Positions 1 through 64,000 of a stretch of 64,000 bases of DNA are shown here, in pieces (position 1 is the first letter of the stretch; each line of letters opens with the position of its first letter). The translations under genes were made by a program, and so were the position numbers. Origin of the DNA: Geobacteraceae bacterium (GTDB taxonomy: Bacteria > Desulfobacterota > Desulfuromonadia > Geobacterales > Geobacteraceae); contig WSYB01000018.1 of assembly GCA_009773645.1 (NCBI GenBank), positions 1 to 64,000 of the forward strand. The letters are read 5' to 3'. The notes beneath the pieces were generated by a model. That model ran no database searches and was not told the DNA's origin. It was given only the letters and a program-made list of their open reading frames with translations.

Positions 1-56
1 AGCTTTCCCCTTATATTCGAATGCTCGGCGCTGATATGCCGGGCTTCTTGAACAAT

Positions 57-89
57 GGATTGAAACGACTTTTCAAGTCGTATCAATCC
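57..89. repeat. Imperfect hairpin downstream of the SIR2-like gene
   Basis: Arms GGATTGA (57-63) and TCAATCC (83-89) enclose inner arms ACGACTT (65-71) and AAGTCGT (75-81), separated by one A-A mismatch. It lies just past the stop of the minus-strand gene starting at 1183, so it may end its transcript, but no good U-tract follows in that direction. It could also be a dispersed palindrome. Confidence 0.4.
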
Positions 90-103
90 TTATTGGTTGT
101 AGC

Positions 104-1183
104 CTATTTGCTAGCCCAAAACGCGGCATGTACCTTTTCCAACGAGTTCATTGTTATCGTTGTTCTATTGCCATAGTTGTTCCGGCGGATTTCCTGGGTC
201 GTTCTGACCAAGCTATCTAAGTAGTCGGTGACTGATACATTTTTGAATCGATAGTAGCCAAACTCTAGGAGGTCGTCGAACCTTGTCTTTACGCTGCCAT
301 CCGGGTCAAGGCAGATGACGTCGATTGTTTTTAAATGCTTGCAGCCAACCACAGCCGACTTCAGCAGGTATTTTATGTACGAGTCGGACTCAGGGAGTGA
401 GTAACCAATAAACCTGATGTGATTTGTGTCCCTAAGCACTTGATAAGCTGTCTTCCAAGCTGGGACAACTTGAGGGTGAGTACCTTTTGCCCATGTTGGT
501 GGTACAATTATTCCACCTTCCAGGCAGCCGTGGAGCTTTGAAAGGTGGCATAACTCCCACTCTGGATCATAATTCGATTTTTCAAAAGATAGAGTGCCAT
601 CGGTGACAAAATGGTTTTTAACAAAGGAAGCCACATTTTCAAGAACCAAATCGTAGTTCATTGTCAATACAGAGTACCGGATAGATTCTTCTTTGCTTAC
701 TGCCGCATGAAATTCTCGTTCGTCTGATCCGGGTAACGCCTTAGCCTTCCGACCTTCACAGAAGGTCATCCTCAAAAGATTTCCGACAAAATACCCATAT
801 TTCGTTAGGGGTCCACTGCTACCGAATACAAAGTCATACCAGTTCCCAGGAAGCGCCCCACCGTCATAAGGTTTCATCTGAGGCGTGTGGTAGGAAATTA
901 CATCAGCTATGTATTTAGTAAATGCCTCGCTCAGCTTCTTTCCATCCAAAAAATCCATCATTTCCGTAAGTGACAATATTTCTTCAATATTAAAAAGATT
1001 GCTGTTGTAATAGTTTTTTGAAATCGACAGGCTTTCTATTGAGTCAAAAACCTTCTTGAAGTGGGTATAAGTATCTTGATTTTCATAATACATGTCTTTA
1101 GATTTGAACAAGAAATTACTCATCACAGGCAGCCCAAGAGGAGCCGAGAAGCCGGCACCGAGAATATATGTCACTTTTTCCAA
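104..1183 (-). CDS. SIR2-like NAD-binding domain protein
   Basis: A 359-residue protein. The N-terminus has the Rossmann nucleotide motif GAGFSAPLGLP (about residues 10-20), followed by TMNYD near residue 175 and LHG near 217. This set is typical of SIR2-like (SIR2_2) proteins, which bind or hydrolyse NAD and are common as stand-alone or fused effectors in anti-phage defence. There is no N-terminal toxin, helicase or Argonaute-like partner in view, and the left side of the gene is close to the window edge. The gene is visibly more AT-rich than the hydrogenase genes nearby, which suggests acquisition by transfer. The family call is from motifs; the defence role is inference. Confidence 0.75.
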   Translation of the reverse strand: MEKVTYILGAGFSAPLGLPVMSNFLFKSKDMYYENQDTYTHFKKVFDSIESLSISKNYYNSNLFNIEEILSLTEMMDFLDGKKLSEAFTKYIADVISYHTPQMKPYDGGALPGNWYDFVFGSSGPLTKYGYFVGNLLRMTFCEGRKAKALPGSDEREFHAAVSKEESIRYSVLTMNYDLVLENVASFVKNHFVTDGTLSFEKSNYDPEWELCHLSKLHGCLEGGIIVPPTWAKGTHPQVVPAWKTAYQVLRDTNHIRFIGYSLPESDSYIKYLLKSAVVGCKHLKTIDVICLDPDGSVKTRFDDLLEFGYYRFKNVSVTDYLDSLVRTTQEIRRNNYGNRTTITMNSLEKVHAAFWASK

Positions 1184-1266
1184 TTCATTTCTCCTTGCTA
1201 CAACGATGTTATTAGGCGGTTAGAGCAAGCATCCTATAAAGGATACCGGCATCTTGTATAGGATAT

Positions 1267-1617
1267 CTATAACCCCCTCTTCCCTTTAATGAAATCCGCC
1301 TGGATTCTTTCCTCCAGTTCCGTGCCGCGAACTGAGCCATACGGAACGAGCCAGAGCTTTTTCTCCGGGTCCCATCTTCCTCCCGCAGCCTTCAACCTAT
1401 CCCGGAGGGCCTTCTCAGTATACGCCGCCATTATGGGTACTATATCTTCATCTCTGAGCCGTGAGAAAGGCTTCCACGGCTTTTCCTCCACGACGATCTC
1501 GACCGTCTTTAACCGTACCCCCCGGATTTCATCGTACCGATACCGGACATAGAGCAACGACTTGCCGTATTTCTCCACAAGTTGCTTTGTTCCCTTCTGC
1601 CCAGGTTTAAGATTCAA
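1267..1617 (-). CDS. Small conserved-looking hypothetical protein
   Basis: A 116-residue, lysine- and arginine-rich protein without signal peptide or membrane segment. It starts MNLKPGQKGTKQL and ends in a basic tail. A central segment (GGRWDPEKKLWLVPYG, about residues 78-93) looks like a compact structured motif. I do not recognise the family with certainty. Proteins of this look occur beside recombinases and transposases in Geobacter-like genomes (from memory), and the neighbouring SIR2-like gene also looks acquired, so a mobile-DNA-associated role is possible. No catalytic residues can be named. Confidence 0.55.
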   Translation of the reverse strand: MNLKPGQKGTKQLVEKYGKSLLYVRYRYDEIRGVRLKTVEIVVEEKPWKPFSRLRDEDIVPIMAAYTEKALRDRLKAAGGRWDPEKKLWLVPYGSVRGTELEERIQADFIKGKRGL

Positions 1618-1905
1618 TCTGCTTGTTTCTGGGGTCGGACCAAGCTAGTTGATTGAAATTACTTGATAATCGTTCGAAAAGAAGATGTTTTCGGCGCTTA
1701 GAGCCTCATTTCTAGGGGCAAAATCAGCATTTTAGGGTGCATTCTCTTCTCCCATCCTTAATACACCCGGAAAACCGAAAAATCAACGCCAAAGGGAGGG
1801 AACGGGGGCAGGGAAAACCTGAGTAAATAGAGTAAAAGATGGGAGGAAACCAATATCCGCAGTCGTTTCCTGCAGGCCAACTGTGACATCAGCCCCATCC
1901 GGAAA
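1618..1905. other. Intergenic gap between the acquired genes and the kinase
   Basis: About 290 bases. I see no convincing gene. The stretch right after the hypothetical gene is AT-rich, then becomes purine-rich on the plus strand up to the histidine kinase stop. It holds the 3' side of the minus-strand kinase transcript; no clear hairpin with U-tract was found. Confidence 0.5.
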
Positions 1906-3888
1906 CTACTGGGCCAAGGGGATAATCACGCGGAACAAGGCCCCTTTTCCGGGTTCGCTCTCCACCTCGATCCGCCCGCCATGGTCCTTCATGATACCGT
2001 ACGATACCGAGAGACCAAGTCCCGTGCCGCTACTCCTGGTGGTGAAAAACGGGTTGAATATATGCTCCAGGTTTTCCCGCGTGATCCCCGCTCCCGTGTC
2101 GGCGATCGTAATCTCGCAATCGCCGTCCGTGGAGTTATTCTTTGTCGTCACCGTCAGAACCCCGCCGCCATCCATGGCCTGGACGGCATTGAGGATGAGG
2201 TTGGTGAATACTTGTCGCAACTGGTCGGCGTCTCCTTCGATTTCCGGCAGGTCGAAAGCATACCGCTTTTGGACGGAAATGGCCGTAAGGGAGACCTGGT
2301 GTCCTACCTGATTGAGGATTTCATCGAGCAGCCGGTTAATGTCCGATTTACCCGGATGCTTGCGCTCCCGGTGTGCAAATTTAAGGAGATTTGCCACGAT
2401 CCGTTCCACCCGGCCTACTTGCTGCACAATGGTGTCCACCTCCTCGCGGGAAGGGGTTTCTTCCGGGATGGCCATCTGCAAAAGCTCGGCATTGCCGCGG
2501 ATTATGGCCATCGGGTTGTTGATCTCGTGAGCCACGCCGGCGGCCAGTTCACCGATGGCGGCGAGCTTTTCAGCACGCACGAGCTCCTCCCGCGTCCGGA
2601 CGAGGAGAAGGTTTTTGTCTTCGAGTTCCGCGGTCCGTTCCTGTACCTTGCGCTCCAGGTCGCGATTCAGGTTCCGGATTTCTTCCTCCCGCTGGGAGAG
2701 TGCCCTGGTCATCTGCACAAACTCTTCTGCCAGGTCGCCGATCTCGTCCCTCGTCATGACGGCAATCTGCACTTCCCGTTCGCCTGATGCCACGCGCCGT
2801 GCGTGGTTTTCCAACTCCCTGATGGGGCGGGCAAGGCGGGAACCCATCTTCCAGGAGAGGGCGATGCCGGTAAGCGTGCCGAAAAAGAGGACTCCCGCAT
2901 AGATAAGATTGAGCTGACCCTGTATTTTCAGGTAAGGCTTTTCGGACATCCCCGCGTAAAGGGAGCCGACTGCCTTGCCATCCGGATCGAAAATCGGCTC
3001 ATAGGCGGCGAAGTACCAGTCATCCAGCACGAAGGCCCGACCGACCCATTTCCGCTTCTCCAGAAGCACCCGGTCATAGACCTGCTCCGACATGAGGGTG
3101 CCGATGGCCCGCTTCCCCCCCGGCGCAGTTACGTTGGTGGCAATGCGCAGGTCGCCGAGAAATATGGTGGCGCTGCCGGCATCCTTGCCGTCAAATTGAA
3201 CCCCTTCGTAAATGATGCGTTTTATCTTGTCCACGAGCCCGGTGTTATTGTTGAGCATGATCCCGCCGTAAAGTGCGCCGACTACGGCCCCGCCGGCATT
3301 TTTCACCGGCGCCGCCGCCACCAGGAACATTCCCGCCCGTTCGTATTTTTTCGTGTACTGTCGTGCCCGGGGAGTTGCCTGAACCGGAATCACGACCCTT
3401 TCCGCCAGCCTGGGGTTATCCTTCAGGAGTTCCTCGTAGGGGATGACCATGGTGCCGCTCACCTCTTCGCCGCTCATCAACCTCGGCACAAGTCGGCTGC
3501 TCCATCGGGAGGCGTCGGTTTCGGCAGGGTTGCCGGCCCGGAAGACAATCTGGCCGTAGGCATTGACGACGTTCAGAAAGTCAAGCTGCTCGTTATTCAA
3601 CAGGGGGGTGAGGAGGGTGTCGAGCGTCTTGCGGTCGCCCCTGTTGAGGGCGGTGGCGGCCTGGGGGGAGCGCCCGGTGAACTTCACCACGTCGCGGATA
3701 TGTTCGAGCTCGTTGAGATAGACCTCCCGGGCGGAATTGAGGTCGGTCCTGACCTTGTCCTGGGCCTGGGTGCCAATCCGCGAGCCGATGAGATAGAAAC
3801 CGGTCAGCCAGCAGACGAGAATGGCGACGAGGAGGGGGAACAGCGACCCCAAGGTCAGTTTCAGCTGGATGGGAAAGCGGCGGGGCAT
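1906..3888 (-). CDS. Membrane sensor histidine kinase, cache-HAMP-HisKA-HATPase
   Basis: A 660-residue kinase. Membrane segment 1 is at about residues 13-35, then a long periplasmic sensor of cache type (about 40-320), membrane segment 2 at about 328-346, a HAMP linker (350-400), a coiled coil (400-440), the phosphoacceptor H-box AAGVAHEINNP with His454, and a C-terminal ATPase domain containing GTGLGLSVSYGI. It is co-transcribed with the NtrC-class regulator: the regulator stop and kinase start overlap as TGATG. The pair is divergent from the hydrogenase operon, whose promoter is of sigma-54 type, so it probably senses an extracellular ligand and controls hydrogenase expression. The ligand is unknown. 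Confidence 0.92.
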   Translation of the reverse strand: MPRRFPIQLKLTLGSLFPLLVAILVCWLTGFYLIGSRIGTQAQDKVRTDLNSAREVYLNELEHIRDVVKFTGRSPQAATALNRGDRKTLDTLLTPLLNNEQLDFLNVVNAYGQIVFRAGNPAETDASRWSSRLVPRLMSGEEVSGTMVIPYEELLKDNPRLAERVVIPVQATPRARQYTKKYERAGMFLVAAAPVKNAGGAVVGALYGGIMLNNNTGLVDKIKRIIYEGVQFDGKDAGSATIFLGDLRIATNVTAPGGKRAIGTLMSEQVYDRVLLEKRKWVGRAFVLDDWYFAAYEPIFDPDGKAVGSLYAGMSEKPYLKIQGQLNLIYAGVLFFGTLTGIALSWKMGSRLARPIRELENHARRVASGEREVQIAVMTRDEIGDLAEEFVQMTRALSQREEEIRNLNRDLERKVQERTAELEDKNLLLVRTREELVRAEKLAAIGELAAGVAHEINNPMAIIRGNAELLQMAIPEETPSREEVDTIVQQVGRVERIVANLLKFAHRERKHPGKSDINRLLDEILNQVGHQVSLTAISVQKRYAFDLPEIEGDADQLRQVFTNLILNAVQAMDGGGVLTVTTKNNSTDGDCEITIADTGAGITRENLEHIFNPFFTTRSSGTGLGLSVSYGIMKDHGGRIEVESEPGKGALFRVIIPLAQ

Positions 3889-5288
3889 CAGCGGAGGCCT
3901 TCGTCTGCCTGGTTCCTGCCCGGTTCCAGGGCGTATTCGACGATCTTCCGGTCGAGGGTTTTCCGGGAGATGCCGAGGAGGTCCGCGGTACGGCTCTTGT
4001 GAAAGCCGGTTTTGTTCAGGATGCGCTGGATATGCTCTCGTTCCAGCGCTTCAAGGGAGATGATCCGATCGTCATCCTGGCGTGGGGGAGGGTCGTTTTC
4101 CGCCATTTTCAAGGGGAGAGTCCCGCTCGTTATCTCGCTCCCCCGTGCCAGGATTACCGCCCGTTCTATGACATTCTCCAGCTCCCGTACGTTTCCCGGC
4201 CAGTGGTAATCGGTCAAAAGCCGCAGGGCGTCACCGGTGATGCCGGAGAACTCTTTTTTCATCCGCCGGGCGTATTTCCTGACAAAATGCCTCGCCAGCG
4301 GCTCGATGTCTTCCTTTCTCTCCCTGAGCGGAGGGAGCGTAATGTTGATCACGTTCAGCCGGTAATAGAGGTCTTCCCGAAATCGCCCCTCCCGTACCTC
4401 CCTTTCCAGGTCCTTGTTGGTGGCCGCCACAAAACGGATGTCCACTTTCTTCGGCTTCGTTGCCCCCACCGGGATGAAGTCCCGTTCCTGGAGAACCCGC
4501 AGGAGCTTGGCCTGGATTGCCATGCTCATGTCGCCGATCTCGTCGAGGAACATGGTTCCGCCGTCCGCCTCCTCCAGGAGCCCCTTCTGAGTGGTCACCG
4601 CGCCGGTGAAGGCGCCGCGTACGTGGCCGAAGAGCTGGCTTTCCAGCAGGGTGTCCGACAGGGCCGCGCAGTTGATGGAGAGGAAGCGGTGCCCCTTGCG
4701 AGGGCTGTTGTCATGGAGAGCGCCGGCGATAAGCTCCTTGCCCGTGCCGGATTCGCCGAAGACAAGGATATTCGCTTCGCTCTCCGCCACCTGGAGGGTG
4801 AGATCGTAGATTTCCCGGAATCGGCTGCTCTTGAAGATGATGTTGTCCGGTACGGAAGGCCTGTTCAACTCTTCCTTGAGGGCCTGGTTTTCCTTGAGGA
4901 GCAACTCCAGTTCAAGGGCACTTTCCAGCATGGTGAGGATTTTTTCCTTGGGAAACGGCTTGGTGACGTAATCGTTGGCGCCGAGCTTGATCGCTTCCAC
5001 CGCTGAATCGATGGTGCCGTACGCGGTCATGATGATGACCGGCAGGCGCGGCCGCAGCTCTTTGACTTGTTTCAGCACCTGGATGCCGTCCAGGTCCGGC
5101 ATGCGAATGTCCTGGAGGAGGAGATCGCCGTTATCGGGGGCCTGTTTCATGTGCTGGAGAAGCTTCTCTCCGGCGTTGAAGGTGGTGACGACAAGTCCTG
5201 CGGCCTGCAGGAGTTTTTTCAGGTAGCGGAGGATCTCCTCCTCGTCGTCGCAGATGAGAATATGTCCCTTGAGCATGTCAGGTTCCAT
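3888..5288 (-). CDS. Sigma-54-dependent response regulator (NtrC class)
   Basis: A 466-residue regulator with a receiver domain (1-125, acidic pair D14/D15, phosphoacceptor D60 in QDIRMPD), an AAA+ sigma-54 interaction domain with Walker A GESGTGKE and the loop GAFTGA that contacts sigma-54, and a C-terminal Fis-type helix-turn-helix (RTADLLGISRKTLDRKI). A start at Met5 (5276) is equally possible, since neither ATG has a strong ribosome site. It forms a two-component pair with the overlapping kinase. The nearest sigma-54 promoter is at 5470-5487 in front of hybS, so the hydrogenase operon is its likely target. Confidence 0.93.
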   Translation of the reverse strand: MEPDMLKGHILICDDEEEILRYLKKLLQAAGLVVTTFNAGEKLLQHMKQAPDNGDLLLQDIRMPDLDGIQVLKQVKELRPRLPVIIMTAYGTIDSAVEAIKLGANDYVTKPFPKEKILTMLESALELELLLKENQALKEELNRPSVPDNIIFKSSRFREIYDLTLQVAESEANILVFGESGTGKELIAGALHDNSPRKGHRFLSINCAALSDTLLESQLFGHVRGAFTGAVTTQKGLLEEADGGTMFLDEIGDMSMAIQAKLLRVLQERDFIPVGATKPKKVDIRFVAATNKDLEREVREGRFREDLYYRLNVINITLPPLRERKEDIEPLARHFVRKYARRMKKEFSGITGDALRLLTDYHWPGNVRELENVIERAVILARGSEITSGTLPLKMAENDPPPRQDDDRIISLEALEREHIQRILNKTGFHKSRTADLLGISRKTLDRKIVEYALEPGRNQADEGLR

Positions 5289-5344
5289 TTACGTGTGGTG
5301 AGGTTTCGGTGCATTTGTTTCGGGTATGTGACAAAAAGATACAC

Positions 5345-5366
5345 TCTTGGACAAAACGATGCAAGA
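5345..5366 (+). promoter_or_regulatory. Candidate enhancer site for the NtrC-class regulator
   Basis: Inverted repeat TCTTG-N12-CAAGA, about 105-125 bases upstream of the sigma-54 promoter of the hydrogenase operon, a normal distance for an activator of this class. The divergent regulator makes it a plausible binding site. Support is only the symmetry and the position. Confidence 0.35.
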
Positions 5367-5469
5367 CAAGATTTCCTTTCGACACCTGCATCACCTGCGC
5401 ATTGTGTGGCTATCGCTATATATCAAGAGTTTGCCGGATAAAAAGCGGTTTCATGGAAGTGTAAACGCG

Positions 5470-5487
5470 TTGGCATGGCTGTTGCCA
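5470..5487 (+). promoter_or_regulatory. Sigma-54 (-24/-12) promoter of the hyb operon
   Basis: The sequence TTGGCATGGCTGTTGCCA has the invariant GG (5472-5473) and GC (5484-5485) ten bases apart and matches the TGGCAC-N5-TTGC consensus except the last base of the -24 box. It lies 75 bases before the hybS start. The adjacent divergent sigma-54 activator fits this assignment. Confidence 0.8.
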
Positions 5488-5560
5488 ATAGTCCGTAGGT
5501 TCCGCCCTCCCTGCCGGGCCAGGCCTATCCTTTTCATACCATTTGTTTCCAGGAGGCATT

Positions 5561-6679
5561 ATGAAAGACGACGAAACCCTGCGCGGCGTTTCGCGACGGG
5601 ATTTTATCAAGACCTGCGTAACCGTTACCGCCATGATGGGACTCCCCTTTGAGATGGTGACAAAGGTGGTTGAGGCTGCGGAAGCGGCCGACAACCGGCC
5701 GTCGGTGATCTGGCTTCATTTCCAGGAGTGCACCGGTTGTTCCGAATCGCTCCTGCGTTCGTCCCATCCGACAATCGCGTCTCTCATCCTCGACAAGATA
5801 TCCCTCGATTACCACGAGACCCTCATGGTCGGCTCCGGGGCCCAGGCAGAGCAGTCTCTCCACGATTCCATGCGCGCCAACCGCGGGAAATATCTCCTCG
5901 TGGTCGAGGGGGCGATTCCGACCAAGGATCTGGGGATCTACTGCAAGGTTTCGGGGAAGACCGCCCTGGAGTCCCTGAACAAGGCGGCGGAAGGGGCGGT
6001 GGCGATCATTCCCATCGGCACCTGCGCAAGTTACGGCGGCATCCAGTCGGTAAACCCCAACCCGACCGGCGCCGTCGGCGTGCGCGACATCATCAAGGAC
6101 AAGCCGATCATCAATATTCCCGGGTGTCCGCCAAGCCCGTACAATTTTCTTTCCACCGTAATGTACTATCTCACCTTCAACAAGCTTCCTGATCTGGACA
6201 GTCTGGGGCGGCCGAAATTCGCCTATGGCAGGAGGATTCACGAGCACTGCGAGCGGCGCCCGCACTTCGATGCAGGCAGGTTTGCCCAGGCTTACGGCGA
6301 CGAGGGGCACAGCCAGGGGTTCTGTCTCTACAAGCTCGGCTGCAAGGGGCCGGCGACCTATGCCAACTGTTCGGTACAGCGCTTCAACGACGTGGGAGTG
6401 TGGCCTGTAGGCGTCGGCCATCCGTGCATAGGGTGCACCGAGCCGGATATCCTCTTCAAAATGGCCATTGCCGACAAGCTGCAGATTCACGAACCGACCC
6501 CGTTTGACAGTTATGCGCCGGTCAATCTGAAAGAGAAGGGTAAGGGCCCGGATCCGCTCACCACTGGCGTTTTAGGCCTTGCTGCCGGGGCTGCGCTCGG
6601 AGCCGGGGCGATGCTTGCCAAAAAGCTTCCCCGCGACGGCGGAGTGAAGGGAGATGACGACCATGAAAAAACAGAGTAG
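5561..6679 (+). CDS. hybS: [NiFe] hydrogenase small subunit, Tat-exported
   Basis: About 372 residues. A twin-arginine signal (SRRDFIKT) is near the start, followed by the small-subunit FeS region ECTGCSES (proximal cluster) and later cysteines including the CIGCTEPD segment. The C-terminus has a hydrophobic Ala/Gly-rich segment that would anchor it to the membrane. I place the start at the ATG at 5561, which follows AGGAGG at 5551-5556; an in-frame TTG further up has no such site. It transfers electrons from the NiFe centre to HybA/HybB and is the first gene of hybSABL-P. The order matches the Geobacter Hyb uptake hydrogenase, periplasmic and linked to the quinone pool. Confidence 0.93.
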   Translation: MKDDETLRGVSRRDFIKTCVTVTAMMGLPFEMVTKVVEAAEAADNRPSVIWLHFQECTGCSESLLRSSHPTIASLILDKISLDYHETLMVGSGAQAEQSLHDSMRANRGKYLLVVEGAIPTKDLGIYCKVSGKTALESLNKAAEGAVAIIPIGTCASYGGIQSVNPNPTGAVGVRDIIKDKPIINIPGCPPSPYNFLSTVMYYLTFNKLPDLDSLGRPKFAYGRRIHEHCERRPHFDAGRFAQAYGDEGHSQGFCLYKLGCKGPATYANCSVQRFNDVGVWPVGVGHPCIGCTEPDILFKMAIADKLQIHEPTPFDSYAPVNLKEKGKGPDPLTTGVLGLAAGAALGAGAMLAKKLPRDGGVKGDDDHEKTE

Positions 6680-7598
6680 GCGTGATTTTTTCAAGCTGCT
6701 CGGCGTGACCGGCGCCGGAGCGCTTTTTTACGGCTCCAGGGCCGAAGCCTCGGATCGCTTGCGCGTCAACGACGAGGAACTGAGCATGCTCTACGACGCC
6801 ACCAAGTGCGTCGGCTGCAAGGCATGCATGGCGGTCTGCAAGCGGGTGAACGGCGATTACGGGGATCTCTCCTACGAACATGCCAAGTTCGACGCGGATT
6901 CACTCTGGGACTCGCCGTCGGACCTTTCCGGCAACACCAGGACCCTCATCAAGCTCTTCAAGGAGTCGGATAGTCGCTGGTCGTACATCAAGTACTCCTG
7001 CATGCATTGCCAGAAGCCGTCCTGCGTCTCGGTCTGCCCGGTGAGCGCCATGACCAAGGACAAGGTCAGCGGGATCGTGGATTACAACAAGAACACCTGT
7101 ATAGGCTGCCGCTACTGTCAGGTGGCGTGCGCCTTCAACATTCCCAGGTTCCAGTGGGACAAGACCATCCCGCAGATCGTCAAATGCGACCTGTGCAAAA
7201 ACACCAACCTGCGCCAGAAAGGGATACCGGCCTGCGCCGAAACGTGCCCCACCGGTGCCATTTCCTTCGGCAAGCGCAAGGATCTCCTGCAGGAGGCGAA
7301 GAAGAGGCTGCAGGAGCACCCCGACAAGTATGTCTATCACGTTTACGGCGAACAGGAGGTGGGGGGGAGCAACCACCTCTACCTGTCGGCCATGCCCTTC
7401 GACAAGCTGGGGCTTCCCGTTCTCAAGCCGGAGCCTCCCGCCGAGTTTTCCGAGAAGATCCAGCATACCATCTACAAAGGGTTCATCGCTCCCGTCGCCC
7501 TCTACAGCACCCTCTGCTTCATCGCCGTAAAAAACCTGAAGAAGCAGGGAAACGGCCATGACGCCGATGATTCCACGCAGCACGAGGAGGATAAGTAA
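6663..7598 (+). CDS. hybA: Hydrogenase iron-sulfur subunit HybA
   Basis: About 311 residues from the ATG at 6663 (an ATG nine bases upstream is possible). It has a twin-arginine signal (SRRDFFKLL) and four ferredoxin-like cysteine groups: CVGCKACMAVC, the CMHCQKPSC...C set, CIGCRYCQVAC, and the CDLC...C set, consistent with four [4Fe-4S] clusters. A single C-terminal hydrophobic segment (about residues 278-295) would anchor it. It relays electrons between the small subunit and the membrane protein HybB. The gene overlaps the end of hybS and shares TAATG with hybB, indicating translational coupling. Confidence 0.92.
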   Translation: MKKQSRRDFFKLLGVTGAGALFYGSRAEASDRLRVNDEELSMLYDATKCVGCKACMAVCKRVNGDYGDLSYEHAKFDADSLWDSPSDLSGNTRTLIKLFKESDSRWSYIKYSCMHCQKPSCVSVCPVSAMTKDKVSGIVDYNKNTCIGCRYCQVACAFNIPRFQWDKTIPQIVKCDLCKNTNLRQKGIPACAETCPTGAISFGKRKDLLQEAKKRLQEHPDKYVYHVYGEQEVGGSNHLYLSAMPFDKLGLPVLKPEPPAEFSEKIQHTIYKGFIAPVALYSTLCFIAVKNLKKQGNGHDADDSTQHEEDK

Positions 7599-8932
7599 TG
7601 GCCGGCCATAATGACGAATTTCAGCGACTGGAAGGGAAAATCTTCACCAAGTCGTTCTTTATTCTCCTTGCCCTGACCCTTATCGGCTTCTATTTGATCG
7701 CCGTTCGTTACATCAAGGGGATCGGCGTGGTCTCCAACATGAGTGACGGCTACCCGTGGGGGATATGGATCACGTACGACGTCGCCACCGGCACGGCCAT
7801 TGCCTGCGGCGGCTATGCCATGGCGATCCTGATTTACATCCGCAACCGCATGCACTATCATTCCATGATCCGCTCGGCGATCCTCACCAGCATGTTCGGC
7901 TACGGCCTTGCCGGCTTTTCGGTCATGGTCGACCTGGGACGCCCCTGGAACGCCTACAACTTCTTCATCCCCTCCAAGTGGCAGGCCAATTCCGCCATGT
8001 TCGAGGTTGCCCTCTGTGTCATGGCCTACTCAACGGTGCTCATGATCGAGTTCCTGCCGGCCATCCTGACGACCCTGGAGAAGACACGGGGCGAGCGACT
8101 GCAGAAGGTCATAAAGTGGGTGAGCCCAAGGCTGGTGCCGGATGAAATCCGGTTGCAGGCCGGCCTTGAAAGGGTGCGTTCGGCTGCCTCCTGGCTGCGG
8201 CCACGGCTGGACAAAGTGCTCATCTTCATCATCGTGCTCGGCATTACCCTGCCGACCATGCACCAGTCGTCCCTCGGGTCGCTGCTCCTGATTGCATCCA
8301 CCAAGCTGCACCCGCTGTGGCACACCGGCTTCCTGCCGCTCCTGTTCCTGATCAACTGCGTCTACATAGGCTACTCGATCGCCATCCTGGAATCAATCAT
8401 CTCTTCCTATAACTTCAAACGCCCCTTCGAAACAAAGGAACTGGCCGGCCTGGCCGGGCTGATTCCATGGCTGACCGCCATCTGGCTCACGGTCGTGATC
8501 GGCGATCTGGCGTGGCGCGGGCAGATCGGCGCCGCGCTACGTCTCGATTTCTATTCCGGCTTTTTCCTGCTGGAGTTCCTGCTGGTGGCTGGCGGTTCCT
8601 GCATGCTTTTCAGCAGAAACCTGCGCAATTCGGTTCGCTGGCTGTTCGTTTCCGCTGCCATGATCGTCCTGGGGGGCGCGCTCTACCGGTTCAACGTGTA
8701 TCTCATAGGCTTCAATCCCGGCCAGGGATGGCGTTACTTTCCGTCCCTTGCCGAGTTTCTGATAACAGCCGGCATCATCGCCTTCGAGATCCTCGGCTAC
8801 CAGGTGCTGGTGAAGATATTCCCGGTCCTTCCGACCCTCGGCGGACATGGCGGACATGGGAAAAAAGGGAAACCCGAACCGGTTCAGGACGTTGCGCCGG
8901 TCTCCGTGCCGGGTGGGGTGTTGGGGAAATAG
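7598..8932 (+). CDS. hybB: Hydrogenase integral membrane subunit HybB (NrfD/PsrC family)
   Basis: A 444-residue protein with about ten hydrophobic segments, the pattern of NrfD/PsrC-type quinone-reactive membrane subunits. It starts at ATG 7598 overlapping the hybA stop. It would pass electrons from HybA to menaquinone in the cytoplasmic membrane. The C-terminal tail after about residue 415 is hydrophilic (GHGGHGKKGK). It is followed by a short palindromic repeat before the large subunit gene. Confidence 0.92.
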   Translation: MAGHNDEFQRLEGKIFTKSFFILLALTLIGFYLIAVRYIKGIGVVSNMSDGYPWGIWITYDVATGTAIACGGYAMAILIYIRNRMHYHSMIRSAILTSMFGYGLAGFSVMVDLGRPWNAYNFFIPSKWQANSAMFEVALCVMAYSTVLMIEFLPAILTTLEKTRGERLQKVIKWVSPRLVPDEIRLQAGLERVRSAASWLRPRLDKVLIFIIVLGITLPTMHQSSLGSLLLIASTKLHPLWHTGFLPLLFLINCVYIGYSIAILESIISSYNFKRPFETKELAGLAGLIPWLTAIWLTVVIGDLAWRGQIGAALRLDFYSGFFLLEFLLVAGGSCMLFSRNLRNSVRWLFVSAAMIVLGGALYRFNVYLIGFNPGQGWRYFPSLAEFLITAGIIAFEILGYQVLVKIFPVLPTLGGHGGHGKKGKPEPVQDVAPVSVPGGVLGK

Positions 8933-8940
8933 GTCGCAAT

Positions 8941-8976
8941 GCCCTCACCCTGCCCCTCTCCCAGAGGGAGAGGGAA
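8941..8976. repeat. Short dispersed palindrome between hybB and hybL
   Basis: A CCCTCTCCCAGAGGGAGAGGG-like palindrome preceded by CCCTCACCCTG. This sequence type is a widespread extragenic repeat in bacterial genomes. It sits in the 90-base gap inside the operon and could affect message processing or the ratio of large to small subunit. Confidence 0.7.
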
Positions 8977-9025
8977 TGTTTAACCGATTAATCAATAAAC
9001 CGACAATAACAATCTGGAGGAATAC

Positions 9026-10662
9026 ATGGCTCGAATAACCTTGGACCCGATTACCCGCATCGAAGGGCATTTGCGGATCGACGTGGAAGTAAACGGCGGA
9101 GCGGTCACCAACGCATGGTCGTCGGCCCAGATGTGGCGCGGCATCGAGACGATCCTCAAGGGGCGCGATCCCCAGGACGCCTGGTCCTTTGCCCAGCGCT
9201 TCTGCGGGGTCTGCACCACGGTGCACGCCATTTCGTCGATCCGTTCGGTGGAGCATGCCTTGAACGTCGAGGTGCCGCTCAACGCCCAATACGTGCGGAA
9301 TATCATGATTGCCCAGCACTCGGTGCAGGACCATATCGTCCACTTCTATCACCTCTCCGCCCTCGACTGGGTGGACATCGTCTCCGCCCTCAAGGCGGAC
9401 CCGAAAAAGGCCGCCCAGATCGCCCAGAGCATCTCCGACTGGCCGGGGAACAGTGAAAAGGAATTCAAGGCGGTGCAGGACAAGCTGAAGGGGTTGGCCG
9501 CCACCGGCAGGCTGGGGATCTTCGCTTCAGGGTACTGGGGGCACCCGGCCATGAAGCTCTCCCCGGAAGTGAACCTGATGGCGGTCGCTCATTACCTCAA
9601 GGCGCTTGATTACCAGCGTAAGGCCGCCCAGGCGGTTGCCATCCTGGGGGGGAAGAACCCGCACATCCAGAACCTCGTCGTGGGTGGGGTGGCGACCGCC
9701 CTCAACATGGAGAATATTGCCACCATCAACATGGAGCGGCTCGCGTACCTCCGTACGCTCATGGAGGAGAGCCGGGAGTTCGTGCAGAAGGTCTACTTCG
9801 CCGACGTGGTCGCCATTGCCTCCGCCTACAAGGAGTGGTTCAAATACGGTGCCGGCGTGACCAATTACCTGGCGGTGCCCGAATTCCCCGAGGACACGAA
9901 GAACACCCGTTTTGCCCTGAACGGCGGGATGTTCTTCGGTGGTGATTTTTCCACCTTCCGGGCAATCAAGGACCACCGTGACGAGTACCTGATAAAGAAC
10001 ATCAGCGAGTCGGTGGCCCACGCCTGGTATGAAGGGGAGGGGAGCCTGCATCCCTGGGAGGGGGAGACCAGGCCCGACTATACCGACTTCAAGGAAAACG
10101 GCAAATACTCCTGGTGCAAGGCCCCGCGCCTGGATGGAAAACCGGTCCAGGTGGGGCCACCGGCGCAGATCTTCGCCTCGTACCTTTCTGGCAACAGCCG
10201 GGTGAAAAAGCTGGTGGACGATACCTGCGCCAAGGTCGGCGTGGGAGTAAAGGACCTCCACTCCACCATGGGGCGGCATGCCGCCCGTGCCATCAGGGCG
10301 CATCTCATGGCCGACCTTTCCCTGGAGCATCTCGACAAGCTGATTGCCAATATTGCACGGGGGGACAGAGTCTACGCCAACCATACCGAGATACCCAAGG
10401 GGGATTTTCGCGGGGTCGGCTTCCATGAGGCGCCCCGTGGCACTCTGTCCCACTGGATGGTGATCAAGAACAAAAAGATTGAGAACTACCAAAGGGGGTC
10501 CTGGGCCCCTACGAGGCCTCTCTCAAAGGGAACCCGGTGGCTGTTGCCGATAAGCCGCTGGAGGTGCTCCGCACCATTCACTCCTTCGATCCATGCATCG
10601 CCTGCGCCGTGCATGCCATTGACCCGAGCGGTAAAGAAATCACGAAGGTCAAGGTACTGTAG
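9026..10662 (+). pseudogene. hybL: [NiFe] hydrogenase large subunit with internal deletion and frameshift
   Basis: The reading frame starts well (CTGGAGGA site, ATG 9026) and carries the L1 motif LDPITRIEGH and RFCGVC. It is normal up to IENYQ at about 10493. There the expected segment of about 14 residues (the VVPTTWN...PRD region of the family) is missing and the frame changes. Read in the other frame, the sequence continues as GVLGPYEASL and reaches the second nickel motif DPCIACAVH and the stop at 10662. In the original frame the protein runs to 10708 without the C-terminal nickel cysteines. As written it could not bind nickel. Either a real lesion of about 40-46 bases or an assembly error. 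The rest of the operon is intact. Confidence 0.85.
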
Positions 10663-10682
10663 GGGCGCAGCATGCTGCGCCC
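10663..10682. repeat. Palindrome GGGCGCAGCATGCTGCGCCC, copy 1
   Basis: Perfect 20-base palindrome immediately after the hybL stop. Two identical copies follow at 10953 and 11024. The three together frame the repeat island between hybL and hybP. Confidence 0.9.
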
Positions 10683-10687
10683 TCTGG

Positions 10688-10949
10688 GTTTGGACATTTG
10701 GGAGTTGATTTTAAGTCCCCCCTCCCCTTGCGGGAGGGGGTCAGGGGGTGGGGGAAGTTGCCATGAAACCACGACATTCCTTGCATGGCAGGGCTCGTGA
10801 TCTTCGCAACAACAGCACAGACGCCGAACTTGCTCTCTGGCGGCATCTCAGAATGCTCGAAGTCATCAGACAGCGTTGCCTGGAAGTGACTTCCCCCACC
10901 CCCCAGCCCCCTCCCGCCAGGGGAGGGGGAGTTTAAATGTCCAAACTCC
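10688..10949. mobile_element. Inverted-repeat-bounded island carrying a DUF559 fragment
   Basis: Left arm 10688-10758 and right arm 10889-10949 are near-perfect inverted repeats: both read GTTTGGACATTT near the outside and GGTGGGGGAAGT (or its complement) at the inside, with C/G-rich hairpins in each arm. They flank about 130 bases that encode the start of a DUF559-type protein. The whole unit is bordered by the 20-base GGGCGCAG palindromes. It looks like a small non-autonomous mobile or repeat-borne cassette inserted between hydrogenase structural and maturation genes. Confidence 0.65.
10763..10936 (+). pseudogene. Truncated DUF559 (endonuclease-fold) gene remnant
   Basis: From ATG 10763 the translation begins MKPRHSLHGRARDLRNN and continues STDAELALWRHLR. 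This matches the N-terminal ARxLRxxxTDAExxLWxxLR signature of DUF559 proteins, which have a restriction-endonuclease-like fold. Only about 35-40 residues are recognisable; the rest of a roughly 110-residue domain, including the expected catalytic part, has been replaced by the right repeat arm. It is almost surely non-functional. Confidence 0.7.
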
Positions 10950-10952
10950 AGG

Positions 10953-10972
10953 GGGCGCAGCATGCTGCGCCC
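10953..10972. repeat. Palindrome GGGCGCAGCATGCTGCGCCC, copy 2
   Basis: Exact second copy of the 20-base palindrome, at the right boundary of the DUF559 island. Confidence 0.9.
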
Positions 10973-11023
10973 TTGTAGAGACGTTGCATGCAATGTCTCT
11001 ACGATCCCGACAATTTGAATAGC

Positions 11024-11043
11024 GGGCGCAGCATGCTGCGCCC
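11024..11043. repeat. Palindrome GGGCGCAGCATGCTGCGCCC, copy 3
   Basis: Exact third copy, ending 12 bases before the hybP start. An RNA hairpin here would lie next to the hybP ribosome site and could reduce its translation. Confidence 0.85.
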
Positions 11044-11055
11044 CTACGGAGATGC

Positions 11056-11542
11056 AATGAAAACACTTATTTTTGGCGCAGGCAACCTTCTCCTTTCCGA
11101 CGAGGGGTTTGGCGTCCACGCCATCAGGTACCTGGAAGACAACTATACCTTTTCTGATACGGTGGAGTTGTACGACGGCGGCACCCTTGGTATCATGGTA
11201 ACTCACAAGCTGGAGGAGGCGGACCGGGTTTACGTTCTCGATGTGGTGGATGCGGTCGGCAATCCCGGCGATATCCTCCGCTTTGATAAGGAGGATATCA
11301 TGCTCAATCGGCTTCCGGTGAAGCTTTCGCCGCATCAAATCGGCATCCAGGAAGTGCTGTTCCTGGCCGAGATGCGTGATACCTGCCCAGCGGAGGTCAC
11401 GATCCTTGGGGTGATACCCCAGTCGCTTGAGGCGGCCAGTGAACTTACCCCCCTCATTCAGGAGCGTCTGGCGGAGGTCTGTCGGCTGCTCATAGATGAA
11501 CTGACGGCTTCCGGGGAGAAGGTCTGCCGGAAAGCAGCCTGA
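11056..11542 (+). CDS. hybP: Hydrogenase maturation endopeptidase (HybD/HyaD family)
   Basis: About 161 residues from ATG 11056. The N-terminus MKTLIFGAGNLLLSDEGFG is the family signature (GxGNxLxxDxGxG), in which the Asp/Glu residue binds nickel of the precursor large subunit. The enzyme removes the C-terminal tail after the final His of the large-subunit DPCxxCxxH motif, the last step of NiFe centre assembly. Its substrate is the damaged hybL upstream. An in-frame upstream ATG at 10988 lies in repeat sequence and is unlikely to be used. Confidence 0.9.
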
Positions 11543-11627
11543 CCAAGATTTTTCTTTGCCTCTTCGAGACTTTGGGTTAAAGTTGATCTTCGGGCGGGGT
11601 ATCCGGACAGGATGAAAGAGCAACGGG

Positions 11628-12407
11628 ATGACAACCATCTACAGGTACGATAGAGAGAGACTGGAAGCGGTTAAGGCGGATATGGTGCGGGAATTTCCCC
11701 TCGTCCTAACAGTGAACGGTAAGGAACTGGCTACGCTTATCGCTTCACCCCACGAACTCCGTTTCCTCGTGGCCGGTTTTTTGAGGATGCAAGGGTTTGT
11801 GGAAAGTGCTGACGACTTTCTTGTGCTGAGTGTCTGTAATGACTTGAGCGCAGCCAATGTGCGGATCAGGGGCGAGGTGCCGGAACGGCTGACGCCGACC
11901 TTGACCAGCGGTTGCGGTGCCGGCGTCACCTTCAACCTTCCCCAGGCCTGTCGCGCAACAGGGGAGGCAAGAAACAGAGGTATGGGGACGTTTGCTCCTG
12001 AAGAGATATCCGCCCTGATGAACGAGCTTGCACGGCGCGCCGAACTCTACAAGAGACACGGCGGCATTCATTCAGCCGCGGCGGGCGATGGGAAATCTCT
12101 CTTCCTTTTTGCGGAAGACATCGGCCGTCACAACACCCTCGACCGGATTGCCGGTGAGGCCCTGCTGAAAAACATCGATCTGACCGGGAAAATGCTCGTC
12201 ACTTCCGGCCGTATTTCCATAGAATTGGTAGCCAAGGCCCTCCGCCTGGGCCTTTCCCTCATCGCCTCCCGTACCTCTCCCACCGACCTGGCGGTGAAGA
12301 TGGGCAATGAAGCGGGGATTACCCTGATCGGCTACGTGCGCGGCGGGAGGTTCAATGTCTACAGCCATCCTGAGCGGCTGAGGATTGACGCTCCCTGCGG
12401 GACTTGA
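11628..12407 (+). CDS. fdhD: Formate dehydrogenase sulfurtransferase FdhD
   Basis: A 259-residue FdhD/NarQ family protein. The hallmark TSGCGAG (about residue 93) carries the active cysteine that passes sulfur from a cysteine desulfurase to the molybdenum cofactor of formate dehydrogenases; NTLDRI with preceding DIGRH is also typical. It acts in the cytoplasm. It lies between the hydrogenase operon and mobB, another molybdenum-cofactor gene, so the two probably serve a formate dehydrogenase encoded elsewhere. Confidence 0.93.
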   Translation: MTTIYRYDRERLEAVKADMVREFPLVLTVNGKELATLIASPHELRFLVAGFLRMQGFVESADDFLVLSVCNDLSAANVRIRGEVPERLTPTLTSGCGAGVTFNLPQACRATGEARNRGMGTFAPEEISALMNELARRAELYKRHGGIHSAAAGDGKSLFLFAEDIGRHNTLDRIAGEALLKNIDLTGKMLVTSGRISIELVAKALRLGLSLIASRTSPTDLAVKMGNEAGITLIGYVRGGRFNVYSHPERLRIDAPCGT

Positions 12408-12467
12408 CCGTGAACCGGATCGGGCCGGAAGCCCGGGAGTCGTAACGGGAAGAGAAAGGGGGCAAAG

Positions 12468-12965
12468 GTGAAGGTGGTTTCATTTGTGGCAAAGTCGGGG
12501 ACCGGCAAGACGACACTCCTGGAAAAGGTCATCGTGGAGCTCAAGTCCCGCGGCTACCGCGTCGGGGCGATCAAGCACGATGCCCATCGTTTCGACATCG
12601 ACCACCCCGGCAAGGACAGTTACCGGATAACCGCTGCCGGGGCGGATACCATGGTGATCTCCTCTCCGGAAAAGCTGGCGGTGGTGAAAAAGCACGCCGC
12701 CTCACCGCCGGTCGAACAACTTGTCGCCACGTATTGTGCCGACGTGGATATCGTTCTGACCGAAGGTTTCAAGAAAAGCGGGCTGCCGAAGATCGAGGTG
12801 CACCGCCGTGAGCGAAGCGCCACCCTCCTCTGTCGCGGAGAGGAGCACGATTCCTCCCTGATAGCCGTCGCCAGCGATGAACCCCTCGACCTGGACGTGC
12901 CGGTGTTCGACATAAATGACGCCACGGGGATTGCCGACTTTATCGAACGGCAATTCTTACGGTAA
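12468..12965 (+). CDS. mobB: Molybdopterin-guanine dinucleotide biosynthesis protein MobB
   Basis: A 165-residue P-loop GTPase. Walker A KSGTGKTTLLEK is at the N-terminus, followed by GAIKHDAHRFDIDHPGKDS, typical of MobB. It assists conversion of molybdopterin to the guanine dinucleotide form. The gene lies 60 bases after fdhD on the same strand, consistent with a molybdenum-cofactor pair. It begins at ATG 12468 after a purine-rich stretch. The Rrf2 regulator promoter starts directly downstream. Confidence 0.93.
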   Translation: MKVVSFVAKSGTGKTTLLEKVIVELKSRGYRVGAIKHDAHRFDIDHPGKDSYRITAAGADTMVISSPEKLAVVKKHAASPPVEQLVATYCADVDIVLTEGFKKSGLPKIEVHRRERSATLLCRGEEHDSSLIAVASDEPLDLDVPVFDINDATGIADFIERQFLR

Positions 12966-13000
12966 GCCCAGAATCCGGAAAAATATTCAGAAAAATATTC

Positions 13001-13042
13001 TTGACAAAATGAATGTTGTTGATTAATCTACAAATCAGATAG
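13001..13042 (+). promoter_or_regulatory. Promoter and operator-like site of the Rrf2 regulator gene
   Basis: -35 TTGACA at 13001-13006, a 17-base spacer, and -10 TAATCT at 13024-13029. The inverted repeat CTAC-N7-ATAG (13028-13042) overlaps the -10 box. The same CTAY-N7-ATAG element recurs at four other promoters in the window, so autoregulation by the Rrf2 protein is likely; binding has not been shown. Confidence 0.7.
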
Positions 13043-13052
13043 GGTTAATTAC

Positions 13053-13514
13053 ATGATTTCGAAAAAGACCAAATACGCGCTCAAGGCTTTGATCTATCTC
13101 TCCAGGGAATACGACAAGGGGCCGATTCTTATTTCCGATCTGGCACGGGATGAAAGGATACCGAAGAAATTCCTGGAGCTGATTCTGCTCACCCTGAAAA
13201 ATAACGGCATCCTGCAAAGCAAGAAAGGAAAGGGGGGAGGCTACTACCTGGGCAGACACCCGAGGGACATAACGATGGGACAGGCAATCAGGGTTGTGGA
13301 AGGGCCTTTGGCGCCGGTGCCCTGTGTGAGTGAATCGGCGTATGCCAAATGCGATGAGTGTGACGACGAACAGACCTGCGGCATCAGGCTGGTGATGAAG
13401 GATGTACGTGACGCCATGGCTAAAATCCTTGATGGGACAACCCTGGCTGATGTGCTGGAGCGGATTGACAAGGCTGAGCAGAAGCAAAAGGGAGTTTTGA
13501 ACTTCTACATCTAA
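13053..13514 (+). CDS. Rrf2-family transcription regulator with four cysteines
   Basis: A 153-residue regulator. The N-terminal winged helix (MISKKTKYALKALIYLS, IPKKFLELILLTLKNNGIL, then the GKGGGYYL wing) is typical of Rrf2 proteins such as IscR, CymR and RirA. Cysteines 91, 100, 103 and 109 sit in the loop where IscR holds its FeS ligands, so an FeS or cysteine-redox sensor is likely; spacing differs from IscR. It precedes the sulfate transporter, and the shared CTAY-N7-ATAG sites in front of itself, cysP and the reductase operons suggest it controls a sulfur-starvation regulon. That role is inference. Confidence 0.87.
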   Translation: MISKKTKYALKALIYLSREYDKGPILISDLARDERIPKKFLELILLTLKNNGILQSKKGKGGGYYLGRHPRDITMGQAIRVVEGPLAPVPCVSESAYAKCDECDDEQTCGIRLVMKDVRDAMAKILDGTTLADVLERIDKAEQKQKGVLNFYI

Positions 13515-13533
13515 TTTTTTTTCACACATTAAT

Positions 13534-13548
13534 CTACCAAGTCGATAG
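13534..13548 (+). promoter_or_regulatory. Rrf2-type operator before cysP
   Basis: CTAC-N7-ATAG, preceded by ATTAAT exactly as at the regulator promoter. It lies 24 bases before the cysP start. No good -35 box is visible, so either activation is required or the upstream rrf2 promoter drives cysP with this as a second site. Confidence 0.6.
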
Positions 13549-13571
13549 ACAAACAAAAAGGAGGAAGTACC

Positions 13572-14588
13572 ATGATACGAAAACAATTGCTCATTATCAC
13601 CCTGTCAGCACTTCTTGCCGTGGCCGGTCCCGTGGCTGCCATTGCTGCTCAGGTCGAACTGCTGAACGTCTCCTACGACCCGACCCGTGAGCTCTACCAG
13701 GATTTCAACGCCGCATTCGCCAAGCACTGGAAGAAAAAGGCCGGCGAAGATGTGGTCATCAAGCAATCTCACGGTGGTGCCGGCAAACAGGCGCGGGCCG
13801 TCATCGATGGCCTCGAGGCGGACGTGGTCACCCTGGCGCTCGCCTACGACATCGACGAGATTCACAGCAAGGCCGGCCTGATCCCTGAGAATTGGCAGAA
13901 GCGCCTACCCCACAACAGCTCCCCCTACACCTCCACCATCGTCTTCCTGGTCCGCAAGGGAAACCCCAAGAAAATCAAGGATTGGAACGACCTGGTGAAA
14001 CCCGATATCAAGGTGATCACACCGAACCCGAAGACCTCCGGCGGCGCCCGCTGGAATTATCTGGCGGCCTGGGCCTATGCCCTGAAGCAGAAGGGCGGAA
14101 ATGAAGCCAAGGCGAAGGAATTCGTTACTAAGCTCTTCAAGAACGTGCCGGTGCTTGACTCCGGAGCCCGGGGGTCAACAACCACCTTCGTCCAGAGGGG
14201 ATTGGGGGATGTGCTCCTCGCCTGGGAGAACGAGGCGTTCCTGGCCGTGAACGAGCTGGGGAAAGACAAGTTCGAGATCGTGGTGCCGTCGCTCTCCATC
14301 CTCGCCGAGCCGCCGGTCACCGTTATCGACAAGGTGGTGGACAAGCACCGTACCCGCAAGGTGGCCGAGGAGTACCTGAAATATCTCTACACCCCTGAAG
14401 GGCAGGAGATCGCCGCGAAGAATTACTACCGCCCGATCGACAAGAAGGTGGCGGCGAAGTACGCAAAGACCTTCACCAAGGTGAAGCTCATTACCATCGA
14501 CGACGTGTTCGGCGGCTGGCAGAAGGCCCAGAAGAAACACTTCGCCGATGGCGGGACCTTCGACCAGATCTACACGCCGAGCAAATAA
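13572..14588 (+). CDS. cysP: Sulfate/thiosulfate ABC transporter binding protein
   Basis: A 338-residue periplasmic binding protein. A signal peptide (about residues 1-26) is followed by [14 protein letters not shown], the signature of the CysP/Sbp family, then GGAGKQA and the GGARWNY segment, which help bind the oxyanion. It delivers sulfate or thiosulfate to CysTW. The start has a strong AGGAGG-like site. It heads the cysPTWA-yezD operon behind an Rrf2-type operator. Sbp and CysP cannot be separated by eye; the symbol marks the family. Confidence 0.9.
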
Positions 14589-14594
14589 ATGATC

Positions 14595-14710
14595 GTAGGG
14601 GCGCCCCCATGTGGGTGCCCGTAAACCAGGGCGGCCACATGGGGGCCCGTAAACCAGGGCGGCCACACGGGGGCCCGTAAACCAGGGCGGCCACACGGGG
14701 CCGCCCCTAC
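14595..14710. repeat. GTAGGGGC-type element with internal tandem units
   Basis: Ends in GTAGGGGCG (14595) and CGCCCCTAC (to 14710). Inside are three imperfect tandem copies of a unit containing CCCGTAAACCAGGGCGGCC. It sits between cysP and cysT and would fold into strong hairpins. It resembles the shorter elements at 16432, 52881 and 59051, so it is a family of dispersed repeats rather than a gene. Confidence 0.85.
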
Positions 14711-14721
14711 AGGGAATCAAT

Positions 14722-15552
14722 ATGAACCTGTCATTGAAAAAACACAGCGTCCTCCCCGGTTTCGGCCCGACCCTGGGCTACACCGTCTTCTACCTCAGCC
14801 TGATCGTGCTTATTCCGCTGTCGGCGCTGATTTTCAAGACGGCCGGCCTGACCTGGGGGGAGTTCGTGGCGACCGTAACCGCTCCGCGGGTGGTTGCCTC
14901 CTACCGCGTCACTTTTGGTGCAGCCCTGTTGGCTGCCGCCGTTAATGCCGTATTTGGCGTACTGGTGGCCTGGGTGCTGGTCAGGTACCGGTTTCCCGGC
15001 AAACGGCTCTTCGATGCCCTGGTAGATCTTCCGTTCGCCCTCCCTACCGCTGTGGCAGGCATTACTCTTGCCACGGTCTACTCGGGGGGCGGCTGGATCG
15101 GCCGCTATCTGGAGCCGCACGGCATTAAGGTTGCCTATACCCCGCTCGGCATCCTGGTGGCCATGGTCTTCATCGGCCTGCCGTTCGTGGTCAGGACCGT
15201 CCAGCCGGTCCTGGAAGAACTGGATGCGGAGATCGAGGAGGCTGCCGCCTGTCTGGGGGCCAACCGCTGGCAGACGTTCTCCCGGGTGCTGTTTCCCACC
15301 CTGCTCCCGTCGCTCCTGACCGGCTTTGCACTGGCCTTTGCCCGGGCGGTCGGGGAATACGGCTCGATCATCTTCATTGCCGGCAATATGCCGATGGTTT
15401 CGGAAATCACACCGCTCCTGATCATTACCAAGCTGGAGCAGTACGACTTTGCCGGAGCTACCGCCATCGCCTCGGTAATGCTGCTGGCCTCATTCATCGT
15501 GCTGCTGACCGTCAACCTACTCCAGAAATGGAGCAGACGCTTCGCGGAATAA
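14722..15552 (+). CDS. cysT: Sulfate ABC transporter permease CysT
   Basis: A 276-residue inner-membrane permease with about six membrane segments. The EAA loop ([18 protein letters not shown], about residues 173-190) contacts the ATPase CysA. The pattern and the short N-terminus fit CysT (CysU). It starts at ATG 14722, eleven bases after the dispersed repeat. It pairs with CysW; the cysT stop precedes the preferred cysW start by 18 bases. Confidence 0.92.
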
Positions 15553-15569
15553 GAAGGGGGTATTTAACC

Positions 15570-16436
15570 GTGCATGTAACCGGCGCTCTGAAAATAAAGA
15601 AGGGACAGAAGGGAGGGGGAGGCCTCGCTGAGCCGGCGCTGGTCCGCTGGCTTCTCATCGCCGTGGCGCTCGCCTTCCTCGGCCTGTTTCTGGTGGTTCC
15701 GCTGGCAGCGGTTTTTACCCAGGCACTGGATAAGGGGGTGGACGCCTATTTTGCCGCACTGAGAGAACCGGATGCCTTGTCCGCCATCAAGCTTACGCTG
15801 CTTACCGCCGCGATCAGCGTGCCGCTCAACCTGATTTTCGGCGTTGTCGCCGCCTGGGCGATTTCCAAGTTCGATTTCCCCGGGAAGAGCTTCCTCATTA
15901 CTCTGATCGACCTCCCGTTCTCGGTGTCGCCGGTCATTTCCGGCCTGATCTACGTATTGCTCTTCGGCCTCCAAGGGTGGGCAGGTCCCTGGCTTTCGGC
16001 ACACGACATCAAGATCCTCTTTGCCGTGCCGGGGATTGTCCTGGCCACCATTTTCGTAACCTTTCCCTTTGTGGCCCGGGAACTGATTCCCCTCATGGAG
16101 GCCCAGGGGAAGGATGAAGAGGAGGCCGCCATGGTCCTTGGCGCCAGCGGGCTGCAGACCTTTTTCCGTGTCACCTTCCCCAACATCAGGTGGGGTGTCC
16201 TCTACGGAGTGATTCTCTGCAATGCCAGGGCGATGGGAGAGTTCGGCGCGGTATCGGTGGTCTCCGGCCATGTGCGCGGTTACACCAACACTATTCCTCT
16301 GCACGTGGAGATACTCTACAACGAGTACAATTACGCAGCGGCGTTTGCCGTGGCGTCCCTCCTTGCTCTCCTCGCCCTGGTTACCCTGGTGGTGAAGACG
16401 GTGGCGGAGTGGAAGATACAGGAAGAGACAATGTAG
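15570..16436 (+). CDS. cysW: Sulfate ABC transporter permease CysW
   Basis: About 288 residues from a GTG start at 15570, preceded by AAGAAGGGGG. It has six hydrophobic segments and the EAA loop ([19 protein letters not shown]). It forms the membrane channel for sulfate with CysT. An upstream in-frame start inside cysT would add 14 residues, but the ribosome site favours 15570. The stop overlaps the left end of the next dispersed palindrome. Confidence 0.9.
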
Positions 16437-16488
16437 GGGCACCCCTTGCGGGTGCCCTGAATGGGCGGGCGCAAGACCCGCCCCTACA
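16432..16488. repeat. Dispersed element bounded by TGTAGGGGC and GCCCCTACA
   Basis: A 57-base element containing two hairpins (CACCCCTTGCGGGTG and GGGCGCAAGACCC types) enclosed by inverted ends. A nearly identical element is at 52881. It separates cysW from cysA and overlaps the cysW stop codon. Confidence 0.88.
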
Positions 16489-16511
16489 ACAATCGTGTAA
16501 AGGGAACAGAC

Positions 16512-17582
16512 ATGAGCATAGAGATTGTCAGTGTCAGCAAGAATTTCGGCCAGTTTGCCGCTCTCGACAATGTGAGCCTCACGGTGCCGTCGGGCGAGCT
16601 GGTGGCGCTCCTGGGGCCTTCCGGCTCGGGGAAAACCACCCTGCTCAGGATCATTGCCGGCCTGGAGACCCCGGATGGCGGCAAGATACTCTTCAATGGC
16701 GAAGAGGCCACGGACCGTCACGTGCGGGAGCGCCAGGTCGGCTTTGTCTTCCAGCATTACGCCCTGTTCCGTCACATGACCGTGTTCGACAACGTGGCGT
16801 TCGGCCTGACGGTGAAGCCGAGAAAGGAGCGGCCGGGCAAGGCCGGTATCCGGGACAAGGTCCACGAGCTGTTGCGGCTGATCCAGTTGGAGAACCTGGC
16901 GGACCGCTATCCTTCCCAGCTCTCCGGCGGGCAGCGGCAGCGGGTCGCCCTGGCCAGGGCCCTGGCCGTGGAGCCGCAGGTCCTTCTCCTGGATGAGCCG
17001 TTCGGCGCCCTGGATGCCAAAGTCAGGGTCGAGCTGCGGCGCTGGCTGCGGCGCCTCCATGACGAGATTCACGTCACCAGCGTCTTTGTCACCCATGACC
17101 AGGAGGAAGCGCTGGAAGTGGCGGACCGGATCGTAGTGATGAACGGAGGGCGGATCGAGCAGGAGGGGACTCCCGGCGAGGTTTACGACCGCCCGGCCAC
17201 ACCCTTCGTCTTTAACTTCCTCGGCAACGTCAACCTGTTCCACGGCAGGGTCCACAACGGACTGGCCCGCCTGGGCGGCATGGAACTGGCTTCTCCCGAA
17301 CATGCCGCGACCACCGACTCCCCGGCCGTCGGCTATGTCCGCTCCCACGATATCGAGGTGGAGCGGCTGCCGTCCGACAGTTCGGCTGTTGCGGCCGAAG
17401 TCAGGCATGTCCATACGGTCGGACCGCTGGTAAGGGTGGAACTGCTTTTGAGTGAAAGCGGTGAAACGGTGGAGGCGGAGCTTTCCAGGGATGTTGCCGA
17501 CAGGCTGAGACTTAAGACAGGGGAGACGGTATTTGCCAGACCCCGCAAGCTGAAAGTGTTTGCGGGTGATTATCAGATTTAG
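16512..17582 (+). CDS. cysA: Sulfate ABC transporter ATP-binding protein CysA
   Basis: About 356 residues from ATG 16512. The ATPase domain has Walker [10 protein letters not shown], the signature [15 protein letters not shown], and Walker [12 protein letters not shown], followed by a TOBE-like C-terminal regulatory domain (about 240-356). It powers sulfate/thiosulfate import with CysPTW. The start is after GGGAACAG; the frame extends upstream into repeat sequence without a plausible start. Confidence 0.92.
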
Positions 17583-17640
17583 CAGGCAGTCAGGTAGAGA
17601 AGCGGCTATTAACCCGGAGAAAAACGTAACGGAGGGGACT

Positions 17641-17805
17641 ATGGGAAACATCGCGATAACGGAACAGAATGATCATTGGAGTCAGGACCTTGAGAAGAGA
17701 ATCCGCGCCTCGCTGCGGGATATCCGCTACGGGACGGTAACCCTGGTGATTCAGGACGGGAAGGTGATACAGATAGACAAGAATGAGAAGATCAGACTCA
17801 AATAA
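17641..17805 (+). CDS. YezD-like small protein (DUF2292)
   Basis: A 54-residue protein from ATG 17641 (after CGGAGGGG). The core RYGTVTLVIQDGKVIQIDK is typical of the DUF2292/YezD family, small proteins often found in sulfur-assimilation or cysteine operons. Function is unknown. The gene is the last of the cys operon; an operator-like site for the next operon begins 25 bases after its stop. Confidence 0.8.
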   Translation: MGNIAITEQNDHWSQDLEKRIRASLRDIRYGTVTLVIQDGKVIQIDKNEKIRLK

Positions 17806-17829
17806 AACGTTTTTTTTTGGGATATTAAT

Positions 17830-17844
17830 CTACTAAACTGATCT
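17830..17844 (+). promoter_or_regulatory. Degenerate Rrf2-type operator before the NifH-like gene
   Basis: ATTAAT followed by CTAC-N7-ATCT; the left half matches the other sites, the right half is imperfect, and an ATAG occurs nine bases further on. It lies about 45 bases before the start at 17887. Confidence 0.45.
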
Positions 17845-17886
17845 TATAAATAGAAAGTTTTTCTCACCGTGGGGGGAGGATTGCTT

Positions 17887-18753
17887 ATGGCTCCGAAACA
17901 TATCGCCATTTACGGCAAAGGGGGGGTCGGCACATCGACCATGACTTCGAACATCAGCGCCGCACTGGCCGAGATCGGTTACCGGGTCATCCAGATCGGA
18001 TTCGATCCTAAAAATGAATCCACCGGCACCCTGCGGGGGGAACGGGAGGTTACGACGCTCCTTGAGGCGGTGCAGAAAAAACGTGATGTGACTGCTGAAA
18101 ACGTGGCAGTAGCGGGTTTCAAGGGGGTTCTCTGTGTGGAAGCCGGCCTCCCTGCGCCGGGTGTCGGCTGCACTGGGCATACATTCGGTGAGGTCATATC
18201 GCTCTTGAAAGAACCCGGACTCTTTGTGGAGCACCGCCCCGACTTCGTCATATATGACGTTTCGGGAGATGCGGTGTGCGGCGGCATTGTCGCTCCCCTG
18301 TTAAACGGCATTGCGGAGCGGGTCTATGTGGTCAGTTCGTCGGACTTCATGTCGCTCTTCGCTGCGAACGGCTTTTTCAGGCTCATCAACGAGCACGGTG
18401 AGAAGGGGGGGGCGGCTTTCGGAGGGCTGATCGCCAATGGCCTGACCGCCCCCTTTGCAGAATCGATTGTGGATGACTTCGCAAGGAAAACGGGCTCGCC
18501 GGTAGTCGGGTATGTGCCCCGCTCTCTCGTGGTGATGCAGAGCGAGCTCTATGGACAGACCGTGATCGAGGCGGCTCCCCTTTCCAACCATGCCTACATT
18601 TACCGGCGTCTGGCTCGCCACATCGCCAGGCAGGAGGGGGGAGAGCTCCCGCAGCCCCTTTCGCCAGGGGAACTGAAAAGGTGGGCGCGAAAATGGGGTG
18701 ACAGGATTCTTGAGCTGGAAACCGGGGTAATCTCTGAGGGAGAAGGAATATAG
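17887..18753 (+). CDS. NifH-like FeS protein with altered P-loop
   Basis: A 288-residue NifH/BchL/BchX relative, start at ATG 17887 after GGGGGGAGGA. It keeps both cluster cysteines, C95 (GVGCTG) and C131 (DAVCGG), Lys11 and the switch II Asp. The P-loop reads GKGGVGTST: the lysine that contacts the ATP phosphates in NifH is Thr16. The CDPK motif has become FDPK and the switch I Asp is Glu44. No D/K partner is adjacent. The second NifH-like protein (43197) has all canonical residues and is closely similar over its length. This copy may bind nucleotide without normal hydrolysis and could act as a decoy, regulator or cluster carrier. These roles are inference. Confidence 0.85.
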   Translation: MAPKHIAIYGKGGVGTSTMTSNISAALAEIGYRVIQIGFDPKNESTGTLRGEREVTTLLEAVQKKRDVTAENVAVAGFKGVLCVEAGLPAPGVGCTGHTFGEVISLLKEPGLFVEHRPDFVIYDVSGDAVCGGIVAPLLNGIAERVYVVSSSDFMSLFAANGFFRLINEHGEKGGAAFGGLIANGLTAPFAESIVDDFARKTGSPVVGYVPRSLVVMQSELYGQTVIEAAPLSNHAYIYRRLARHIARQEGGELPQPLSPGELKRWARKWGDRILELETGVISEGEGI

Positions 18754-19989
18754 GTGCGTAGCTTTCGACAATCCCACGGGATGATTACCAGCTTTCTGAT
18801 TCTGAACATTACCACCGGTACGGTAGGGGGAGCGATGCAACTTGTCGTCCCCCTTTATGCTATGAGCTTGCAGGCGACTACCGCAGAAATCGGCCTCATA
18901 CGAGGGATTTCCGGTCTGGGGCTTCTTCTCCTGGTTATCCCGGCAGGCTTCCTTGTAGACCACTTCGGGTCGAAAAAGCTTTTCCTGACGGGAAGCCTTG
19001 CCGGGACACTGATGACGTTTGCCTTGACCTTTGCCAAAATCCCTGTCGCCATGGTGGTACTGATGGGGCTTTCCGGCCTTTTCAGCGCCTTGAAAATGAC
19101 GGCATTGAACGCCTCTTTCTTTCGTAACCTGCGCAACATGGGGGTGGAAAAAGCGGGCTGGTTCAAAGGGTCGATGTCCATTGGGCTCACCTTCATCGGC
19201 CCTCTGCTGGGGGGGTATCTTGTCAAGACCATCGGTTTTGGTCTGATCTTTCAACTCATGGCATGGTTGACACTCATACCCTCGGCGTTGGTTTTTTTCT
19301 TTCATAAAGAACCGGTTTCCCCCGGTCCGGTTTCCGAGCTTGGGAAGGCAGCCTCTGTCCAGCTCAGGGGATTCAATGCGCTTATGGGGCGCAGATCGCT
19401 CTACCTCCCACTTCTCACCGAGAGCATCTCCACAGCATGTTTTGCCACGTTCAGTGCATTCATCGTGGTGATTGTCGTCCGGAATCTCCACCTGCCGCCC
19501 GCTACGGCATCGTTGCTTCTCACTGCCGAAGGAGGCGTGTTTATCCTGACGGTTTTTATAGGCGGTCAACTCTTAAACCTCATGTCTCCGCAAAACATTT
19601 ACCTTCTGAGCTTCGGTATTACAATAATCGGTTTGATAACTCTTTCCTTTGCCGGGACTCTTTTTGGTGTCGTGCTGGCCACGGTTGTGCTGGGGCTCGG
19701 GCTGGGCTTGAGCAATCTGGTGACATCGGCACGGATCGGCCATATGGAAGGGGAAAAGGGCAAGATCGTCGGGCTGTTCTCTGCCGCAGTCGGGGCGGGC
19801 ATCTCACTTGGTCCCATGATTGGCGGCCTGATAGGGGAGTATATGGGAAATCAATTCATCTTTCTTGCATTCATTCCCCTCATCCTGTTCCTTGGAGTGC
19901 TGGCCGTCGTGAGCGAGCCGCGGCGGGAGGGGGAGCTTAAGAGCGATGCCCGGTATCCTGAAAAAGTCGAAATCCAGAAGATTCAGTGA
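18754..19989 (+). CDS. MFS transporter, paralogue 1 of 3
   Basis: A 411-residue permease with about twelve hydrophobic segments, starting at GTG 18754 directly after the stop of the NifH-like gene. It has the loop 2-3 signature GFLVDHFGSKKL of the major facilitator family. The N-terminal half is strongly similar to the permeases at 25959 and 27485 (all share VPLYA..SL.A, IGLIRG and LLLVIPAGFLVDHFGSK-like runs). The substrate is not evident. Immediate coupling to the NifH-like gene suggests movement of a compound made or consumed by this locus. Confidence 0.87.
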   Translation: MRSFRQSHGMITSFLILNITTGTVGGAMQLVVPLYAMSLQATTAEIGLIRGISGLGLLLLVIPAGFLVDHFGSKKLFLTGSLAGTLMTFALTFAKIPVAMVVLMGLSGLFSALKMTALNASFFRNLRNMGVEKAGWFKGSMSIGLTFIGPLLGGYLVKTIGFGLIFQLMAWLTLIPSALVFFFHKEPVSPGPVSELGKAASVQLRGFNALMGRRSLYLPLLTESISTACFATFSAFIVVIVVRNLHLPPATASLLLTAEGGVFILTVFIGGQLLNLMSPQNIYLLSFGITIIGLITLSFAGTLFGVVLATVVLGLGLGLSNLVTSARIGHMEGEKGKIVGLFSAAVGAGISLGPMIGGLIGEYMGNQFIFLAFIPLILFLGVLAVVSEPRREGELKSDARYPEKVEIQKIQ

Positions 19990-20000
19990 AAGGAGGAGAT

Positions 20001-20813
20001 ATGTCGAATGTGTTGCTAATAACGGGAGGAGCCAGCGGCATCGGCGCAGCGACGGCCAGGCTTGCCGCCGAAAAAGGCTTCTCGATTGCCATCAACTACC
20101 GCACCCGGCAACAGGATGCCGTCCGTCTGGTCGAGGAACTGAAAGAGACTGGTGTCCGCGCCATTGCGGTACAAGCGGACATCTCCCGTCCGGAGGACGT
20201 CGAACGGCTGTTCAGAACCGTTGACGACAAGCTCGGACTCATCACCGCCCTGGTAAACAGCGCCGGTATCGGCGCTGCCCGTACCCGTGTGGAGGAGACC
20301 GATCCCGCCGTGCTGCAAAAGCTGTTCAACACCAATGTGTTAGGCCTCATCCTGTCCACACGCGAAGCCGTGCGCCGCATGTCGACCGTGCGGGGCGGCA
20401 GGGGCGGGGTGATCGTCAACCTCTCGTCCATGGCTTCGACCATCGGAGGGAGGCCCGGCGCAACTCTGTATGCGGCCACCAAGGGTGCGGTCGATGCCTT
20501 TACCGTGGGTCTTGCCAAAGAGGTGGCACCCGAAGGAATACGGGCGGTTGCAGTGCGTCCCGGCTTCACCATTACGGAAATGACTGCCGGTGCCGTCGAA
20601 GATCCGCAGCTGCTTGAGGAAATTTCGGCCACCATCCCGTTCGGTCGTCCCGGCCGTGTCGAGGAAATCGCCAAACCCGTCGTCTGGCTGCTGTCGGAAG
20701 AGGCTTCATTTATTTCCGGGGCCGTGCTGGATATATCGGGCGGAGGTTTTATGGTTGGCGGTTCGCGCCTGACGGCTTCAAACAAACTTTGCGAAACGGA
20801 GGAACGGATATGA
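20001..20813 (+). CDS. SDR-family oxidoreductase
   Basis: A 270-residue short-chain dehydrogenase/reductase. It has the nucleotide motif TGGASGIG near the N-terminus, a NSAG motif, a catalytic Ser and YAATK (Tyr/Lys pair), and ends with an SGAVLDISGG segment. It probably uses NAD(P)H on a carbonyl or alcohol. The start at ATG 20001 follows AAAGGAGG; the MFS gene ends just 11 bases earlier. The stop overlaps the next start (ATGA). Confidence 0.9.
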   Translation: MSNVLLITGGASGIGAATARLAAEKGFSIAINYRTRQQDAVRLVEELKETGVRAIAVQADISRPEDVERLFRTVDDKLGLITALVNSAGIGAARTRVEETDPAVLQKLFNTNVLGLILSTREAVRRMSTVRGGRGGVIVNLSSMASTIGGRPGATLYAATKGAVDAFTVGLAKEVAPEGIRAVAVRPGFTITEMTAGAVEDPQLLEEISATIPFGRPGRVEEIAKPVVWLLSEEASFISGAVLDISGGGFMVGGSRLTASNKLCETEERI

Positions 20814-21232
20814 CCATGGAAGCCGACAACTGGCGGTTGCCCGGCGGCGGGATTCATCACATTGCGGTGCAGACGCACGACCTGGAGGGGGCCGTCCGCC
20901 TGTACCGCGATGTCCTGGGGATGCGGATCGTCAAGGAGGGAGGGACGCCGGAACGCCGTATCACCTTGCTGGACACGGGCGACGGCAGCCATGTCGAGCT
21001 CATTTCGCCGACCGGCGCTGCGCCGTCGGCCGCAACGTCGCCAGCGCACAACCCGCTGCTCCATGTCGCATTGACCACCACGGATCTGCGCCGGGCTGTC
21101 GAGCGCGTCCGCAGTGCCGGCTACGAGATTACCGTCGAGCCGAAAGAGGTGCAGCCTGGCCCCTCCCGGACGACGATTGCCTTCTTCAAGGGGCCGAGCG
21201 GCGAGCTCGTCGAGTTCATTCAAACCGACTGA
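20810..21232 (+). CDS. VOC-family (glyoxalase/epimerase-like) protein
   Basis: About 140 residues. Metal-ligand positions of the vicinal-oxygen-chelate fold are visible: HHIAVQTHDLEGAVRLY at the N-terminus, HVELISP in the middle, LHVALTTTDLRRAVE and GPSGELVEFIQ at the C-terminus. It resembles methylmalonyl-CoA epimerases and lactoylglutathione lyases. It overlaps the SDR stop by four bases, so the two are translationally coupled and may act on the same substrate. Confidence 0.85.
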   Translation: MTMEADNWRLPGGGIHHIAVQTHDLEGAVRLYRDVLGMRIVKEGGTPERRITLLDTGDGSHVELISPTGAAPSAATSPAHNPLLHVALTTTDLRRAVERVRSAGYEITVEPKEVQPGPSRTTIAFFKGPSGELVEFIQTD

Positions 21233-21283
21233 CCGCGTTGCATCGAGAGTCCCGGAGAGAACGACGTCTGACAGGATAATTCA

Positions 21284-21790
21284 ATGAATATCAGAATCGC
21301 CCGGAGTGAAGATCTCCACTCAATTGTTGCCATCTACAATCAGTCCATAAACGGGAACCGTTCTACGGCCGACCTGACCCCGGTTCGCCCGGAAGACAGA
21401 AGGGGATGGTTTGCGGAGCACACTCCCGACAAATACCCTGTTTATGTTGCCGAGATCGATGGCGTGATGGCGGGCTGGTGCAGCATCAGCGCCTATCGGC
21501 CGGGCCGTATGGCATTACGGTTCACGGCGGAGATCAGTTACTACATCGACAACGCGTTCCACCGTCAGGGGATAGCGTCAGAACTCATCAGGCGCGCCAT
21601 TGCCTCTTGTGGACAGTTGCAGATCAAGAACCTCTTTGCCATTGTGCTTGAGCGAAACGAAGCGAGCGTGCGGCTGCTTGAAAAAACGGGTTTCGAGAAG
21701 TGGGGCTGCCTTCCCCGCGTCGCGGATTTCGGCGGCGAGGAATGCGGACACCTTTACTATGGAATGAGGGTTTGGGACCCTGCGATTTAA
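21284..21790 (+). CDS. GNAT acetyltransferase, phosphinothricin/methionine-sulfone type
   Basis: A 168-residue N-acetyltransferase. It has an AEISYYIDNAFHRQGIASEL run, with an acetyl-CoA-binding RQGIAS segment, and ends with LEKTGFEKWGCL, as in the PAT/YncA family that acetylates phosphinothricin, methionine sulfone and sulfoximine. In a sulfur-linked locus, detoxification of a sulfur analogue is a reasonable inference, but the substrate is unproven. It lies 50 bases after the VOC gene. Confidence 0.87.
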   Translation: MNIRIARSEDLHSIVAIYNQSINGNRSTADLTPVRPEDRRGWFAEHTPDKYPVYVAEIDGVMAGWCSISAYRPGRMALRFTAEISYYIDNAFHRQGIASELIRRAIASCGQLQIKNLFAIVLERNEASVRLLEKTGFEKWGCLPRVADFGGEECGHLYYGMRVWDPAI

Positions 21791-21834
21791 GGCATTCATT
21801 TCTGCCGCAACAGGATACGGGGGGGCGATCAGGC

Positions 21835-23706
21835 ATGTCAGGCTGGCATATTGTGCGGTCGTATATTTACCAAAACCGGCTTGTCTATTTTTCCGGTGTT
21901 ACTCTTGTTGTGGTAGGGAGCTTGTTCGCAGTACTGATCCCACGGCTCCTCGGCCGCTTTGCGGACCGTCTGCAGCATGGGTCTCTGAACATTTCAGAAA
22001 CGGCGAGTTGCGCGGGATTGATCATCGTTTTCGGCATCATCCGTGTGTCAACGGGGTGGACGGGACGCATTCTTGTTCACCGCAAGGGGCGTATCCTGGC
22101 ATATCAGTTGCGCCGGGAGTTGTTCAGAAAATGGGGGACCCTTTCACCGGGCTATTATCACCGGCACAGCACCGGCGACCTGCTGTCCCATGCCCTGAGC
22201 GATGTGGAAGTGGTGCGGGACGTGGCTTCCATGGGCATTAACATGTCCACCAGCGGCCTCTCCATGCTGGCGGCCGCGTTTTACATGATGGCGGTACATG
22301 TGGACTGGCGTCTGACCCTTGCCGCTTTGGGGCCGCTGGTCGTCATTCCGGCTCTCGTCAGGTGGTTGGGCCCTAAAATCAGGCATCAGTCCCAGCGCTC
22401 CCAGGAGGCCCTGGGCTCCATGGCCCAGACGGTAGAAGAGGTCATCGGCGGCATCCGCGCCGTCAAGGCATTCGGCAATGAACGGGTGGTCATCGGCCGC
22501 TTCGAACAGAAGGTGGATGTAATCGTTGCAGAAAAGATGCGATTTGTCCGCCTCTCCGCGCTCTTCGGCTCCCTCGTTCCCCTGATGGCTAATCTGGGGT
22601 TCATCATGGTCCTGGGCTACGGCGGTTTCCTGGCCATCAAGAGCGTCATTACCCTCGGCGACTTTGTCGCATTCACCCTGTATGTGGCCATGCTGCGGAT
22701 GCCGTTGGAGCAGCTGGGCAGTGTGCTCAACGTGATTCAGCGCGCATCCGCGTCGCTCAACAGGATCTCGGAGCTGTTACGGGTAGTTCCGGCAGTCGGC
22801 AATCGGGAAGGGCCCTTGCTTGACCGCCCGATCCATGGGGATTTGCGGGTGGAACGGCTGACATTTCGTTATCCCGGGACCGAACGGAATGTCTTGTCCG
22901 ATGTCTCTTTTACCGTAAGGCCGGGAAGAACCGTGGGGATTATCGGTTCCATGGGGAGCGGCAAGACCACCCTGGCCGACGTGCTGCTGCGGCTCTACGA
23001 CCCCCCTGAAGGGACGGTTTTCATCGACGGCGCGGATATCCTCCGTTACCCGCTGGCGCGGCTGCGGCAGGGGATTGCCTATGTGCCTCAGGACGGTTTC
23101 CTGTTTTCGACCACACTCCTTGAAAATATCGGATTCTCGGATGAGAGGCCCGACCGGGAATGGGCACAACAGAGCGCCAGGATTACCGCAGTATATGACA
23201 ACATCGAGCGCTTTCCCGAAGGTTTTGAAACGGAGATCGGCGAACGGGGCGTTCGGCTCTCCGGCGGGCAAAAACAGCGCGTCGCCATAGCAAGGATGAT
23301 TTACAAAGATGCGTACATCCAGATCCTTGATGACAGTCTGAGCGCAGTGGATACGAAGACGGAACGAATGATCCTGAAAAACATGAGGGAAAACGGCAGA
23401 CTGAAAGGGTGTTCCCGTGGCGGCGGCAAGACGACCATTATCGTCTCGCACCGGCTGAGCGCAGTCCAGCATGCGGACGAGATCCTCGTGCTTGAAGAAG
23501 GCCGTGTTATTGAACGGGGAAATCACGCCGGGTTGATTATGCTGGGTGGTTCATACGCCAGATTGTGGTCCATGCAGTCAGGTTTGACGGAAGAGGAGGC
23601 GGCATCCTTGCAGACCGGTCTGGCAGTAAGGGTAGACACCATGCACACCGGTTTGGCGGAAGAGATGGAAGCCATGGGGTCCGGTTTGACGGAAGGAGTG
23701 GCATGA
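21835..23706 (+). CDS. ABC exporter half-transporter A, with repetitive C-terminal tail
   Basis: A 623-residue fused membrane-ATPase protein: six membrane segments (about 1-310), then an ATPase with Walker A GSMGSGKTT, signature LSGGQKQRVAIARM and Walker B ILDDSLSAVD. The Walker B Glu is replaced by Asp (ILDD), a hallmark of the degenerate site in heterodimeric exporters such as BmrC/TmrA. The last 45 residues are an unusual acidic tail repeating SGLTE/TGLAE at intervals of about 10-12. The ATG at 21835 is preferred. It overlaps the next exporter gene (ATGA), so they form a heterodimer. Confidence 0.88.
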   Translation: MSGWHIVRSYIYQNRLVYFSGVTLVVVGSLFAVLIPRLLGRFADRLQHGSLNISETASCAGLIIVFGIIRVSTGWTGRILVHRKGRILAYQLRRELFRKWGTLSPGYYHRHSTGDLLSHALSDVEVVRDVASMGINMSTSGLSMLAAAFYMMAVHVDWRLTLAALGPLVVIPALVRWLGPKIRHQSQRSQEALGSMAQTVEEVIGGIRAVKAFGNERVVIGRFEQKVDVIVAEKMRFVRLSALFGSLVPLMANLGFIMVLGYGGFLAIKSVITLGDFVAFTLYVAMLRMPLEQLGSVLNVIQRASASLNRISELLRVVPAVGNREGPLLDRPIHGDLRVERLTFRYPGTERNVLSDVSFTVRPGRTVGIIGSMGSGKTTLADVLLRLYDPPEGTVFIDGADILRYPLARLRQGIAYVPQDGFLFSTTLLENIGFSDERPDREWAQQSARITAVYDNIERFPEGFETEIGERGVRLSGGQKQRVAIARMIYKDAYIQILDDSLSAVDTKTERMILKNMRENGRLKGCSRGGGKTTIIVSHRLSAVQHADEILVLEEGRVIERGNHAGLIMLGGSYARLWSMQSGLTEEEAASLQTGLAVRVDTMHTGLAEEMEAMGSGLTEGVA

Positions 23707-25454
23707 GCGGGCAATCGCAGGCGGCTCTCAGCGGCCTTCTCCCTTACATGAAGACATACCGTTGGCGTATTGCCCTCGTGTTCTGTCTGGTGATTACCGT
23801 GGTCATCATCGACCTGGCGCAGCCTTATCTGGTCAAGGAGGCCATCGACCGCCATGTGGCCGTTGCAAACCCCGATGCCAAAGCCATCATGTGGATGGCG
23901 GCGGTGTACCTTGGGCTGGTCCTGCTTTCCTTTGGTCTGACATACTGCCAGGATATCCTCATGCAGTCGGCAGGGCAGTCTATCGTAAGGGCGATCCGTA
24001 TCGACCTGTTCAAACACATTCAACGCCTCTCCCTGAGATTTTTTGATCAAAATGCCGCGGGCCGCATCATTACGAACGTTGTCAATGACACCGAGGCGCT
24101 CAACAACTTCTTCACCCAGTTTTTGTCGAATACGCTGCGGGGCGGCTTTTCCCTGATCCTGATCACGTTTTTCATGCTGCGGCTGCATGTGACCATTGCG
24201 CTCTACTGCTTTATTCTCGTTCCGGTAATTGTGGCGCTTTCGTTTATCTTTCAGAGAATTTTACGCAATGTAAATGGGGAGATCCGCAACCGCCTGGCTA
24301 CGGCAATTGCCTTTCTGGCCGAGAATCTGAATGGAATGGCAATTGTCCAGATTTTTCATCAGGAGGCAAAACAGCAAAAAAAGTTTGATGACCGAAACAA
24401 GGCCCTGCTCAAGGCGACCCTCCATGAAAACCGGATGCACCTTCTCTTTTTCAACATCACCGAGTTACTGGGCGATCTGGGAGTGGCAGCCCTGGTATGG
24501 TTCGGCGGCCGGGGGGTCATCCGGGGAGCAATCTCCTTCGGCGTCCTGTATGCGTTTATCGGGTACATCAGGCGATTTTTCCAGCCGATCAACACCATTA
24601 CGCAGCAATTGAACATATTGCAGGCCTCGATCGTCGCCACCGAGCGTATTGCCCGGACCATGCAGGAACAGCCGGAAATCGCGGAACTGCCGGGGGCATC
24701 CGCGCCGGCAATCCGAGGAGAGGTCCGGTTCGACCATGTCTCCCTTGCGTACCGACCCGGCCACACCGTTCTCAAAGATATACAGCTTACGATCCGACCC
24801 GGGGGAAGGGTTGGTTTTGTCGGGGCATCGGGCGCCGGCAAATCGTCGCTGATGAATCTGGTGGCCAGGTTCTATGACGCCACGGAGGGGGCGGTCGTGA
24901 TCGACGGGAAGGATGTCAGGGAATGGCCGCTGGAAGACTTGCGCCGGACGGTAGGGATCGTCCAGCAGGACGTGACGCTCTTTTTCGGGACAATCCTCGA
25001 CAACATACGCTTTTTCCGGGAGGAGATTTCTGCGGAGCGGGTGAAGGAGGCGTGCCGACTGGTCGGTGCGGAGCCGTTCATCCTGAAGCTGCCGCAGGGT
25101 TATGCCACCGTGTTGTCGGAGCGCGGCAGCACACTCTCTGCAGGTGAAAGACAGCTCCTGTCATTTGCGCGTGTGCTGGTATTTGACCCCAAGATACTGA
25201 TCCTGGATGAGGCGACGGCCAGCCTCGACTCGGAAACAGAGGAAGTATTGCAGGAGGCAATTCACCGGGTGTCGCGCGGTCGCACCTTGCTGGTCATTGC
25301 CCACCGGCTCTCCACCGTGCAGGAAATGGATGACATTATCGTTCTCGACCATGGGAAGATTGTTGAAACCGGGTCCCACGGTGAGCTTTTGCAGCGCCAG
25401 GGTTATTACTGGCGGCTGCACCAGTCGGGAATACTGCTGGAAGAAGCGGTTTGA
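23703..25454 (+). CDS. ABC exporter half-transporter B
   Basis: A 583-residue partner of the previous protein. Six membrane segments (about 1-300) precede an ATPase with Walker A GASGAGKSS, a signature-like LSAGERQLLSFAR (GG replaced by AG) and Walker B ILDEATASLD with the catalytic Glu intact. With half A carrying a degenerate Walker B, the pair looks like an asymmetric exporter of lipids, drugs or peptides. Start at ATG 23703 inside the preceding stop. Confidence 0.9.
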   Translation: MSGQSQAALSGLLPYMKTYRWRIALVFCLVITVVIIDLAQPYLVKEAIDRHVAVANPDAKAIMWMAAVYLGLVLLSFGLTYCQDILMQSAGQSIVRAIRIDLFKHIQRLSLRFFDQNAAGRIITNVVNDTEALNNFFTQFLSNTLRGGFSLILITFFMLRLHVTIALYCFILVPVIVALSFIFQRILRNVNGEIRNRLATAIAFLAENLNGMAIVQIFHQEAKQQKKFDDRNKALLKATLHENRMHLLFFNITELLGDLGVAALVWFGGRGVIRGAISFGVLYAFIGYIRRFFQPINTITQQLNILQASIVATERIARTMQEQPEIAELPGASAPAIRGEVRFDHVSLAYRPGHTVLKDIQLTIRPGGRVGFVGASGAGKSSLMNLVARFYDATEGAVVIDGKDVREWPLEDLRRTVGIVQQDVTLFFGTILDNIRFFREEISAERVKEACRLVGAEPFILKLPQGYATVLSERGSTLSAGERQLLSFARVLVFDPKILILDEATASLDSETEEVLQEAIHRVSRGRTLLVIAHRLSTVQEMDDIIVLDHGKIVETGSHGELLQRQGYYWRLHQSGILLEEAV

Positions 25455-25510
25455 GGATGTTTACGGGCCGGAGCATGCCGGCACAATAATACATTTTGAA
25501 GAGGTGGGGT

Positions 25511-25858
25511 ATGTTTCGCAGCTCGATTATTGCAATAGTTTTATTTATCACGAGCATATCGTGGGCGACAGAGTGGAATAGCTGTCATAAAGACTTAAGC
25601 AGCATCAGGGAAAATTCAGACGAAGCAATCAAATCAACCGTCAAGTTGCGTGATTTGTATGATCGATATGAAACAAAGAAATTTGAATACGAAATGTGCA
25701 AGAGTCTGGGTGGTGATTGTCAATACTTGCAACTTGCAGTCAATGCACTGCTTATTGATTATGGAACAGAAAAGACGCGATTCAGCAATATCATGCACTC
25801 TATAAACATGCAGCTGTCATCAATCAAAGAAACATGCGGATATGACTTCAAACCTTAA
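25511..25858 (+). CDS. Small exported hypothetical protein
   Basis: A 115-residue protein. Residues 1-19 form a signal peptide (MFRSSIIAIVLFITSISWA), the mature part has Cys residues near the start, middle and end (WNSCH, MCKSLGGDC, ETCGYD), which could form disulfides. AT-richer than its neighbours. No family recognised. It follows the ABC exporter pair by 56 bases and has a GAGGTGG ribosome site before ATG 25511. Confidence 0.6.
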   Translation: MFRSSIIAIVLFITSISWATEWNSCHKDLSSIRENSDEAIKSTVKLRDLYDRYETKKFEYEMCKSLGGDCQYLQLAVNALLIDYGTEKTRFSNIMHSINMQLSSIKETCGYDFKP

Positions 25859-25866
25859 TACTTACG

Positions 25867-25897
25867 GTTTCTCATCCGGAAACTCCGGATGAGAAAC
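25867..25897. terminator. Perfect 14-base-pair hairpin after the exported protein gene
   Basis: Arms GTTTCTCATCCGGA and TCCGGATGAGAAAC with a three-base loop, 9 bases after the stop at 25858. There is no U-tract, so it is either a processing/stability hairpin or a palindromic operator for the MFS gene at 25959. Confidence 0.5.
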
Positions 25898-25958
25898 TAT
25901 GGGATATTTGGCGGATAGTCGGTAACAGCGTACCAATCGCTGAAGCGGAGGTTTTTCA

Positions 25959-27191
25959 GTGTCTGACCATCCTGACAGAACAATGCTGCTACTCGGTTTT
26001 GTCACGATGAATCTCATCACCGGCATCGCTGCGGGGATACTCCAGATGGCTGTCCCCCTGTATGCACTCAGCCTGAACGCCACCAATGCGCAGATCGGCC
26101 TCATCAGGGGAGTAGGCGGAATGGGCTTTCTCCTTCTGGTAATTCCGGCAGGGTTTCTGGTCGACCATTTCGGGTCGAAGAAGCTCTATCTGATGGGAAG
26201 TCTGGGCTGTAATCTGGTCGCCTTGGCAGTTTCTTTCGCCACAAAATCGATCGCTATGATTTTCCTCATGGGGGGGTACGGTTTTTTCCGCTCCCTGAGC
26301 TTCATCGCAACCAACGCCGCCTTTTTCCGCTCCCTGCAGACTATCGGCGTGGAAAGGGTCGGCTGGCTGAATGGATCATTGACGCTGGGTTTCGGCTTTC
26401 TCGGGCCGCTTCTGGGGGGCTACCTGGCCAAGAATGCCGATTTTCCCCTGATCTTTCAACTGGTGGCTCTGCTCATGCCCGTTCCCATTCTGCTGGTCTT
26501 TTTCTTTTACCGGGAGAGCCACCGTCCGGTGGCAGCCGGAAACAAGCAGGGGGTCGCCGCCCAACTGCACGATTTCAAGCATCTCCTCCTCAACAGGTCG
26601 ATCTATCAGGTCCTGCTGGCTGAGGGACTCGGTGGCGCATGCTCGGGCACCTTCGGCGTTTTCATAATCGTAATCATCGTCCGGACAATGCATCTGTCGC
26701 CGACGGTGGCCTCTTTCATCCTGACCCTTCACGGGGGAGTTTTTATCCTGGCTGTCTTCTTTGGCGGTTCCCTGCTGAAAAAGTTTTCTCCGCCCAACCT
26801 CTACCTCACGACTTTCGCGGCTGCTTCCCTCGGTCTGCTCGGTTTGGCATTTACTTCCGGCCTGTTCGTTATCGGACTCGCTACTGTCCTTCTTAGTGCA
26901 GGTCTCGGCATGATCCAACTGATCAACTATTCGCGGATCGGGGAGATAAAAGGGGAAAAGGGGAAAATCACCAGCCTGCTCGCATCGGCGGGGAGTGCGG
27001 GGATGACCGTCGGCCCGCTGGCCGCAGGGCTGCTTGGTGAGTATTTCGGCAATCAGCTGATCTTCGCCTTTTTTGTCCCATTCTTTTTACTCCTGAGCCT
27101 GCAGATAATCCTCAATGAGTCGCGGGAAAAGGAACCGGCCCATGAAACCCTCCTGCAATTGGAAGCGGTAAAAGAAGGGGAGGAACGATGA
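25959..27191 (+). CDS. MFS transporter, paralogue 2 of 3
   Basis: A 410-residue permease with about twelve membrane segments, starting at GTG 25959 (alternatively ATG 25983). It carries GFLVDHFGSKKLYLMGS and is a clear paralogue of the permeases at 18754 and 27485. An Rrf2-type operator promoter follows it rather than precedes it, so it may belong to the previous transcription unit. Confidence 0.87.
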   Translation: MSDHPDRTMLLLGFVTMNLITGIAAGILQMAVPLYALSLNATNAQIGLIRGVGGMGFLLLVIPAGFLVDHFGSKKLYLMGSLGCNLVALAVSFATKSIAMIFLMGGYGFFRSLSFIATNAAFFRSLQTIGVERVGWLNGSLTLGFGFLGPLLGGYLAKNADFPLIFQLVALLMPVPILLVFFFYRESHRPVAAGNKQGVAAQLHDFKHLLLNRSIYQVLLAEGLGGACSGTFGVFIIVIIVRTMHLSPTVASFILTLHGGVFILAVFFGGSLLKKFSPPNLYLTTFAAASLGLLGLAFTSGLFVIGLATVLLSAGLGMIQLINYSRIGEIKGEKGKITSLLASAGSAGMTVGPLAAGLLGEYFGNQLIFAFFVPFFLLLSLQIILNESREKEPAHETLLQLEAVKEGEER

Positions 27192-27264
27192 GCATCCGCC
27201 ATCGCCGCGGCTTGCGCGGGTTCGCACAAATTTTAATTTAAATGCGGATGCAATAAAAAAATTC

Positions 27265-27309
27265 TTGACAAATAAATTTATTATTGTTATTAATCTATTA
27301 AATTGATAG
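27265..27309 (+). promoter_or_regulatory. Promoter with Rrf2-type operator (operon E)
   Basis: -35 TTGACA (27265-27270), 17-base spacer, -10 TATTAA (27288-27293), then CTAT-N7-ATAG at 27295-27309, the most symmetrical copy of the motif. It drives a leader RNA and the third MFS gene. Confidence 0.75.
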
Positions 27310-27339
27310 ATAAAATAGTAAATTGAAAAAAGCTTCATC

Positions 27340-27414
27340 CGGACTTTGGACTCGACAAGTCACGGCAGGCTGACCAGGCATCTGGAGGCCGAGGAAATAT
27401 CCTCGGCCTTTTTT
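27340..27414 (+). ncRNA. Cis-regulatory leader RNA, copy A, with terminator
   Basis: A conserved core (GGCTGACCAG at 27368-27377, then GCAT, then CTGGAGGCC to 27390) runs straight into an intrinsic terminator: GGCCGAGGA (27387-27395), loop AATA, TCCTCGGCC (27400-27408) and a U-tract. The core's GGCC is shared with the terminator stem, so ligand or protein binding to the core can compete with termination. Two further copies occur at 28764 and 33673. It sits about 30 bases downstream of the operator and 70 before the MFS start. It does not match riboswitch classes I can recall. Confidence 0.75.
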
Positions 27415-27484
27415 GTATTTAAAAAGCAATATTCGCCGATTGAAAAGGTGAAATACATAAAGCCGAGCCTTTAAAAGGGATTCA

Positions 27485-28690
27485 ATGTCCAGCTTCTTTG
27501 TTAAAAATAAGCTCATCCTGAGCTTCATCACCCTGAACATAACAAACGGGACTGCCGGTGGTTTGTTGCAGATCATCGTGCCGCTCTACGCCATGAGCCT
27601 CAATGCGACCACCGTACAGATCGGCATGATCCGTGGGGTTTCCGGGCTCGGGTTTCTGCTTCTCGTTATTCCGGCCGGATTTCTTGTGGGTCACTACGGG
27701 TCAAAGAGACTTTTTGTTTTGGGCAGCCTGGCGGTGACGTTTACCACCTTAGCCATGGTCTGGGCCAGGACTCCGCTGTTCTTGACGTATCTCATGGGGC
27801 TGCAGGGCTTTTTCCGTTCACTTCGCATTACGGCCATGAACTCTTCGTTCTTTCGCAATCTGAAGACTATGGGGCTGGAAAAGGCCGGCTGGTTCAAGGG
27901 GTCGATGTCCATCGGCTTCACCTTCATCGGCCCTCTGATGGCGGGGTACCTGGCCAAAGAGGCCAGCTTCCCCCTGATGTTTCAGATCGTGGTCATGGTC
28001 ACACTCCTCCCCACGCTCCTCATCTTCTTTTTCCACAAGGATGGGCACCGCTTGGACCGGAGTGGCGGTCTTCGGGAAATTATCTCGTTCCAGGTCGACG
28101 ATTTCAAGCTGCTGCTGCGGCGCAAAAACCTCTATCTTCCCCTCCTGGCCGAGAGTGTGGGAGCTGCCTTCAACTCGGCATTCAGCACATTCATCATAGT
28201 CATTGTCGTCCGCACCCTGAACTTGAAACCTATGTTTGCTTCCACGCTCCTGATCATCGAGGGGGCAGTCTACATCCTGACGGTTTTTTTCGCGGGAACG
28301 CTGATTTACCGGATGAAGGAGAATAATCTTTATCTCCTCGGTTTCGGCGTTACCTCCCTCGGAGCGATCATACTGGCCCTTGCCGAGAATCTTCCCATAA
28401 TTGCTCTGGCTACGGTCATCATCGGTTTCGGTCTGGGACTCCTCAACATGGTTACCTCTTCGCAGATGGGGGCCATGGAAGGGGACAAGGGGAAGATCGT
28501 CGGCCTGTTCGCCGCCTCCACCGGGGTGGGGATGAGCGTCGGTCCATTCATGGGCGGTTTTATCGGCCAGTACTTCGGCAACAGGTACATCTTCGCGTTT
28601 TTTGTGCCGATCTTTTTACTCACCGGCATCATGACGAAGATGCACGAGTCGAGAATGATGGAGGTGGGTGCAGACTCCAACGCCGCTTGA
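27485..28690 (+). CDS. MFS transporter, paralogue 3 of 3
   Basis: A 401-residue permease with about twelve membrane segments and the MFS loop motif GFLVGHYGSKRL (with G in place of D). It is most like the permease at 18754 (shared KAGWFKGSMSIG and TFIGPL runs). It is the first gene of an operon driven by the 27265 promoter and preceded by leader copy A. Leader copy B lies between this gene and the next, so output of the downstream reductase genes can be regulated separately from this permease. Confidence 0.88.
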   Translation: MSSFFVKNKLILSFITLNITNGTAGGLLQIIVPLYAMSLNATTVQIGMIRGVSGLGFLLLVIPAGFLVGHYGSKRLFVLGSLAVTFTTLAMVWARTPLFLTYLMGLQGFFRSLRITAMNSSFFRNLKTMGLEKAGWFKGSMSIGFTFIGPLMAGYLAKEASFPLMFQIVVMVTLLPTLLIFFFHKDGHRLDRSGGLREIISFQVDDFKLLLRRKNLYLPLLAESVGAAFNSAFSTFIIVIVVRTLNLKPMFASTLLIIEGAVYILTVFFAGTLIYRMKENNLYLLGFGVTSLGAIILALAENLPIIALATVIIGFGLGLLNMVTSSQMGAMEGDKGKIVGLFAASTGVGMSVGPFMGGFIGQYFGNRYIFAFFVPIFLLTGIMTKMHESRMMEVGADSNAA

Positions 28691-28734
28691 AAGCCTTTCG
28701 TCTGCAAGATCTCAAGCGAAACTAAGAAATGCAG

Positions 28735-28812
28735 GTTCGTGCGGCTCCTTCGGGGGCGCCGATGGGCTGACCAGACAACTGGAGGCTGAGGAGATATCCT
28801 CGGCCTTTTTTC
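28735..28812 (+). ncRNA. Cis-regulatory leader RNA, copy B, with terminator
   Basis: An upstream hairpin (GGCTCC-TTCG-GGGGCGCC-like, 28743-28760) is followed by GGGCTGACCAG (28764-28774), ACAA and CTGGAGGCT. The terminator is GGCTGAGGA (28784-28792), GATA, TCCTCGGCC (28797-28805) and a U-tract. No promoter or operator is visible nearby, so it is an internal attenuator between the MFS gene and the radical SAM gene. Confidence 0.75.
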
Positions 28813-28957
28813 TTTTCCGAAGGCGGGTGCCATCTTTGGGCACAACATGGATGAATGAAACAAAATAACGGCGCAGAAGTGTTTTACGCACATGTGCTCC
28901 ACTCTACCCCGGATGGTGTACTGAAGAATTCCGGGCAAATATTTTAAGGAGGAAGGA

Positions 28958-30253
28958 ATGGTACAGGCATTGAGAAAAGTATGTGAAACGGGGCCGGAAA
29001 CAGGGGGATGCAAGAAAGAGCTCTCGCGGCAAGGCCTCAAGGAGGCGCTGTACAAGGAACTGGAGCTGAAGATCGATCTGGCGGTTCAGGGGATAAGTTT
29101 CGCCCCTCCCGACCTGAAGCAGTTCCCCATCGGAACGACGTACCAGGAACAGATCCATATTCTCTTCGACATGGACAAGGAGCACCACGCCGACTTTCTC
29201 CTGCCGGCGGCCTTCTACCTCCCCCACGGCCTGCTGGTCGCTTTCCGCTGGGATTCCTCCTCCCCCTACCGCCTGGTGGCCGAGGGGGGGAAGCCGGTCA
29301 TCTACAAATACCGCTATGGCAAGGACCCGATCAGGATCGCCGAGGTCAAGTTCAAAAATCGGCCTGAGCTCCTGAGCCGCAAGACCGCGGAGGGCGAACC
29401 GTTCGGTCACATCGCCGCCTTCACTCCGGAAGGGGGGGTCTTCGTCAGCTACAGCAACGAGTGCTTCCTCAAGGAACGGGGGGAGGACTGCAAATTCTGC
29501 AACATCAACTCCACGGCAGGCGCCTACAAGGGGGACAACATCTTCCTCAAGACGCCGCAGCAGGTGGCAGAGGTCTTCAACGCCGCCTATCAGGCGGGTG
29601 TCGGCAACCAGTTGAACGTCACCGGCGGATTCATCCCGGAGCGGCGGGAGATCGAGTATTACGGCGACGTGGCGGACGAGGTGAGGGCACTGACCGGCCT
29701 CGACGACTTCAACGGCACCGCAGTCATCGGCGCACCGGTCGACTTCGGCGTCATCGACAAGTACAAGGAGGCGGGGTACCGCAACGTGGCGCTGAACGTC
29801 GAGATCTGGGACAAGAACATCTGGCAGGCCATCTGCCCGGGCAAAGCCCGGCACTGCGGCGGTTACGACAACTGGGTGGCGGCGCTGGAATACGCGGCCA
29901 AGGTCTTCGGCCGGGGGAAGGTGCGCTCCAACATCGTGGCGGGGCTGGAGCCGAAGCAGTCGATCCTGGAGGGTGTCGAGTACCTGGCCGACAAGGGGGT
30001 GATCAACTTCGTGGGCGCCTGGTGCCCCAACCCCGGCTCCGAACTGGAGCAGCACCGCACCCCGGAGACCGCGTGGCACGTTGATCTCTACCACAAGGTG
30101 GCGAATATTTTCCGGAGAAACGGCTTTACCCTCCGGGAACTCTACGATTGCGCCGCCGCCAACAGCCCGGTGCATGACATCTATCGCATCGAAGAGGAGC
30201 ATTTTGAAGGCAACCGGCTCAAAACCTGGAAGTTCCCCACATTACGGAAATAG
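28958..30253 (+). CDS. Radical SAM protein with CX8CX2C cluster motif (1)
   Basis: A 431-residue protein with C169-X8-C178-X2-C181, a variant of the radical-SAM CX3CX2C motif. Downstream are FNGTAVIGAPVDFGV and EIWDKNIWQAICPGK, matching a similar region of the radical SAM protein at 36410 (EVWDENLFKWICSGK). The pair are paralogues of an uncommon type. It is the first gene of the activase / dehydratase-like operon behind leader copy B; an AAGGAGGAAGG site precedes ATG 28958. It could build or install a cofactor, or perform radical chemistry on the imported substrate. Confidence 0.8.
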   Translation: MVQALRKVCETGPETGGCKKELSRQGLKEALYKELELKIDLAVQGISFAPPDLKQFPIGTTYQEQIHILFDMDKEHHADFLLPAAFYLPHGLLVAFRWDSSSPYRLVAEGGKPVIYKYRYGKDPIRIAEVKFKNRPELLSRKTAEGEPFGHIAAFTPEGGVFVSYSNECFLKERGEDCKFCNINSTAGAYKGDNIFLKTPQQVAEVFNAAYQAGVGNQLNVTGGFIPERREIEYYGDVADEVRALTGLDDFNGTAVIGAPVDFGVIDKYKEAGYRNVALNVEIWDKNIWQAICPGKARHCGGYDNWVAALEYAAKVFGRGKVRSNIVAGLEPKQSILEGVEYLADKGVINFVGAWCPNPGSELEQHRTPETAWHVDLYHKVANIFRRNGFTLRELYDCAAANSPVHDIYRIEEEHFEGNRLKTWKFPTLRK

Positions 30254-30265
30254 GAGGCGAAAACA

Positions 30266-31150
30266 ATGAACGACAAATTTCTCGGGCTGGATATCGGTTC
30301 ACGGACGGCAAAAGGCGTTCTCCTGGTTGGGGACACGATCCATACCGCCATTCGGCCGACCGGATTTCACATGCAGGAAACGGGCGATGCCCTCGTGAAA
30401 GAGCTTCTGCTCAAAGCGGGGATCAGGAAGTCTGATATCACCCATATCGTCGGCACCGGCTACGGCCGCATCACGCTCGATTTTGACGGCATCCCTTACG
30501 GGGATGTCACCGAAATATCGTGCCACGCCAAGGGAGCCCACTATCTCCACCCCAACACCCGCACCATCGTGGATATCGGCGGGCAGGACAGCAAGGCGAT
30601 CAGAGTTGACCCCAGGAACGGCAAGGTGGTGGATTTCGTCCTCAATGACAAGTGTGCCGCCGGTACCGGCAAGTTTCTGGAGATGATTGCCACTTCAATC
30701 GGCCTGACGGTTGAGGAACTGGGCGAAGTCGCCCTGAAGGCGGAGCGGCCGGCGAGGGTGACGAGCCAATGCGTGGTCTTTGCCGAGTCGGAGGTGATCT
30801 CACTGAAGGCTCAGGATGTGAGCCAGGCAGACATTGCGGCCGGAGTTCATCTGTCGGTGGCAAGAAGGGTGGGGAATCTCCTCAGCCGGGTTGGGATCGA
30901 GTCGGATGTCGTGTTCACGGGCGGCGTATCGAAAAACAAAGGGATGCGCCGAGCCCTGGAGGAGGTTACCAAGGCCAACTTTGTCGATCTGCGTCTCGAC
31001 GCCCAGTATGCCGGGGCACTAGGGGCAGCCGTCTATGCCCGTGAGCATGCTGCCTCGAACACGGTCAAGCACGAATCCCGTCTCAAGGATCGTGACCTCT
31101 TCGCTTCCCTGCGCGAGGAACTTGGAAGGGTAAGGGAGGCGGCGGCATGA
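30266..31150 (+). CDS. ATP-dependent activase, BadF/BadG/HgdC (ASKHA) family
   Basis: A 294-residue ASKHA ATPase. It shows the phosphate-binding GLDIGSRTAKG at the N-terminus, GGQDSKAI (about 105-112) and NDKCAAGTGKFLE; C130 and C169 occupy the positions that hold the bridging [4Fe-4S] cluster in HgdC-type activases. Such proteins inject very-low-potential electrons into 2-hydroxyacyl-CoA dehydratases, benzoyl-CoA reductases or double-cubane proteins. The two genes immediately following encode such partners. The start lies 12 bases after the radical SAM stop. Confidence 0.9.
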   Translation: MNDKFLGLDIGSRTAKGVLLVGDTIHTAIRPTGFHMQETGDALVKELLLKAGIRKSDITHIVGTGYGRITLDFDGIPYGDVTEISCHAKGAHYLHPNTRTIVDIGGQDSKAIRVDPRNGKVVDFVLNDKCAAGTGKFLEMIATSIGLTVEELGEVALKAERPARVTSQCVVFAESEVISLKAQDVSQADIAAGVHLSVARRVGNLLSRVGIESDVVFTGGVSKNKGMRRALEEVTKANFVDLRLDAQYAGALGAAVYAREHAASNTVKHESRLKDRDLFASLREELGRVREAAA

Positions 31151-32256
31151 CCGAACAGAACAAGGAAGCCGGCACACAAAAAAGGGCCGGCTACTTTTGC
31201 ATCTACACACCCATTGAGGTGATCGCCGCTGCCGGGGCAACGCCGATAAGGCTCTTCAAGGGGGGTGACAGCATCGTGGTGAACAGCGGTGAGGTCTATA
31301 CGCGCAGCTACTTCTGTCAATTCGCCCAATACAGCGTGGGTGCGTTCCGCGAGGATGACCCCCTCTACCGCTCGATCGACAAGATCTACCATTTCAATAC
31401 CTGTGACCAGATGAAAAAAGGGGTCGAAGCGATCGGTGAATTCTTCGATGTTCCCTACAAGATGCTCTGTCTGCCGCGGGAGAGGAACCGTGACGCATCC
31501 CGGCAGTTTATGCAGCGGGAGGTGGAGTTCTTCCGCAAAGACGTGGAGGAACTGACGGGGAATCCCGTGACTGACGAGGGTTTGCGGGAGCAGATACGCA
31601 AGTACAACCAGGCGCGGCAGTGGGTGAAGAGGCTGTCGGAGCTCCGCAAGCAGGATGTCCCGCCACTGACGGGGGGCGAATTCCTCGATATCGTCAAGGC
31701 ATTCTACTATCTCCCGGTCGAGACGAGCCTCAAATATTTCGAGGAGTTCTACAGCCACATTGCGGCGGAGAAGGCAAGCGGGGAGCGCCCCATCAGACTC
31801 ATGATTTCCGGAGGGATCATCGCCGACGGAGACCGCCGTCTGATCGACCTGATCGAAAAGGAGCTGGGGGCGAGGATCGTGGTCGAAGATCACTGCACCG
31901 GGCTGCGCCCCTTCTACTACCCGATTCCCGAAGATAAGCCTCCGCTGCAGGCCCTCTCCGACGGCTACCTCGATACCGCTCCCTGCGCCAGGATGAAGCC
32001 CCTCGAGGAGCGGCTCGATTTCAGTCAGAAGCTGGCCGATGAATACCGGATCGACGCCATCATTTACGTGAGCCTCAAATTCTGCAGCTGCTATTCCATC
32101 AGCAAAAACAGCTTCACGAAGCGTTTTCACGGGCTTGAAATCCCCGTGCTCGACATCTCAGCCGACTATTCGGAAAATGACCTGGGCCAGTTGAGGACCA
32201 GGATCGGGGCATTTTTCGAGCTGATCAGGAAAGGAGACAGCCATGCCGCTGCATAA
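31147..32256 (+). CDS. 2-hydroxyacyl-CoA dehydratase / double-cubane-type subunit (1)
   Basis: A 369-residue protein of the HgdB/BcrC/double-cubane family: GYFCIYTPIEVIAAAGATP at the N-terminus is the family start, and the cysteines in SYFCQFAQYS, FNTCDQMKK and LKFCSCYS lie in the usual cluster-binding regions. It overlaps the activase stop by four bases and the following subunit by 14. In the absence of CoA-ligase or CoA-transferase genes, its substrate need not be a CoA ester; double-cubane proteins reduce small molecules. Substrate unknown. Confidence 0.83.
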   Translation: MTEQNKEAGTQKRAGYFCIYTPIEVIAAAGATPIRLFKGGDSIVVNSGEVYTRSYFCQFAQYSVGAFREDDPLYRSIDKIYHFNTCDQMKKGVEAIGEFFDVPYKMLCLPRERNRDASRQFMQREVEFFRKDVEELTGNPVTDEGLREQIRKYNQARQWVKRLSELRKQDVPPLTGGEFLDIVKAFYYLPVETSLKYFEEFYSHIAAEKASGERPIRLMISGGIIADGDRRLIDLIEKELGARIVVEDHCTGLRPFYYPIPEDKPPLQALSDGYLDTAPCARMKPLEERLDFSQKLADEYRIDAIIYVSLKFCSCYSISKNSFTKRFHGLEIPVLDISADYSENDLGQLRTRIGAFFELIRKGDSHAAA

Positions 32257-33457
32257 GGAAAAAAGCCGGTTAGACGTACCGCTTAATCAGCGCGACTATC
32301 TCAAGAGTCATCCGAAATCGCCCACCATCAACCGGGTGTTTGAGCTGTCCCTGACCTATATCCAGCGGGCGGACGAGGCCCACAAGAGAGGGCAGAAGGT
32401 TTACTACGGCGGCGGTGTCTACGATTCCCCCATTCTCCACGCCAATGACGCCTTCCCGTGCGTCTACAACGAACTCGGACGCCTGGCCGGGGACGATTCG
32501 GTGGCGCTTGCCGAAGAGCACTTCCAGATACCCAATGAAACCTGTTCCATGGTAAAGGCCACCATGGGGGAGCTGTTGCGCCGGAAGAATTCCTTCAAAG
32601 GGCTGATCGCCTACTGTTCCCTCTGCGAGCCGTACAACACCGCTTTCGAGGTACTGAAGGAAGAGGGGTACGACGTCTATTCCGTTGACCTTCCCTACCG
32701 GGCCGCCGGGGTCAACGATGCCCGCTTTGAAAGCCTGGTCGACTTCTCCGAAAAGGAGCTGACGGGGCTGGCCGAATGGATAGGGGGTGGCCGCGTCGAT
32801 GAGGAAAGGCTGGCCGAGGAGATCCGGCGGACCAACCTCATTCATGCAAAAGTGCGGCGGTTGCTCGATCTCCAGGTTGCCAACCCCGACTACATCGGGA
32901 CACTTGAAACGATGTTTATCTGGAACGGCGCCAACCACCACTACGGTGCGCCCGAGGAGTACGAGGATATCCTCGATCAGCTCATTGCCGAACTGGAGGA
33001 GGTCTCTGCCATTGAGAGAAAGATCGACCGGGTGCCGATTGTCTGGTGCGGCGGCCGCGGTCAGGAGTTCGGCATCTACAAGCTGCTGGATGACCTCGGG
33101 GGGTATATTTCCAAGTGGACCATGGCCGGCCGTCTTCTCCGCGACTATGATGAAAGCCTCCCCCCTCTGCGAGCGATTGCGTACAACAACGTGCTCGGCA
33201 TGGGCGGCCCCGGCGGCGCCAAGGACCAGATACCCTTCCTGGAGCAGAGCCTCGAAGATACCAAGTCCAGGGGGATCATCTTCTACGGCTACTTCGGCTG
33301 TTCGTTCACCTCGGTCAACTTCGAGGTGATAAAAAATCATTTCGCGCACAAAGGAACCCCTTCCCTGGTTCTTGACGGCTCCTTCCAGATCGGCGATCCG
33401 AGCGGCCAGAACGTGACACGTTTGAAGGCTTTTATGGAGATGGTTACCAATGGCTGA
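32243..33457 (+). CDS. 2-hydroxyacyl-CoA dehydratase / double-cubane-type subunit (2)
   Basis: A 404-residue relative of the previous subunit: KVYYGGGVYDSPILHANDA at about residue 52, cysteines in NETCSMVK, AYCSLCEPYN and YFGCSFTS at the family positions. With subunit 1 it would form a heterodimer receiving electrons from the activase. It is the last gene before the next regulated promoter at 33505. It has no signal peptide, so the reaction is cytoplasmic. Confidence 0.83.
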   Translation: MPLHKEKSRLDVPLNQRDYLKSHPKSPTINRVFELSLTYIQRADEAHKRGQKVYYGGGVYDSPILHANDAFPCVYNELGRLAGDDSVALAEEHFQIPNETCSMVKATMGELLRRKNSFKGLIAYCSLCEPYNTAFEVLKEEGYDVYSVDLPYRAAGVNDARFESLVDFSEKELTGLAEWIGGGRVDEERLAEEIRRTNLIHAKVRRLLDLQVANPDYIGTLETMFIWNGANHHYGAPEEYEDILDQLIAELEEVSAIERKIDRVPIVWCGGRGQEFGIYKLLDDLGGYISKWTMAGRLLRDYDESLPPLRAIAYNNVLGMGGPGGAKDQIPFLEQSLEDTKSRGIIFYGYFGCSFTSVNFEVIKNHFAHKGTPSLVLDGSFQIGDPSGQNVTRLKAFMEMVTNG

Positions 33458-33504
33458 ACTTGATAGATATGATGTGGAATTGTAATGATTATTTAAATGT
33501 ATTG

Positions 33505-33549
33505 TTGACAAGATATTTTTTTACAACTATTATTCTATTAAATAGATAG
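33505..33549 (+). promoter_or_regulatory. Promoter with Rrf2-type operator (operon F)
   Basis: -35 TTGACA (33505-33510), 17-base spacer, -10 TATTAT (33528-33533), then CTAT-N7-ATAG at 33535-33549. It is the strongest promoter match in the locus and drives leader copy C and the porin-to-NifK operon. Confidence 0.75.
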
Positions 33550-33639
33550 ACTTCATAGTTAATAATTTGTTCAGCGGGCAGGCTGGTGGGGGTGATGTAT
33601 AAAGCAGGGCGCCACCGGCTTTTAAGTAGCTGAAAAGTA

Positions 33640-33721
33640 CAGGAGCGTAACGGCATCCGGCGGATGTCGGGTAGGCTGACCAGACAACTGGAGGCCAGGG
33701 ACAATGTCCCTGGCTTTTTTT
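33640..33721 (+). ncRNA. Cis-regulatory leader RNA, copy C, with terminator
   Basis: An upstream hairpin (GCATCC-GGC-GGATG) is followed by AGGCTGACCAG (33673-33683), ACAA and CTGGAGGCC. Then a terminator with stem GCCAGGGACA / TGTCCCTGGC (33694-33714) and U-tract. Stem bases differ from copies A and B while pairing is kept, and the core is nearly identical: covariation supports a true terminator. A partial echo of the core, CCAGTCAACTGGAG, occurs at 33801, close to the porin start. Confidence 0.77.
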
Positions 33722-33839
33722 GTTCCCTGCTCCGGGTGAGTTCCCCACCGTTGGGAGAAAAAGGAAACTGTTGAACGAATGAACACAAACTTTCCTTGCC
33801 AGTCAACTGGAGATGAAAGACTTTAAGGAGGAGAAAACA

Positions 33840-35207
33840 ATGAGGGTTTTTAATGTGGCAAGGTGGATGGTACTCACCCTTTTACTGCTGGCTCCCGCTG
33901 CATGGGGGGCCGAAGGGGAAGTGGTCGAGACAAAGAGTGCGGAGCAGACGGTGCTCGAAGGAGCCAAGGTGGGTGGAGATGAAACCAAGGTCGCCGTTGA
34001 TGAAGACGGCGAAGACGCTCCTCCGAAAGAAGAACCGGTTACGCAGGAAGATATCAAGGGGGTAAGGAGCGAGATCGAAACCCTGCGCGATCAGTGGAGG
34101 AGGACCCTGGACAAGAATACAGCGCAGACGAAGCGGTCGCTCCAGATCGGCGGAACCGTGCAGACCAGATACACCTACTCCGAGGATCCCGCCATCAACG
34201 ACGGCTTCAGCGTCAATTCGATCATCCTGTCGTTCCAGGGAAGTCTGCGGAAGGACTATGAGGAAGGGAAGAACGTCAACTACCAGTTCAGTCTGTCTAC
34301 CAATTCGGACTTTACCATCAGGCCCCTGCAAGCCAGTCTCAGCTACTCAATCCTTCCCTCTCTCGATCTCGAGAAGCCCTATCTGACCGCCACGGTCGGC
34401 CAGCAGAAGAAACCGATCAGTCTCGAATCGCTGGCGACGGAGGAGTTCAAGCCGACGATCCGCGGTGCACAGTTCGCCAGCGCCCTGAAGCTCGATGAGC
34501 GCGACATCGGCGCCGTCATCAGTGGCGACCTCTTCCCCCACGTGGACTACGGGTACAAGTACCGGGTTCCTTTAATCACTTATTCCTTAGGAGTATTCAA
34601 CGGCGCCGGCCCCAACAAGGCAGATGACAACAACGACAAGGACGTGGCCGGGAGGGTCGTCCTGAACGCCCCCGTTGACTACAACGATATTTTACGGGGC
34701 CTATCCCTCGGAGGCTCGTTCTACATCGGGAGGAAGAACGCCGAGTTCAAGAATGGAACCAACTCGGTTACCCGCCAGGGCACTAAAAACAGATGGGGTG
34801 CGGATTTGTCCTATGTGAACACCCCGATCGGATTCACCCTCGAATATGTCCAGGGGGAAGACGCCGCCCCGAACGGGACGGTGGCTAATCCCGCCCTGAA
34901 GGTTGTCAGGAGCGAAGGGTATACCTTTACCCTCTTCTACAACTTCGGCGAGCAGTTCGTGAGTGGCTTCAAAAGCCAGGACCGTTACGACGACTGGTAT
35001 CCACTGACCTACCAGCCGTTCATCAGGTTCGACCGGTTCGACCCCGACGTGAAGAAAGCGGGCGACCGGACCGATATCTGGACCATCGGCTTCAACTGGT
35101 TCTTCGCCGAGACGACGAAACTACAGCTGAACTACAACATCAAGACCGGAGAGACGACATCAAAACAGGTGAATGAATTCCTGACCCAATTCCAGTTCGG
35201 TTTTTAG
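33840..35207 (+). CDS. Outer-membrane porin, OprO/OprP-like
   Basis: About 455 residues from ATG 33840 (after AAGGAGGAG). A signal peptide (about 1-21) is followed by an acidic stretch, a short coiled coil (DIKGVRSEIETLRDQWRRTL, about residues 70-90), then a barrel-like alternating sequence ending in QFQFGF, with a terminal Phe as in outer-membrane proteins. It resembles phosphate-selective porins O and P. It is the first gene of the operon containing the SsuA-like transporter and would admit the imported substrate through the outer membrane. Confidence 0.82.
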   Translation: MRVFNVARWMVLTLLLLAPAAWGAEGEVVETKSAEQTVLEGAKVGGDETKVAVDEDGEDAPPKEEPVTQEDIKGVRSEIETLRDQWRRTLDKNTAQTKRSLQIGGTVQTRYTYSEDPAINDGFSVNSIILSFQGSLRKDYEEGKNVNYQFSLSTNSDFTIRPLQASLSYSILPSLDLEKPYLTATVGQQKKPISLESLATEEFKPTIRGAQFASALKLDERDIGAVISGDLFPHVDYGYKYRVPLITYSLGVFNGAGPNKADDNNDKDVAGRVVLNAPVDYNDILRGLSLGGSFYIGRKNAEFKNGTNSVTRQGTKNRWGADLSYVNTPIGFTLEYVQGEDAAPNGTVANPALKVVRSEGYTFTLFYNFGEQFVSGFKSQDRYDDWYPLTYQPFIRFDRFDPDVKKAGDRTDIWTIGFNWFFAETTKLQLNYNIKTGETTSKQVNEFLTQFQFGF

Positions 35208-35276
35208 GCTAGAAGCGCGACGGAAGTAAAACAACGAACATCAATCAACACACTTTCATATCGAAGGAGGCATGAA

Positions 35277-36365
35277 ATGAAAAGGCTTGTGAGCAGTCTA
35301 CTGGCAGCGGTTTTACTGGTGGGTGTGGCGGGGAGTGGAACCCTCTTTGCCCAGGAGAATAACCCCAGGGTTATCCGGATCGGGAGCGCCTACGGCGGCG
35401 GGTACGGCAAACCCTATTCAACGGGGACCATCGGCATCGTCCATGCACGGGGGCTCCTGGAGAAGGAGTTCGAGAAGGACGGCATCAAGATCGATTGGTA
35501 CTTTTTCAAGGGGGCCGGCCCCGCCACCAATGAAGCGATTGCCAACAATACCCTCGATTTTGCCTACGAGGGGGATTTCCCCAGCATCGTCGGCAAGGCG
35601 GGGGGGTTGAAGACCAGGATCATAGCCGCCGGCTCCGTTCGCACCGACGTCTTCATCCTCGTCCCCAACGACTCCCAAATTAAATCCATCAAGGATCTGA
35701 AGGGGAGAAAGGTCGGGATTTTCAAGGGAATCAACTCCAACCTCACATTCAGCAGGCTCCTGGAGGCCAACGGTCTGGTCGAGAAGGACCTCCGTCTCTA
35801 CAACTTCGGCACGGCCGAGATCGAAGCGGCCCTTGCCTCCAAGGATATCGAGGCGGGGGTCGGGGGCTTAAGGACGCGCGACCTGGGGCTCACCAAGGTT
35901 CTCTTCTCGACCACCCCGGCCATAAAGGCAATCGACCCGCAGAAGGTGCCCGATGACTGGAAGACCGCCGGGCAGCTCCTGGTCATCGACGACTTCGCCA
36001 AGAAGTACCCCGACATCGTCAAGCGGGTGGTGAAGGTCTACGTGGAAGCGGCCAAGTGGGGGTCGGAGGATAAGAACCGCTCGGAGCTCTTCAAGCTCTG
36101 GTCCCAGAACGGGACCCCCTATAGTCTCCTTAAGGAGCAGTACGGAGGGAAGTCGGGCAAGCACATCACTACCCCGCTCCTGGACGAATTCTTCGTCAAC
36201 CATTACAGGAACGGGGTGGCATACTCGAAGGAAAACAAGTACATCAGGAAACCCTTTGACGTCGATCAATGGATCGACAGGAGCTACCTCGACGCGGCGC
36301 TCAAGGAGCTGAAGCTGGAGAAATACTGGCCCCAGTACGACGCCCAGGGGAAAAAGAAGAAGTAG
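35277..36365 (+). CDS. Aliphatic sulfonate / taurine-type ABC binding protein
   Basis: A 362-residue SsuA/TauA/NrtA-family periplasmic protein with an N-terminal signal (to about residue 25). Motifs include VIRIGSAYGGG, GLLEKEF, ATNEAIANNTLDFAYEGDFPS and a GRKVGIFKGINSN segment. It delivers a small anionic substrate to the permeases SsuC-like 1 and 2. The operon context (porin, reductases) suggests an organosulfur ligand, but the family also includes nitrate and pyrimidine binders, so the ligand is uncertain. Confidence 0.88.
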   Translation: MKRLVSSLLAAVLLVGVAGSGTLFAQENNPRVIRIGSAYGGGYGKPYSTGTIGIVHARGLLEKEFEKDGIKIDWYFFKGAGPATNEAIANNTLDFAYEGDFPSIVGKAGGLKTRIIAAGSVRTDVFILVPNDSQIKSIKDLKGRKVGIFKGINSNLTFSRLLEANGLVEKDLRLYNFGTAEIEAALASKDIEAGVGGLRTRDLGLTKVLFSTTPAIKAIDPQKVPDDWKTAGQLLVIDDFAKKYPDIVKRVVKVYVEAAKWGSEDKNRSELFKLWSQNGTPYSLLKEQYGGKSGKHITTPLLDEFFVNHYRNGVAYSKENKYIRKPFDVDQWIDRSYLDAALKELKLEKYWPQYDAQGKKKK

Positions 36366-36409
36366 CGGATATTTATGTCCGATCATATTTTCCAGAAAGG
36401 AACAGATAG

Positions 36410-37654
36410 ATGAGCAACCATGAATCAGGGCTGGAAGAACTTGCGGACAGATATCCCGATGTGCCGCGCTTCATCATACTGAAACTCGACGCGCAAAGGC
36501 GGGGGATCAAGCTGACGGAAAACGCTTTCAACGCGGTCCAGGAGCCGTTATACCGCTACGGCAGGTACAGCGGCGTCAAGGGGGAGGAGACCTCCAAGGG
36601 AGTATATCCGGGACCGCTCATCCTGAGGGACGGGACGACCGTCCTGACTTCGGCAGCGGCCGCCAGCCAGTTCGAGAACCCCTATACCATAGATCATGTC
36701 GAAGGGAAGTTCTACATCCACGACAACGGCAGGCGGATCGACGAGGTGGACTTCACCCCGCGACCGGACTACTACGGCAAGAAGACCAGTCGCGGCGTCC
36801 CCATGGAATCCATCGCCAGCGCCAGACCGCAGAGGATCGACATCCAACCTTACCGCTACTGCCATTTCTGGGACACGCAGGATCAGTGCAAGTTTTGCTC
36901 GTTCTTCACCGACCTGGAAGAACAGCGGCAGCTCTCGGACGAAAAGTTTCCCAGGGCGCTCAATGTGGAGGACATCTATGAGACCGTGCGCGAGGCGCTG
37001 AAAGAGCCCGGGAGGATCTCCCAGATAAACCTGACCGCCGGCGCCGACTACAGCGGCGCTGTTCCCTTCGACAATGAGGTGAACCGTTATATCGAGGTTC
37101 TCCAGGCGATCGGGAGAAATTTTTCCGGAAGGTTTCCCAGCCAGCTCCTTGCCCCGGCCTACACCAAGAAGCAGGTCAAGAGACTTTATGACGAAACCGG
37201 CCTCTCCTCCTACTGTCCGGACATCGAGGTGTGGGACGAGAATCTCTTCAAATGGATATGCAGCGGCAAAGATAAAGTGGTGGGGAGAAACGAGTGGGTA
37301 AAGAGGACCATCGATGCCGTGGAGATTTTCGGCAAGGGGAACGTCTATACCAACTTCGTCGCCGGGGTGGAAACGGCGCAGCCCCATGGATTCAAGACCA
37401 TCGACGAGGCATTGAAGTCCAGTTTCGAGGGATGCGAATTCTTCGCCAAGCATGGGGTGGTTTACCTGAGCCTTGTCTGGAGACCGTGGAAGAGCTCCGT
37501 CTTTGCCGGGCAGAAGCAGCCCCCCCTGGAGTACTATGTGCGGCTGGTGAAGGGGCTGCGCGAGATACGGAGAGCCTACGGCTTGACCTCGGACAACGAC
37601 GATTATAAGCATTGCGGCAATCACGGCGACAGCGACTTGGAGAGAATAGACTGA
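36410..37654 (+). CDS. Radical SAM protein with CX8CX2C cluster motif (2)
   Basis: A 414-residue paralogue of the radical SAM protein at 28958: C151-X8-C160-X2-C163, the later EVWDENLFKWICSGK and GKGNVYTNFVAGVE segments align with it. It lies between the binding protein and flavoprotein genes. Two such enzymes in one regulon imply two related radical steps, possibly on the substrate or on the cofactors of the two reductases. Start ATG 36410. Confidence 0.8.
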   Translation: MSNHESGLEELADRYPDVPRFIILKLDAQRRGIKLTENAFNAVQEPLYRYGRYSGVKGEETSKGVYPGPLILRDGTTVLTSAAAASQFENPYTIDHVEGKFYIHDNGRRIDEVDFTPRPDYYGKKTSRGVPMESIASARPQRIDIQPYRYCHFWDTQDQCKFCSFFTDLEEQRQLSDEKFPRALNVEDIYETVREALKEPGRISQINLTAGADYSGAVPFDNEVNRYIEVLQAIGRNFSGRFPSQLLAPAYTKKQVKRLYDETGLSSYCPDIEVWDENLFKWICSGKDKVVGRNEWVKRTIDAVEIFGKGNVYTNFVAGVETAQPHGFKTIDEALKSSFEGCEFFAKHGVVYLSLVWRPWKSSVFAGQKQPPLEYYVRLVKGLREIRRAYGLTSDNDDYKHCGNHGDSDLERID

Positions 37655-37673
37655 TAAAAAAGGAGAGAGCGAG

Positions 37674-38156
37674 ATGTCAATACTGCCGGAAGAACTGGTC
37701 AACCTGTTAAAGGATCACGATAGCGTAAAAATTCTGTCAACTACCGATGAAAACGGTGTTCCCCATGCGGTTGCCAAAGGGTCTCTGACCACCCTGGATG
37801 GGATAACCATCGCCTTCAACGAGGGGCTCGACACCAACATCAGCAACAAGAACCTGGTGCGGAGCATCTGGTTTGACAAATCCGTCGCCATCAATGTGAC
37901 GAAAGGCGGGGTCAGCTACCAGATCAAGGGAAAACCGTACAAATGCCTCATTACCGGTCCGGTCTATAAAGAATTTCTCCTCAAGGCGAGGGAGAGAAGG
38001 GGTCCCGATGCGGATATCGCGGCTGTCTGGATCGTTAAGCCGGATGAGGTGAGGAACGAGACGCCGGCGATCCGCAGAAAGGAAGAGGAGGAGAAAAGGC
38101 CCTTCTTCAACCGTCACCTGGACCGGGCGAGTATCAAAAAGACGGTCCACACGTAA
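37674..38156 (+). CDS. FMN-binding split-barrel protein (PPOX family)
   Basis: A 160-residue protein of the pyridoxamine-phosphate-oxidase-like flavin family: STTDENGVPHAVAKGSL at the N-terminus, INVTKGGVSYQIKGKPYKCLITGPV in the middle. Expected to bind FMN or a related cofactor. It is part of the run of redox genes between the binding protein and permeases. A second family member is at 47139. Confidence 0.78.
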   Translation: MSILPEELVNLLKDHDSVKILSTTDENGVPHAVAKGSLTTLDGITIAFNEGLDTNISNKNLVRSIWFDKSVAINVTKGGVSYQIKGKPYKCLITGPVYKEFLLKARERRGPDADIAAVWIVKPDEVRNETPAIRRKEEEEKRPFFNRHLDRASIKKTVHT

Positions 38157-38226
38157 TAAATACGCCGTCAGGGTGGGCACTGTCCACCCTGCACCGCAAC
38201 GCGAGAGAGAAAGGATGGAGGAGCGG

Positions 38227-38739
38227 ATGGATCTTTACAAAGTCATATCAGGCAGGCGCAGCATACGGAAGTACAAATCCGATCCGGTTGCAGACGAGAA
38301 GGTCACCAAGGTTCTGGAGGCGGCCAGGATCGCCCCGTCGGCGGGGAACCGGCAGCCATGGCATTTTATCGTGATAACGGACGAGGAAATCAAGGGCCGC
38401 CTCAAGGCCGCGTACGACCGGGAATGGTTCCATACCGCACCGGTAATAATCTGCGCATGTGGCGAACCTTCCAAAAGCTGGACGAGGAAAGACGGCAGAG
38501 ATTACCGGGACGTGGATGTGGCCATTGCCTTTGATCACCTGGTCCTGGCGGCAACGGCCGAAGGGCTGGGGACCTGCTGGATAGGTGCGTTCGAGCCGGA
38601 AGTGGTGAGGGAGGTACTCAAGATACCCGAGGGGATCGAACCGGTCGTCCTCACCCCGCTCGGGTATCCAGATGAGTCGCCGGCGGCACGGGAGCGGAAA
38701 TCCTTCGCCGACTTCGTTTATAGCAATACGTGGCCATAA
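38227..38739 (+). CDS. Nitroreductase-family oxidoreductase
   Basis: A 170-residue FMN protein from ATG 38227 (GGAGGAGCGG site; ATG 38215 also possible). The signatures RRSIRKYKSDPVADEKV, IAPSAGNRQPWHF and GLGTCWIGAF are those of NAD(P)H:FMN nitroreductases. It may serve as a reductant supplier to the adjacent reductases. Cysteines near the middle (ICACGE) are unusual. Confidence 0.88.
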   Translation: MDLYKVISGRRSIRKYKSDPVADEKVTKVLEAARIAPSAGNRQPWHFIVITDEEIKGRLKAAYDREWFHTAPVIICACGEPSKSWTRKDGRDYRDVDVAIAFDHLVLAATAEGLGTCWIGAFEPEVVREVLKIPEGIEPVVLTPLGYPDESPAARERKSFADFVYSNTWP

Positions 38740-38764
38740 CCTTTAGAGAAAGAGGTCAATCATC

Positions 38765-39391
38765 ATGGCAAAGATAGTCGGTTTGTCGGGGAGCCCGCGC
38801 CCGGAAGGGAATACGGATATCCTCGTCAAGGAAGCGTTGAAAGCAGCGGCTGCACTGGGACTGGAGACGGAGTTTGTCACCCTGGCGGGGAAAGACATCC
38901 AACCCTGTCGTGCCTGCTATGGCTGCCGTGAGGAAGGGGCGCAGGGCAAATGCGCGATCGATGATGACCTCCCGGCGATCTTCGAACGGTTAAAGGGAGC
39001 GGACGGGATCATCATCGGCAGCCCGGTCTACTTCCTTTCCGTCACCGCCCAGTTGAAGGCGCTTTTCGACCGGGGGCTGGTCCTGCGCTACGGCAAAGGA
39101 AGGGTGAAGAGTCGCCCGGGTGTTCGGGGCGGCCCCGAGTTTCTGTTGACGGGGAAGGTCGGCGGGGCTATTGCCGTGGCCGGCAGTAACGGGCAGCAGT
39201 TGACCAGCCTGGATATCCTCAAGTGGATGATCTTCCAGAACATGCTCGTGGTGGGGAACGGTGTGGATGTGGGGACCAATGTCAGCGCCAGAGGAAAAGG
39301 GGAGGTGCTCAAGGACAAAACCGCCCTCTTCCATGCCCGTTCCACCGGTGTAAGGGTTGCAGAAACCGTCAAGGCGTTGCAGAGGCAGTGA
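38765..39391 (+). CDS. Iron-sulfur flavoprotein (Isf-like)
   Basis: A 208-residue flavodoxin-fold protein: GLSGSPRPEGNTDIL binds FMN phosphate, and C48-X2-C51-X2-C54-X8-C63 resembles the compact [4Fe-4S] motif of methanogen/acetogen Isf proteins. A GSPVYFLSVTAQLKALFDR segment is typical of NADPH-dependent FMN reductases. It can split electron pairs to single electrons and could feed the NifH-like or activase proteins. Confidence 0.86.
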   Translation: MAKIVGLSGSPRPEGNTDILVKEALKAAAALGLETEFVTLAGKDIQPCRACYGCREEGAQGKCAIDDDLPAIFERLKGADGIIIGSPVYFLSVTAQLKALFDRGLVLRYGKGRVKSRPGVRGGPEFLLTGKVGGAIAVAGSNGQQLTSLDILKWMIFQNMLVVGNGVDVGTNVSARGKGEVLKDKTALFHARSTGVRVAETVKALQRQ

Positions 39392-39438
39392 TCAACCGTT
39401 TTTGCGGGGGAAAATCGAATTGTCAGGAGGAGCTTCCC

Positions 39439-40377
39439 ATGAATGTACCGGAAGTCAAAATACGAGTGAACTATAACGAAGGCAAGGTGGAACCGCTTAA
39501 GGAGGTCATCGAGGCGTCTCCTTCCAACTCACTCGGCAATGCAGCCGTGCTTGGATGGAGAATTCTCCTCGACTCGTTTAACATTTTTCCCGGACCGCTT
39601 CCGGGGATTGTTCTCAGGCTGGGAGACAAGGCTCTCGGGTTGATCGTACCGCTGCTGCTCTTTCTCGCCTGGGATCTGGTAACCAGGTATGAGTTGACCC
39701 CCCCTCAATTGCTCCCCTTGCCGAAACAGGTAGCCGTCACGTTCCTGGACATGGTGCGCAGCGGAGAGCTCTTGGTCAATCTGAAGATCAGCCTGTTAAG
39801 AGTCACCGCAGGGTTTTTCGCCGGGAGCTTCACGGGGCTGGTGCTGGGAACCGCCATGGGGTTGTCGAAGAAGATCGAGAGCTATGTCGGGCCCCTTTTC
39901 CACTCCATCCGACAGGTGCCGTTACTGGGATGGATACCCCTGCTGATCCTCTGGCTCGGTATGGGAGAGACCTTCAAGGTTTTTTTCATAGCCATCGGCG
40001 CCTTTTATGCCATGACGCTCAATACCTTCCAGGGGATCAGGGATGTGCCCGGTGAGTACCTGGAGGTGGCACGGGTTTTTGAATACAATCGGCTGCAGCT
40101 TTTTCGGAAGATAGTTTTTCCGGCAGCACTCCCCTCCATCCTCACCGGAGTGAGGATAGGTCTGAGTCTGTCGTGGTTTCTCCTCGTCGGAGCTGAGTTC
40201 ACGGGTGCCAGCGAGGGGATCGGCTACAGTATCGCCTGGGCGCGGCAGATATTCCAGACAGACGTCGTGATCGCCGGGGTCTTCGTCATCGGTGTCATCG
40301 GCCTTCTCATGGACCGGGTAGTGACGCTGCTCGAAGGGTATCTGCTGCGCTGGCGGAGAAAGACCTTCACTGCCTGA
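39439..40377 (+). CDS. Sulfonate-type ABC permease 1 (SsuC-like)
   Basis: About 312 residues from ATG 39439 (after CAGGAGG). A 60-residue hydrophilic N-terminal extension precedes six membrane segments; the permease loop EYLEVARVFEYNRLQLFRKI is at about 208-227. The extension is unusual for SsuC. It pairs with the next permease, forming a heteromeric channel. Upstream in-frame codons overlap the flavoprotein gene and are not needed. Confidence 0.87.
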   Translation: MNVPEVKIRVNYNEGKVEPLKEVIEASPSNSLGNAAVLGWRILLDSFNIFPGPLPGIVLRLGDKALGLIVPLLLFLAWDLVTRYELTPPQLLPLPKQVAVTFLDMVRSGELLVNLKISLLRVTAGFFAGSFTGLVLGTAMGLSKKIESYVGPLFHSIRQVPLLGWIPLLILWLGMGETFKVFFIAIGAFYAMTLNTFQGIRDVPGEYLEVARVFEYNRLQLFRKIVFPAALPSILTGVRIGLSLSWFLLVGAEFTGASEGIGYSIAWARQIFQTDVVIAGVFVIGVIGLLMDRVVTLLEGYLLRWRRKTFTA

Positions 40378-40402
40378 ATACAAAATCGAAGAGGTGTGAG
40401 AG

Positions 40403-41188
40403 ATGAGCACAAAGGCAATTTCATTAACGCAACTGCAGGAAAAGGTCAGGACGATCACCCTTCCCCTGATCGTCCTCCTCGTCTGGTGGGTGGTGTCCCA
40501 TCGGGAGATCGTGTCGCCCCATTTTCTCCCCAGGCCGGAGACGGTGGTCGGTGCTTTCTTTACCCTGGTCGAGGAAGGCATCCTGTCTTTTAACCTGAAG
40601 ATGAGCTTCACAAGGGTGATCAGCGGGTTCCTCCTGGGAATATCCTTTGGCCTCGTGCTGGGAATAGCCATGGGGCTCTCCCGGACCGTGGAAAAACTGC
40701 TGCGGCCGTTGTTCGATGCCGTCCGGCAGGTTCCCATGCTGGGGTTCATACCGCTCATCATCCTCTGGTGCGGCGTGAACGAAACCTCCAAGGTGGTGTT
40801 CATCGCCATCGGCGCCTATTACTCAGTTGTCCTCAACACATTCGAAGGGATCAGGAGCGTTAAGAAAGAGTATCTCGAGGTGGCACAGGTGTTTGAATTC
40901 GGCAGGTTCAACCTTCTTAGGAAGTTTGTACTGCCGGCGGCCCTGCCGTCCATCCTTACCGGACTGAGGCTGGGCCTGAGCAAGTCGTGGATGCTGGTGG
41001 TGGGAGCCGAGCTTTTCACCGCCACCAAGGGGGGGATCGGCAGCATGATGGCCGAAGGACGGGAGCAGTGGCGGATGGAAATCGTGTTTGTCGGCATCAT
41101 CATCGTCGGCCTGGTGGGTTTTGTCCTCGACCAGCTGCTCAAGGTGCTGGAAGGGCGGCTGCTGCGGTGGCGAAAGGCCATCGACTAG
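40403..41188 (+). CDS. Sulfonate-type ABC permease 2 (SsuC-like)
   Basis: A 261-residue permease, closely similar to permease 1 in the loop EYLEVAQVFEFGRFNLLRKF but without the N-terminal extension. SsuABC systems usually use a homodimer; two adjacent, non-identical copies with one binding protein and one ATPase suggest a heterodimer. Start ATG 40403 lies 23 bases after the previous stop. Confidence 0.88.
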   Translation: MSTKAISLTQLQEKVRTITLPLIVLLVWWVVSHREIVSPHFLPRPETVVGAFFTLVEEGILSFNLKMSFTRVISGFLLGISFGLVLGIAMGLSRTVEKLLRPLFDAVRQVPMLGFIPLIILWCGVNETSKVVFIAIGAYYSVVLNTFEGIRSVKKEYLEVAQVFEFGRFNLLRKFVLPAALPSILTGLRLGLSKSWMLVVGAELFTATKGGIGSMMAEGREQWRMEIVFVGIIIVGLVGFVLDQLLKVLEGRLLRWRKAID

Positions 41189-41264
41189 TGTCCTTCCGGA
41201 AACTCGGGTGGGCACCGGTTATGTTTCCGATTCGGAAACCAACTAAGAATAAAGGGGGCGTAGT

Positions 41265-42047
41265 ATGGGTGAATCGGGAGCCTTGCAGCTGTCGAATCTG
41301 AATAAGAAGTTTACGGTGGAGGGGGAGAAGATTTCTATCATCGAGAATGTCAATCTCACCGTTTCCCCGGGGGAGTTCATCAGTATCATCGGCCCGAGCG
41401 GCTGTGGCAAGACCACGTTGCTCCGGATGATCATCGGACTGGAATCTGATTACGAAGGGGACATCATCCTGGCCGGGAAAAAATTGAATGGCCCCAGTCT
41501 CAATCGCGGGGTGGTCTTTCAGGACCATCGCCTGCTCCCCTGGCTTACCATCGAAAAAAATGTCGGCTTGGGACTGGAAGGGAAAAAGTATGCCCGGAAC
41601 CGTAAGCAGATCATCCAGGATCATCTCGAGCTGGTGGGGCTGAGGGGTTTTGAGAAGGCATACCCCTACCAGTTGTCGGGGGGGATGGCCCAACGGGCGT
41701 CCATAGCCCGCGCCCTTGTGAACAGGCCGGAGATACTCCTCCTCGATGAACCTCTCGGTGCTTTGGACGCCCTGACCCGCATGTATATGCAGCAGGAGCT
41801 GGAAAAGATCTGGCAGCAGGAGGGGGGGATCACCATGATCATGGTCACCCACGATGTGGAAGAGGCGATTTACCTCTCCGACAAGGTGGTTATCATGTCG
41901 AACCGTCCGGGAAAGCTCAAGAAGACCATACCGGTTCCCCTTGCCCGCCCGCGGGACCGGGCGAGTTACGATTTCATCAAGATAAAGGAGGAGGTTTTGC
42001 GGGAATTCCATCTCCAGGCCGAGCACCAGTTCAGCTATGCCATCTGA
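41265..42047 (+). CDS. Sulfonate-type ABC ATPase (SsuB/TauB-like)
   Basis: A 260-residue ATPase with Walker A GPSGCGKTT, Q-loop VVFQDHRLLPW, signature LSGGMAQRASIARAL and Walker B ILLLDEPLGALD, typical of the SsuB/TauB/NrtC group. It powers uptake by the permease pair. A 76-base gap separates it from permease 2; GGGGGCG precedes ATG 41265. Confidence 0.9.
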   Translation: MGESGALQLSNLNKKFTVEGEKISIIENVNLTVSPGEFISIIGPSGCGKTTLLRMIIGLESDYEGDIILAGKKLNGPSLNRGVVFQDHRLLPWLTIEKNVGLGLEGKKYARNRKQIIQDHLELVGLRGFEKAYPYQLSGGMAQRASIARALVNRPEILLLDEPLGALDALTRMYMQQELEKIWQQEGGITMIMVTHDVEEAIYLSDKVVIMSNRPGKLKKTIPVPLARPRDRASYDFIKIKEEVLREFHLQAEHQFSYAI

Positions 42048-42071
42048 GCGGGTAATCGGGCTGAATCCGCC

Positions 42072-43133
42072 ATGGAGACGTCAGGATATCACACCATGAC
42101 CGTACGCAAAGTAAAACTGGGAAGAACCGGATACACGGTATCGGTAATAGGTTTCGGAGCCTTGCCGATACAGCGGCTGGGGACAACCGAGGCCATCTCG
42201 GTCCTGCGGCACGCGATGATTCGCGGGATTAATTTTATCGATACCGCCCATGGTTACAGCAACAGCGAGGAAAAGATCGGCGGGGCACTGCAACGGGGGG
42301 GCGACGAGATCATCCTGGCGACTAAAACGCCGGCACGGGATGCGGAAACGGCCCTCCGGCACGTCGATACGAGCCTTGCCAGAATGGGGGTCGATTTTAT
42401 CCATATCTACCAACTCCACGCGGTCAACGGCGCTGCCGACCTGGCGCAGGTTCTGGCGCCGGGAGGGGCGCTGGAGGGACTCAAACGAGCGCGGGAGATG
42501 GGAAAGATAGGGCACATCGGGATCACCGGCCATCGACCGGACGCGCTGGCGGAGGCGCTCAGAACCGGCGAATTCGCCACAGTCCAGGTGCCGTACAACT
42601 TCATTGAAACCGAACCGGAAAGGGAGCTCTTCCCCCTGGCCGGGGCGCTCGACGTGGGGATCATCATCATGAAGCCCCTCGGCGGAGGGATGTTGAACAA
42701 CGCAACCATCTCCTTGAAATACATTCTGCAGCAGCCCGGCGTCGTGCCGATCCCCGGCTTCGAGACGGTGGAAGAGGTGGATGAGATCCTGGCAATTGCC
42801 GACGGCTGTTACCGGCTCCATCCCGGGGAAAAGGAAGAACTGGAGGCTATCAAGGGGGAGCTGGGGAGAAGATTCTGCCGGCGCTGCAATTACTGTGCTC
42901 CGTGTCCGCAGGGGATCCATATCCCCCAGGCGATGATACTCCACACCCTGTTGAAGAGATTGGGGACGAAGCACTTCACTGCAGGTTGGGGAAAGGATGC
43001 TCTGGAAAAGGCCGAGACCTGTATCGGGTGCGGCGCCTGCGAGCCCCGATGTCCCTACGAGCTCGCCATCCCGGAGATAATAAACGGCAACGTCCGACAT
43101 GTCAGGGGGGAGTTGGGGGCAGCGGGTTTATGA
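42072..43133 (+). CDS. Aldo-keto reductase with C-terminal ferredoxin domain
   Basis: A 353-residue protein. Residues about 9-270 form an AKR barrel (GFGALPIQRLG, FIDTAHGYSNSEEKIG with catalytic Tyr, KTPARDAETA). The C-terminus has CRRCNYCAPC (CX2CX2CX2C) and CIGCGACEPRC (CX2CX2CX3C), so two [4Fe-4S] clusters are possible. Such fusions link NAD(P)H-type chemistry to ferredoxin. It directly precedes the NifH-like operon and may supply its electrons. The true start may be ATG 42096. Confidence 0.86.
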   Translation: METSGYHTMTVRKVKLGRTGYTVSVIGFGALPIQRLGTTEAISVLRHAMIRGINFIDTAHGYSNSEEKIGGALQRGGDEIILATKTPARDAETALRHVDTSLARMGVDFIHIYQLHAVNGAADLAQVLAPGGALEGLKRAREMGKIGHIGITGHRPDALAEALRTGEFATVQVPYNFIETEPERELFPLAGALDVGIIIMKPLGGGMLNNATISLKYILQQPGVVPIPGFETVEEVDEILAIADGCYRLHPGEKEELEAIKGELGRRFCRRCNYCAPCPQGIHIPQAMILHTLLKRLGTKHFTAGWGKDALEKAETCIGCGACEPRCPYELAIPEIINGNVRHVRGELGAAGL

Positions 43134-43196
43134 GGAACGAGAAACCGGACTGAGCCGGTTCGAAGACAGTCAAAAAACGGTGAAAAGGAAAATCAA

Positions 43197-44072
43197 ATGA
43201 CGGAAAAAAGATCCAAACACATAGCCATCTACGGTAAAGGGGGGATCGGGAAGTCCACCACTACCTCCAACATCGCCGCCGCCCTGGCTGAGGCCGGCTA
43301 CCGCGTGATCCAGATCGGCTGCGATCCCAAGAGCGATTCCACGACCATCCTGCGCGGCGGCAACGAACTGCCGACGGTCCTCGACACCCTGCGGGAGCAC
43401 AGCAAGATAAAGATTGAAGACATCTCCGCGGTCGGCTTCAAAGGGGTCCTCTGCATCGAAGCAGGGGGGCCGGTCCCCGGGGTGGGGTGCGCCGGCCGGG
43501 GGATCAACGCGGCGGTGGGGCTCCTCCAGGACCTCCACCTCTTCGAAGAGTACAAGGCCGACTATGTCCTGTACGACGTGCTCGGGGATGTGGTTTGCGG
43601 CGGGTTTGCCGTGCCGATCCGGGACGGGATCGCCGAGCGAGCCTATGTGGTATCCTCCTCCGATTTCATGGCCATCTATGCGGCGAACAATCTCTTCAAG
43701 GCAATATCCAAGTATGCGCCTTCCGGCGGTGCCCGCCTCGGGGGGGTGATCGCCAACGGCCTGACTGCACCCTATGCGGAATCGCTCGTTGACGACTTTG
43801 TCGGGAGGACCGGCACAAAAGTCATAGGGTACGTGCCGCGCTCCCTCGTGGTCTCCCAGAGTGAGCTCTACGGCCAGACCGTCATCGAGGCATCTCCCGG
43901 TTCGAGTCATGCCGACATCTACCGGGGACTGGCCAGGCATCTCGTCGAACACGAGGAAACGACCATACCCGCTCCCTTGAACGGTCGGGAGTTGAAGGCG
44001 TGGGCCAGGGAATGGGGGGACCGGATTTTCGAAGTGGAGGCGGGGGTCATCGGTGAGCGGGCAGCCATATAA
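43197..44072 (+). CDS. NifH-like reductase component, canonical P-loop
   Basis: A 291-residue FeS protein. GKGGIGKST (13-21) is a complete deviant Walker A; GCDPKSDST, C98 (GVGCAGRG, with the Arg that is ADP-ribosylated in NifH) and C134 (VVCGG) are all present. It would deliver electrons with ATP hydrolysis to the adjacent D/K-like proteins. It resembles the NifH-like protein at 17887, which has lost the P-loop lysine. The gene begins 63 bases after the aldo-keto reductase stop and is followed by the D-like gene after 20 bases. Confidence 0.93.
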   Translation: MTEKRSKHIAIYGKGGIGKSTTTSNIAAALAEAGYRVIQIGCDPKSDSTTILRGGNELPTVLDTLREHSKIKIEDISAVGFKGVLCIEAGGPVPGVGCAGRGINAAVGLLQDLHLFEEYKADYVLYDVLGDVVCGGFAVPIRDGIAERAYVVSSSDFMAIYAANNLFKAISKYAPSGGARLGGVIANGLTAPYAESLVDDFVGRTGTKVIGYVPRSLVVSQSELYGQTVIEASPGSSHADIYRGLARHLVEHEETTIPAPLNGRELKAWAREWGDRIFEVEAGVIGERAAI

Positions 44073-44092
44073 AAGGTGAAAGGAAAGCAAGT

Positions 44093-45514
44093 ATGAGTTT
44101 ATTAAAAGGAAAGGCGTCGAAAACCCGGGAGAAGAGACTCAACACCCTGAGTGCCTACATGGGAGATATCCATCCCCTGGTGGAAGGGTTCCGAAAAGAG
44201 ACCGTCAGCCAGAGAATCAGGACGTTTTCCCAGAGCACCTTTGATGAGGTGATCTATGTCCTGCGCCTCCTGAATCGCATCGCTGATGCGGTCACGATAA
44301 TCCACAGCCCCCGGGGGTGTGCTGCCGCCCAGCTTTATCTCCATGCCACGGAAAGGGAAGGGGAAGATGGTCGCTGGGCCGTCACCAACCTGAACGAGCG
44401 GGACACGATCATGGGATCCGACGCCAAACTGCGGGAAACCGTGGTATCCCTCTATCGCCGCTACCGGCCGCGCTTGATATTCATCGTGGCCACGCCCGCG
44501 GTGGCGATCAACAACGACGATATCCAGTCGGTGGTGGAGGAGTTGCGTGAAGAGCTGGACGTCAGGATCGTTCCCGTCTACTCCGACGGCTTCAAGTCGA
44601 AGAACGCCGTCACCGGCTACGATGTGGCCCTGCATGCCCTCGTCAAGTACCTGATAGTGAAGGAACAAAAGGTCAGGGGGAACTATGTCAACCTGCTTTC
44701 GGTGACGGAAAACGCCTCAGACCTGGAGACGGTCGAGGGACTGCTCAAGGAGCTGGGGCTGAGGGCGAACATCCTTCCCAATCGCGCCGCACCGGAGAAC
44801 TTTGTCAAGGCGGCCCAGGCGAAACAGTCGATCAGTATCAACCCCGATTACAGCGATTACCTCGGCAAGGCCCTGGAGAGCGATTATGGGGTCCCTTTCG
44901 TCCAGCCTCCCCTGCCCATCGGGATCAACGGTACTTACCGCTGGCTTTCCGCCATCGGCGAGGCGACCGGCCTTAAGGATGCCGTCGATGACCTGCATGC
45001 AAGGGAGAGCGGTGCGGTGCTTCGTTTGCGGGAAAAGGCCGCTTTGCAGGGGGTGCGGGTGTATGTCAACCTCCCTGCCGCTACCGCCCTGGGAGTTGCA
45101 GCCATGGTGGAGGAATTGGGTGGCGAGGTGGCGGGGGTGACGATCGAGCATGTCGACTCTCTCCACGAAGGGGAGTTGGCCGCGCTCCTGGCGAGGAAAC
45201 CGGGGCTGCAGATCCATGTCGCCCAGGGGCAGCCTTTTGAAGAGGCCAACATTCTGCAGCGGACCCGGCCGGACCTCTATGTGGGAGGGCTGGGTCAGCA
45301 GGTTGTGGCCGCCAAACTGGGGATTCCGGCCGTTTCGATCAACAATACGGGCATACTCGGGTATCGAGGGGTAGCTCGCTTCGTGCATCTTGCCGTCAAG
45401 GCCCTCAAAAATCGGGCGTTCATCCTCAATCTGGCGAAAAATTCCGGGCTTCCCTACGCTGATGGCTGGCGCCAGAAAAGTCCATACTGGTACATAAAGC
45501 AGGAGGTTAAATAA
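44093..45514 (+). CDS. NifD-like catalytic subunit with a single cysteine
   Basis: A 473-residue component-1-type alpha subunit (NifD/NifE-like). HSPRGCAAAQ (Cys76) corresponds to the NifD Cys88 region. At the region of NifD Cys62 there is Ser, and where NifD has ECPxGLIGDD this protein has VATPAVAINNDD, so that ligand is gone. No cysteine is found near the FeMo-co Cys275 region and the later His442 region reads SINNTGI. In the entire protein Cys76 is the only cysteine. It therefore cannot bind FeMo-co in the normal way and would contribute one ligand to an interface cluster. Assignment by motif alignment by eye. Confidence 0.85.
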   Translation: MSLLKGKASKTREKRLNTLSAYMGDIHPLVEGFRKETVSQRIRTFSQSTFDEVIYVLRLLNRIADAVTIIHSPRGCAAAQLYLHATEREGEDGRWAVTNLNERDTIMGSDAKLRETVVSLYRRYRPRLIFIVATPAVAINNDDIQSVVEELREELDVRIVPVYSDGFKSKNAVTGYDVALHALVKYLIVKEQKVRGNYVNLLSVTENASDLETVEGLLKELGLRANILPNRAAPENFVKAAQAKQSISINPDYSDYLGKALESDYGVPFVQPPLPIGINGTYRWLSAIGEATGLKDAVDDLHARESGAVLRLREKAALQGVRVYVNLPAATALGVAAMVEELGGEVAGVTIEHVDSLHEGELAALLARKPGLQIHVAQGQPFEEANILQRTRPDLYVGGLGQQVVAAKLGIPAVSINNTGILGYRGVARFVHLAVKALKNRAFILNLAKNSGLPYADGWRQKSPYWYIKQEVK

Positions 45515-45515
45515 G

Positions 45516-46868
45516 ATGGCCGGACATGTGGAAAGTTCCCGCAATAATTGCGCCCTGATCGGGGCGATCCAGACGGTACAGGCTATCGAAGGGGCCGTGC
45601 CGATCATTCATTCCACGGCTGGATGTGGGATGCAACAGTACCTCGGCGGCAGCTTGGTGAGCGGATGTTCCGGCTCGGGGTACTCCGGCGGACTGGCAAC
45701 CCCTTCGACCAACATTATCGAGAAGCATGTGGTGTTCGGTGGTTCGTCACGGCTGCGCGAGCAGATCAAGAATACCCTCAAGCTTGTCAAGAGCGACCTG
45801 TACGTGGTTCTGAGCGGGTGTGCCACGGAACTGGTGGGTGATGACGTTCCTGCCATGGCCAAGGAAGCCCGGGAACAGGGGCATCCGGTAGTCTACGCCA
45901 ATACCCCGGGGTTCCGGGGAGGAACGCACCACGGTTATGAACTGGCGGTTAAGGCCCTCATCGAGCAACTGCCGGCACTGCCGGGAGCGAAACGGGAGAA
46001 GGTCCCAGGTCTGGTTACGGTCCTCGGAATAATTCCCAATCAGGATGTCTTCTGGGAGGGGAACCTCCTGGAACTGAAGCGAATCCTGGAGAGCGTAGGT
46101 GCTCAGGCCAACACCCTGTTCGGTCTCGGCCAGGGTGTCGAGGCTTGGCGGCAGCTCCCTGAGGCGGAGCTTACCCTGGTCTTCTCCCCATGGGGGGTGG
46201 AGGGGGCGCGTCTTCTTGAAGAGCGGTACGGCACCCCCTGGGTCGACTTCACCACGCTGCCGGTTGGTGCGGAGGCGTCCGGCTTCCTGCTGGAGACGGT
46301 GACGGAAAGGCTGAATCTGGACCGTTCACGGACCGCCGCGGTGCTTCATGCAGAAGAGAGGAGCCTGGCCCACTTTCTGGAAAGGGTAGCCGATGCTTAT
46401 TTTGCCTACGGTTTCCAGAGGGAGTTTGCATTGGTCGGCGAGTCCGGACAGGTGCCGGGGCTGACCGGCTTTCTGGTCAATGCCCTCGGTCTGATACCCG
46501 GCACCGTTATCATCACCGACAATCCGCCGGAGCCCCGACGTGCCGGGATAACCGCCCGTATCAGGGAACTGGCGCCGACAATCGACTTTGAGGTGGTATT
46601 CACCGAAGATTCGGGGAGGATCAGAGATGTTATCCGGCAGAGCGGTGCGGAACTCGTCCTGGGGAGTTTCCTCGAAAGCGAGGCGGCCCGGGATTTGGGG
46701 GCGCCGCTCGTGCAGGTCTCTTTCCCCGTAATCGACCGGGTTGTCCTGAGCAGAAGCCACATCGGGTACCGTGGGGCGCTTACCCTGCTGGAAGACCTGG
46801 GCAGTGCAATAGTGTCAGGGCAGATAAAACGGGGTACTGCCGGCGGCAGTTTCAAAACGGCTGCCTGA
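45516..46868 (+). CDS. NifK-like subunit with three P-cluster-type cysteines
   Basis: A 450-residue beta subunit. C12 (RNNCALIGA), C37 (HSTAGCGMQQ) and C102 (LSGCATELVGDD) lie at the positions of NifK Cys70, Cys95 and Cys153; an extra C51 follows in SGCSGSGYSGG. The C-terminal FPVIDRVVLSRSHIGYRGALTL is a typical NifK-like end. Together with Cys76 of the D-like subunit, four cysteines could hold a [4Fe-4S] cluster, as in dark-operative protochlorophyllide reductases, instead of an eight-iron P-cluster. ATG 45516 follows the D stop after one base. Confidence 0.88.
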   Translation: MAGHVESSRNNCALIGAIQTVQAIEGAVPIIHSTAGCGMQQYLGGSLVSGCSGSGYSGGLATPSTNIIEKHVVFGGSSRLREQIKNTLKLVKSDLYVVLSGCATELVGDDVPAMAKEAREQGHPVVYANTPGFRGGTHHGYELAVKALIEQLPALPGAKREKVPGLVTVLGIIPNQDVFWEGNLLELKRILESVGAQANTLFGLGQGVEAWRQLPEAELTLVFSPWGVEGARLLEERYGTPWVDFTTLPVGAEASGFLLETVTERLNLDRSRTAAVLHAEERSLAHFLERVADAYFAYGFQREFALVGESGQVPGLTGFLVNALGLIPGTVIITDNPPEPRRAGITARIRELAPTIDFEVVFTEDSGRIRDVIRQSGAELVLGSFLESEAARDLGAPLVQVSFPVIDRVVLSRSHIGYRGALTLLEDLGSAIVSGQIKRGTAGGSFKTAA

Positions 46869-47138
46869 GAGGGAAATGTTGTGAAAAAGGGAACTGTATC
46901 CGACGAGGGCCGTTATCTACTTCGCTTCCAGAGGGATATCGGAAAAAAATAAAATTGGTTATCAACTCCAAACGGAAAGCACTCCATAGTTTCAGTCCGG
47001 TAACGGTTTGCATCATGTGCCGAAGCGCATGATCGAGGGTGTCATCTTGTCCGTCTTTTAAGGTCAGGCCGGGAATGGCCTGAAAGTACCCCCAATCGCA
47101 CCACGTCGTGGAAAAACATCTCATGTGAGGAGGAAAAA
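46869..47138. other. Gap after the NifK-like gene
   Basis: 270 bases without a gene I can support. It has no clear U-tract hairpin. A minus-strand open frame crosses it but no family or ribosome site supports it. An AGGAGG site at the right end belongs to the gene at 47139. Confidence 0.5.
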
Positions 47139-47597
47139 ATGGCTTGTGAACAATGGAAAGGTGAGGTGCTGGATTACATCGGGAGATCGAAGTTTGCAGT
47201 TCTGACGTACGTTCGTGAGGATCTTGCACCGGTGTCGCGGGCGATGGGGAGTTTTGCGCCCGACGGGCTCGACCTCTATTTCTCCACGCGGAAGGACGCG
47301 CCGAAGGTGCAGGAAATTGACCGGCACAGGAACGTCTCCTTCTTTTTCGAGCATGACAACCAGGCACTCGAAACGTGGAAAAACGTGCTCTTGATCGGGG
47401 AGGCGGAACAACTGGAACAGGGTGACAAACTCGACCGGGCGGTTTTGCTCCTGGGCAACAGGAACCCCCGCTTCAAGGAGCGTGTCGCCAATGGGGAGCT
47501 GCAGAATACGGCGATCTTCAGAATCAGGACGAAAGAAATCGAGTACCTGGACCGGAGCAAGGGAAACGGCTCTGTTAAGAAAGAGTATGTATCCTGA
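47139..47597 (+). CDS. FMN-binding split-barrel protein (PPOX family) 2
   Basis: A 152-residue protein of the pyridoxamine-phosphate-oxidase-like family: YIGRSKFAVLTYV, PVSRAMGSFAPDGLDLYFST and KVQEIDRHRNVSFFFEHD are recognisable. It lies 270 bases after the NifK-like gene and just upstream of acylphosphatase, so its link to the reductase operon is uncertain. AGGAGG before ATG. Confidence 0.82.
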   Translation: MACEQWKGEVLDYIGRSKFAVLTYVREDLAPVSRAMGSFAPDGLDLYFSTRKDAPKVQEIDRHRNVSFFFEHDNQALETWKNVLLIGEAEQLEQGDKLDRAVLLLGNRNPRFKERVANGELQNTAIFRIRTKEIEYLDRSKGNGSVKKEYVS

Positions 47598-47618
47598 ACA
47601 AAGGGACAAGGTGGAAGC

Positions 47619-47894
47619 ATGAAAATTCGGTCGGTAGTTACGGTCAAGGGGATTGTGCAGGGTGTCTCGTTCCGCAGGCACACATTGGAAAAAGCTGAGA
47701 AGCTCAAAGTGTGCGGTTGGGTTAAGAATCTTCCCAACGGGCAGGTGCTAGGTTGCTTTGAAGGGGAAAAAGAGGATGTTGACGCTCTCGTAGCCTGGTG
47801 CGGCATCGGACCGAGCACTGCCCAGGTAGACGAGGTTATAAGCCGGAGAGAAGAATACCGGGGGGAATTCCGGGATTTTCACATCAGTTTTTGA
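47619..47894 (+). CDS. acyP: Acylphosphatase
   Basis: A 91-residue acylphosphatase-like protein. GIVQGVSFRRHT carries the catalytic Arg and the GWVKNLPNG segment the catalytic Asn. It hydrolyses acyl phosphates such as acetyl or carbamoyl phosphate. It follows the flavin gene by 21 bases. The usual VQGVFFR reads VQGVSFR here, a mild variant. Confidence 0.9.
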   Translation: MKIRSVVTVKGIVQGVSFRRHTLEKAEKLKVCGWVKNLPNGQVLGCFEGEKEDVDALVAWCGIGPSTAQVDEVISRREEYRGEFRDFHISF

Positions 47895-48183
47895 TTAAAA
47901 AAGTCCCTTTCCCCCTGCGCCGCTCTCTATTCTGTCGATGTCATCGAAATGAATTTACCTTAAGTTGACCGAAGCCACACATTTAGCCGCGACAACGTCA
48001 ATAGTGTCGCGGTATTCAAGCCTGTCGCGCGCCCTGCAGGCAGATCGCCTCCCCGCTAAGATCGGGGAGCATCAGGTCAGGCACCACCAAGACGGGCCAT
48101 CACGTTCCATTCTTCGGCACCCACCGTGCGAGCCATGCAGCCGACCCCTGTCATTCTTTCAGGCAAAGGGGCTTTTTTTCCCT
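47895..48183 (+). other. Structured intergenic region ending in a terminator
   Basis: Contains a perfect hairpin with arms CCGCGACA and TGTCGCGG near 47985-48010, a CCCCG/CGGGG-type hairpin at about 48052-48068, then an intrinsic terminator at 48138-48179 (GCCGACCCCTG ... CAGGCAAAGGGGC, U7). It is long for an ordinary 3' end and could be a small RNA or processed leader. The next promoter begins right after it. Confidence 0.5.
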
Positions 48184-48231
48184 TTGACAAAGCAGAATTT
48201 TCTTGGGAGAATAGTTGAACGATTGCTCAAC
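48184..48231 (+). promoter_or_regulatory. Promoter and ArsR/SmtB-type operator
   Basis: -35 TTGACA (48184-48189), 17-base spacer, -10 GAGAAT (48207-48212). The inverted repeat GTTGA-N8-TCAAC (48214-48231), including TGAACG...TTGCTCA, resembles SmtB/CadC operators and covers the expected transcription start. It fits repression by the adjacent ArsR protein. Confidence 0.65.
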
Positions 48232-48253
48232 CGTTTGTCTGAAGGAGAGCCAC

Positions 48254-48634
48254 ATGGCGCGGGAAGGGATATGCGAAATCGAATGCATCGACGAGACCAA
48301 GGTCGCCACGGTCAGGGGGAAGCTCCTCGCCGAAGACGCCACGGCGCGGCTCGCGGGGGTGTTCAAGGTGTTGGGGGACGGGACGAGGGTAAGGATCATC
48401 CATGCCCTCTCCCTCGCGGAGCTCTGCGTCTGCGACATCGCCAGCCTTCTCGGCACGACCAAATCGGCCGTTTCCCACCAGTTGCGGATGCTCAGGAACA
48501 TGAGGGTGGTGCGCTACCGGAAGGCGGGGAAGATCGTCTACTACTCTCTGGACGACACGCACATCGGCAACCTGTTCGGCGAGGGGCTGAAACATATTTC
48601 GATGAAGGAGGGTAACAATGGTACGAGAGATTAG
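48254..48634 (+). CDS. ArsR/SmtB-family metal-responsive repressor
   Basis: About 126 residues from ATG 48254 (AAGGAGAG site). A winged-helix DNA-binding domain with ELCVCD (C58, C60) on the recognition helix, the metal site of alpha-3 type CadC/ArsR regulators, plus N-terminal C7 and C11, as in CadC sensing Cd, Pb or Zn. It probably represses its own metal-transport operon. The next gene overlaps its end by 17 bases. Confidence 0.88.
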   Translation: MAREGICEIECIDETKVATVRGKLLAEDATARLAGVFKVLGDGTRVRIIHALSLAELCVCDIASLLGTTKSAVSHQLRMLRNMRVVRYRKAGKIVYYSLDDTHIGNLFGEGLKHISMKEGNNGTRD

Positions 48635-49013
48635 CGGTGCATTCACCGGCGGCGCGCTCGGCGCCCTGGTGGACAGCTTCAACATCTGGATTCTCGGCAA
48701 AGCCGGGGTGACGGCCATGCTGGGAATCGGCCTGAAACCCGAATTCACCCCGGCCTGGCTTTATCCCCGGCTTGTCTGGGGGGGAATATGGATGCTGCTC
48801 CTTATGCTCCCGGTCCTGAAAAAAAGGGAGATCCTGCGGGGATGCGCTTTCAGCCTCATTCCATCGGCCATGATGCTGTTCATGGTCTTTCCGGAAATGG
48901 GGAAGGGGATGCTCGGGCTCGGGTTCGGGGTATTGACCCCTCTGCTGGTGATTCTCCTCAATTTCATCTACGGGATCGTCGCATCGCTCTGGTACAGGGA
49001 GGCGGCAAGGTAA
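48618..49013 (+). CDS. Small integral membrane protein in the metal operon
   Basis: A 131-residue protein with four hydrophobic segments and no clear soluble domain. It starts MVREISGAFTGGALGALVDSF after AAGGAGGG, within the end of the arsR gene. Family not recognised. Its position between ArsR and a cation-efflux-like protein points to metal handling. Confidence 0.7.
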   Translation: MVREISGAFTGGALGALVDSFNIWILGKAGVTAMLGIGLKPEFTPAWLYPRLVWGGIWMLLLMLPVLKKREILRGCAFSLIPSAMMLFMVFPEMGKGMLGLGFGVLTPLLVILLNFIYGIVASLWYREAAR

Positions 49014-49014
49014 C

Positions 49015-49662
49015 ATGAACGGTCAACCCGGGGAAAAACTGTACGCCGCGGCAAATCTCCTGGCCGTGCTGACGATACTCTACAACATCGCCGAGGGGGT
49101 GGTCTCGGTCTGGTTCGGAGCCGCCGACGAGACCCTCTCCCTGTTCGGTTTCGGGGTCGATTCGTTCGTCGAAGTGATCTCGGGGGTCGGGATCTGGCAC
49201 ATGGTCCGTCGCATACGGCGAAACGGCGGGGTGACCACGGACAAGTTCGAGCAGCAGGCGCTCCGGATCACCGGCCGGGCCTTCTATATCCTCTCGGCAG
49301 GGCTCGCCCTCTCGGCGGGGCTGTTGCTCTATCAAGGCCACAGGCCGGAATCTACCTTCTGGGGGATCATCGTTTCGCTTGTTTCCATCTCCTTCATGTG
49401 GCTTCTCATTCATTACAAGACAAAGGTCGGCAAAGCCCTCGACTCGCAGGCGATCCTCGCTGACGCCGCCTGCTCCAGGATGTGCCTCAGCCTCTCTCTC
49501 GTCCTCCTTGGCGCGAGCGCGGGCTATGAGCTGTCCGGCTTCGGCGGCTTCGACGCAGTCGGAGCGCTCCTCATTGCCTGGTTTGCCTTCCGGGAAGGGA
49601 GAGCGGCCTTCCAGAAGGCCAAGGGACTCATCTTCTGCTGCGGCGGGAACTGCGGCGGATGA
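49015..49662 (+). CDS. Cation-diffusion-like transporter protein
   Basis: A 215-residue membrane protein with about six hydrophobic segments. The motif GFGVDSFVEVISG in the second segment resembles cation-diffusion facilitator metal sites (DSxxE). It ends in a cysteine-rich tail (CCGGNC) that could bind soft metals. It lies one base after the preceding gene. Metal identity is not determinable, but with the CadC-like regulator Cd, Zn or Pb are candidates. Confidence 0.72.
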   Translation: MNGQPGEKLYAAANLLAVLTILYNIAEGVVSVWFGAADETLSLFGFGVDSFVEVISGVGIWHMVRRIRRNGGVTTDKFEQQALRITGRAFYILSAGLALSAGLLLYQGHRPESTFWGIIVSLVSISFMWLLIHYKTKVGKALDSQAILADAACSRMCLSLSLVLLGASAGYELSGFGGFDAVGALLIAWFAFREGRAAFQKAKGLIFCCGGNCGG

Positions 49663-49678
49663 TACGAATATAGTCCCG

Positions 49679-49715
49679 AAAAAAAAGGCCGGGGGATCGT
49701 TTCGCTCCACCGGCC
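49679..49715 (-). terminator. Intrinsic terminator for the lipoprotein gene
   Basis: On the minus strand GGCCGG ... CCGGCC forms a stem of six pairs around a loop, followed by a T-tract. It lies 52 bases past the stop of the minus-strand gene that ends at 49767, and could also affect the converging plus-strand gene. Confidence 0.7.
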
Positions 49716-49766
49716 ATTCTCTCCGGGGAACCCGCTGTTTCCGGATGGTTTCGCACTGCGGCAGTA

Positions 49767-50198
49767 TCATGTCCCCAACTGAGCCTTCCAAACGGACTTG
49801 CCCGCGCTGTCTTTCTCTTCAAATATCCTGAATGAGGTTGTCGTTTCCTTGGGCGGAGCAGTCCGTCCGTCCTTCATCTTATACTTGAGGGTGAACTTGA
49901 CCTTGACGGGCCATGCTCCGCCTTTATCCAGCTTGCCTTTTTCCACGACTTTGACGGGTGGTACGACCGTAAGGCTTCCATCCTCCCTTTTCATGATTCC
50001 GGAATCGTCGATGGCCTTGATGATATCCTCGTCGGAAGGCTGCAATTGGGTCTTGCTGACACCCTTGCCGGAATATTGTGATTGGGCCTTGCTGACATCC
50101 TTGCCGGAAGTTTGTGACTGTTTGGAGCACCCCGACCAAATTAATGCGGACAACATCAGCGTCAATACGACAAAAACACCATTTACCCTGTTTCTCAT
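49767..50198 (-). CDS. Putative lipoprotein with duplicated N-terminal spacer
   Basis: A 143-residue protein. A lipobox SALIWSGC near residue 24 indicates a lipoprotein; a repeat (SGKDVSKAQSQ / SGKGVSKTQLQ, about 31-52) follows, then a folded domain rich in beta strands. Family not recognised. The start is followed upstream by the 20-base inverted repeat. Confidence 0.72.
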   Translation of the reverse strand: MRNRVNGVFVVLTLMLSALIWSGCSKQSQTSGKDVSKAQSQYSGKGVSKTQLQPSDEDIIKAIDDSGIMKREDGSLTVVPPVKVVEKGKLDKGGAWPVKVKFTLKYKMKDGRTAPPKETTTSFRIFEEKDSAGKSVWKAQLGT

Positions 50199-50228
50199 CC
50201 TGCTCTCCTTTACTATCTCAGGTATATA

Positions 50229-50289
50229 GGCTGAAGACTGAAGGCTGAAGGAATTTACCGCTTTGGCCGTCAGCCTTCAGTCTTCAGCC
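50229..50289. repeat. Perfect 20-base-pair inverted repeat
   Basis: Left arm GGCTGAAGACTGAAGGCTGA (50229-50248) and right arm its exact reverse complement (50270-50289), separated by 21 bases. The right arm overlaps the last codons of the ABC ATPase gene. Tandem CTGAAG words suggest slippage-prone or mobile repeat DNA. Confidence 0.9.
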
Positions 50290-50990
50290 TTCAAACCTGT
50301 CCTTTCGCTGATTCCTCCGTCTCGCATTTCGAATTGTCGGTCCGCCTGGCCGGCCAGTTCGAGATTGTGCGAGACCATGAGGACGGTCAATCCCGCGTCC
50401 CTGCTCAGGTCCTGCAAAATCCGGACGATCTCGGCCGACCGTTTCGTATCGAGATTTCCCGTGGGCTCGTCAGCCAGAAGTATTTCCGGCGAGTTTACCA
50501 GAGACCTCGCTATGGCAACTCTCTGCATCTCGCCGCCCGAGATCTTGCCCGGCAGATGGTCCCTTCGGTGTTCGATGCCCAGGAGCTTCAAGAGTTCCAT
50601 CACATCCTTCCCCGCGCCCGGTTTACGATAAAAGGTGAACGGCAAGAGCACGTTCTCCATGACGGTCAGGGTGGGTATGAGGTAGAAATTCTGGAAAATA
50701 TAGCCGAAGATATCCCTTCTGATCTCGGTCAGCGTGCGCTCCGAAAGTGGCCGCCCGTTGCCGCTGAAAATCGGCCTCCCCCCGAGGAGCAGTTCTCCGG
50801 ATGTGGGATTGTCGAGACAACCGAGCAGGTGAACGAGCGTGGTCTTGCCGGACCCGGAAGGACCGGTGAAAGAGACGAATTCCCCCTTGTTGATCCTGAG
50901 CGAAACGTCGCGGACGGCGGCTATCTCCTCGCTTCCGCGGTGATAGAGTTTGGTTAGATTGATAGCTTCCAGGGAAACGCTGCTGCTCAT
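50277..50990 (-). CDS. ABC transporter ATPase (LolD/MacB type)
   Basis: A 237-residue ATPase with Walker [10 protein letters not shown], signature ISGGEMQRVAIARSL and Walker B ILLADEPTGNLD, the TGNLD form of LolD/MacB/FtsE ATPases. It partners the overlapping permease (start at 50990 overlaps the permease stop at 50987 by four bases). The C-terminal end lies inside an inverted repeat, so its last residues may be repeat-derived. Confidence 0.9.
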   Translation of the reverse strand: MSSSVSLEAINLTKLYHRGSEEIAAVRDVSLRINKGEFVSFTGPSGSGKTTLVHLLGCLDNPTSGELLLGGRPIFSGNGRPLSERTLTEIRRDIFGYIFQNFYLIPTLTVMENVLLPFTFYRKPGAGKDVMELLKLLGIEHRRDHLPGKISGGEMQRVAIARSLVNSPEILLADEPTGNLDTKRSAEIVRILQDLSRDAGLTVLMVSHNLELAGQADRQFEMRDGGISERTGLKAED

Positions 50991-52180
50991 TCGTTCACCC
51001 CGCTCCGTATTGCCTCCAAGGGCCTGATCCTGCCGGCTTGCCAGGCGGGATAGAGTCCGCTCAACAGTCCTATGACCGATATGGCACAGAGGGTGAACAG
51101 GACGAGGTTCAAATCGATGAGCACCAGCCCTCCCTTGGGAGAATAGGGGAGGACGTTGCGAATCACCACTTCCGTAACCCGGGAGAGGGCCAGCGACAGG
51201 GCCACGCCAAGAACGCCCCCCGTGGCGCAGAGGAGAAGGGTCTCGATCCAGACGAGCTGGAATATGTCCCCCGGCATGGCGCCGATGGTCTTCATGATGC
51301 CGATCTCCTGGAACCGTTCGTGGACCGACATCAGGATCGTGTTGATGACGCCGACCATCGCAATGATGATCGCGATGATTGCGATGGAGAGGACCAGCAC
51401 TTTCGCGGTGGAAACCAGCGACAGGATGGTCTGCTTTACCTGCGCCAGGCTCACCACCTGGACGTCGGGGAGCTCGTAAAATTTGGTCTCGACACGGCTG
51501 CTGTCCGCGTCTTTTCTTACCTTGATCCCGATGGTCGTCAATTTGTCGTTCTTCCCGAATATCTTCTGCAGGGTCCTGAGCGGCACGAATATCGTCCCAT
51601 CGTCCTGAGTGCCTGTCCGGGAGAGGATGCCGACGACCTTTAATTCCACGTTCTTCTCGGGGATGAGGATCATGTCCCCCACCTCACGCTGTTCAAGTTC
51701 GGCCGCTTCATAACCCATCACCGCCTCGTATGCATCGCCCTGCTTGAACCATCCTCCTTGCCTGAACTTGAGAAAGGTCTTCATCGCGCCGTAACTTATC
51801 GGCTCCACGCCCAGATATGCCGCGATGCCGCCGTTTTCGCCCTTGTTCGGATCAAACACCGCCTGCATCAGCATGGGCGTGATCTGTTCAACGTCGGGCT
51901 CTTTCCTGACGGCGTCGCCGATGGACTCCGGCAGGTACTTGAGCCCTGTTCCCCCCTTCAGCATCATGGTTGCCGCCTCATAGGGGCACCCCTTGGCCAT
52001 GATCATCATCTGAAACCCCATGTTGTCGATGTCCCTGTTCAGCGCGGTTTCGAAGCCGTGATTGAACCCGAGGAGGCTCACCAGCACCCAGGCTGACAGG
52101 GCGATGCCGATAAGGGTCAAAAGGCTTCGGATCTTTTTCCGCAGCAGGTTCTTATAGGCAACCTGGAATTTAGTTATCAT
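50987..52180 (-). CDS. ABC transporter permease (MacB/FtsX type)
   Basis: A 397-residue permease: one N-terminal membrane segment, a large periplasmic domain (about 45-265), then three C-terminal segments with the FtsX/MacB pattern. It would transport from the membrane or periplasm, powered by the ATPase. The 5' end overlaps the gene at 52177 by four bases, so all three genes are one operon. Confidence 0.9.
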   Translation of the reverse strand: MITKFQVAYKNLLRKKIRSLLTLIGIALSAWVLVSLLGFNHGFETALNRDIDNMGFQMMIMAKGCPYEAATMMLKGGTGLKYLPESIGDAVRKEPDVEQITPMLMQAVFDPNKGENGGIAAYLGVEPISYGAMKTFLKFRQGGWFKQGDAYEAVMGYEAAELEQREVGDMILIPEKNVELKVVGILSRTGTQDDGTIFVPLRTLQKIFGKNDKLTTIGIKVRKDADSSRVETKFYELPDVQVVSLAQVKQTILSLVSTAKVLVLSIAIIAIIIAMVGVINTILMSVHERFQEIGIMKTIGAMPGDIFQLVWIETLLLCATGGVLGVALSLALSRVTEVVIRNVLPYSPKGGLVLIDLNLVLFTLCAISVIGLLSGLYPAWQAGRIRPLEAIRSGVNE

Positions 52181-52845
52181 TTAGCGGACGCTCCCTTCTT
52201 CGGAGACAATTCCAGCGACAGCCGGAGAAACTCGTTCACAAAAAGCAGATTCTTTTTCGTACCGCGCAGGATATATCTGAAATCAAGCGCGGCCTCGGGC
52301 GCTGGGTTACTGATCTCAGGAACCTTGCCCGTCCCCTTGCTGGACAGAACGTCGTACTGCTCGAAATCCGCGAGCGTGAGACCGATGAACTGTTTCGCGA
52401 ATTCCTCGTCGCGGAATTTCCCGGCGTATTCGCCGCTCATTTTCTGGATATAAAACTTCTTGATCCGCTCATCAAGGTCCAGGACGAGAAATATCTGGAT
52501 CCCGCCGTACCGCCCTTTCTGGTTGACGCCGTGGATATAGCCGATTTTCTTCTTGTTCGCGTAGATTACATACATCGTATACGGGACGTCGATCGTTTCA
52601 TACAGACCGTGGAGTTTGTCCCTCAGTTTTGCCTCGATCTGCGCCGCAATTTTATTGCCGCCCATCTTCTTCATCTCGAGCGTGACTGCCGTATATCCCG
52701 TTGATCCCGGAAAGAGCCTTTTCACATCGCGGTCGGGATCGTTGAGGTCGCAGCCGACCGCGCTCCATGCCGGGCCGGAACTCAAGCCCATGATGAGAAG
52801 AAATGCCGCTAAGGCCGCATAAAAAGGGATCTTGCCACGTCGCAT
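52177..52845 (-). CDS. Exported protein with FMN-binding-like domain
   Basis: A 222-residue exported protein with a signal peptide (about 1-28, ending AWS). IYANKKKIGYIHGVNQKG and LDLDERIKKFYIQKMSGEYAGKFRDEEFAKQFIGLTLADF resemble the FMN_bind domain layout, but the threonine flavin-attachment motif of RnfG/NqrC is not obvious. It may be an accessory of the MacB-like exporter. First gene of the minus operon. Confidence 0.6.
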   Translation of the reverse strand: MRRGKIPFYAALAAFLLIMGLSSGPAWSAVGCDLNDPDRDVKRLFPGSTGYTAVTLEMKKMGGNKIAAQIEAKLRDKLHGLYETIDVPYTMYVIYANKKKIGYIHGVNQKGRYGGIQIFLVLDLDERIKKFYIQKMSGEYAGKFRDEEFAKQFIGLTLADFEQYDVLSSKGTGKVPEISNPAPEAALDFRYILRGTKKNLLFVNEFLRLSLELSPKKGASAK

Positions 52846-52880
52846 AGAACGCTCCTTGCATTAAAGGATGGAATGCCAAC

Positions 52881-52938
52881 TTGTAGGGGCACCCCTTGCG
52901 GGTGCCCAATCGGGCGGACGCAAGGCCCGCCCCTACAA
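52881..52938. repeat. Dispersed element bounded by TTGTAGGGGC and GCCCCTACAA
   Basis: A 58-base element nearly identical to the one at 16432, with two internal hairpins and inverted ends. It occupies the gap between the FMN-binding-like gene and the YtkA-like gene. Confidence 0.9.
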
Positions 52939-52978
52939 ACCAATGTGCAATTTATGTCATCTTGAACGCAAATGCGGA

Positions 52979-53473
52979 TTATACCTCGAATTTATGGCTG
53001 CCCCGGAAAATGACCTTGCCGCCTTTCTTTATCGTCAGCCGTATTTCCCAGTCTCCGGGCATTACAATATTTACGGGGAGGAGATATTCCCCTTTGCGGG
53101 AAAGCTTAAAGGGCTGGTCGCCTGTTTCGTGAGCGCCCCTCATGGAAGGCATGCCGGAGTCGCCCAGGACCTCAAGGGAGGTGTCCCGTTTCCCGTCCGG
53201 GGTATAGGCTTCGACCTTCATGATGATCGTCCCCATTTTGGGTTTCTTGTCGAATCCGTAGATCAGGTAAGCGCCGTTTCCGATCGGCACTTTTTTGCCC
53301 GTCCCGGGCATGGCGGCAAAGGCCGGCGCTTGTCCGGTCCCGGCCCCGCCCGCTGCGCCGGCACCGGCTTTCATTTGATGCCCCTCGTGGCTTCCGGCAT
53401 GGAGAGGCAAACACGGGAATGCAAGCGTGAGCAAAATCAGGGGAATTATGAGGGGTTTTTTAACGCGGATCAT
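52979..53473 (-). CDS. Exported YtkA/FixH-like protein
   Basis: A 164-residue exported protein. Start at ATG 53473, after AAGGAGACAG. A signal peptide (about 1-26) is followed by a histidine/methionine region (AGSHEGHQMK), an Ala/Gly-rich spacer and an Ig-like YtkA domain (PIGNGAYLIYGF to PGDWEIRLTIKKGGK). Such proteins are found in metal-efflux and copper-oxidase clusters. The neighbouring multicopper oxidase fits a copper link. Confidence 0.73.
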   Translation of the reverse strand: MIRVKKPLIIPLILLTLAFPCLPLHAGSHEGHQMKAGAGAAGGAGTGQAPAFAAMPGTGKKVPIGNGAYLIYGFDKKPKMGTIIMKVEAYTPDGKRDTSLEVLGDSGMPSMRGAHETGDQPFKLSRKGEYLLPVNIVMPGDWEIRLTIKKGGKVIFRGSHKFEV

Positions 53474-53577
53474 AACTGTCTCCTTTATGTATGTATTTTG
53501 ACGAAACAATTATATCCGATGCCGGCGCAAAAAAAAGCTGATCTCGGAAAAAAACATCAGTGTCCGGCAGGTTTTTG

Positions 53578-53660
53578 CTTACGTCCCGTAGGGACAGAAT
53601 GCTGGTAGCCGGGGAATTTATTCCCCGGTCTACATGCAAACGCCCCTAATGGGGCTAAAA
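53578..53660. repeat. Palindromic intergenic repeat
   Basis: Consecutive hairpins CGTCCCGTAGGGACA, CCGGGGAATTTATTCCCCGG and GCCCCTAATGGGGC. It lies between the multicopper oxidase and the YtkA-like gene; a repeat of common dispersed type. Confidence 0.75.
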
Positions 53661-53745
53661 AACTTGATGCAAAGACCTAACGGACAACGCTCGGAAAAAA
53701 ATAGTCCGGGGGGCGTTGTTACGGCCCCCCGGACTTCATGGTTGG

Positions 53746-56700
53746 TTACGGTATATTTCCCTTTGCCCCTGTCCCATCACCAGTAACGGCTGACGGGAGT
53801 GCAAAGGACGGCTCGAAGAAGACCCCGTCAAAGGTCGGCATGGGTGTGTCTACCAGGGCTGCGCCATTAAGTCTGGCGTCCCAGCGCAGCAGCATTGCGT
53901 GGTCCTCGTGCATGGTGTTGTGGCAGTGCTCGACATAATCACCGAGGAAGTCCCGAGCCCGGTAGGCGATCTCCATTATCCCGGTGCTGTCGTTCTCGGG
54001 TCCGATCCGGTACATGTCCTTGCGGGCCCAGGTTTCCCATTCGGGCGGCGCCTTCCCGCCTCTCGTGAGAATTACCCCTTCCTCGAAATGGATGTGTACG
54101 GGATGGGTCCAGCCGCCGGTGCCTTTGATTGTCCATACCTGGAGGTCGCCGTTCTCGATGGCCGAAATCCGGTGCGGATCCATGAGGTTTTTGTCTCCTC
54201 CATCCACCTTGATGAACCACGGCTCCCCATGGCCGCCTTGGGCTTGCCCGCGAACGAACTCGAAGGTGTGGTGCGTCGCGGTGCCGGTCCCTTTTTGCAG
54301 CGCAGGATCATGGCGATTAATGGAGAGCGGGATCATCGCCAGCTTGCCCGGCTCGTAGTCGACCGGATTCATGGCAAGATCGGCGCCGGCGTAGGCCTTG
54401 ACCCGCAGTTCCATGAACTTGCCCACGCCCGGGTCGCCGTTGATCCAGCGGCCGTTCAGTATTGTGGGGTTGTATTTCTCGGAAAGGATGTCCGCCAGCG
54501 GCACCTTGCTCTTGGTCCCCTTCCCGTCCTGATGTTCCATGATGTTGACGAAGTACACCTTGTCGCCCGGTTTGAGGCCGTGCTTGGCGAAGTCGACGAC
54601 GATGTCGTAGCGCTCCGCAATGGTCTGGGACGGGAGCTGGCCCTTCCACGCATCGGGATTGCCGTCGTGGAAGACATCAAACTTCCCGTCGAAGGGGACC
54701 GTGTGCTCCAGGACGTTGCCGTCGTTGGCGATCATGTGGAAAGGCACCCGGTTGTAGGATACCCCGGAGCCCGGAGGGCCCGGCAGCTCACCGCCGGAGC
54801 CTGCCACCTGCTGCACCAGCGCGAGCGCCATGATGCGCGACACCGAGCCGTTCAGGATGCGGAAACGGTAGCTGCGCGCGCGCACGTCGATGTAGGGCTT
54901 GTACTGCCAGTTGACCGTCATCATGTCGCCCAGGATTGAACCAGAGCTGGCCTGCCTGGTCCGTGGCCTTGTCCGCGATCACCAGGTTCATGTCGTAGTC
55001 GCGGTTGCCCCAATTGAGCGCCGTGCCGCTCGGGAAGCGGAGGTTGACGCCGTCGTTGACGGCCTCGTTGCCGCGGTCCAGCGCGCTGTAGTAGTTCATC
55101 ATCGTGGCATTGCCCTTGTAGACGTTTTCAGCCGTGTGATCGAGCATGTGATCGTGGAACCAGTGGCTGCTCATCGTCTCGCGCCAATCGCCGGGGATTT
55201 GAATGCGCCCGTCCTGGCAGGTCCTCGTGGTGAGGACGCCGTTTACGAGGACGGGCAGCGTTTCACCTGCCTCGCAGGGCATGGCCGCCTTGGGGTCGGA
55301 CGCGTCGTAGTTGATGGCGCCGGCGGCGTTATTGTTATTGCTGAAGCCGGCGAGCTGGAGCGGCCAGTGGTAGTCATAGAACTGCCCCGGGAAGAAGAAG
55401 GCGCCGGCGAAGCCGTCGCTCTCGCCAGGGGAGTGGCCGTTATGCTCGTGCGTGGTAATGGTATGCCTCCCGAAGCCGTTGTTCGCGGTTATGTCGATGG
55501 GGAGCGCGTCGTAATTGCGCATCAGGACAGTTTCGCCGTAGCGCGCCTGGAGCAGCTTGGGCGGAAGCGTGCCGTCGAAGGTCCAGACGGAGTTCGGGTT
55601 CTGGATAGGCATGTTCGGGTGGAGCTGGATCGCGAGGCCTTTTGCCGTACCCGGCAGCACACCCGCGACGTTGTGGTAGAGCCCGCCCGGTGCAAATTCC
55701 CCTACGCTGTACCCATGCCGCTGATGCGCGTCGCGGAAGCCGCCGTTATTCCGGGCGGGGGCAACGGTGGTCTTGAAGAACTTCTGGGGAAAGAATTGGT
55801 CCCAATTCTGCTGGGCCCAGTCTTCTCCCGAGGGGCGGCCTTCGGCCGGTCCCGGCACTCCGGCGGGAGGCTGAATGAGTGCGTGGCCGAGGAACGCCTC
55901 TATTGCACCTTTCCAGGGGTTCGTATCGTTGACGTTCGAGAGCCTCGTGGGGTAAGGCGCGACCCCGGCCTGGGCCAGGAATGCCTCAAGTTGCGCGGGA
56001 GCAGGTCCGCTCTGGGCATTCTGGGGTTGCGGGAAGGGGGTGAAGCCGGCGGCAGCGGCCGCGGGCATCGCCTCGGGGCCGAACTCCTCGAACAGCATCA
56101 TTTCCTGGGTGAAGGGCTGGGCACCGAAGAGCGGGGTCGGCGGGGCTTCCGTCGGAACGTCCGAGGACCCCCTCCATTCGATAGTAGTGAAGGGGAAGGC
56201 GACGGCGGGGGGGGCCAGGGCAACATCAGTCCAGGTCCAGGCCTTGCCCAGTTGGGAGTCGAAGGTTATGTTCCCGAGGTTCAAATCCGGGGACCCCACC
56301 GGGAGACTGAAGGAGATCCTCCCCGTCTTTTTGTCCGCGATCAGGGGGCTTATGGTTCTGCCCGTCGGGCTTGTGTCGCGGAACAACAGCACGTAAGTGT
56401 GGCCCGGGGGGGGGACGAGGATGAAATTCCCGTTGGCGGCGGTTACGGTCTGGTTCGCCGCCACGCTCCCGGTTTCATCAATCAGCACCACCGCCACTTG
56501 ACCGCTGGCTACGGTCTCTGTTATAGGGACCGACGTGGGGGTCCCCGACGCCGGGGCAACGCCTGCGAGCGGCGCTCCCGTCAACGCGGCGGCCGCGTCA
56601 CCCACCAGGGTGCCCGTCACCACGAGGGCTTTCGCAACTGTGCCCTCTGGGGGGGGCGTGGTGCTCGCGGGGACGGGGGTTTCCGGATCGACCAGGGCGC

Positions 56701-56896
56701 CCGGGGTGCCTGGACTGGTGCCCGGACTGCCCACTGCAACGGGCGGGGCGCCCGGATCGGCCGTGGCAGCCGGGGCGCCCGGGTCGCCGGCAGGACCCGC
56801 CGATACATCGTTGCCGCTGCAGCCGGTCATGGACAGGGCTGCAAGCAACAAGGCCGTAAGTAACCATCGACCATTCATTCTGCACAAGCTTTTCAT
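53746..56896 (-). pseudogene. OmpB-like multicopper oxidase, frameshifted
   Basis: Two frames make one long gene. The upstream part (56896 down to about 54930) starts with an AAAGGAGGT site, has a lipobox (LSMTGC), a Pro/Gly/Ala-rich stretch and the copper motifs EHNGH and HWFHDHM. The downstream part (to 53746) resumes at MMTVNWQYK and carries HPVHIH and HCHNTMHEDHAM. Between them, near 54930-54940, the expected NILGDMM reads NPGRHDD, a shift of one base gained or two lost. The copper sites are split between frames. Geobacter OmpB is a large multicopper oxidase linked to Fe(III) oxide reduction. It may be a real lesion or a sequencing error. Confidence 0.83.
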
Positions 56897-57367
56897 GATG
56901 ATGACCTCCTTTGCTTAATTTGTTTCTGCGTGCCGACAGGGTCACCCCGACCCGTGTCGGCTTCCGAATATCTTGCAATCTCCTGATGCTGTCACTACTC
57001 CATCTTCTGTCAGCAAAAGGGGAAGAACGGCATAGTTTCTATAAACCTTCATTTACAGAAACCGTACCAAAGGGTTGCGATGGGCGTATATCTGCGACTG
57101 TCAAGGGTTTTGGGGGAGAAACGCAGGGGGGCGGGAAGGGGAAAAGTTGTAAAAGAGAACGTTGATTCTCATTAAGGCATGGGGCGGGCCCGCGCGGTGA
57201 AAGGATGCGGTGGGTGTAAAGTTGTTTACAGGTGTCAAATAAGTTACAGGGGTTGCGTATTACCCGGCGGCGTTTTCTTGTCAGTCGGCTTCCAAAATCC
57301 GGGATTCGGGATCCGGGATTCGGGAAGAGGAAAGGCTTTCACACTTCCCCGCTTCCCGCTTCCCGGT
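56897..57367. other. Gap upstream of the multicopper oxidase, with tandem repeats
   Basis: About 470 bases without a supported gene. Near 57296-57330 are tandem CGGGATTCGGGATC-type units followed by a pyrimidine-rich run (CTTCCCGCTTCCCG). The left part holds the promoter region of the oxidase. The short plus-strand open frames here lack ribosome sites. Confidence 0.55.
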
Positions 57368-58381
57368 TCACGATTCTTCCAGGAGCTCCGCTAGATGCTG
57401 CTTCCAAGTCTCGGGCAATGAATGGGTCCCATGTCCCTGGGTCTGATTGCTGATCGGGATCAACACGTAGCGGCCACGCCGGACACGCTTGATCTCCCGC
57501 TCCATGATGCCGAGCTCGGGGGGATTCACCTCATCGTCGGCGGAGTTGATGGCCAGCAGCGGCGCCTTAATGCTTTCCAGTCCGGGGGACGGATCATAAT
57601 CGCGCGAGGCGTCATACTGGTACAACAGATCATTCGCATCACTATGTGCGAGCCGGGTCCGCACCCATTCATCGAAAAACCGGTCCGCCGCCTCGCGGGT
57701 CGGCGCCTGCTTCTGCCATTGGAGCGGGCTGCTCCCCATGATCATCAGGGTGTAGATCGCCGAGACCAGGCCGTAGGGCTGTGCGCTGTATTCGCCCCCC
57801 TGCCAGCCGGGGTCGTTGCGAATCGCGTCCATGATCATGCGGCGAATAATCCGGTTGCGCCCGGCGATCTGCACGGGAAGGCTTGCCAGCGGCAGCAACG
57901 CGTCCATGAATGCGGGATGGGTTTCGCCCCACAGCCACGTCTGCATTCCCCCCATCGAGACGCCCAGCACAAGCCGCAGATGATTTACGCCGAGCTTCCC
58001 GGTAAGGAGCCGGTGCTGGGCGGCCACCATGTCATCGTAATCATAGCGGGGGAAGCGGGCATGCAAACCGTCACTGGGCTTACTGGAGCGGCCGTGCCCG
58101 ATACCATCCGGGAGGATGATGAAGTACCGTGATGCGTCCAGCAACTGGCCGGGTTGGAAAAGCACGCCGGCGAACTGGTCGCGAAGAAAATTCTCCCCGG
58201 CCCCGCCGGTCCCATGCAGGAGCAGCACGGCATTGCGCACCACGCCCCCCTCATCCCGAACGGGGGCACCGACAGTCGTGTAATGCAGCGTTAACTCCGG
58301 CAACAGCTCCCCGCTCTTAAAGCGGAAGTCACGGATGATGAAATCGCCATGGGCGGGTGCCGGGGAATTCGCTGGGCTCAT
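57368..58381 (-). CDS. Alpha/beta hydrolase of the MetX family
   Basis: About 337 residues from ATG 58381 (preceded on the minus strand by CAGGAG); an upstream in-frame start would add 35 residues. HGTGGAGENF near the start, the nucleophile elbow GVSMGGMQ and the later NSADDEVNPPE and GHGTHSLPE segments match homoserine O-acetyltransferase-like hydrolases. Met/Cys biosynthesis is possible, but many members are general hydrolases. Confidence 0.82.
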   Translation of the reverse strand: MSPANSPAPAHGDFIIRDFRFKSGELLPELTLHYTTVGAPVRDEGGVVRNAVLLLHGTGGAGENFLRDQFAGVLFQPGQLLDASRYFIILPDGIGHGRSSKPSDGLHARFPRYDYDDMVAAQHRLLTGKLGVNHLRLVLGVSMGGMQTWLWGETHPAFMDALLPLASLPVQIAGRNRIIRRMIMDAIRNDPGWQGGEYSAQPYGLVSAIYTLMIMGSSPLQWQKQAPTREAADRFFDEWVRTRLAHSDANDLLYQYDASRDYDPSPGLESIKAPLLAINSADDEVNPPELGIMEREIKRVRRGRYVLIPISNQTQGHGTHSLPETWKQHLAELLEES

Positions 58382-58512
58382 ATATTTACTCCTGCATCGT
58401 GCCGCTTGCGCTGAAATAAATGGATGACGCTCGACAATCCGACGGGTTGAAACACGCAGTTTTGTCTGTATACTCTTGTTAAACACTCATCATGCCCTTA
58501 AAGGAGGTTCAC

Positions 58513-59022
58513 ATGCGATTTAAAACCGGTTGCTGCATTGCCGCAGCCCTTTCCGTCATGGCCGGCGGGGCGGCCGTAGCCGAGGTGAAGAAACCGGGCC
58601 CCGCCGACGGGTATGCCATTCACGTCCTGGCCCCCCACCAGATGGAGGATGGGACGGTGGGAGGGCCGTTTCACCATTACTGCAAGCCGATCCAGGGTGG
58701 GGTCGTCCTGCAGTGCCTGCTCTTCACTTCCACGGCCCCGGATGCCGCTCTGGTCGGCGTCGAATACTTCATCGAAAAGGGGCTGGCCCGGAAAAACGTG
58801 CCGCTCATCCAGTGGAACCGGCATTTCCACGATCATGAGGTCGAAATTGCCACCGGACGTGTCCAGGTCCTCGACGTATCACCCGAGGAGGCCAGTGCGA
58901 TTGCTCAGAAAGCTGCCGGCACCGACGGCATAATCTTCGAGCTCTGGCAGGAAAATGCAGTCATCCCCGACGGCAAGGTGACCTTTCCCACGTCCGTCGG
59001 CCATGTTTTTCGCACAAAGTAA
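58513..59022 (+). CDS. DUF1264-family exported protein
   Basis: A 169-residue protein from ATG 58513 (AAAGGAGG site). A signal peptide (about 1-23) precedes the DUF1264 core HHYCKPIQGGVVLQCLLF, GVEYFIEKGLAR and WNRHFHDHEVEI, a family related to plant oil-body-associated proteins. Function unknown. It is divergent from the hydrolase gene, and its end is followed by the next repeat. Confidence 0.82.
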   Translation: MRFKTGCCIAAALSVMAGGAAVAEVKKPGPADGYAIHVLAPHQMEDGTVGGPFHHYCKPIQGGVVLQCLLFTSTAPDAALVGVEYFIEKGLARKNVPLIQWNRHFHDHEVEIATGRVQVLDVSPEEASAIAQKAAGTDGIIFELWQENAVIPDGKVTFPTSVGHVFRTK

Positions 59023-59050
59023 GATTAACGAATCCGTAAAAAGTCCAATC

Positions 59051-59077
59051 AGGGCGGCCACATGGGGCCGCCCCTAC
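59051..59077. repeat. Short GCCCCTAC-type hairpin at a gene end
   Basis: GGGCGGCC-ACATG-GGGCCGCCC followed by CTAC, a short member of the GTAGGGGC family. The TAG stop of the lipase-like gene is inside it. Confidence 0.75.
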
Positions 59078-60285
59078 TTCAACGTGTCGAACCACGCTTT
59101 TGCCGTCAGCATTGCCGGGCCGAAACAGGCCGCATGCGTACCGTCAGGGGCCGGTGCAATGAGTCGCACAAACCTTTTGGCGCCGTTGGTGCTGAAATTG
59201 TTGAAGGCCGTCTGCGAATTCTTGAAGGCCACTATGTCGTCGCCTTTGCAATGGATCAACCTCATGGCGACCGTGGGTGTCCAGTTGTGAAGGTTGTTCT
59301 CCGCTATTCTCGATTTCAGCACGACAGAGCCGTTCCCCCTGAAATCGGCCAGGAACTGGCTCTGAAACAGCGTGGCCACATCGGTCGACAGGGCCGGATT
59401 GATGTCGAGAAGGATGTCGTGGGTCCCGTCGAACAAGGTATCCAGTTTAGCCGCAAAAACCGGCATGAATGCCTGGTTGAGCATGTTGAGCGCATAAACC
59501 CGGTCGTAGGCCCAGAACGCAAATGAGACAAAGCCCGGGCCGGGGTACGTCGTGCTGTTCAGGATATCGAGCAATGAGGTGGACAGATCATACGGTCCGG
59601 CCATGGGAGCCGAGGCGGTGACCGCAAATTCGGCGGCGAATTTCTCCTGAATTTCCTTCGTGGCAGCCATGGTTGCATAGCCGCCTTCGGAATATCCGGC
59701 CAGAAACAGCTTGCCGCTCAGCGGGATGTTGTTTGCCCCACAGTAACTCTTGGCCGCCCTGAGCAGGTCCACAACGGCAGAGGCCAGGGTTTTCCCATGG
59801 AGATACGGATGAAAACGATTGCCGGAGTCGCCGTAGCCGATGTAATCCGGCAAAACGGTAACATAGCCGGCGGTCCCGAAAGCCAGCGCTTCCAGACGGT
59901 CGTACGGTTGCCCTGCCGGAGGCGGAGTGGAGGCGACATCGGATTTCAACGTCGTCGTGCCGTGCTGTGAACTGAGCAGGGGGGCGGGAGCGGAAAGGTT
60001 CTGCGGGACAACGAGCGCTCCCGAGGCGTTAATCAGTGCGCCGGATTCGTCCGTAGTCAGGTAGACGATTTTATGGATTTCCACATCGTTCAAGGGGACG
60101 ACCGGCACTCCAGCGGCAGTAAGAACTGTGGCGGCCTCAGCCTTTGTCACAGACGCGATCCGGGCAACGGAGACGATGCTCCCCCCAGCCGGTCCTGCTC
60201 CGCCGCCTTCCCCGCAGCCGTTCAAGGCTAAGGCGACAACTGTCACCGCCAGCCAGGCCGTTCCCCGCAATTTTTGTACGCTCAT
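59074..60285 (-). CDS. Secreted lipase-like lipoprotein
   Basis: About 403 residues from ATG 60285. A lipobox (LALNGC) is near residue 22. The mature protein has an alpha/beta hydrolase fold with FLAGYSEGGYATMAA (nucleophile Ser in GYSEGG) and a later DGTHD segment, similar to secretory lipases. It is a surface-exposed esterase candidate. The stop codon is in the 59051 repeat. Confidence 0.77.
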   Translation of the reverse strand: MSVQKLRGTAWLAVTVVALALNGCGEGGGAGPAGGSIVSVARIASVTKAEAATVLTAAGVPVVPLNDVEIHKIVYLTTDESGALINASGALVVPQNLSAPAPLLSSQHGTTTLKSDVASTPPPAGQPYDRLEALAFGTAGYVTVLPDYIGYGDSGNRFHPYLHGKTLASAVVDLLRAAKSYCGANNIPLSGKLFLAGYSEGGYATMAATKEIQEKFAAEFAVTASAPMAGPYDLSTSLLDILNSTTYPGPGFVSFAFWAYDRVYALNMLNQAFMPVFAAKLDTLFDGTHDILLDINPALSTDVATLFQSQFLADFRGNGSVVLKSRIAENNLHNWTPTVAMRLIHCKGDDIVAFKNSQTAFNNFSTNGAKRFVRLIAPAPDGTHAACFGPAMLTAKAWFDTLK

Positions 60286-60329
60286 GGCATCCCCTCTTTC
60301 TCGAATCCAACGATAAAAAAATCTGCCAC

Positions 60330-60525
60330 CAGTCACAGACACAGAGGTCCACAGAGAAACGCCAGAAAGACAATGGTACACGGAATAGGCGGAAAAATCG
60401 GATAAAGTCGGATCAAACAAAATCTGGAACTTTGATTTGCTTTAAAGACTTTAAATCCGCTTTTTCCGATTTGATCCGTGTCCCATTCAGGTTTTACGGT
60501 TTCTCAGTGTCTCTGGGGCAAGGAT
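60330..60525. repeat. Long imperfect inverted repeat upstream of the lipase gene
   Basis: The left side (CACAGAGAAACGCC, CAATGGTACACGGA, GGCGGAAAAATCGGAT) is matched in reverse complement by the right side (TCTCAGTG, GGTTTCTCAG, ATCCGTGTCCC, TCCGATTTGATC, CCGCTTTTTCC). It fills most of the 60286-60653 gap and has the look of a degenerate transposon-derived repeat. Confidence 0.55.
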
Positions 60526-60653
60526 TTGTCACTTCATTCTATCATTACATAGGCGCACCGCAAGTCGCCATGCGCGTGCCTGCCTTGACATCGGGCCGGG
60601 TCGGTATAAGCTCTTCTCATGGTCATGAATAAAGGCAGGAACAGGAGGCAGAG

Positions 60654-61616
60654 ATGATTTTCCTGACACGTTCCCGATTCGCGCAACGGCGTTTTCTACG
60701 ATGGGTCCGGCTCGGGCTCCTTCTCGTTACGGCGGCGCTGGCAGGGTGCTCGTCAGGCGGAGGGAGCGCTCCACCGGACGTGATTTCCCTTCCCACCGGG
60801 TTCAGGCCCGAAGGGATAGCAATCGCAGAAGGGAAGCTTTACGTGGGCTCCATCCCGACCGGTCGAGTATTCAGGGCCGATCTCGCCACCGGCGAGGGCG
60901 CGGTGCTCGTGGAGGGGAGGACCGGTAGAAACTCCATCGGCCTGAAAGTGGACGGGCGGAGACGCATCTTTGTGGCCGGGGGGGGGACGGGGAAGGCCTT
61001 CGTGTACGATGCGGCCACGGGGGCGGACCTCGCGGAGTACACCTTGACCCTGACCCCCGAGACCTTCGTAAATGACGTGGTCCTCACAGCCGACTCTGCC
61101 TGGTTCACCGATTCCCGTAACCAGGTCCTCTACCGGGTGGCCCTCCCTGCGGATGGCTCCCTGGGCGGCCAGGAGGCGGTTTCGACCCTGTCCCTCACCG
61201 GGGACCTGGCCCTCCAGTTCCAGCCCGGGGTCAACAACCTCAACGGCATCGCCTCCTCCGGAGCGAAGCTCGTGGTCGTGCAAAGCAACACCGGCTTCCT
61301 TTACACGGTCGACCCGTCCACCGGAGTTACGCGGAGGATCGATCTGGGTGCGGAAACCGTTACAAACGGTGACGGCATCCTTTTGGAGGGGCAAACCCTC
61401 TTCGTGGTCCAGAACCGGTTGAATCAGCTTGCCGTGGTGGATCTCGCCCCGGATTTAAGCTCAGGCACGGTGCGCACGCGCATTCCCAACCCCGCTTTCG
61501 ACGTCCCTACCACGGTGGCTGCTAGCGACGGGAGCCTCTACCTGGTCAACGCCCGTTTCGGGGTGGCGGACCCCGACGCTGCCGCGTACACGGTGGTCCG
61601 CATCGGGAAACCCTAA
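60654..61616 (+). CDS. SMP-30/gluconolactonase-like beta-propeller lipoprotein
   Basis: A 320-residue protein. A lipobox (ALAGCS) near residue 31 is followed by propeller repeats (GFRPEGIAIAEGKLYVG, RNSIGLKVDGRRRIFVAGG, NDVVLTADSAWFTDS). It is probably anchored in an outer or inner membrane; the enzyme activity or sensor role cannot be read from sequence. It stands alone between the lipase and the barrel operon. Confidence 0.77.
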   Translation: MIFLTRSRFAQRRFLRWVRLGLLLVTAALAGCSSGGGSAPPDVISLPTGFRPEGIAIAEGKLYVGSIPTGRVFRADLATGEGAVLVEGRTGRNSIGLKVDGRRRIFVAGGGTGKAFVYDAATGADLAEYTLTLTPETFVNDVVLTADSAWFTDSRNQVLYRVALPADGSLGGQEAVSTLSLTGDLALQFQPGVNNLNGIASSGAKLVVVQSNTGFLYTVDPSTGVTRRIDLGAETVTNGDGILLEGQTLFVVQNRLNQLAVVDLAPDLSSGTVRTRIPNPAFDVPTTVAASDGSLYLVNARFGVADPDAAAYTVVRIGKP

Positions 61617-61683
61617 GTAACAGCCGGCTAGAAAAGTTGAGCTTGCTCTTTCAGAATGGTTTTTCTGGTGGAGAGGGGGCGGT

Positions 61684-62916
61684 TCAGGGGCCTGTGGGAT
61701 ATAAGAAATTCTGGAATCGCACCGGAATGGCGACGATGGCCTGGACATCGGGGGCGTCACGGGTAAGGCCGATAACGATCGATGCATCCAGGGCTACCGA
61801 AGGTGTGAAGGTATAGGTGGCCCCAACCCGAAAGTTTCCCGGGTAAAGGGCGGTGCCGGGAATCTTGACGCCGTCTAACTCTGCACTGTCGGTAAACCTC
61901 TGCTCCCAAATGAAATTGATCGATGTATCGAGGTTGAGGGCCAAGGCCAGGCCGAGATTGATACCATACGTATCTCCCGGGCTGACGCGCCCCTCCGCTT
62001 TGGAAACGGGGAAATTAATGGTGTACAGGAGACTTCCGAAGAAGGCTGCCGGCTCTTTGACCTTTACCGCGGTCAGCATGAACTGAAGGGCGTGGAAACC
62101 CGTGCCTAGGGCCAGCTCATCGGTTCCCAGACTGAAGGGACTGTGGCCGGTGTCGGTCTTCCAGCGCAGGCTGCCGAGGATATCCGGGACCCATCCCTTT
62201 TCCCGCAGAAGTTGATGACTCAAGGCCAGTTCAATATCACCCAGCCCGAAGCTCTCCTTGGTACGCTCGGTGTTGTCTCCCTTTAATGTCCTTTGCGAGT
62301 CATAGCGAAGGGGGAATTTGGTTTCCACCTGGAAATCGTTTTGCAGGCCGAGACGGAACGTGAGTGCGGGAATGAGGATGTTGCGGCGGATCTTGTCCGA
62401 AATGATTTTCCCTATCGCCAGGAAATCGAGGGTGACTCCGTCGATGCTGATGTTGTCGGAGGAAGCGTGGGCAAAGGTGAGAGAGGGTTCGATCTCCAGG
62501 GTTCCGTGTGGGAGGAGAATCCCGCTCCGTTCAATGAGTGTCCGCTCCAGGGCGGCCTGGGCGATCCGTTCTTCCTCGTCGGCCTTGCCGGGGGGAGGGG
62601 CAGGCGCGGCTTCGGACGGTAGGAATATCTTTTCGGCTCCGCCTTGAAGGGACCGTATTTCCTTTTCGAGCATTTCCATGCGCCGGAGGAGGTCGTTGAT
62701 CATCTCATCGCGTTTATCCGGAGCCGGATCGGGGCCTTTGGGAGTCTCCGCCCCCGCCTCCTGCGCTGTTCCGCCGACCTGAACGGGGGGGGATTTCTCG
62801 ATTTCAGCCCCCTGGACTTCGGTCCCCCCTATTTCTGCAATTGCTCCGAGAAGCAATAAAAGAGTGAAGATGCAAGGGAGGCGCTTGCAGGTCACTGACT
62901 GCCGGAATATTCTCAC
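61684..62916 (-). CDS. Outer-membrane barrel with coiled coil, FapF-like
   Basis: About 410 residues from GTG 62916, overlapping the C39 peptidase stop as GTGA. A signal peptide (about 1-30) leads to a Pro-rich stretch and a coiled coil (DEMINDLLRRMEMLEKEIRSL), then a barrel-like region ending in a terminal aromatic segment. FapF, the trimeric pore of functional amyloid secretion, has a signal, coiled coil and barrel in this order, and its partner FapD is a C39-type peptidase, as here. Assignment to FapF is by layout. Confidence 0.65.
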   Translation of the reverse strand: MRIFRQSVTCKRLPCIFTLLLLLGAIAEIGGTEVQGAEIEKSPPVQVGGTAQEAGAETPKGPDPAPDKRDEMINDLLRRMEMLEKEIRSLQGGAEKIFLPSEAAPAPPPGKADEEERIAQAALERTLIERSGILLPHGTLEIEPSLTFAHASSDNISIDGVTLDFLAIGKIISDKIRRNILIPALTFRLGLQNDFQVETKFPLRYDSQRTLKGDNTERTKESFGLGDIELALSHQLLREKGWVPDILGSLRWKTDTGHSPFSLGTDELALGTGFHALQFMLTAVKVKEPAAFFGSLLYTINFPVSKAEGRVSPGDTYGINLGLALALNLDTSINFIWEQRFTDSAELDGVKIPGTALYPGNFRVGATYTFTPSVALDASIVIGLTRDAPDVQAIVAIPVRFQNFLYPTGP

Positions 62917-63608
62917 AGGCCGTTCCTTGTCAGCGGGGTTGTGCTTATCCGCAGGAGAGAGCGGGTTATGGCGGTGCCGTCGGGGAGGCAGAAATCCTCC
63001 GCTTTGGGAGACATGTTTTCCGAAGGGGGGGTGGAGTTTTGCCGGAGGACGATGAAACCGATGCCGTTCTTCCATATCTCCTGAAACTGGCCCGGTTTCA
63101 TGGTCGTCGTGCCGAACGACGGATCAGCCAGAACTACCCGGTTTCCCCGTAACCCGCGAAATATGACAAAGTGATCGTAACCCTTGATGCGGACCGGAAC
63201 GATGGCCGGGGTCCGCATCGCCACCAGTTCTTCCAGGGTGAGGCCGGCATACCCCTTCGCTTCGTAACCCTTCGATTCGACAAAACGTTTCAGGTCGAGG
63301 AGGGAAAACCCCCCCCGCGCCCGGACCTTCTGCGGGTCGGTACGGTGTAAAATGGACGCGATAATGGCGGATTCGGATACCTTGTCGCCGTAATAATAGG
63401 TGAGGAGCGTACTCAGGGCTCCCGATCCGCAACTGTAGTCCCATCGCTGCTGGGCAACGCGGGCCTGGCGGATCTCCTGCAAAGAGCGCACGGGCTTGTG
63501 GATACGCCCCCCCAGGGAAAGGGCGATCTCCCCTGCAGAGACCGTTAACGGTGCGGCAAGGGCAAACGCAATGACCAGTGCGATATGGCGAAAGAACCTG
63601 TCGTTCAT
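62913..63608 (-). CDS. C39-family periplasmic cysteine peptidase, FapD-like
   Basis: About 231 residues from ATG 63608. After a signal peptide (about 1-26), the peptidase core shows Gln54 and Cys60 in QQRWDYSCG, His146 in GYDHFV and Asp162 in LADPSFG, a complete C39 catalytic set. It lacks the ABC domains of bacteriocin exporters. Its partner is the barrel protein, as in fap operons where FapD is essential for amyloid assembly. An alternative start at 63641 exists. Confidence 0.75.
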   Translation of the reverse strand: MNDRFFRHIALVIAFALAAPLTVSAGEIALSLGGRIHKPVRSLQEIRQARVAQQRWDYSCGSGALSTLLTYYYGDKVSESAIIASILHRTDPQKVRARGGFSLLDLKRFVESKGYEAKGYAGLTLEELVAMRTPAIVPVRIKGYDHFVIFRGLRGNRVVLADPSFGTTTMKPGQFQEIWKNGIGFIVLRQNSTPPSENMSPKAEDFCLPDGTAITRSLLRISTTPLTRNGL

Positions 63609-63630
63609 GGCCGATCTAAAGAAAACGTCT

Positions 63631-63663
63631 GTAGTGTCCATCCGGTTTCCGGATGGACACTAC
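63631..63663. repeat. Perfect 15-base-pair hairpin between gene end and C39 gene
   Basis: Arms GTAGTGTCCATCCGG and its exact complement separated by TTT. It overlaps the stop of the minus-strand gene to the right and the upstream possible start of the C39 gene, so it could reduce read-through or control C39 translation. Confidence 0.8.
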
Positions 63664-64000
63664 AGGGCAGGGGCGCTGTTTATCTGGTGTATGGCGCCAA
63701 CAGTCGAGTTTATGTTCACGATCAGGTTGATGAGCACCTGAACGTTGGCATTAACCGCATTCACGTTCACAAAAGCATGAAGGTTGCTTTGCGCGTTATC
63801 GCGCATGATTATATATGCCGGCGGACCGGCAGGGGCGGGGTTGGTAACAGTGGATATCGTTCCGCTTCCTTCTATGGACAGCCCGCTTCCCTTATCTCCG
63901 CCCAGCTGGAAGCTGAGCTTGCCGTCGGACATGGCAACGGACAGTGTGCCGGCGGTAACCAGGTCCATCTCTTCATCGCTGAGGGGGTGTGCACCCCAAG
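63660..64000 (-). CDS. Possible secreted amyloid-type subunit, truncated by window edge
   Basis: The frame remains open to the right edge, so the start is outside. The visible 113 residues include LSDEEMDLVTAG, which resembles double-glycine-like leader ends, followed by a Ser/Gly region and an Asn/Val-rich run (AFVNVNAVNANVQVLI). Asn-rich repeats and adjacency to FapD/FapF-like genes suggest a substrate of the secretion system. It is not a confident Fap subunit. Confidence 0.55.
   Translation of the reverse strand, partial: WGAHPLSDEEMDLVTAGTLSVAMSDGKLSFQLGGDKGSGLSIEGSGTISTVTNPAPAGPPAYIIMRDNAQSNLHAFVNVNAVNANVQVLINLIVNINSTVGAIHQINSAPAL

Follow-up and report, generated by a model that had tools for sequence, protein, structure and literature searches.

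A short hairpin that shares bases with a terminator: a proposed, apparently undescribed switch turning bacterial sulfur genes on and off

Three copies of a short RNA element, each running into an intrinsic terminator, lie in the 64-kb stretch of Geobacteraceae DNA analyzed here (the window), and the element recurs across at least four bacterial phyla. Apparently not described before, it seems to be an on/off switch for sulfur genes and is probably the leader of a sulfur-starvation regulon acting by transcription antitermination. What was computed is a conserved core, covariation of its two helices (P0 and P1), exclusion between P0 and the terminator, an energy preference for termination, and recurrence ahead of sulfur genes.

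As a preliminary description of this DNA had stated, the core occurs three times in the window; all three copies match the 22-letter form (GGCTGACCAGNNNNCTGGAGGC) exactly and lie on the forward strand (Table 1). No further site with up to three mismatches was found in the window; 0.09 exact copies would be expected there by chance, and three were reached in none of 100 shuffles. Across the 78 contigs of the same genome, the exact core was found only at these three sites, and a covariance model recovered a fourth copy ahead of metK (C43:69658-69726), 5.7 kb past the window end. Each core directly enters its terminator, the end of the core being the start of the stem as described, and the stems of the window copies are unlike in sequence yet keep their pairing. 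The varied upstream hairpins that the same description had mentioned for each copy do not belong to the element, since no base exceeded 50% in the 30 upstream columns of 48 copies. Copy 2 does appear to be internal and promoterless, as the stretch separating it from the permease gene yielded no sigma-70-like forward-strand site. A TTGACA ahead of copy 1 (27265-27270) is visible in the sequence and was not called by the promoter scan. One pairing had gone unmentioned: core bases 2 to 4 (GCT) pair with the final three (GGC). The core structure of copy 1 was assigned by analogy with the 192 copies described below. Gene calling simply took the longest ORF, which leaves some starts and small ORFs wrong, and the family annotation of window genes omits the last 3 of 97 rows.

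Table 1. Element copies and neighboring features in the window
Feature	Position	Strand	Remarks
Copy 1 core	27368..27389	+	Exact match; P0 27369-27371 with 27387-27389; P1 27374-27377 with 27382-27385; internal loop 27372-27373 / 27386
Copy 1 intrinsic terminator	27384..27411	+	5' foot GGC common to P0
MFS permease, behind copy 1	27485..28690	+	PF07690; starts 69 nt past matched leader end
Copy 2 core, between MFS and radical SAM genes	28765..28786	+	P0 28766-28768 with 28784-28786; P1 28771-28774 with 28779-28782
Copy 2 intrinsic terminator	28781..28808	+	
Radical SAM protein, behind copy 2	28958..30253	+	NF045502
BcrAD/BadFG ATPase, after radical SAM gene	30266-31150		
Two HGD-D genes	31147-32256 and 32243-33457		Double-cubane model match below its cut-off
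Sigma-70-like promoter ahead of copy 3	33505..33533	+	TTGACA, 17, TATTAT; 11/12, consensus match only
Copy 3 core	33674..33695	+	P0 33675-33677 with 33693-33695; P1 33680-33683 with 33688-33691
Copy 3 intrinsic terminator	33690..33718	+	
Porin O/P-like gene, behind copy 3	33813..35207	+	
SsuA-like binding protein, after porin gene	35277-36365		Below model cut-off
Second radical SAM protein	36410-37654		NF045502
Nitroreductase, then FMN reductase			
Sulfonate-type permeases and ATPase	39223-42047		

The fold of the core was derived from 192 distinct copies (128 + 37 + 27, identical matched sequences entered once). It consists of a 4-bp hairpin, P1, capped by a short A-rich loop, and a 3-bp lower helix, P0, around a conserved GA/A internal loop. 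In 128 distinct rows, three P1 pairs vary (CG 116/UA 12; CG 120/UG 5/UA 3; AU 104/GC 20/GU 2/UA 1) and the fourth is invariant (GC 123). P0 was not a helix in either covariance model, R1 or R2, and all 128 rows nevertheless pair at positions 2-35 (GC 117/AU 8/GU 3) and 3-34 (CG 120/UG 8). Among 204 sequences, an A at position 2 is matched by U at position 35 in 13 of 15 cases, the other two having C and G, and an A at position 34 is matched by U at position 3 in 5 of 5. The covariation score of P0 and P1 together was matched by none of 500 shuffles and their number of pairs with double changes by 32; for P0 alone, the double-change count (two pairs) was equalled by 52 of 500.

These data bear on whether a sulfur regulator instead binds the core as DNA (palindrome CCAG-N4-CTGG), the terminator being incidental. 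The core is indeed nearly palindromic, and Rrf2-like genes occur in the loci of 11 of 58 genomes. However, the loop ranges from 4 to 7 nucleotides (4 in 101 of 129 copies, 6 in 6), the arms covary as RNA pairs, G-U included, at a fixed spacing from the terminator, and at a DNA site nothing would require the 3' P0 strand (GGY) to covary with both position 2 and the terminator. We therefore consider a DNA site very improbable.

The GGY strand doubles as the foot of the terminator, adjacent to the U run, so that the P0 and terminator helices are mutually exclusive, and both covary. Among 96 scored rows, its three bases are paired with the 3' strand of the terminator in 94, 96, and 96, respectively. 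The spacing between the core and the adjoining terminator is fixed, while the terminator stem and loop vary freely. The element thus has the defining trait of a leader that switches between terminator and antiterminator, namely, covarying helices that exclude each other and share bases with the terminator. The minimum-energy fold places GGY in the terminator in 188 of 192 copies, and imposing P0 and P1 raises the folding energy by a median of 6.5 kcal/mol (more than 2 in 185 of 192). Because the terminator is favored on energy, termination appears to be the default, and because it is the default, a factor must bind the hairpin for read-through, the binding itself being inferred. Since the conserved antiterminator hairpin and the terminator have GGY in common, a direct switch mechanism suggests itself. 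In the unbound RNA, the terminator would form and transcription would stop. A factor signaling sulfur shortage may bind the hairpin made of P0, the internal loop, and P1, and hold P0; the last three terminator pairs would then be blocked, and the polymerase would enter the sulfur gene. That breaking three pairs ends termination is plausible but not proved. Factor binding, its effect of turning genes on, and low sulfur as the signal are inferences without experiment. A few copies lack a terminator, which indicates that termination is not the sole use of the element.

The preliminary description had proposed a sensed or bound RNA of unknown class that controls termination and is tied to sulfur. 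Without binding or termination data, this switch reading is supported; the conserved part proved to be the antiterminator hairpin and not the variable hairpins upstream. The opposite logic was also considered, in which the hairpin forms by default and the terminator-side conformation is bound by a ligand that represses (cysteine, SAM, or sulfide). Sulfur end products are common repressors, and P0 and P1 would be first to form during transcription, both of which suit such an OFF switch. Nevertheless, G5 and A6 are conserved (in 121 and 128 of 129 copies) though partnerless in the terminator conformation, and the ligand-free terminator is already favored by the median given above, making this arrangement unlikely. 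A further alternative is leader-peptide attenuation, with the UGA of GCUGA as the stop codon of a short peptide rich in sulfur amino acids. The UGA is present in 163 of 190 copies, with a UGC codon just ahead in 36, but it is absent in 27, and ATG-initiated upstream ORFs of 6 to 30 codons end there in 13 of 190 copies versus 12 and 18 in the other frames, with a Shine-Dalgarno sequence on two of them in each frame. Given no frame excess, the peptide was rejected for ATG starts (GTG and TTG starts lay outside the test), and we regard it as scarcely credible.

Antitermination by a bound factor leaves the nature of that factor to be considered. A metabolite, with an O-acetylserine-like starvation signal as the first candidate, has close to an even chance; an RNA-binding protein is a substantial possibility that falls short of even, and any other factor would be rather surprising. 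The strongly conserved unpaired core positions outside the loop are only G5, A6, and A32, which are few for a small-molecule aptamer. They suit a sulfur-responsive protein that prevents termination by binding P0/P1 (comparable to LicT/SacY acting on RAT, or of the PyrR type), with the RNA itself sensing nothing, and one hairpin with an asymmetric internal loop has the size and shape usual for protein sites. Such a protein could be involved, but no candidate fits throughout: CAT_RBD (PF03123) is missing in 13 of 18 motif-bearing genomes, being present in 5 overall and in none of six from the order, and ANTAR is missing in 5, including both Kurthia, and present in 13. Neither can be the universal partner. 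No RNA-binding protein was seen in the top 60 shared families (3700 ORFs of loci from 58 motif-bearing genomes), of which the most widely shared look like sulfur enzymes, transporters, and an Rrf2 regulator; this survey is weak, having been made by eye from N-terminal sequences that include some spurious antisense ORFs, and it covers the genomes only in part. The patchy spread over phyla is also easier for a self-contained RNA. We tentatively entertain a new, widespread riboswitch class, in which a hairpin of ~21 nucleotides would be the whole aptamer and would sense a sulfur-starvation metabolite, possibly O-acetylserine or a relative, to turn a global sulfur regulon on in several phyla. If true, the hairpin would rank among the smallest natural aptamers.

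Consistent with the claim of an element outside known classes, no Rfam 15 family matched at the motif in the scanned stretches: the window gave no match at or above the gathering cut-off, and in 17 motif loci the sole matches were cobalamin, SAM, and tRNA elements, all away from the motif. When window copies 1 and 2 and another locus (L157) were scanned leniently, every match fell far short of the gathering score. RAT antiterminators (LicT/SacY/BglG) are short hairpins that contain an asymmetric internal loop and overlap, through their 3' part, the 5' strand of a terminator; binding leads to read-through. The sulfur element shares the asymmetric internal loop and the overlap, but it differs in sequence, as far as can be said without an alignment, and precedes sulfur instead of sugar genes. 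ANTAR-type RNAs have two hairpins with hexanucleotide loops carrying A1 and G4, which the loop lengths given above do not fit. The S-box (SAM-I) and other SAM/SAH riboswitches likewise serve a global sulfur/methionine regulon that includes metK, but none matches the motif in Rfam; in one locus (L140), a SAM-I riboswitch lies upstream of it as an element of its own.

The HMP-PP (thiS) riboswitch is a compact leader in which, as in the sulfur element, the alternative fold disrupts the terminator stem close to the U run; its aptamer, however, lies mostly within the terminator, whose loop is conserved, and may include a pseudoknot (PMC6478431), whereas the sulfur element is conserved 5' of a terminator whose stem and loop are free to vary, and has no Rfam match. 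The guanidine-IV riboswitch and its Gd4v variant, a proposed ON switch, likewise have two hairpins, the second a terminator, but a pseudoknot links them (PMC9788692); the terminator loops of the sulfur element vary, no such pseudoknot is apparent (without a systematic search), and again Rfam gives no match. The metXZ element of beta-proteobacteria is also a methionine-related, unassigned leader with a terminator/antiterminator, but it has six conserved regions, a possible pseudoknot, and a single copy per genome, ahead of metX or metZ (PMC4239095), a difference noted without direct alignment. No description of the sulfur element was found among the results listed in a search of the open literature, with subscription papers, bioRxiv, and supplements outside its scope. 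Five Geobacter riboswitch candidates, among them the yjbM and nifV motifs, have been reported (PMC11109978), and one of the other three, given in figures or supplements, might overlap it.

A covariance search of the kind the preliminary description had suggested located the element across the order and in other phyla. Within the order, 73 of 138 genomes have a model match (matches not inspected singly), and inspection confirmed the core in nine genomes from outside the order, with some Bacillota, Chloroflexota, and Actinomycetota among the carriers; there are up to 16 copies per genome. R1 matches of about 25 to 41 bits are unreliable: of 14 weak-match loci, 12 lack the core and hold just ordinary GGCC-type terminators, the other 2 carry the core without a terminator, and one locus (L077) scores 40.9 with the core absent. 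Because such matches mislead, a model-match count of 122 of 395 cannot be taken as the distribution, and a count of 103 of 141 from another scan also holds many chance matches. The exact core matched at least 118 stretches, with 80 loci among the matches listed, several evidently by chance and without a terminator. Core conservation outside the order is partly a selection effect, since the first cross-phylum scan required the exact core.

The check for sulfur genes, also proposed at the outset, found them repeatedly downstream, namely, cysK, cysE, metK, sat, cysH, sulfonate/sulfate transport, nitrogenase-like, and NifB-like genes. Among 71 first downstream genes, there were cysK (7), SsuA-family (6), metK (5), NifB-like (5), and serine acetyltransferase (2), and about half at best belong to recognizably sulfur-related families. 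This set came from 82 ORFs after 11 were removed by hand: near-duplicates and ORFs that were short or doubtful, together with three of 347 to 796 aa and one Rrf2-like. A second set of 104 downstream ORFs, mostly from other phyla with some Geobacteraceae records kept, contained ABC ATPase (9), NMT1 (8), PAPS reductase (5), nitrogenase-like (5), cysK-type (4), ATP sulfurylase (3), and metK (3); it came from 105 listed ORFs, apparent chance exact-core loci and duplicates having been removed by hand beforehand. In a less biased Bacillota sample (Pfam scan of 20 of 25 downstream ORFs), 6 of 20 had no evident sulfur link.

To our knowledge, control of sulfur assimilation and salvage (from sulfate, sulfonates, and through genes resembling nitrogenase-like thioether reductases) is poorly described in Geobacter relatives, Moorella, Heliophilum, and many uncultured bacteria. 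One small RNA element now marks a candidate regulon at up to 16 sites per genome, which suggests genes belonging together, such as the HGD-D pair and radical SAM genes of the window, and it provides a testable leader for finding the ligand or protein. As a control, 11 weak matches without the core were taken, and none of the 8 downstream ORFs scanned was a sulfur-assimilation gene (two small ORFs and one ORF-less locus were omitted). One control aminotransferase also matches the Cys/Met PLP family, below its cut-off.

The preliminary description had reported three copies of a conserved leader RNA, each fused to an intrinsic terminator and matching no class known to its author. All three 22-nt cores were recovered as exact and significant matches (0.09 expected; none of 100 shuffles held three), each continues into an intrinsic terminator, and no Rfam family was found at the motif position in the stretches scanned, which leaves the element outside Rfam 15. 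In the window's own genome, a covariance model found four copies at E ≤ 1e-8, all on one contig, the fourth lying 5.7 kb beyond the window end, upstream of metK. Full-text searches of the open-access literature returned no description of the element. Terminator/antiterminator leaders are a known kind of regulator; as far as can be seen, the class, the regulon and the shape are new.

Numbered from its first base, the core reads N1 R2 Y3 Y4 N5 A6, followed by one arm of the 4-bp hairpin P1 (7-10), a loop, the other arm (28-31), A32 and G33 R34 Y35. Position 32 is A in 129/129 copies, position 6 is A in 128 and position 5 is G in 121, and the loop measures 4 nt in 101. The P1 arms covary (CCAG/CUGG, CCGG/CCGG, UCAG/CUGA, CUAG/CUAG and others). 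Below P1, pairs 2-35 and 3-34 of the 3-bp helix P0 form in 128/128 distinct rows of alignment A6; they form in 95/96 and 96/96 scored rows of A3, and in 40/43 and 42/43 rows of A8, 37 of whose 43 sites are absent from A6. Y4-G33 is a U-G wobble in 119/128. Since P0 is a helix of neither covariance model, R1 (built from 23 loci of the window's order) nor R2 (from 129 hits), its covariation was not built in, with the caveat that both models favour the common letters. For P0 alone, the covariation score was reached by 0/500 shuffles and the number of pair types by 52/500.

G33, R34 and Y35, the 3' strand of P0 (GGY), also serve as the terminator foot. In the lowest-energy fold, GGY pairs in the terminator in 188 of 192 distinct copies, in P0 in three and otherwise in one; a fold constrained to contain P0 and P1 is less favourable by a median of 6.5 kcal/mol (quartiles 5.3 and 7.5). 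By default, the leader would be predicted to terminate unless something holds the hairpin. The conserved unpaired G5 and A6 are located in the P0/P1 internal loop, outside the terminator, which points, by inference, to the P0/P1 hairpin as the bound state and therefore to an ON switch. The unpaired bases conserved are few, as would suit an RNA-binding protein as the bound factor, a reading that we put somewhat below an even chance and only slightly behind a metabolite.

A pattern scan of 141 genomes of the order gave many near-exact copies mixed with chance ones; in loci fetched from these genomes the core is constant, and terminator and upstream sequence vary freely. With R2 at E ≤ 1e-8, matches occurred in 73/138 genomes of the order (58/103 of good quality), reaching 15 copies per genome, hits not being individually inspected. 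E-values of both models are approximate because calibration was short. In the window's wider phylum, nine genomes outside the order carry the core, as confirmed by inspection. By the phylum labels of the database records, matches were found in 23/249 genomes of the Kurthia phylum (including the centre itself and three previously known), and in 3/151 and 5/149 genomes of the phyla to which a Chloroflexi and an Actinomycetes record belong, respectively (centres counted in); the core is present in the inspected loci of these genomes (27 hits in 23 loci, plus 10 loci). Of the source genomes of 30 loci, 29 gave a match at E ≤ 1e-5, a threshold at which Heliophilum fasciatum has 16 copies, the Bacillota assembly UBA8347 nine, Kurthia massiliensis six, and Moorella thermoacetica and Pseudobutyrivibrio xylanivorans four each. 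Exact copies with terminator occur in a Nitrospirota (L145) and an Auribacterota (L146) record. Such patchy spread across phyla favours a self-contained RNA; without binding data, we put metabolite binding by the RNA at just short of an even chance.

The first downstream ORF starts no more than 150 nt from the matched leader in 76/92 cases of a first set, drawn from the order and phylum of the window, and in 33/43 of A8. The 71 downstream ORFs classified from the first set include cysK (7), SsuA-family (6), metK (5), NifB-like (5), B12-binding (3), ABC ATPase (3), serine acetyltransferase (2), NlpA (2) and rhodanese (2) genes, which together with one sulfite-reductase-like protein make up about half at best; the remainder includes methyltransferases, HlyD, MMPL and MFS proteins. 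A second set, mostly from other phyla (104 ORFs, with only the 25 commonest families tabulated), gave ABC ATPase (9), NMT1 (8), radical SAM (6), nitrogenase-like (5), PAPS reductase (5), cysK-type (4), ATP sulfurylase (3) and metK (3). Named by eye from N-terminal sequences, the genes behind the leader include cysH and a sulfate-binding protein in Kurthia, ATP sulfurylase and a sulfonate-type permease in Moorella, and APS kinase in Heliophilum. A Bacillota sample with less selection bias, for which 20 of the 25 downstream ORFs were scanned, gave four clear-cut sulfur enzymes (two cysK, one sat and one metK), eight proteins that would fit (permeases and ABC ATPases, two each, and one each of nitrogenase-like, radical SAM, B12-binding and ThiF), two unclear cases and six that lack an evident sulfur link. 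Of eight ORFs scanned downstream of core-less control hits, none was a sulfur gene, and four of these ORFs had no family match.

The window itself is rich in sulfur-salvage-type genes, with SsuA- and SaoP-like transport, FMN reductase and nitroreductase. Its nitrogenase-like genes are possibly a methylthio-alkane-reductase-type system; such systems are nitrogenase-like according to PMC12552129. The BcrAD-type set is an uncharacterised reductase, which the leader would assign to the sulfur regulon.

Leader cores and selected genes of the window
Feature	Position	Strand	Remark
Core, copy 1	27368-27389	+	
Core, copy 2	28765-28786	+	
Core, copy 3	33674-33695	+	
NifH-like and two nitrogenase-component-1-like genes	43197-46868		within sulfur cluster
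BcrAD-type ATPase and two HGD-D proteins	30266-33457		operon behind copy 2
Rrf2-like regulator	13053-13514		named by eye; adjoins the next gene
Sulfate-binding-protein-like gene	13572-14588		named by eye

The families most common to motif loci resemble, as named by eye, sulfur enzymes, transporters and an Rrf2 regulator, the last at loci of 11/58 genomes; it may act on promoters. Upstream of copies 1 and 3 there are AT-rich palindromes (TCTATTAAATAGATAGA type), possible DNA sites of the window's Rrf2-like regulator. In another record (L053), a leader copy precedes an Rrf2-like gene (9339-9797). The antiterminator domain CAT_RBD was found in 5/18 motif-bearing genomes and ANTAR in 13/18; therefore, neither is the common partner.

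Variants were also seen. The core lacks a terminator in L091, L092 (identical in sequence to L129) and L166, possibly a translational version: in L092/L129 and L166, 24 nt separate the end of the core from the ATG start codon of an ORF that is porin-like by eye and has a signal-peptide-like beginning, and in L091 the core directly precedes a similar start. Six loci (L018, L022, L038, L043, L046 and L050) carry a tandem pair, each copy followed by its own terminator-like stem, resembling tandem riboswitches in having two copies in series before one gene. Among 17 loci scanned, five clostridial ones (L116, L123, L157, L164 and L178) have the element behind a cobalamin riboswitch of the same orientation, with secreted-looking proteins following it, and in a Metabacillus locus (L140) it lies between a SAM-I riboswitch and a downstream cysH-like gene.
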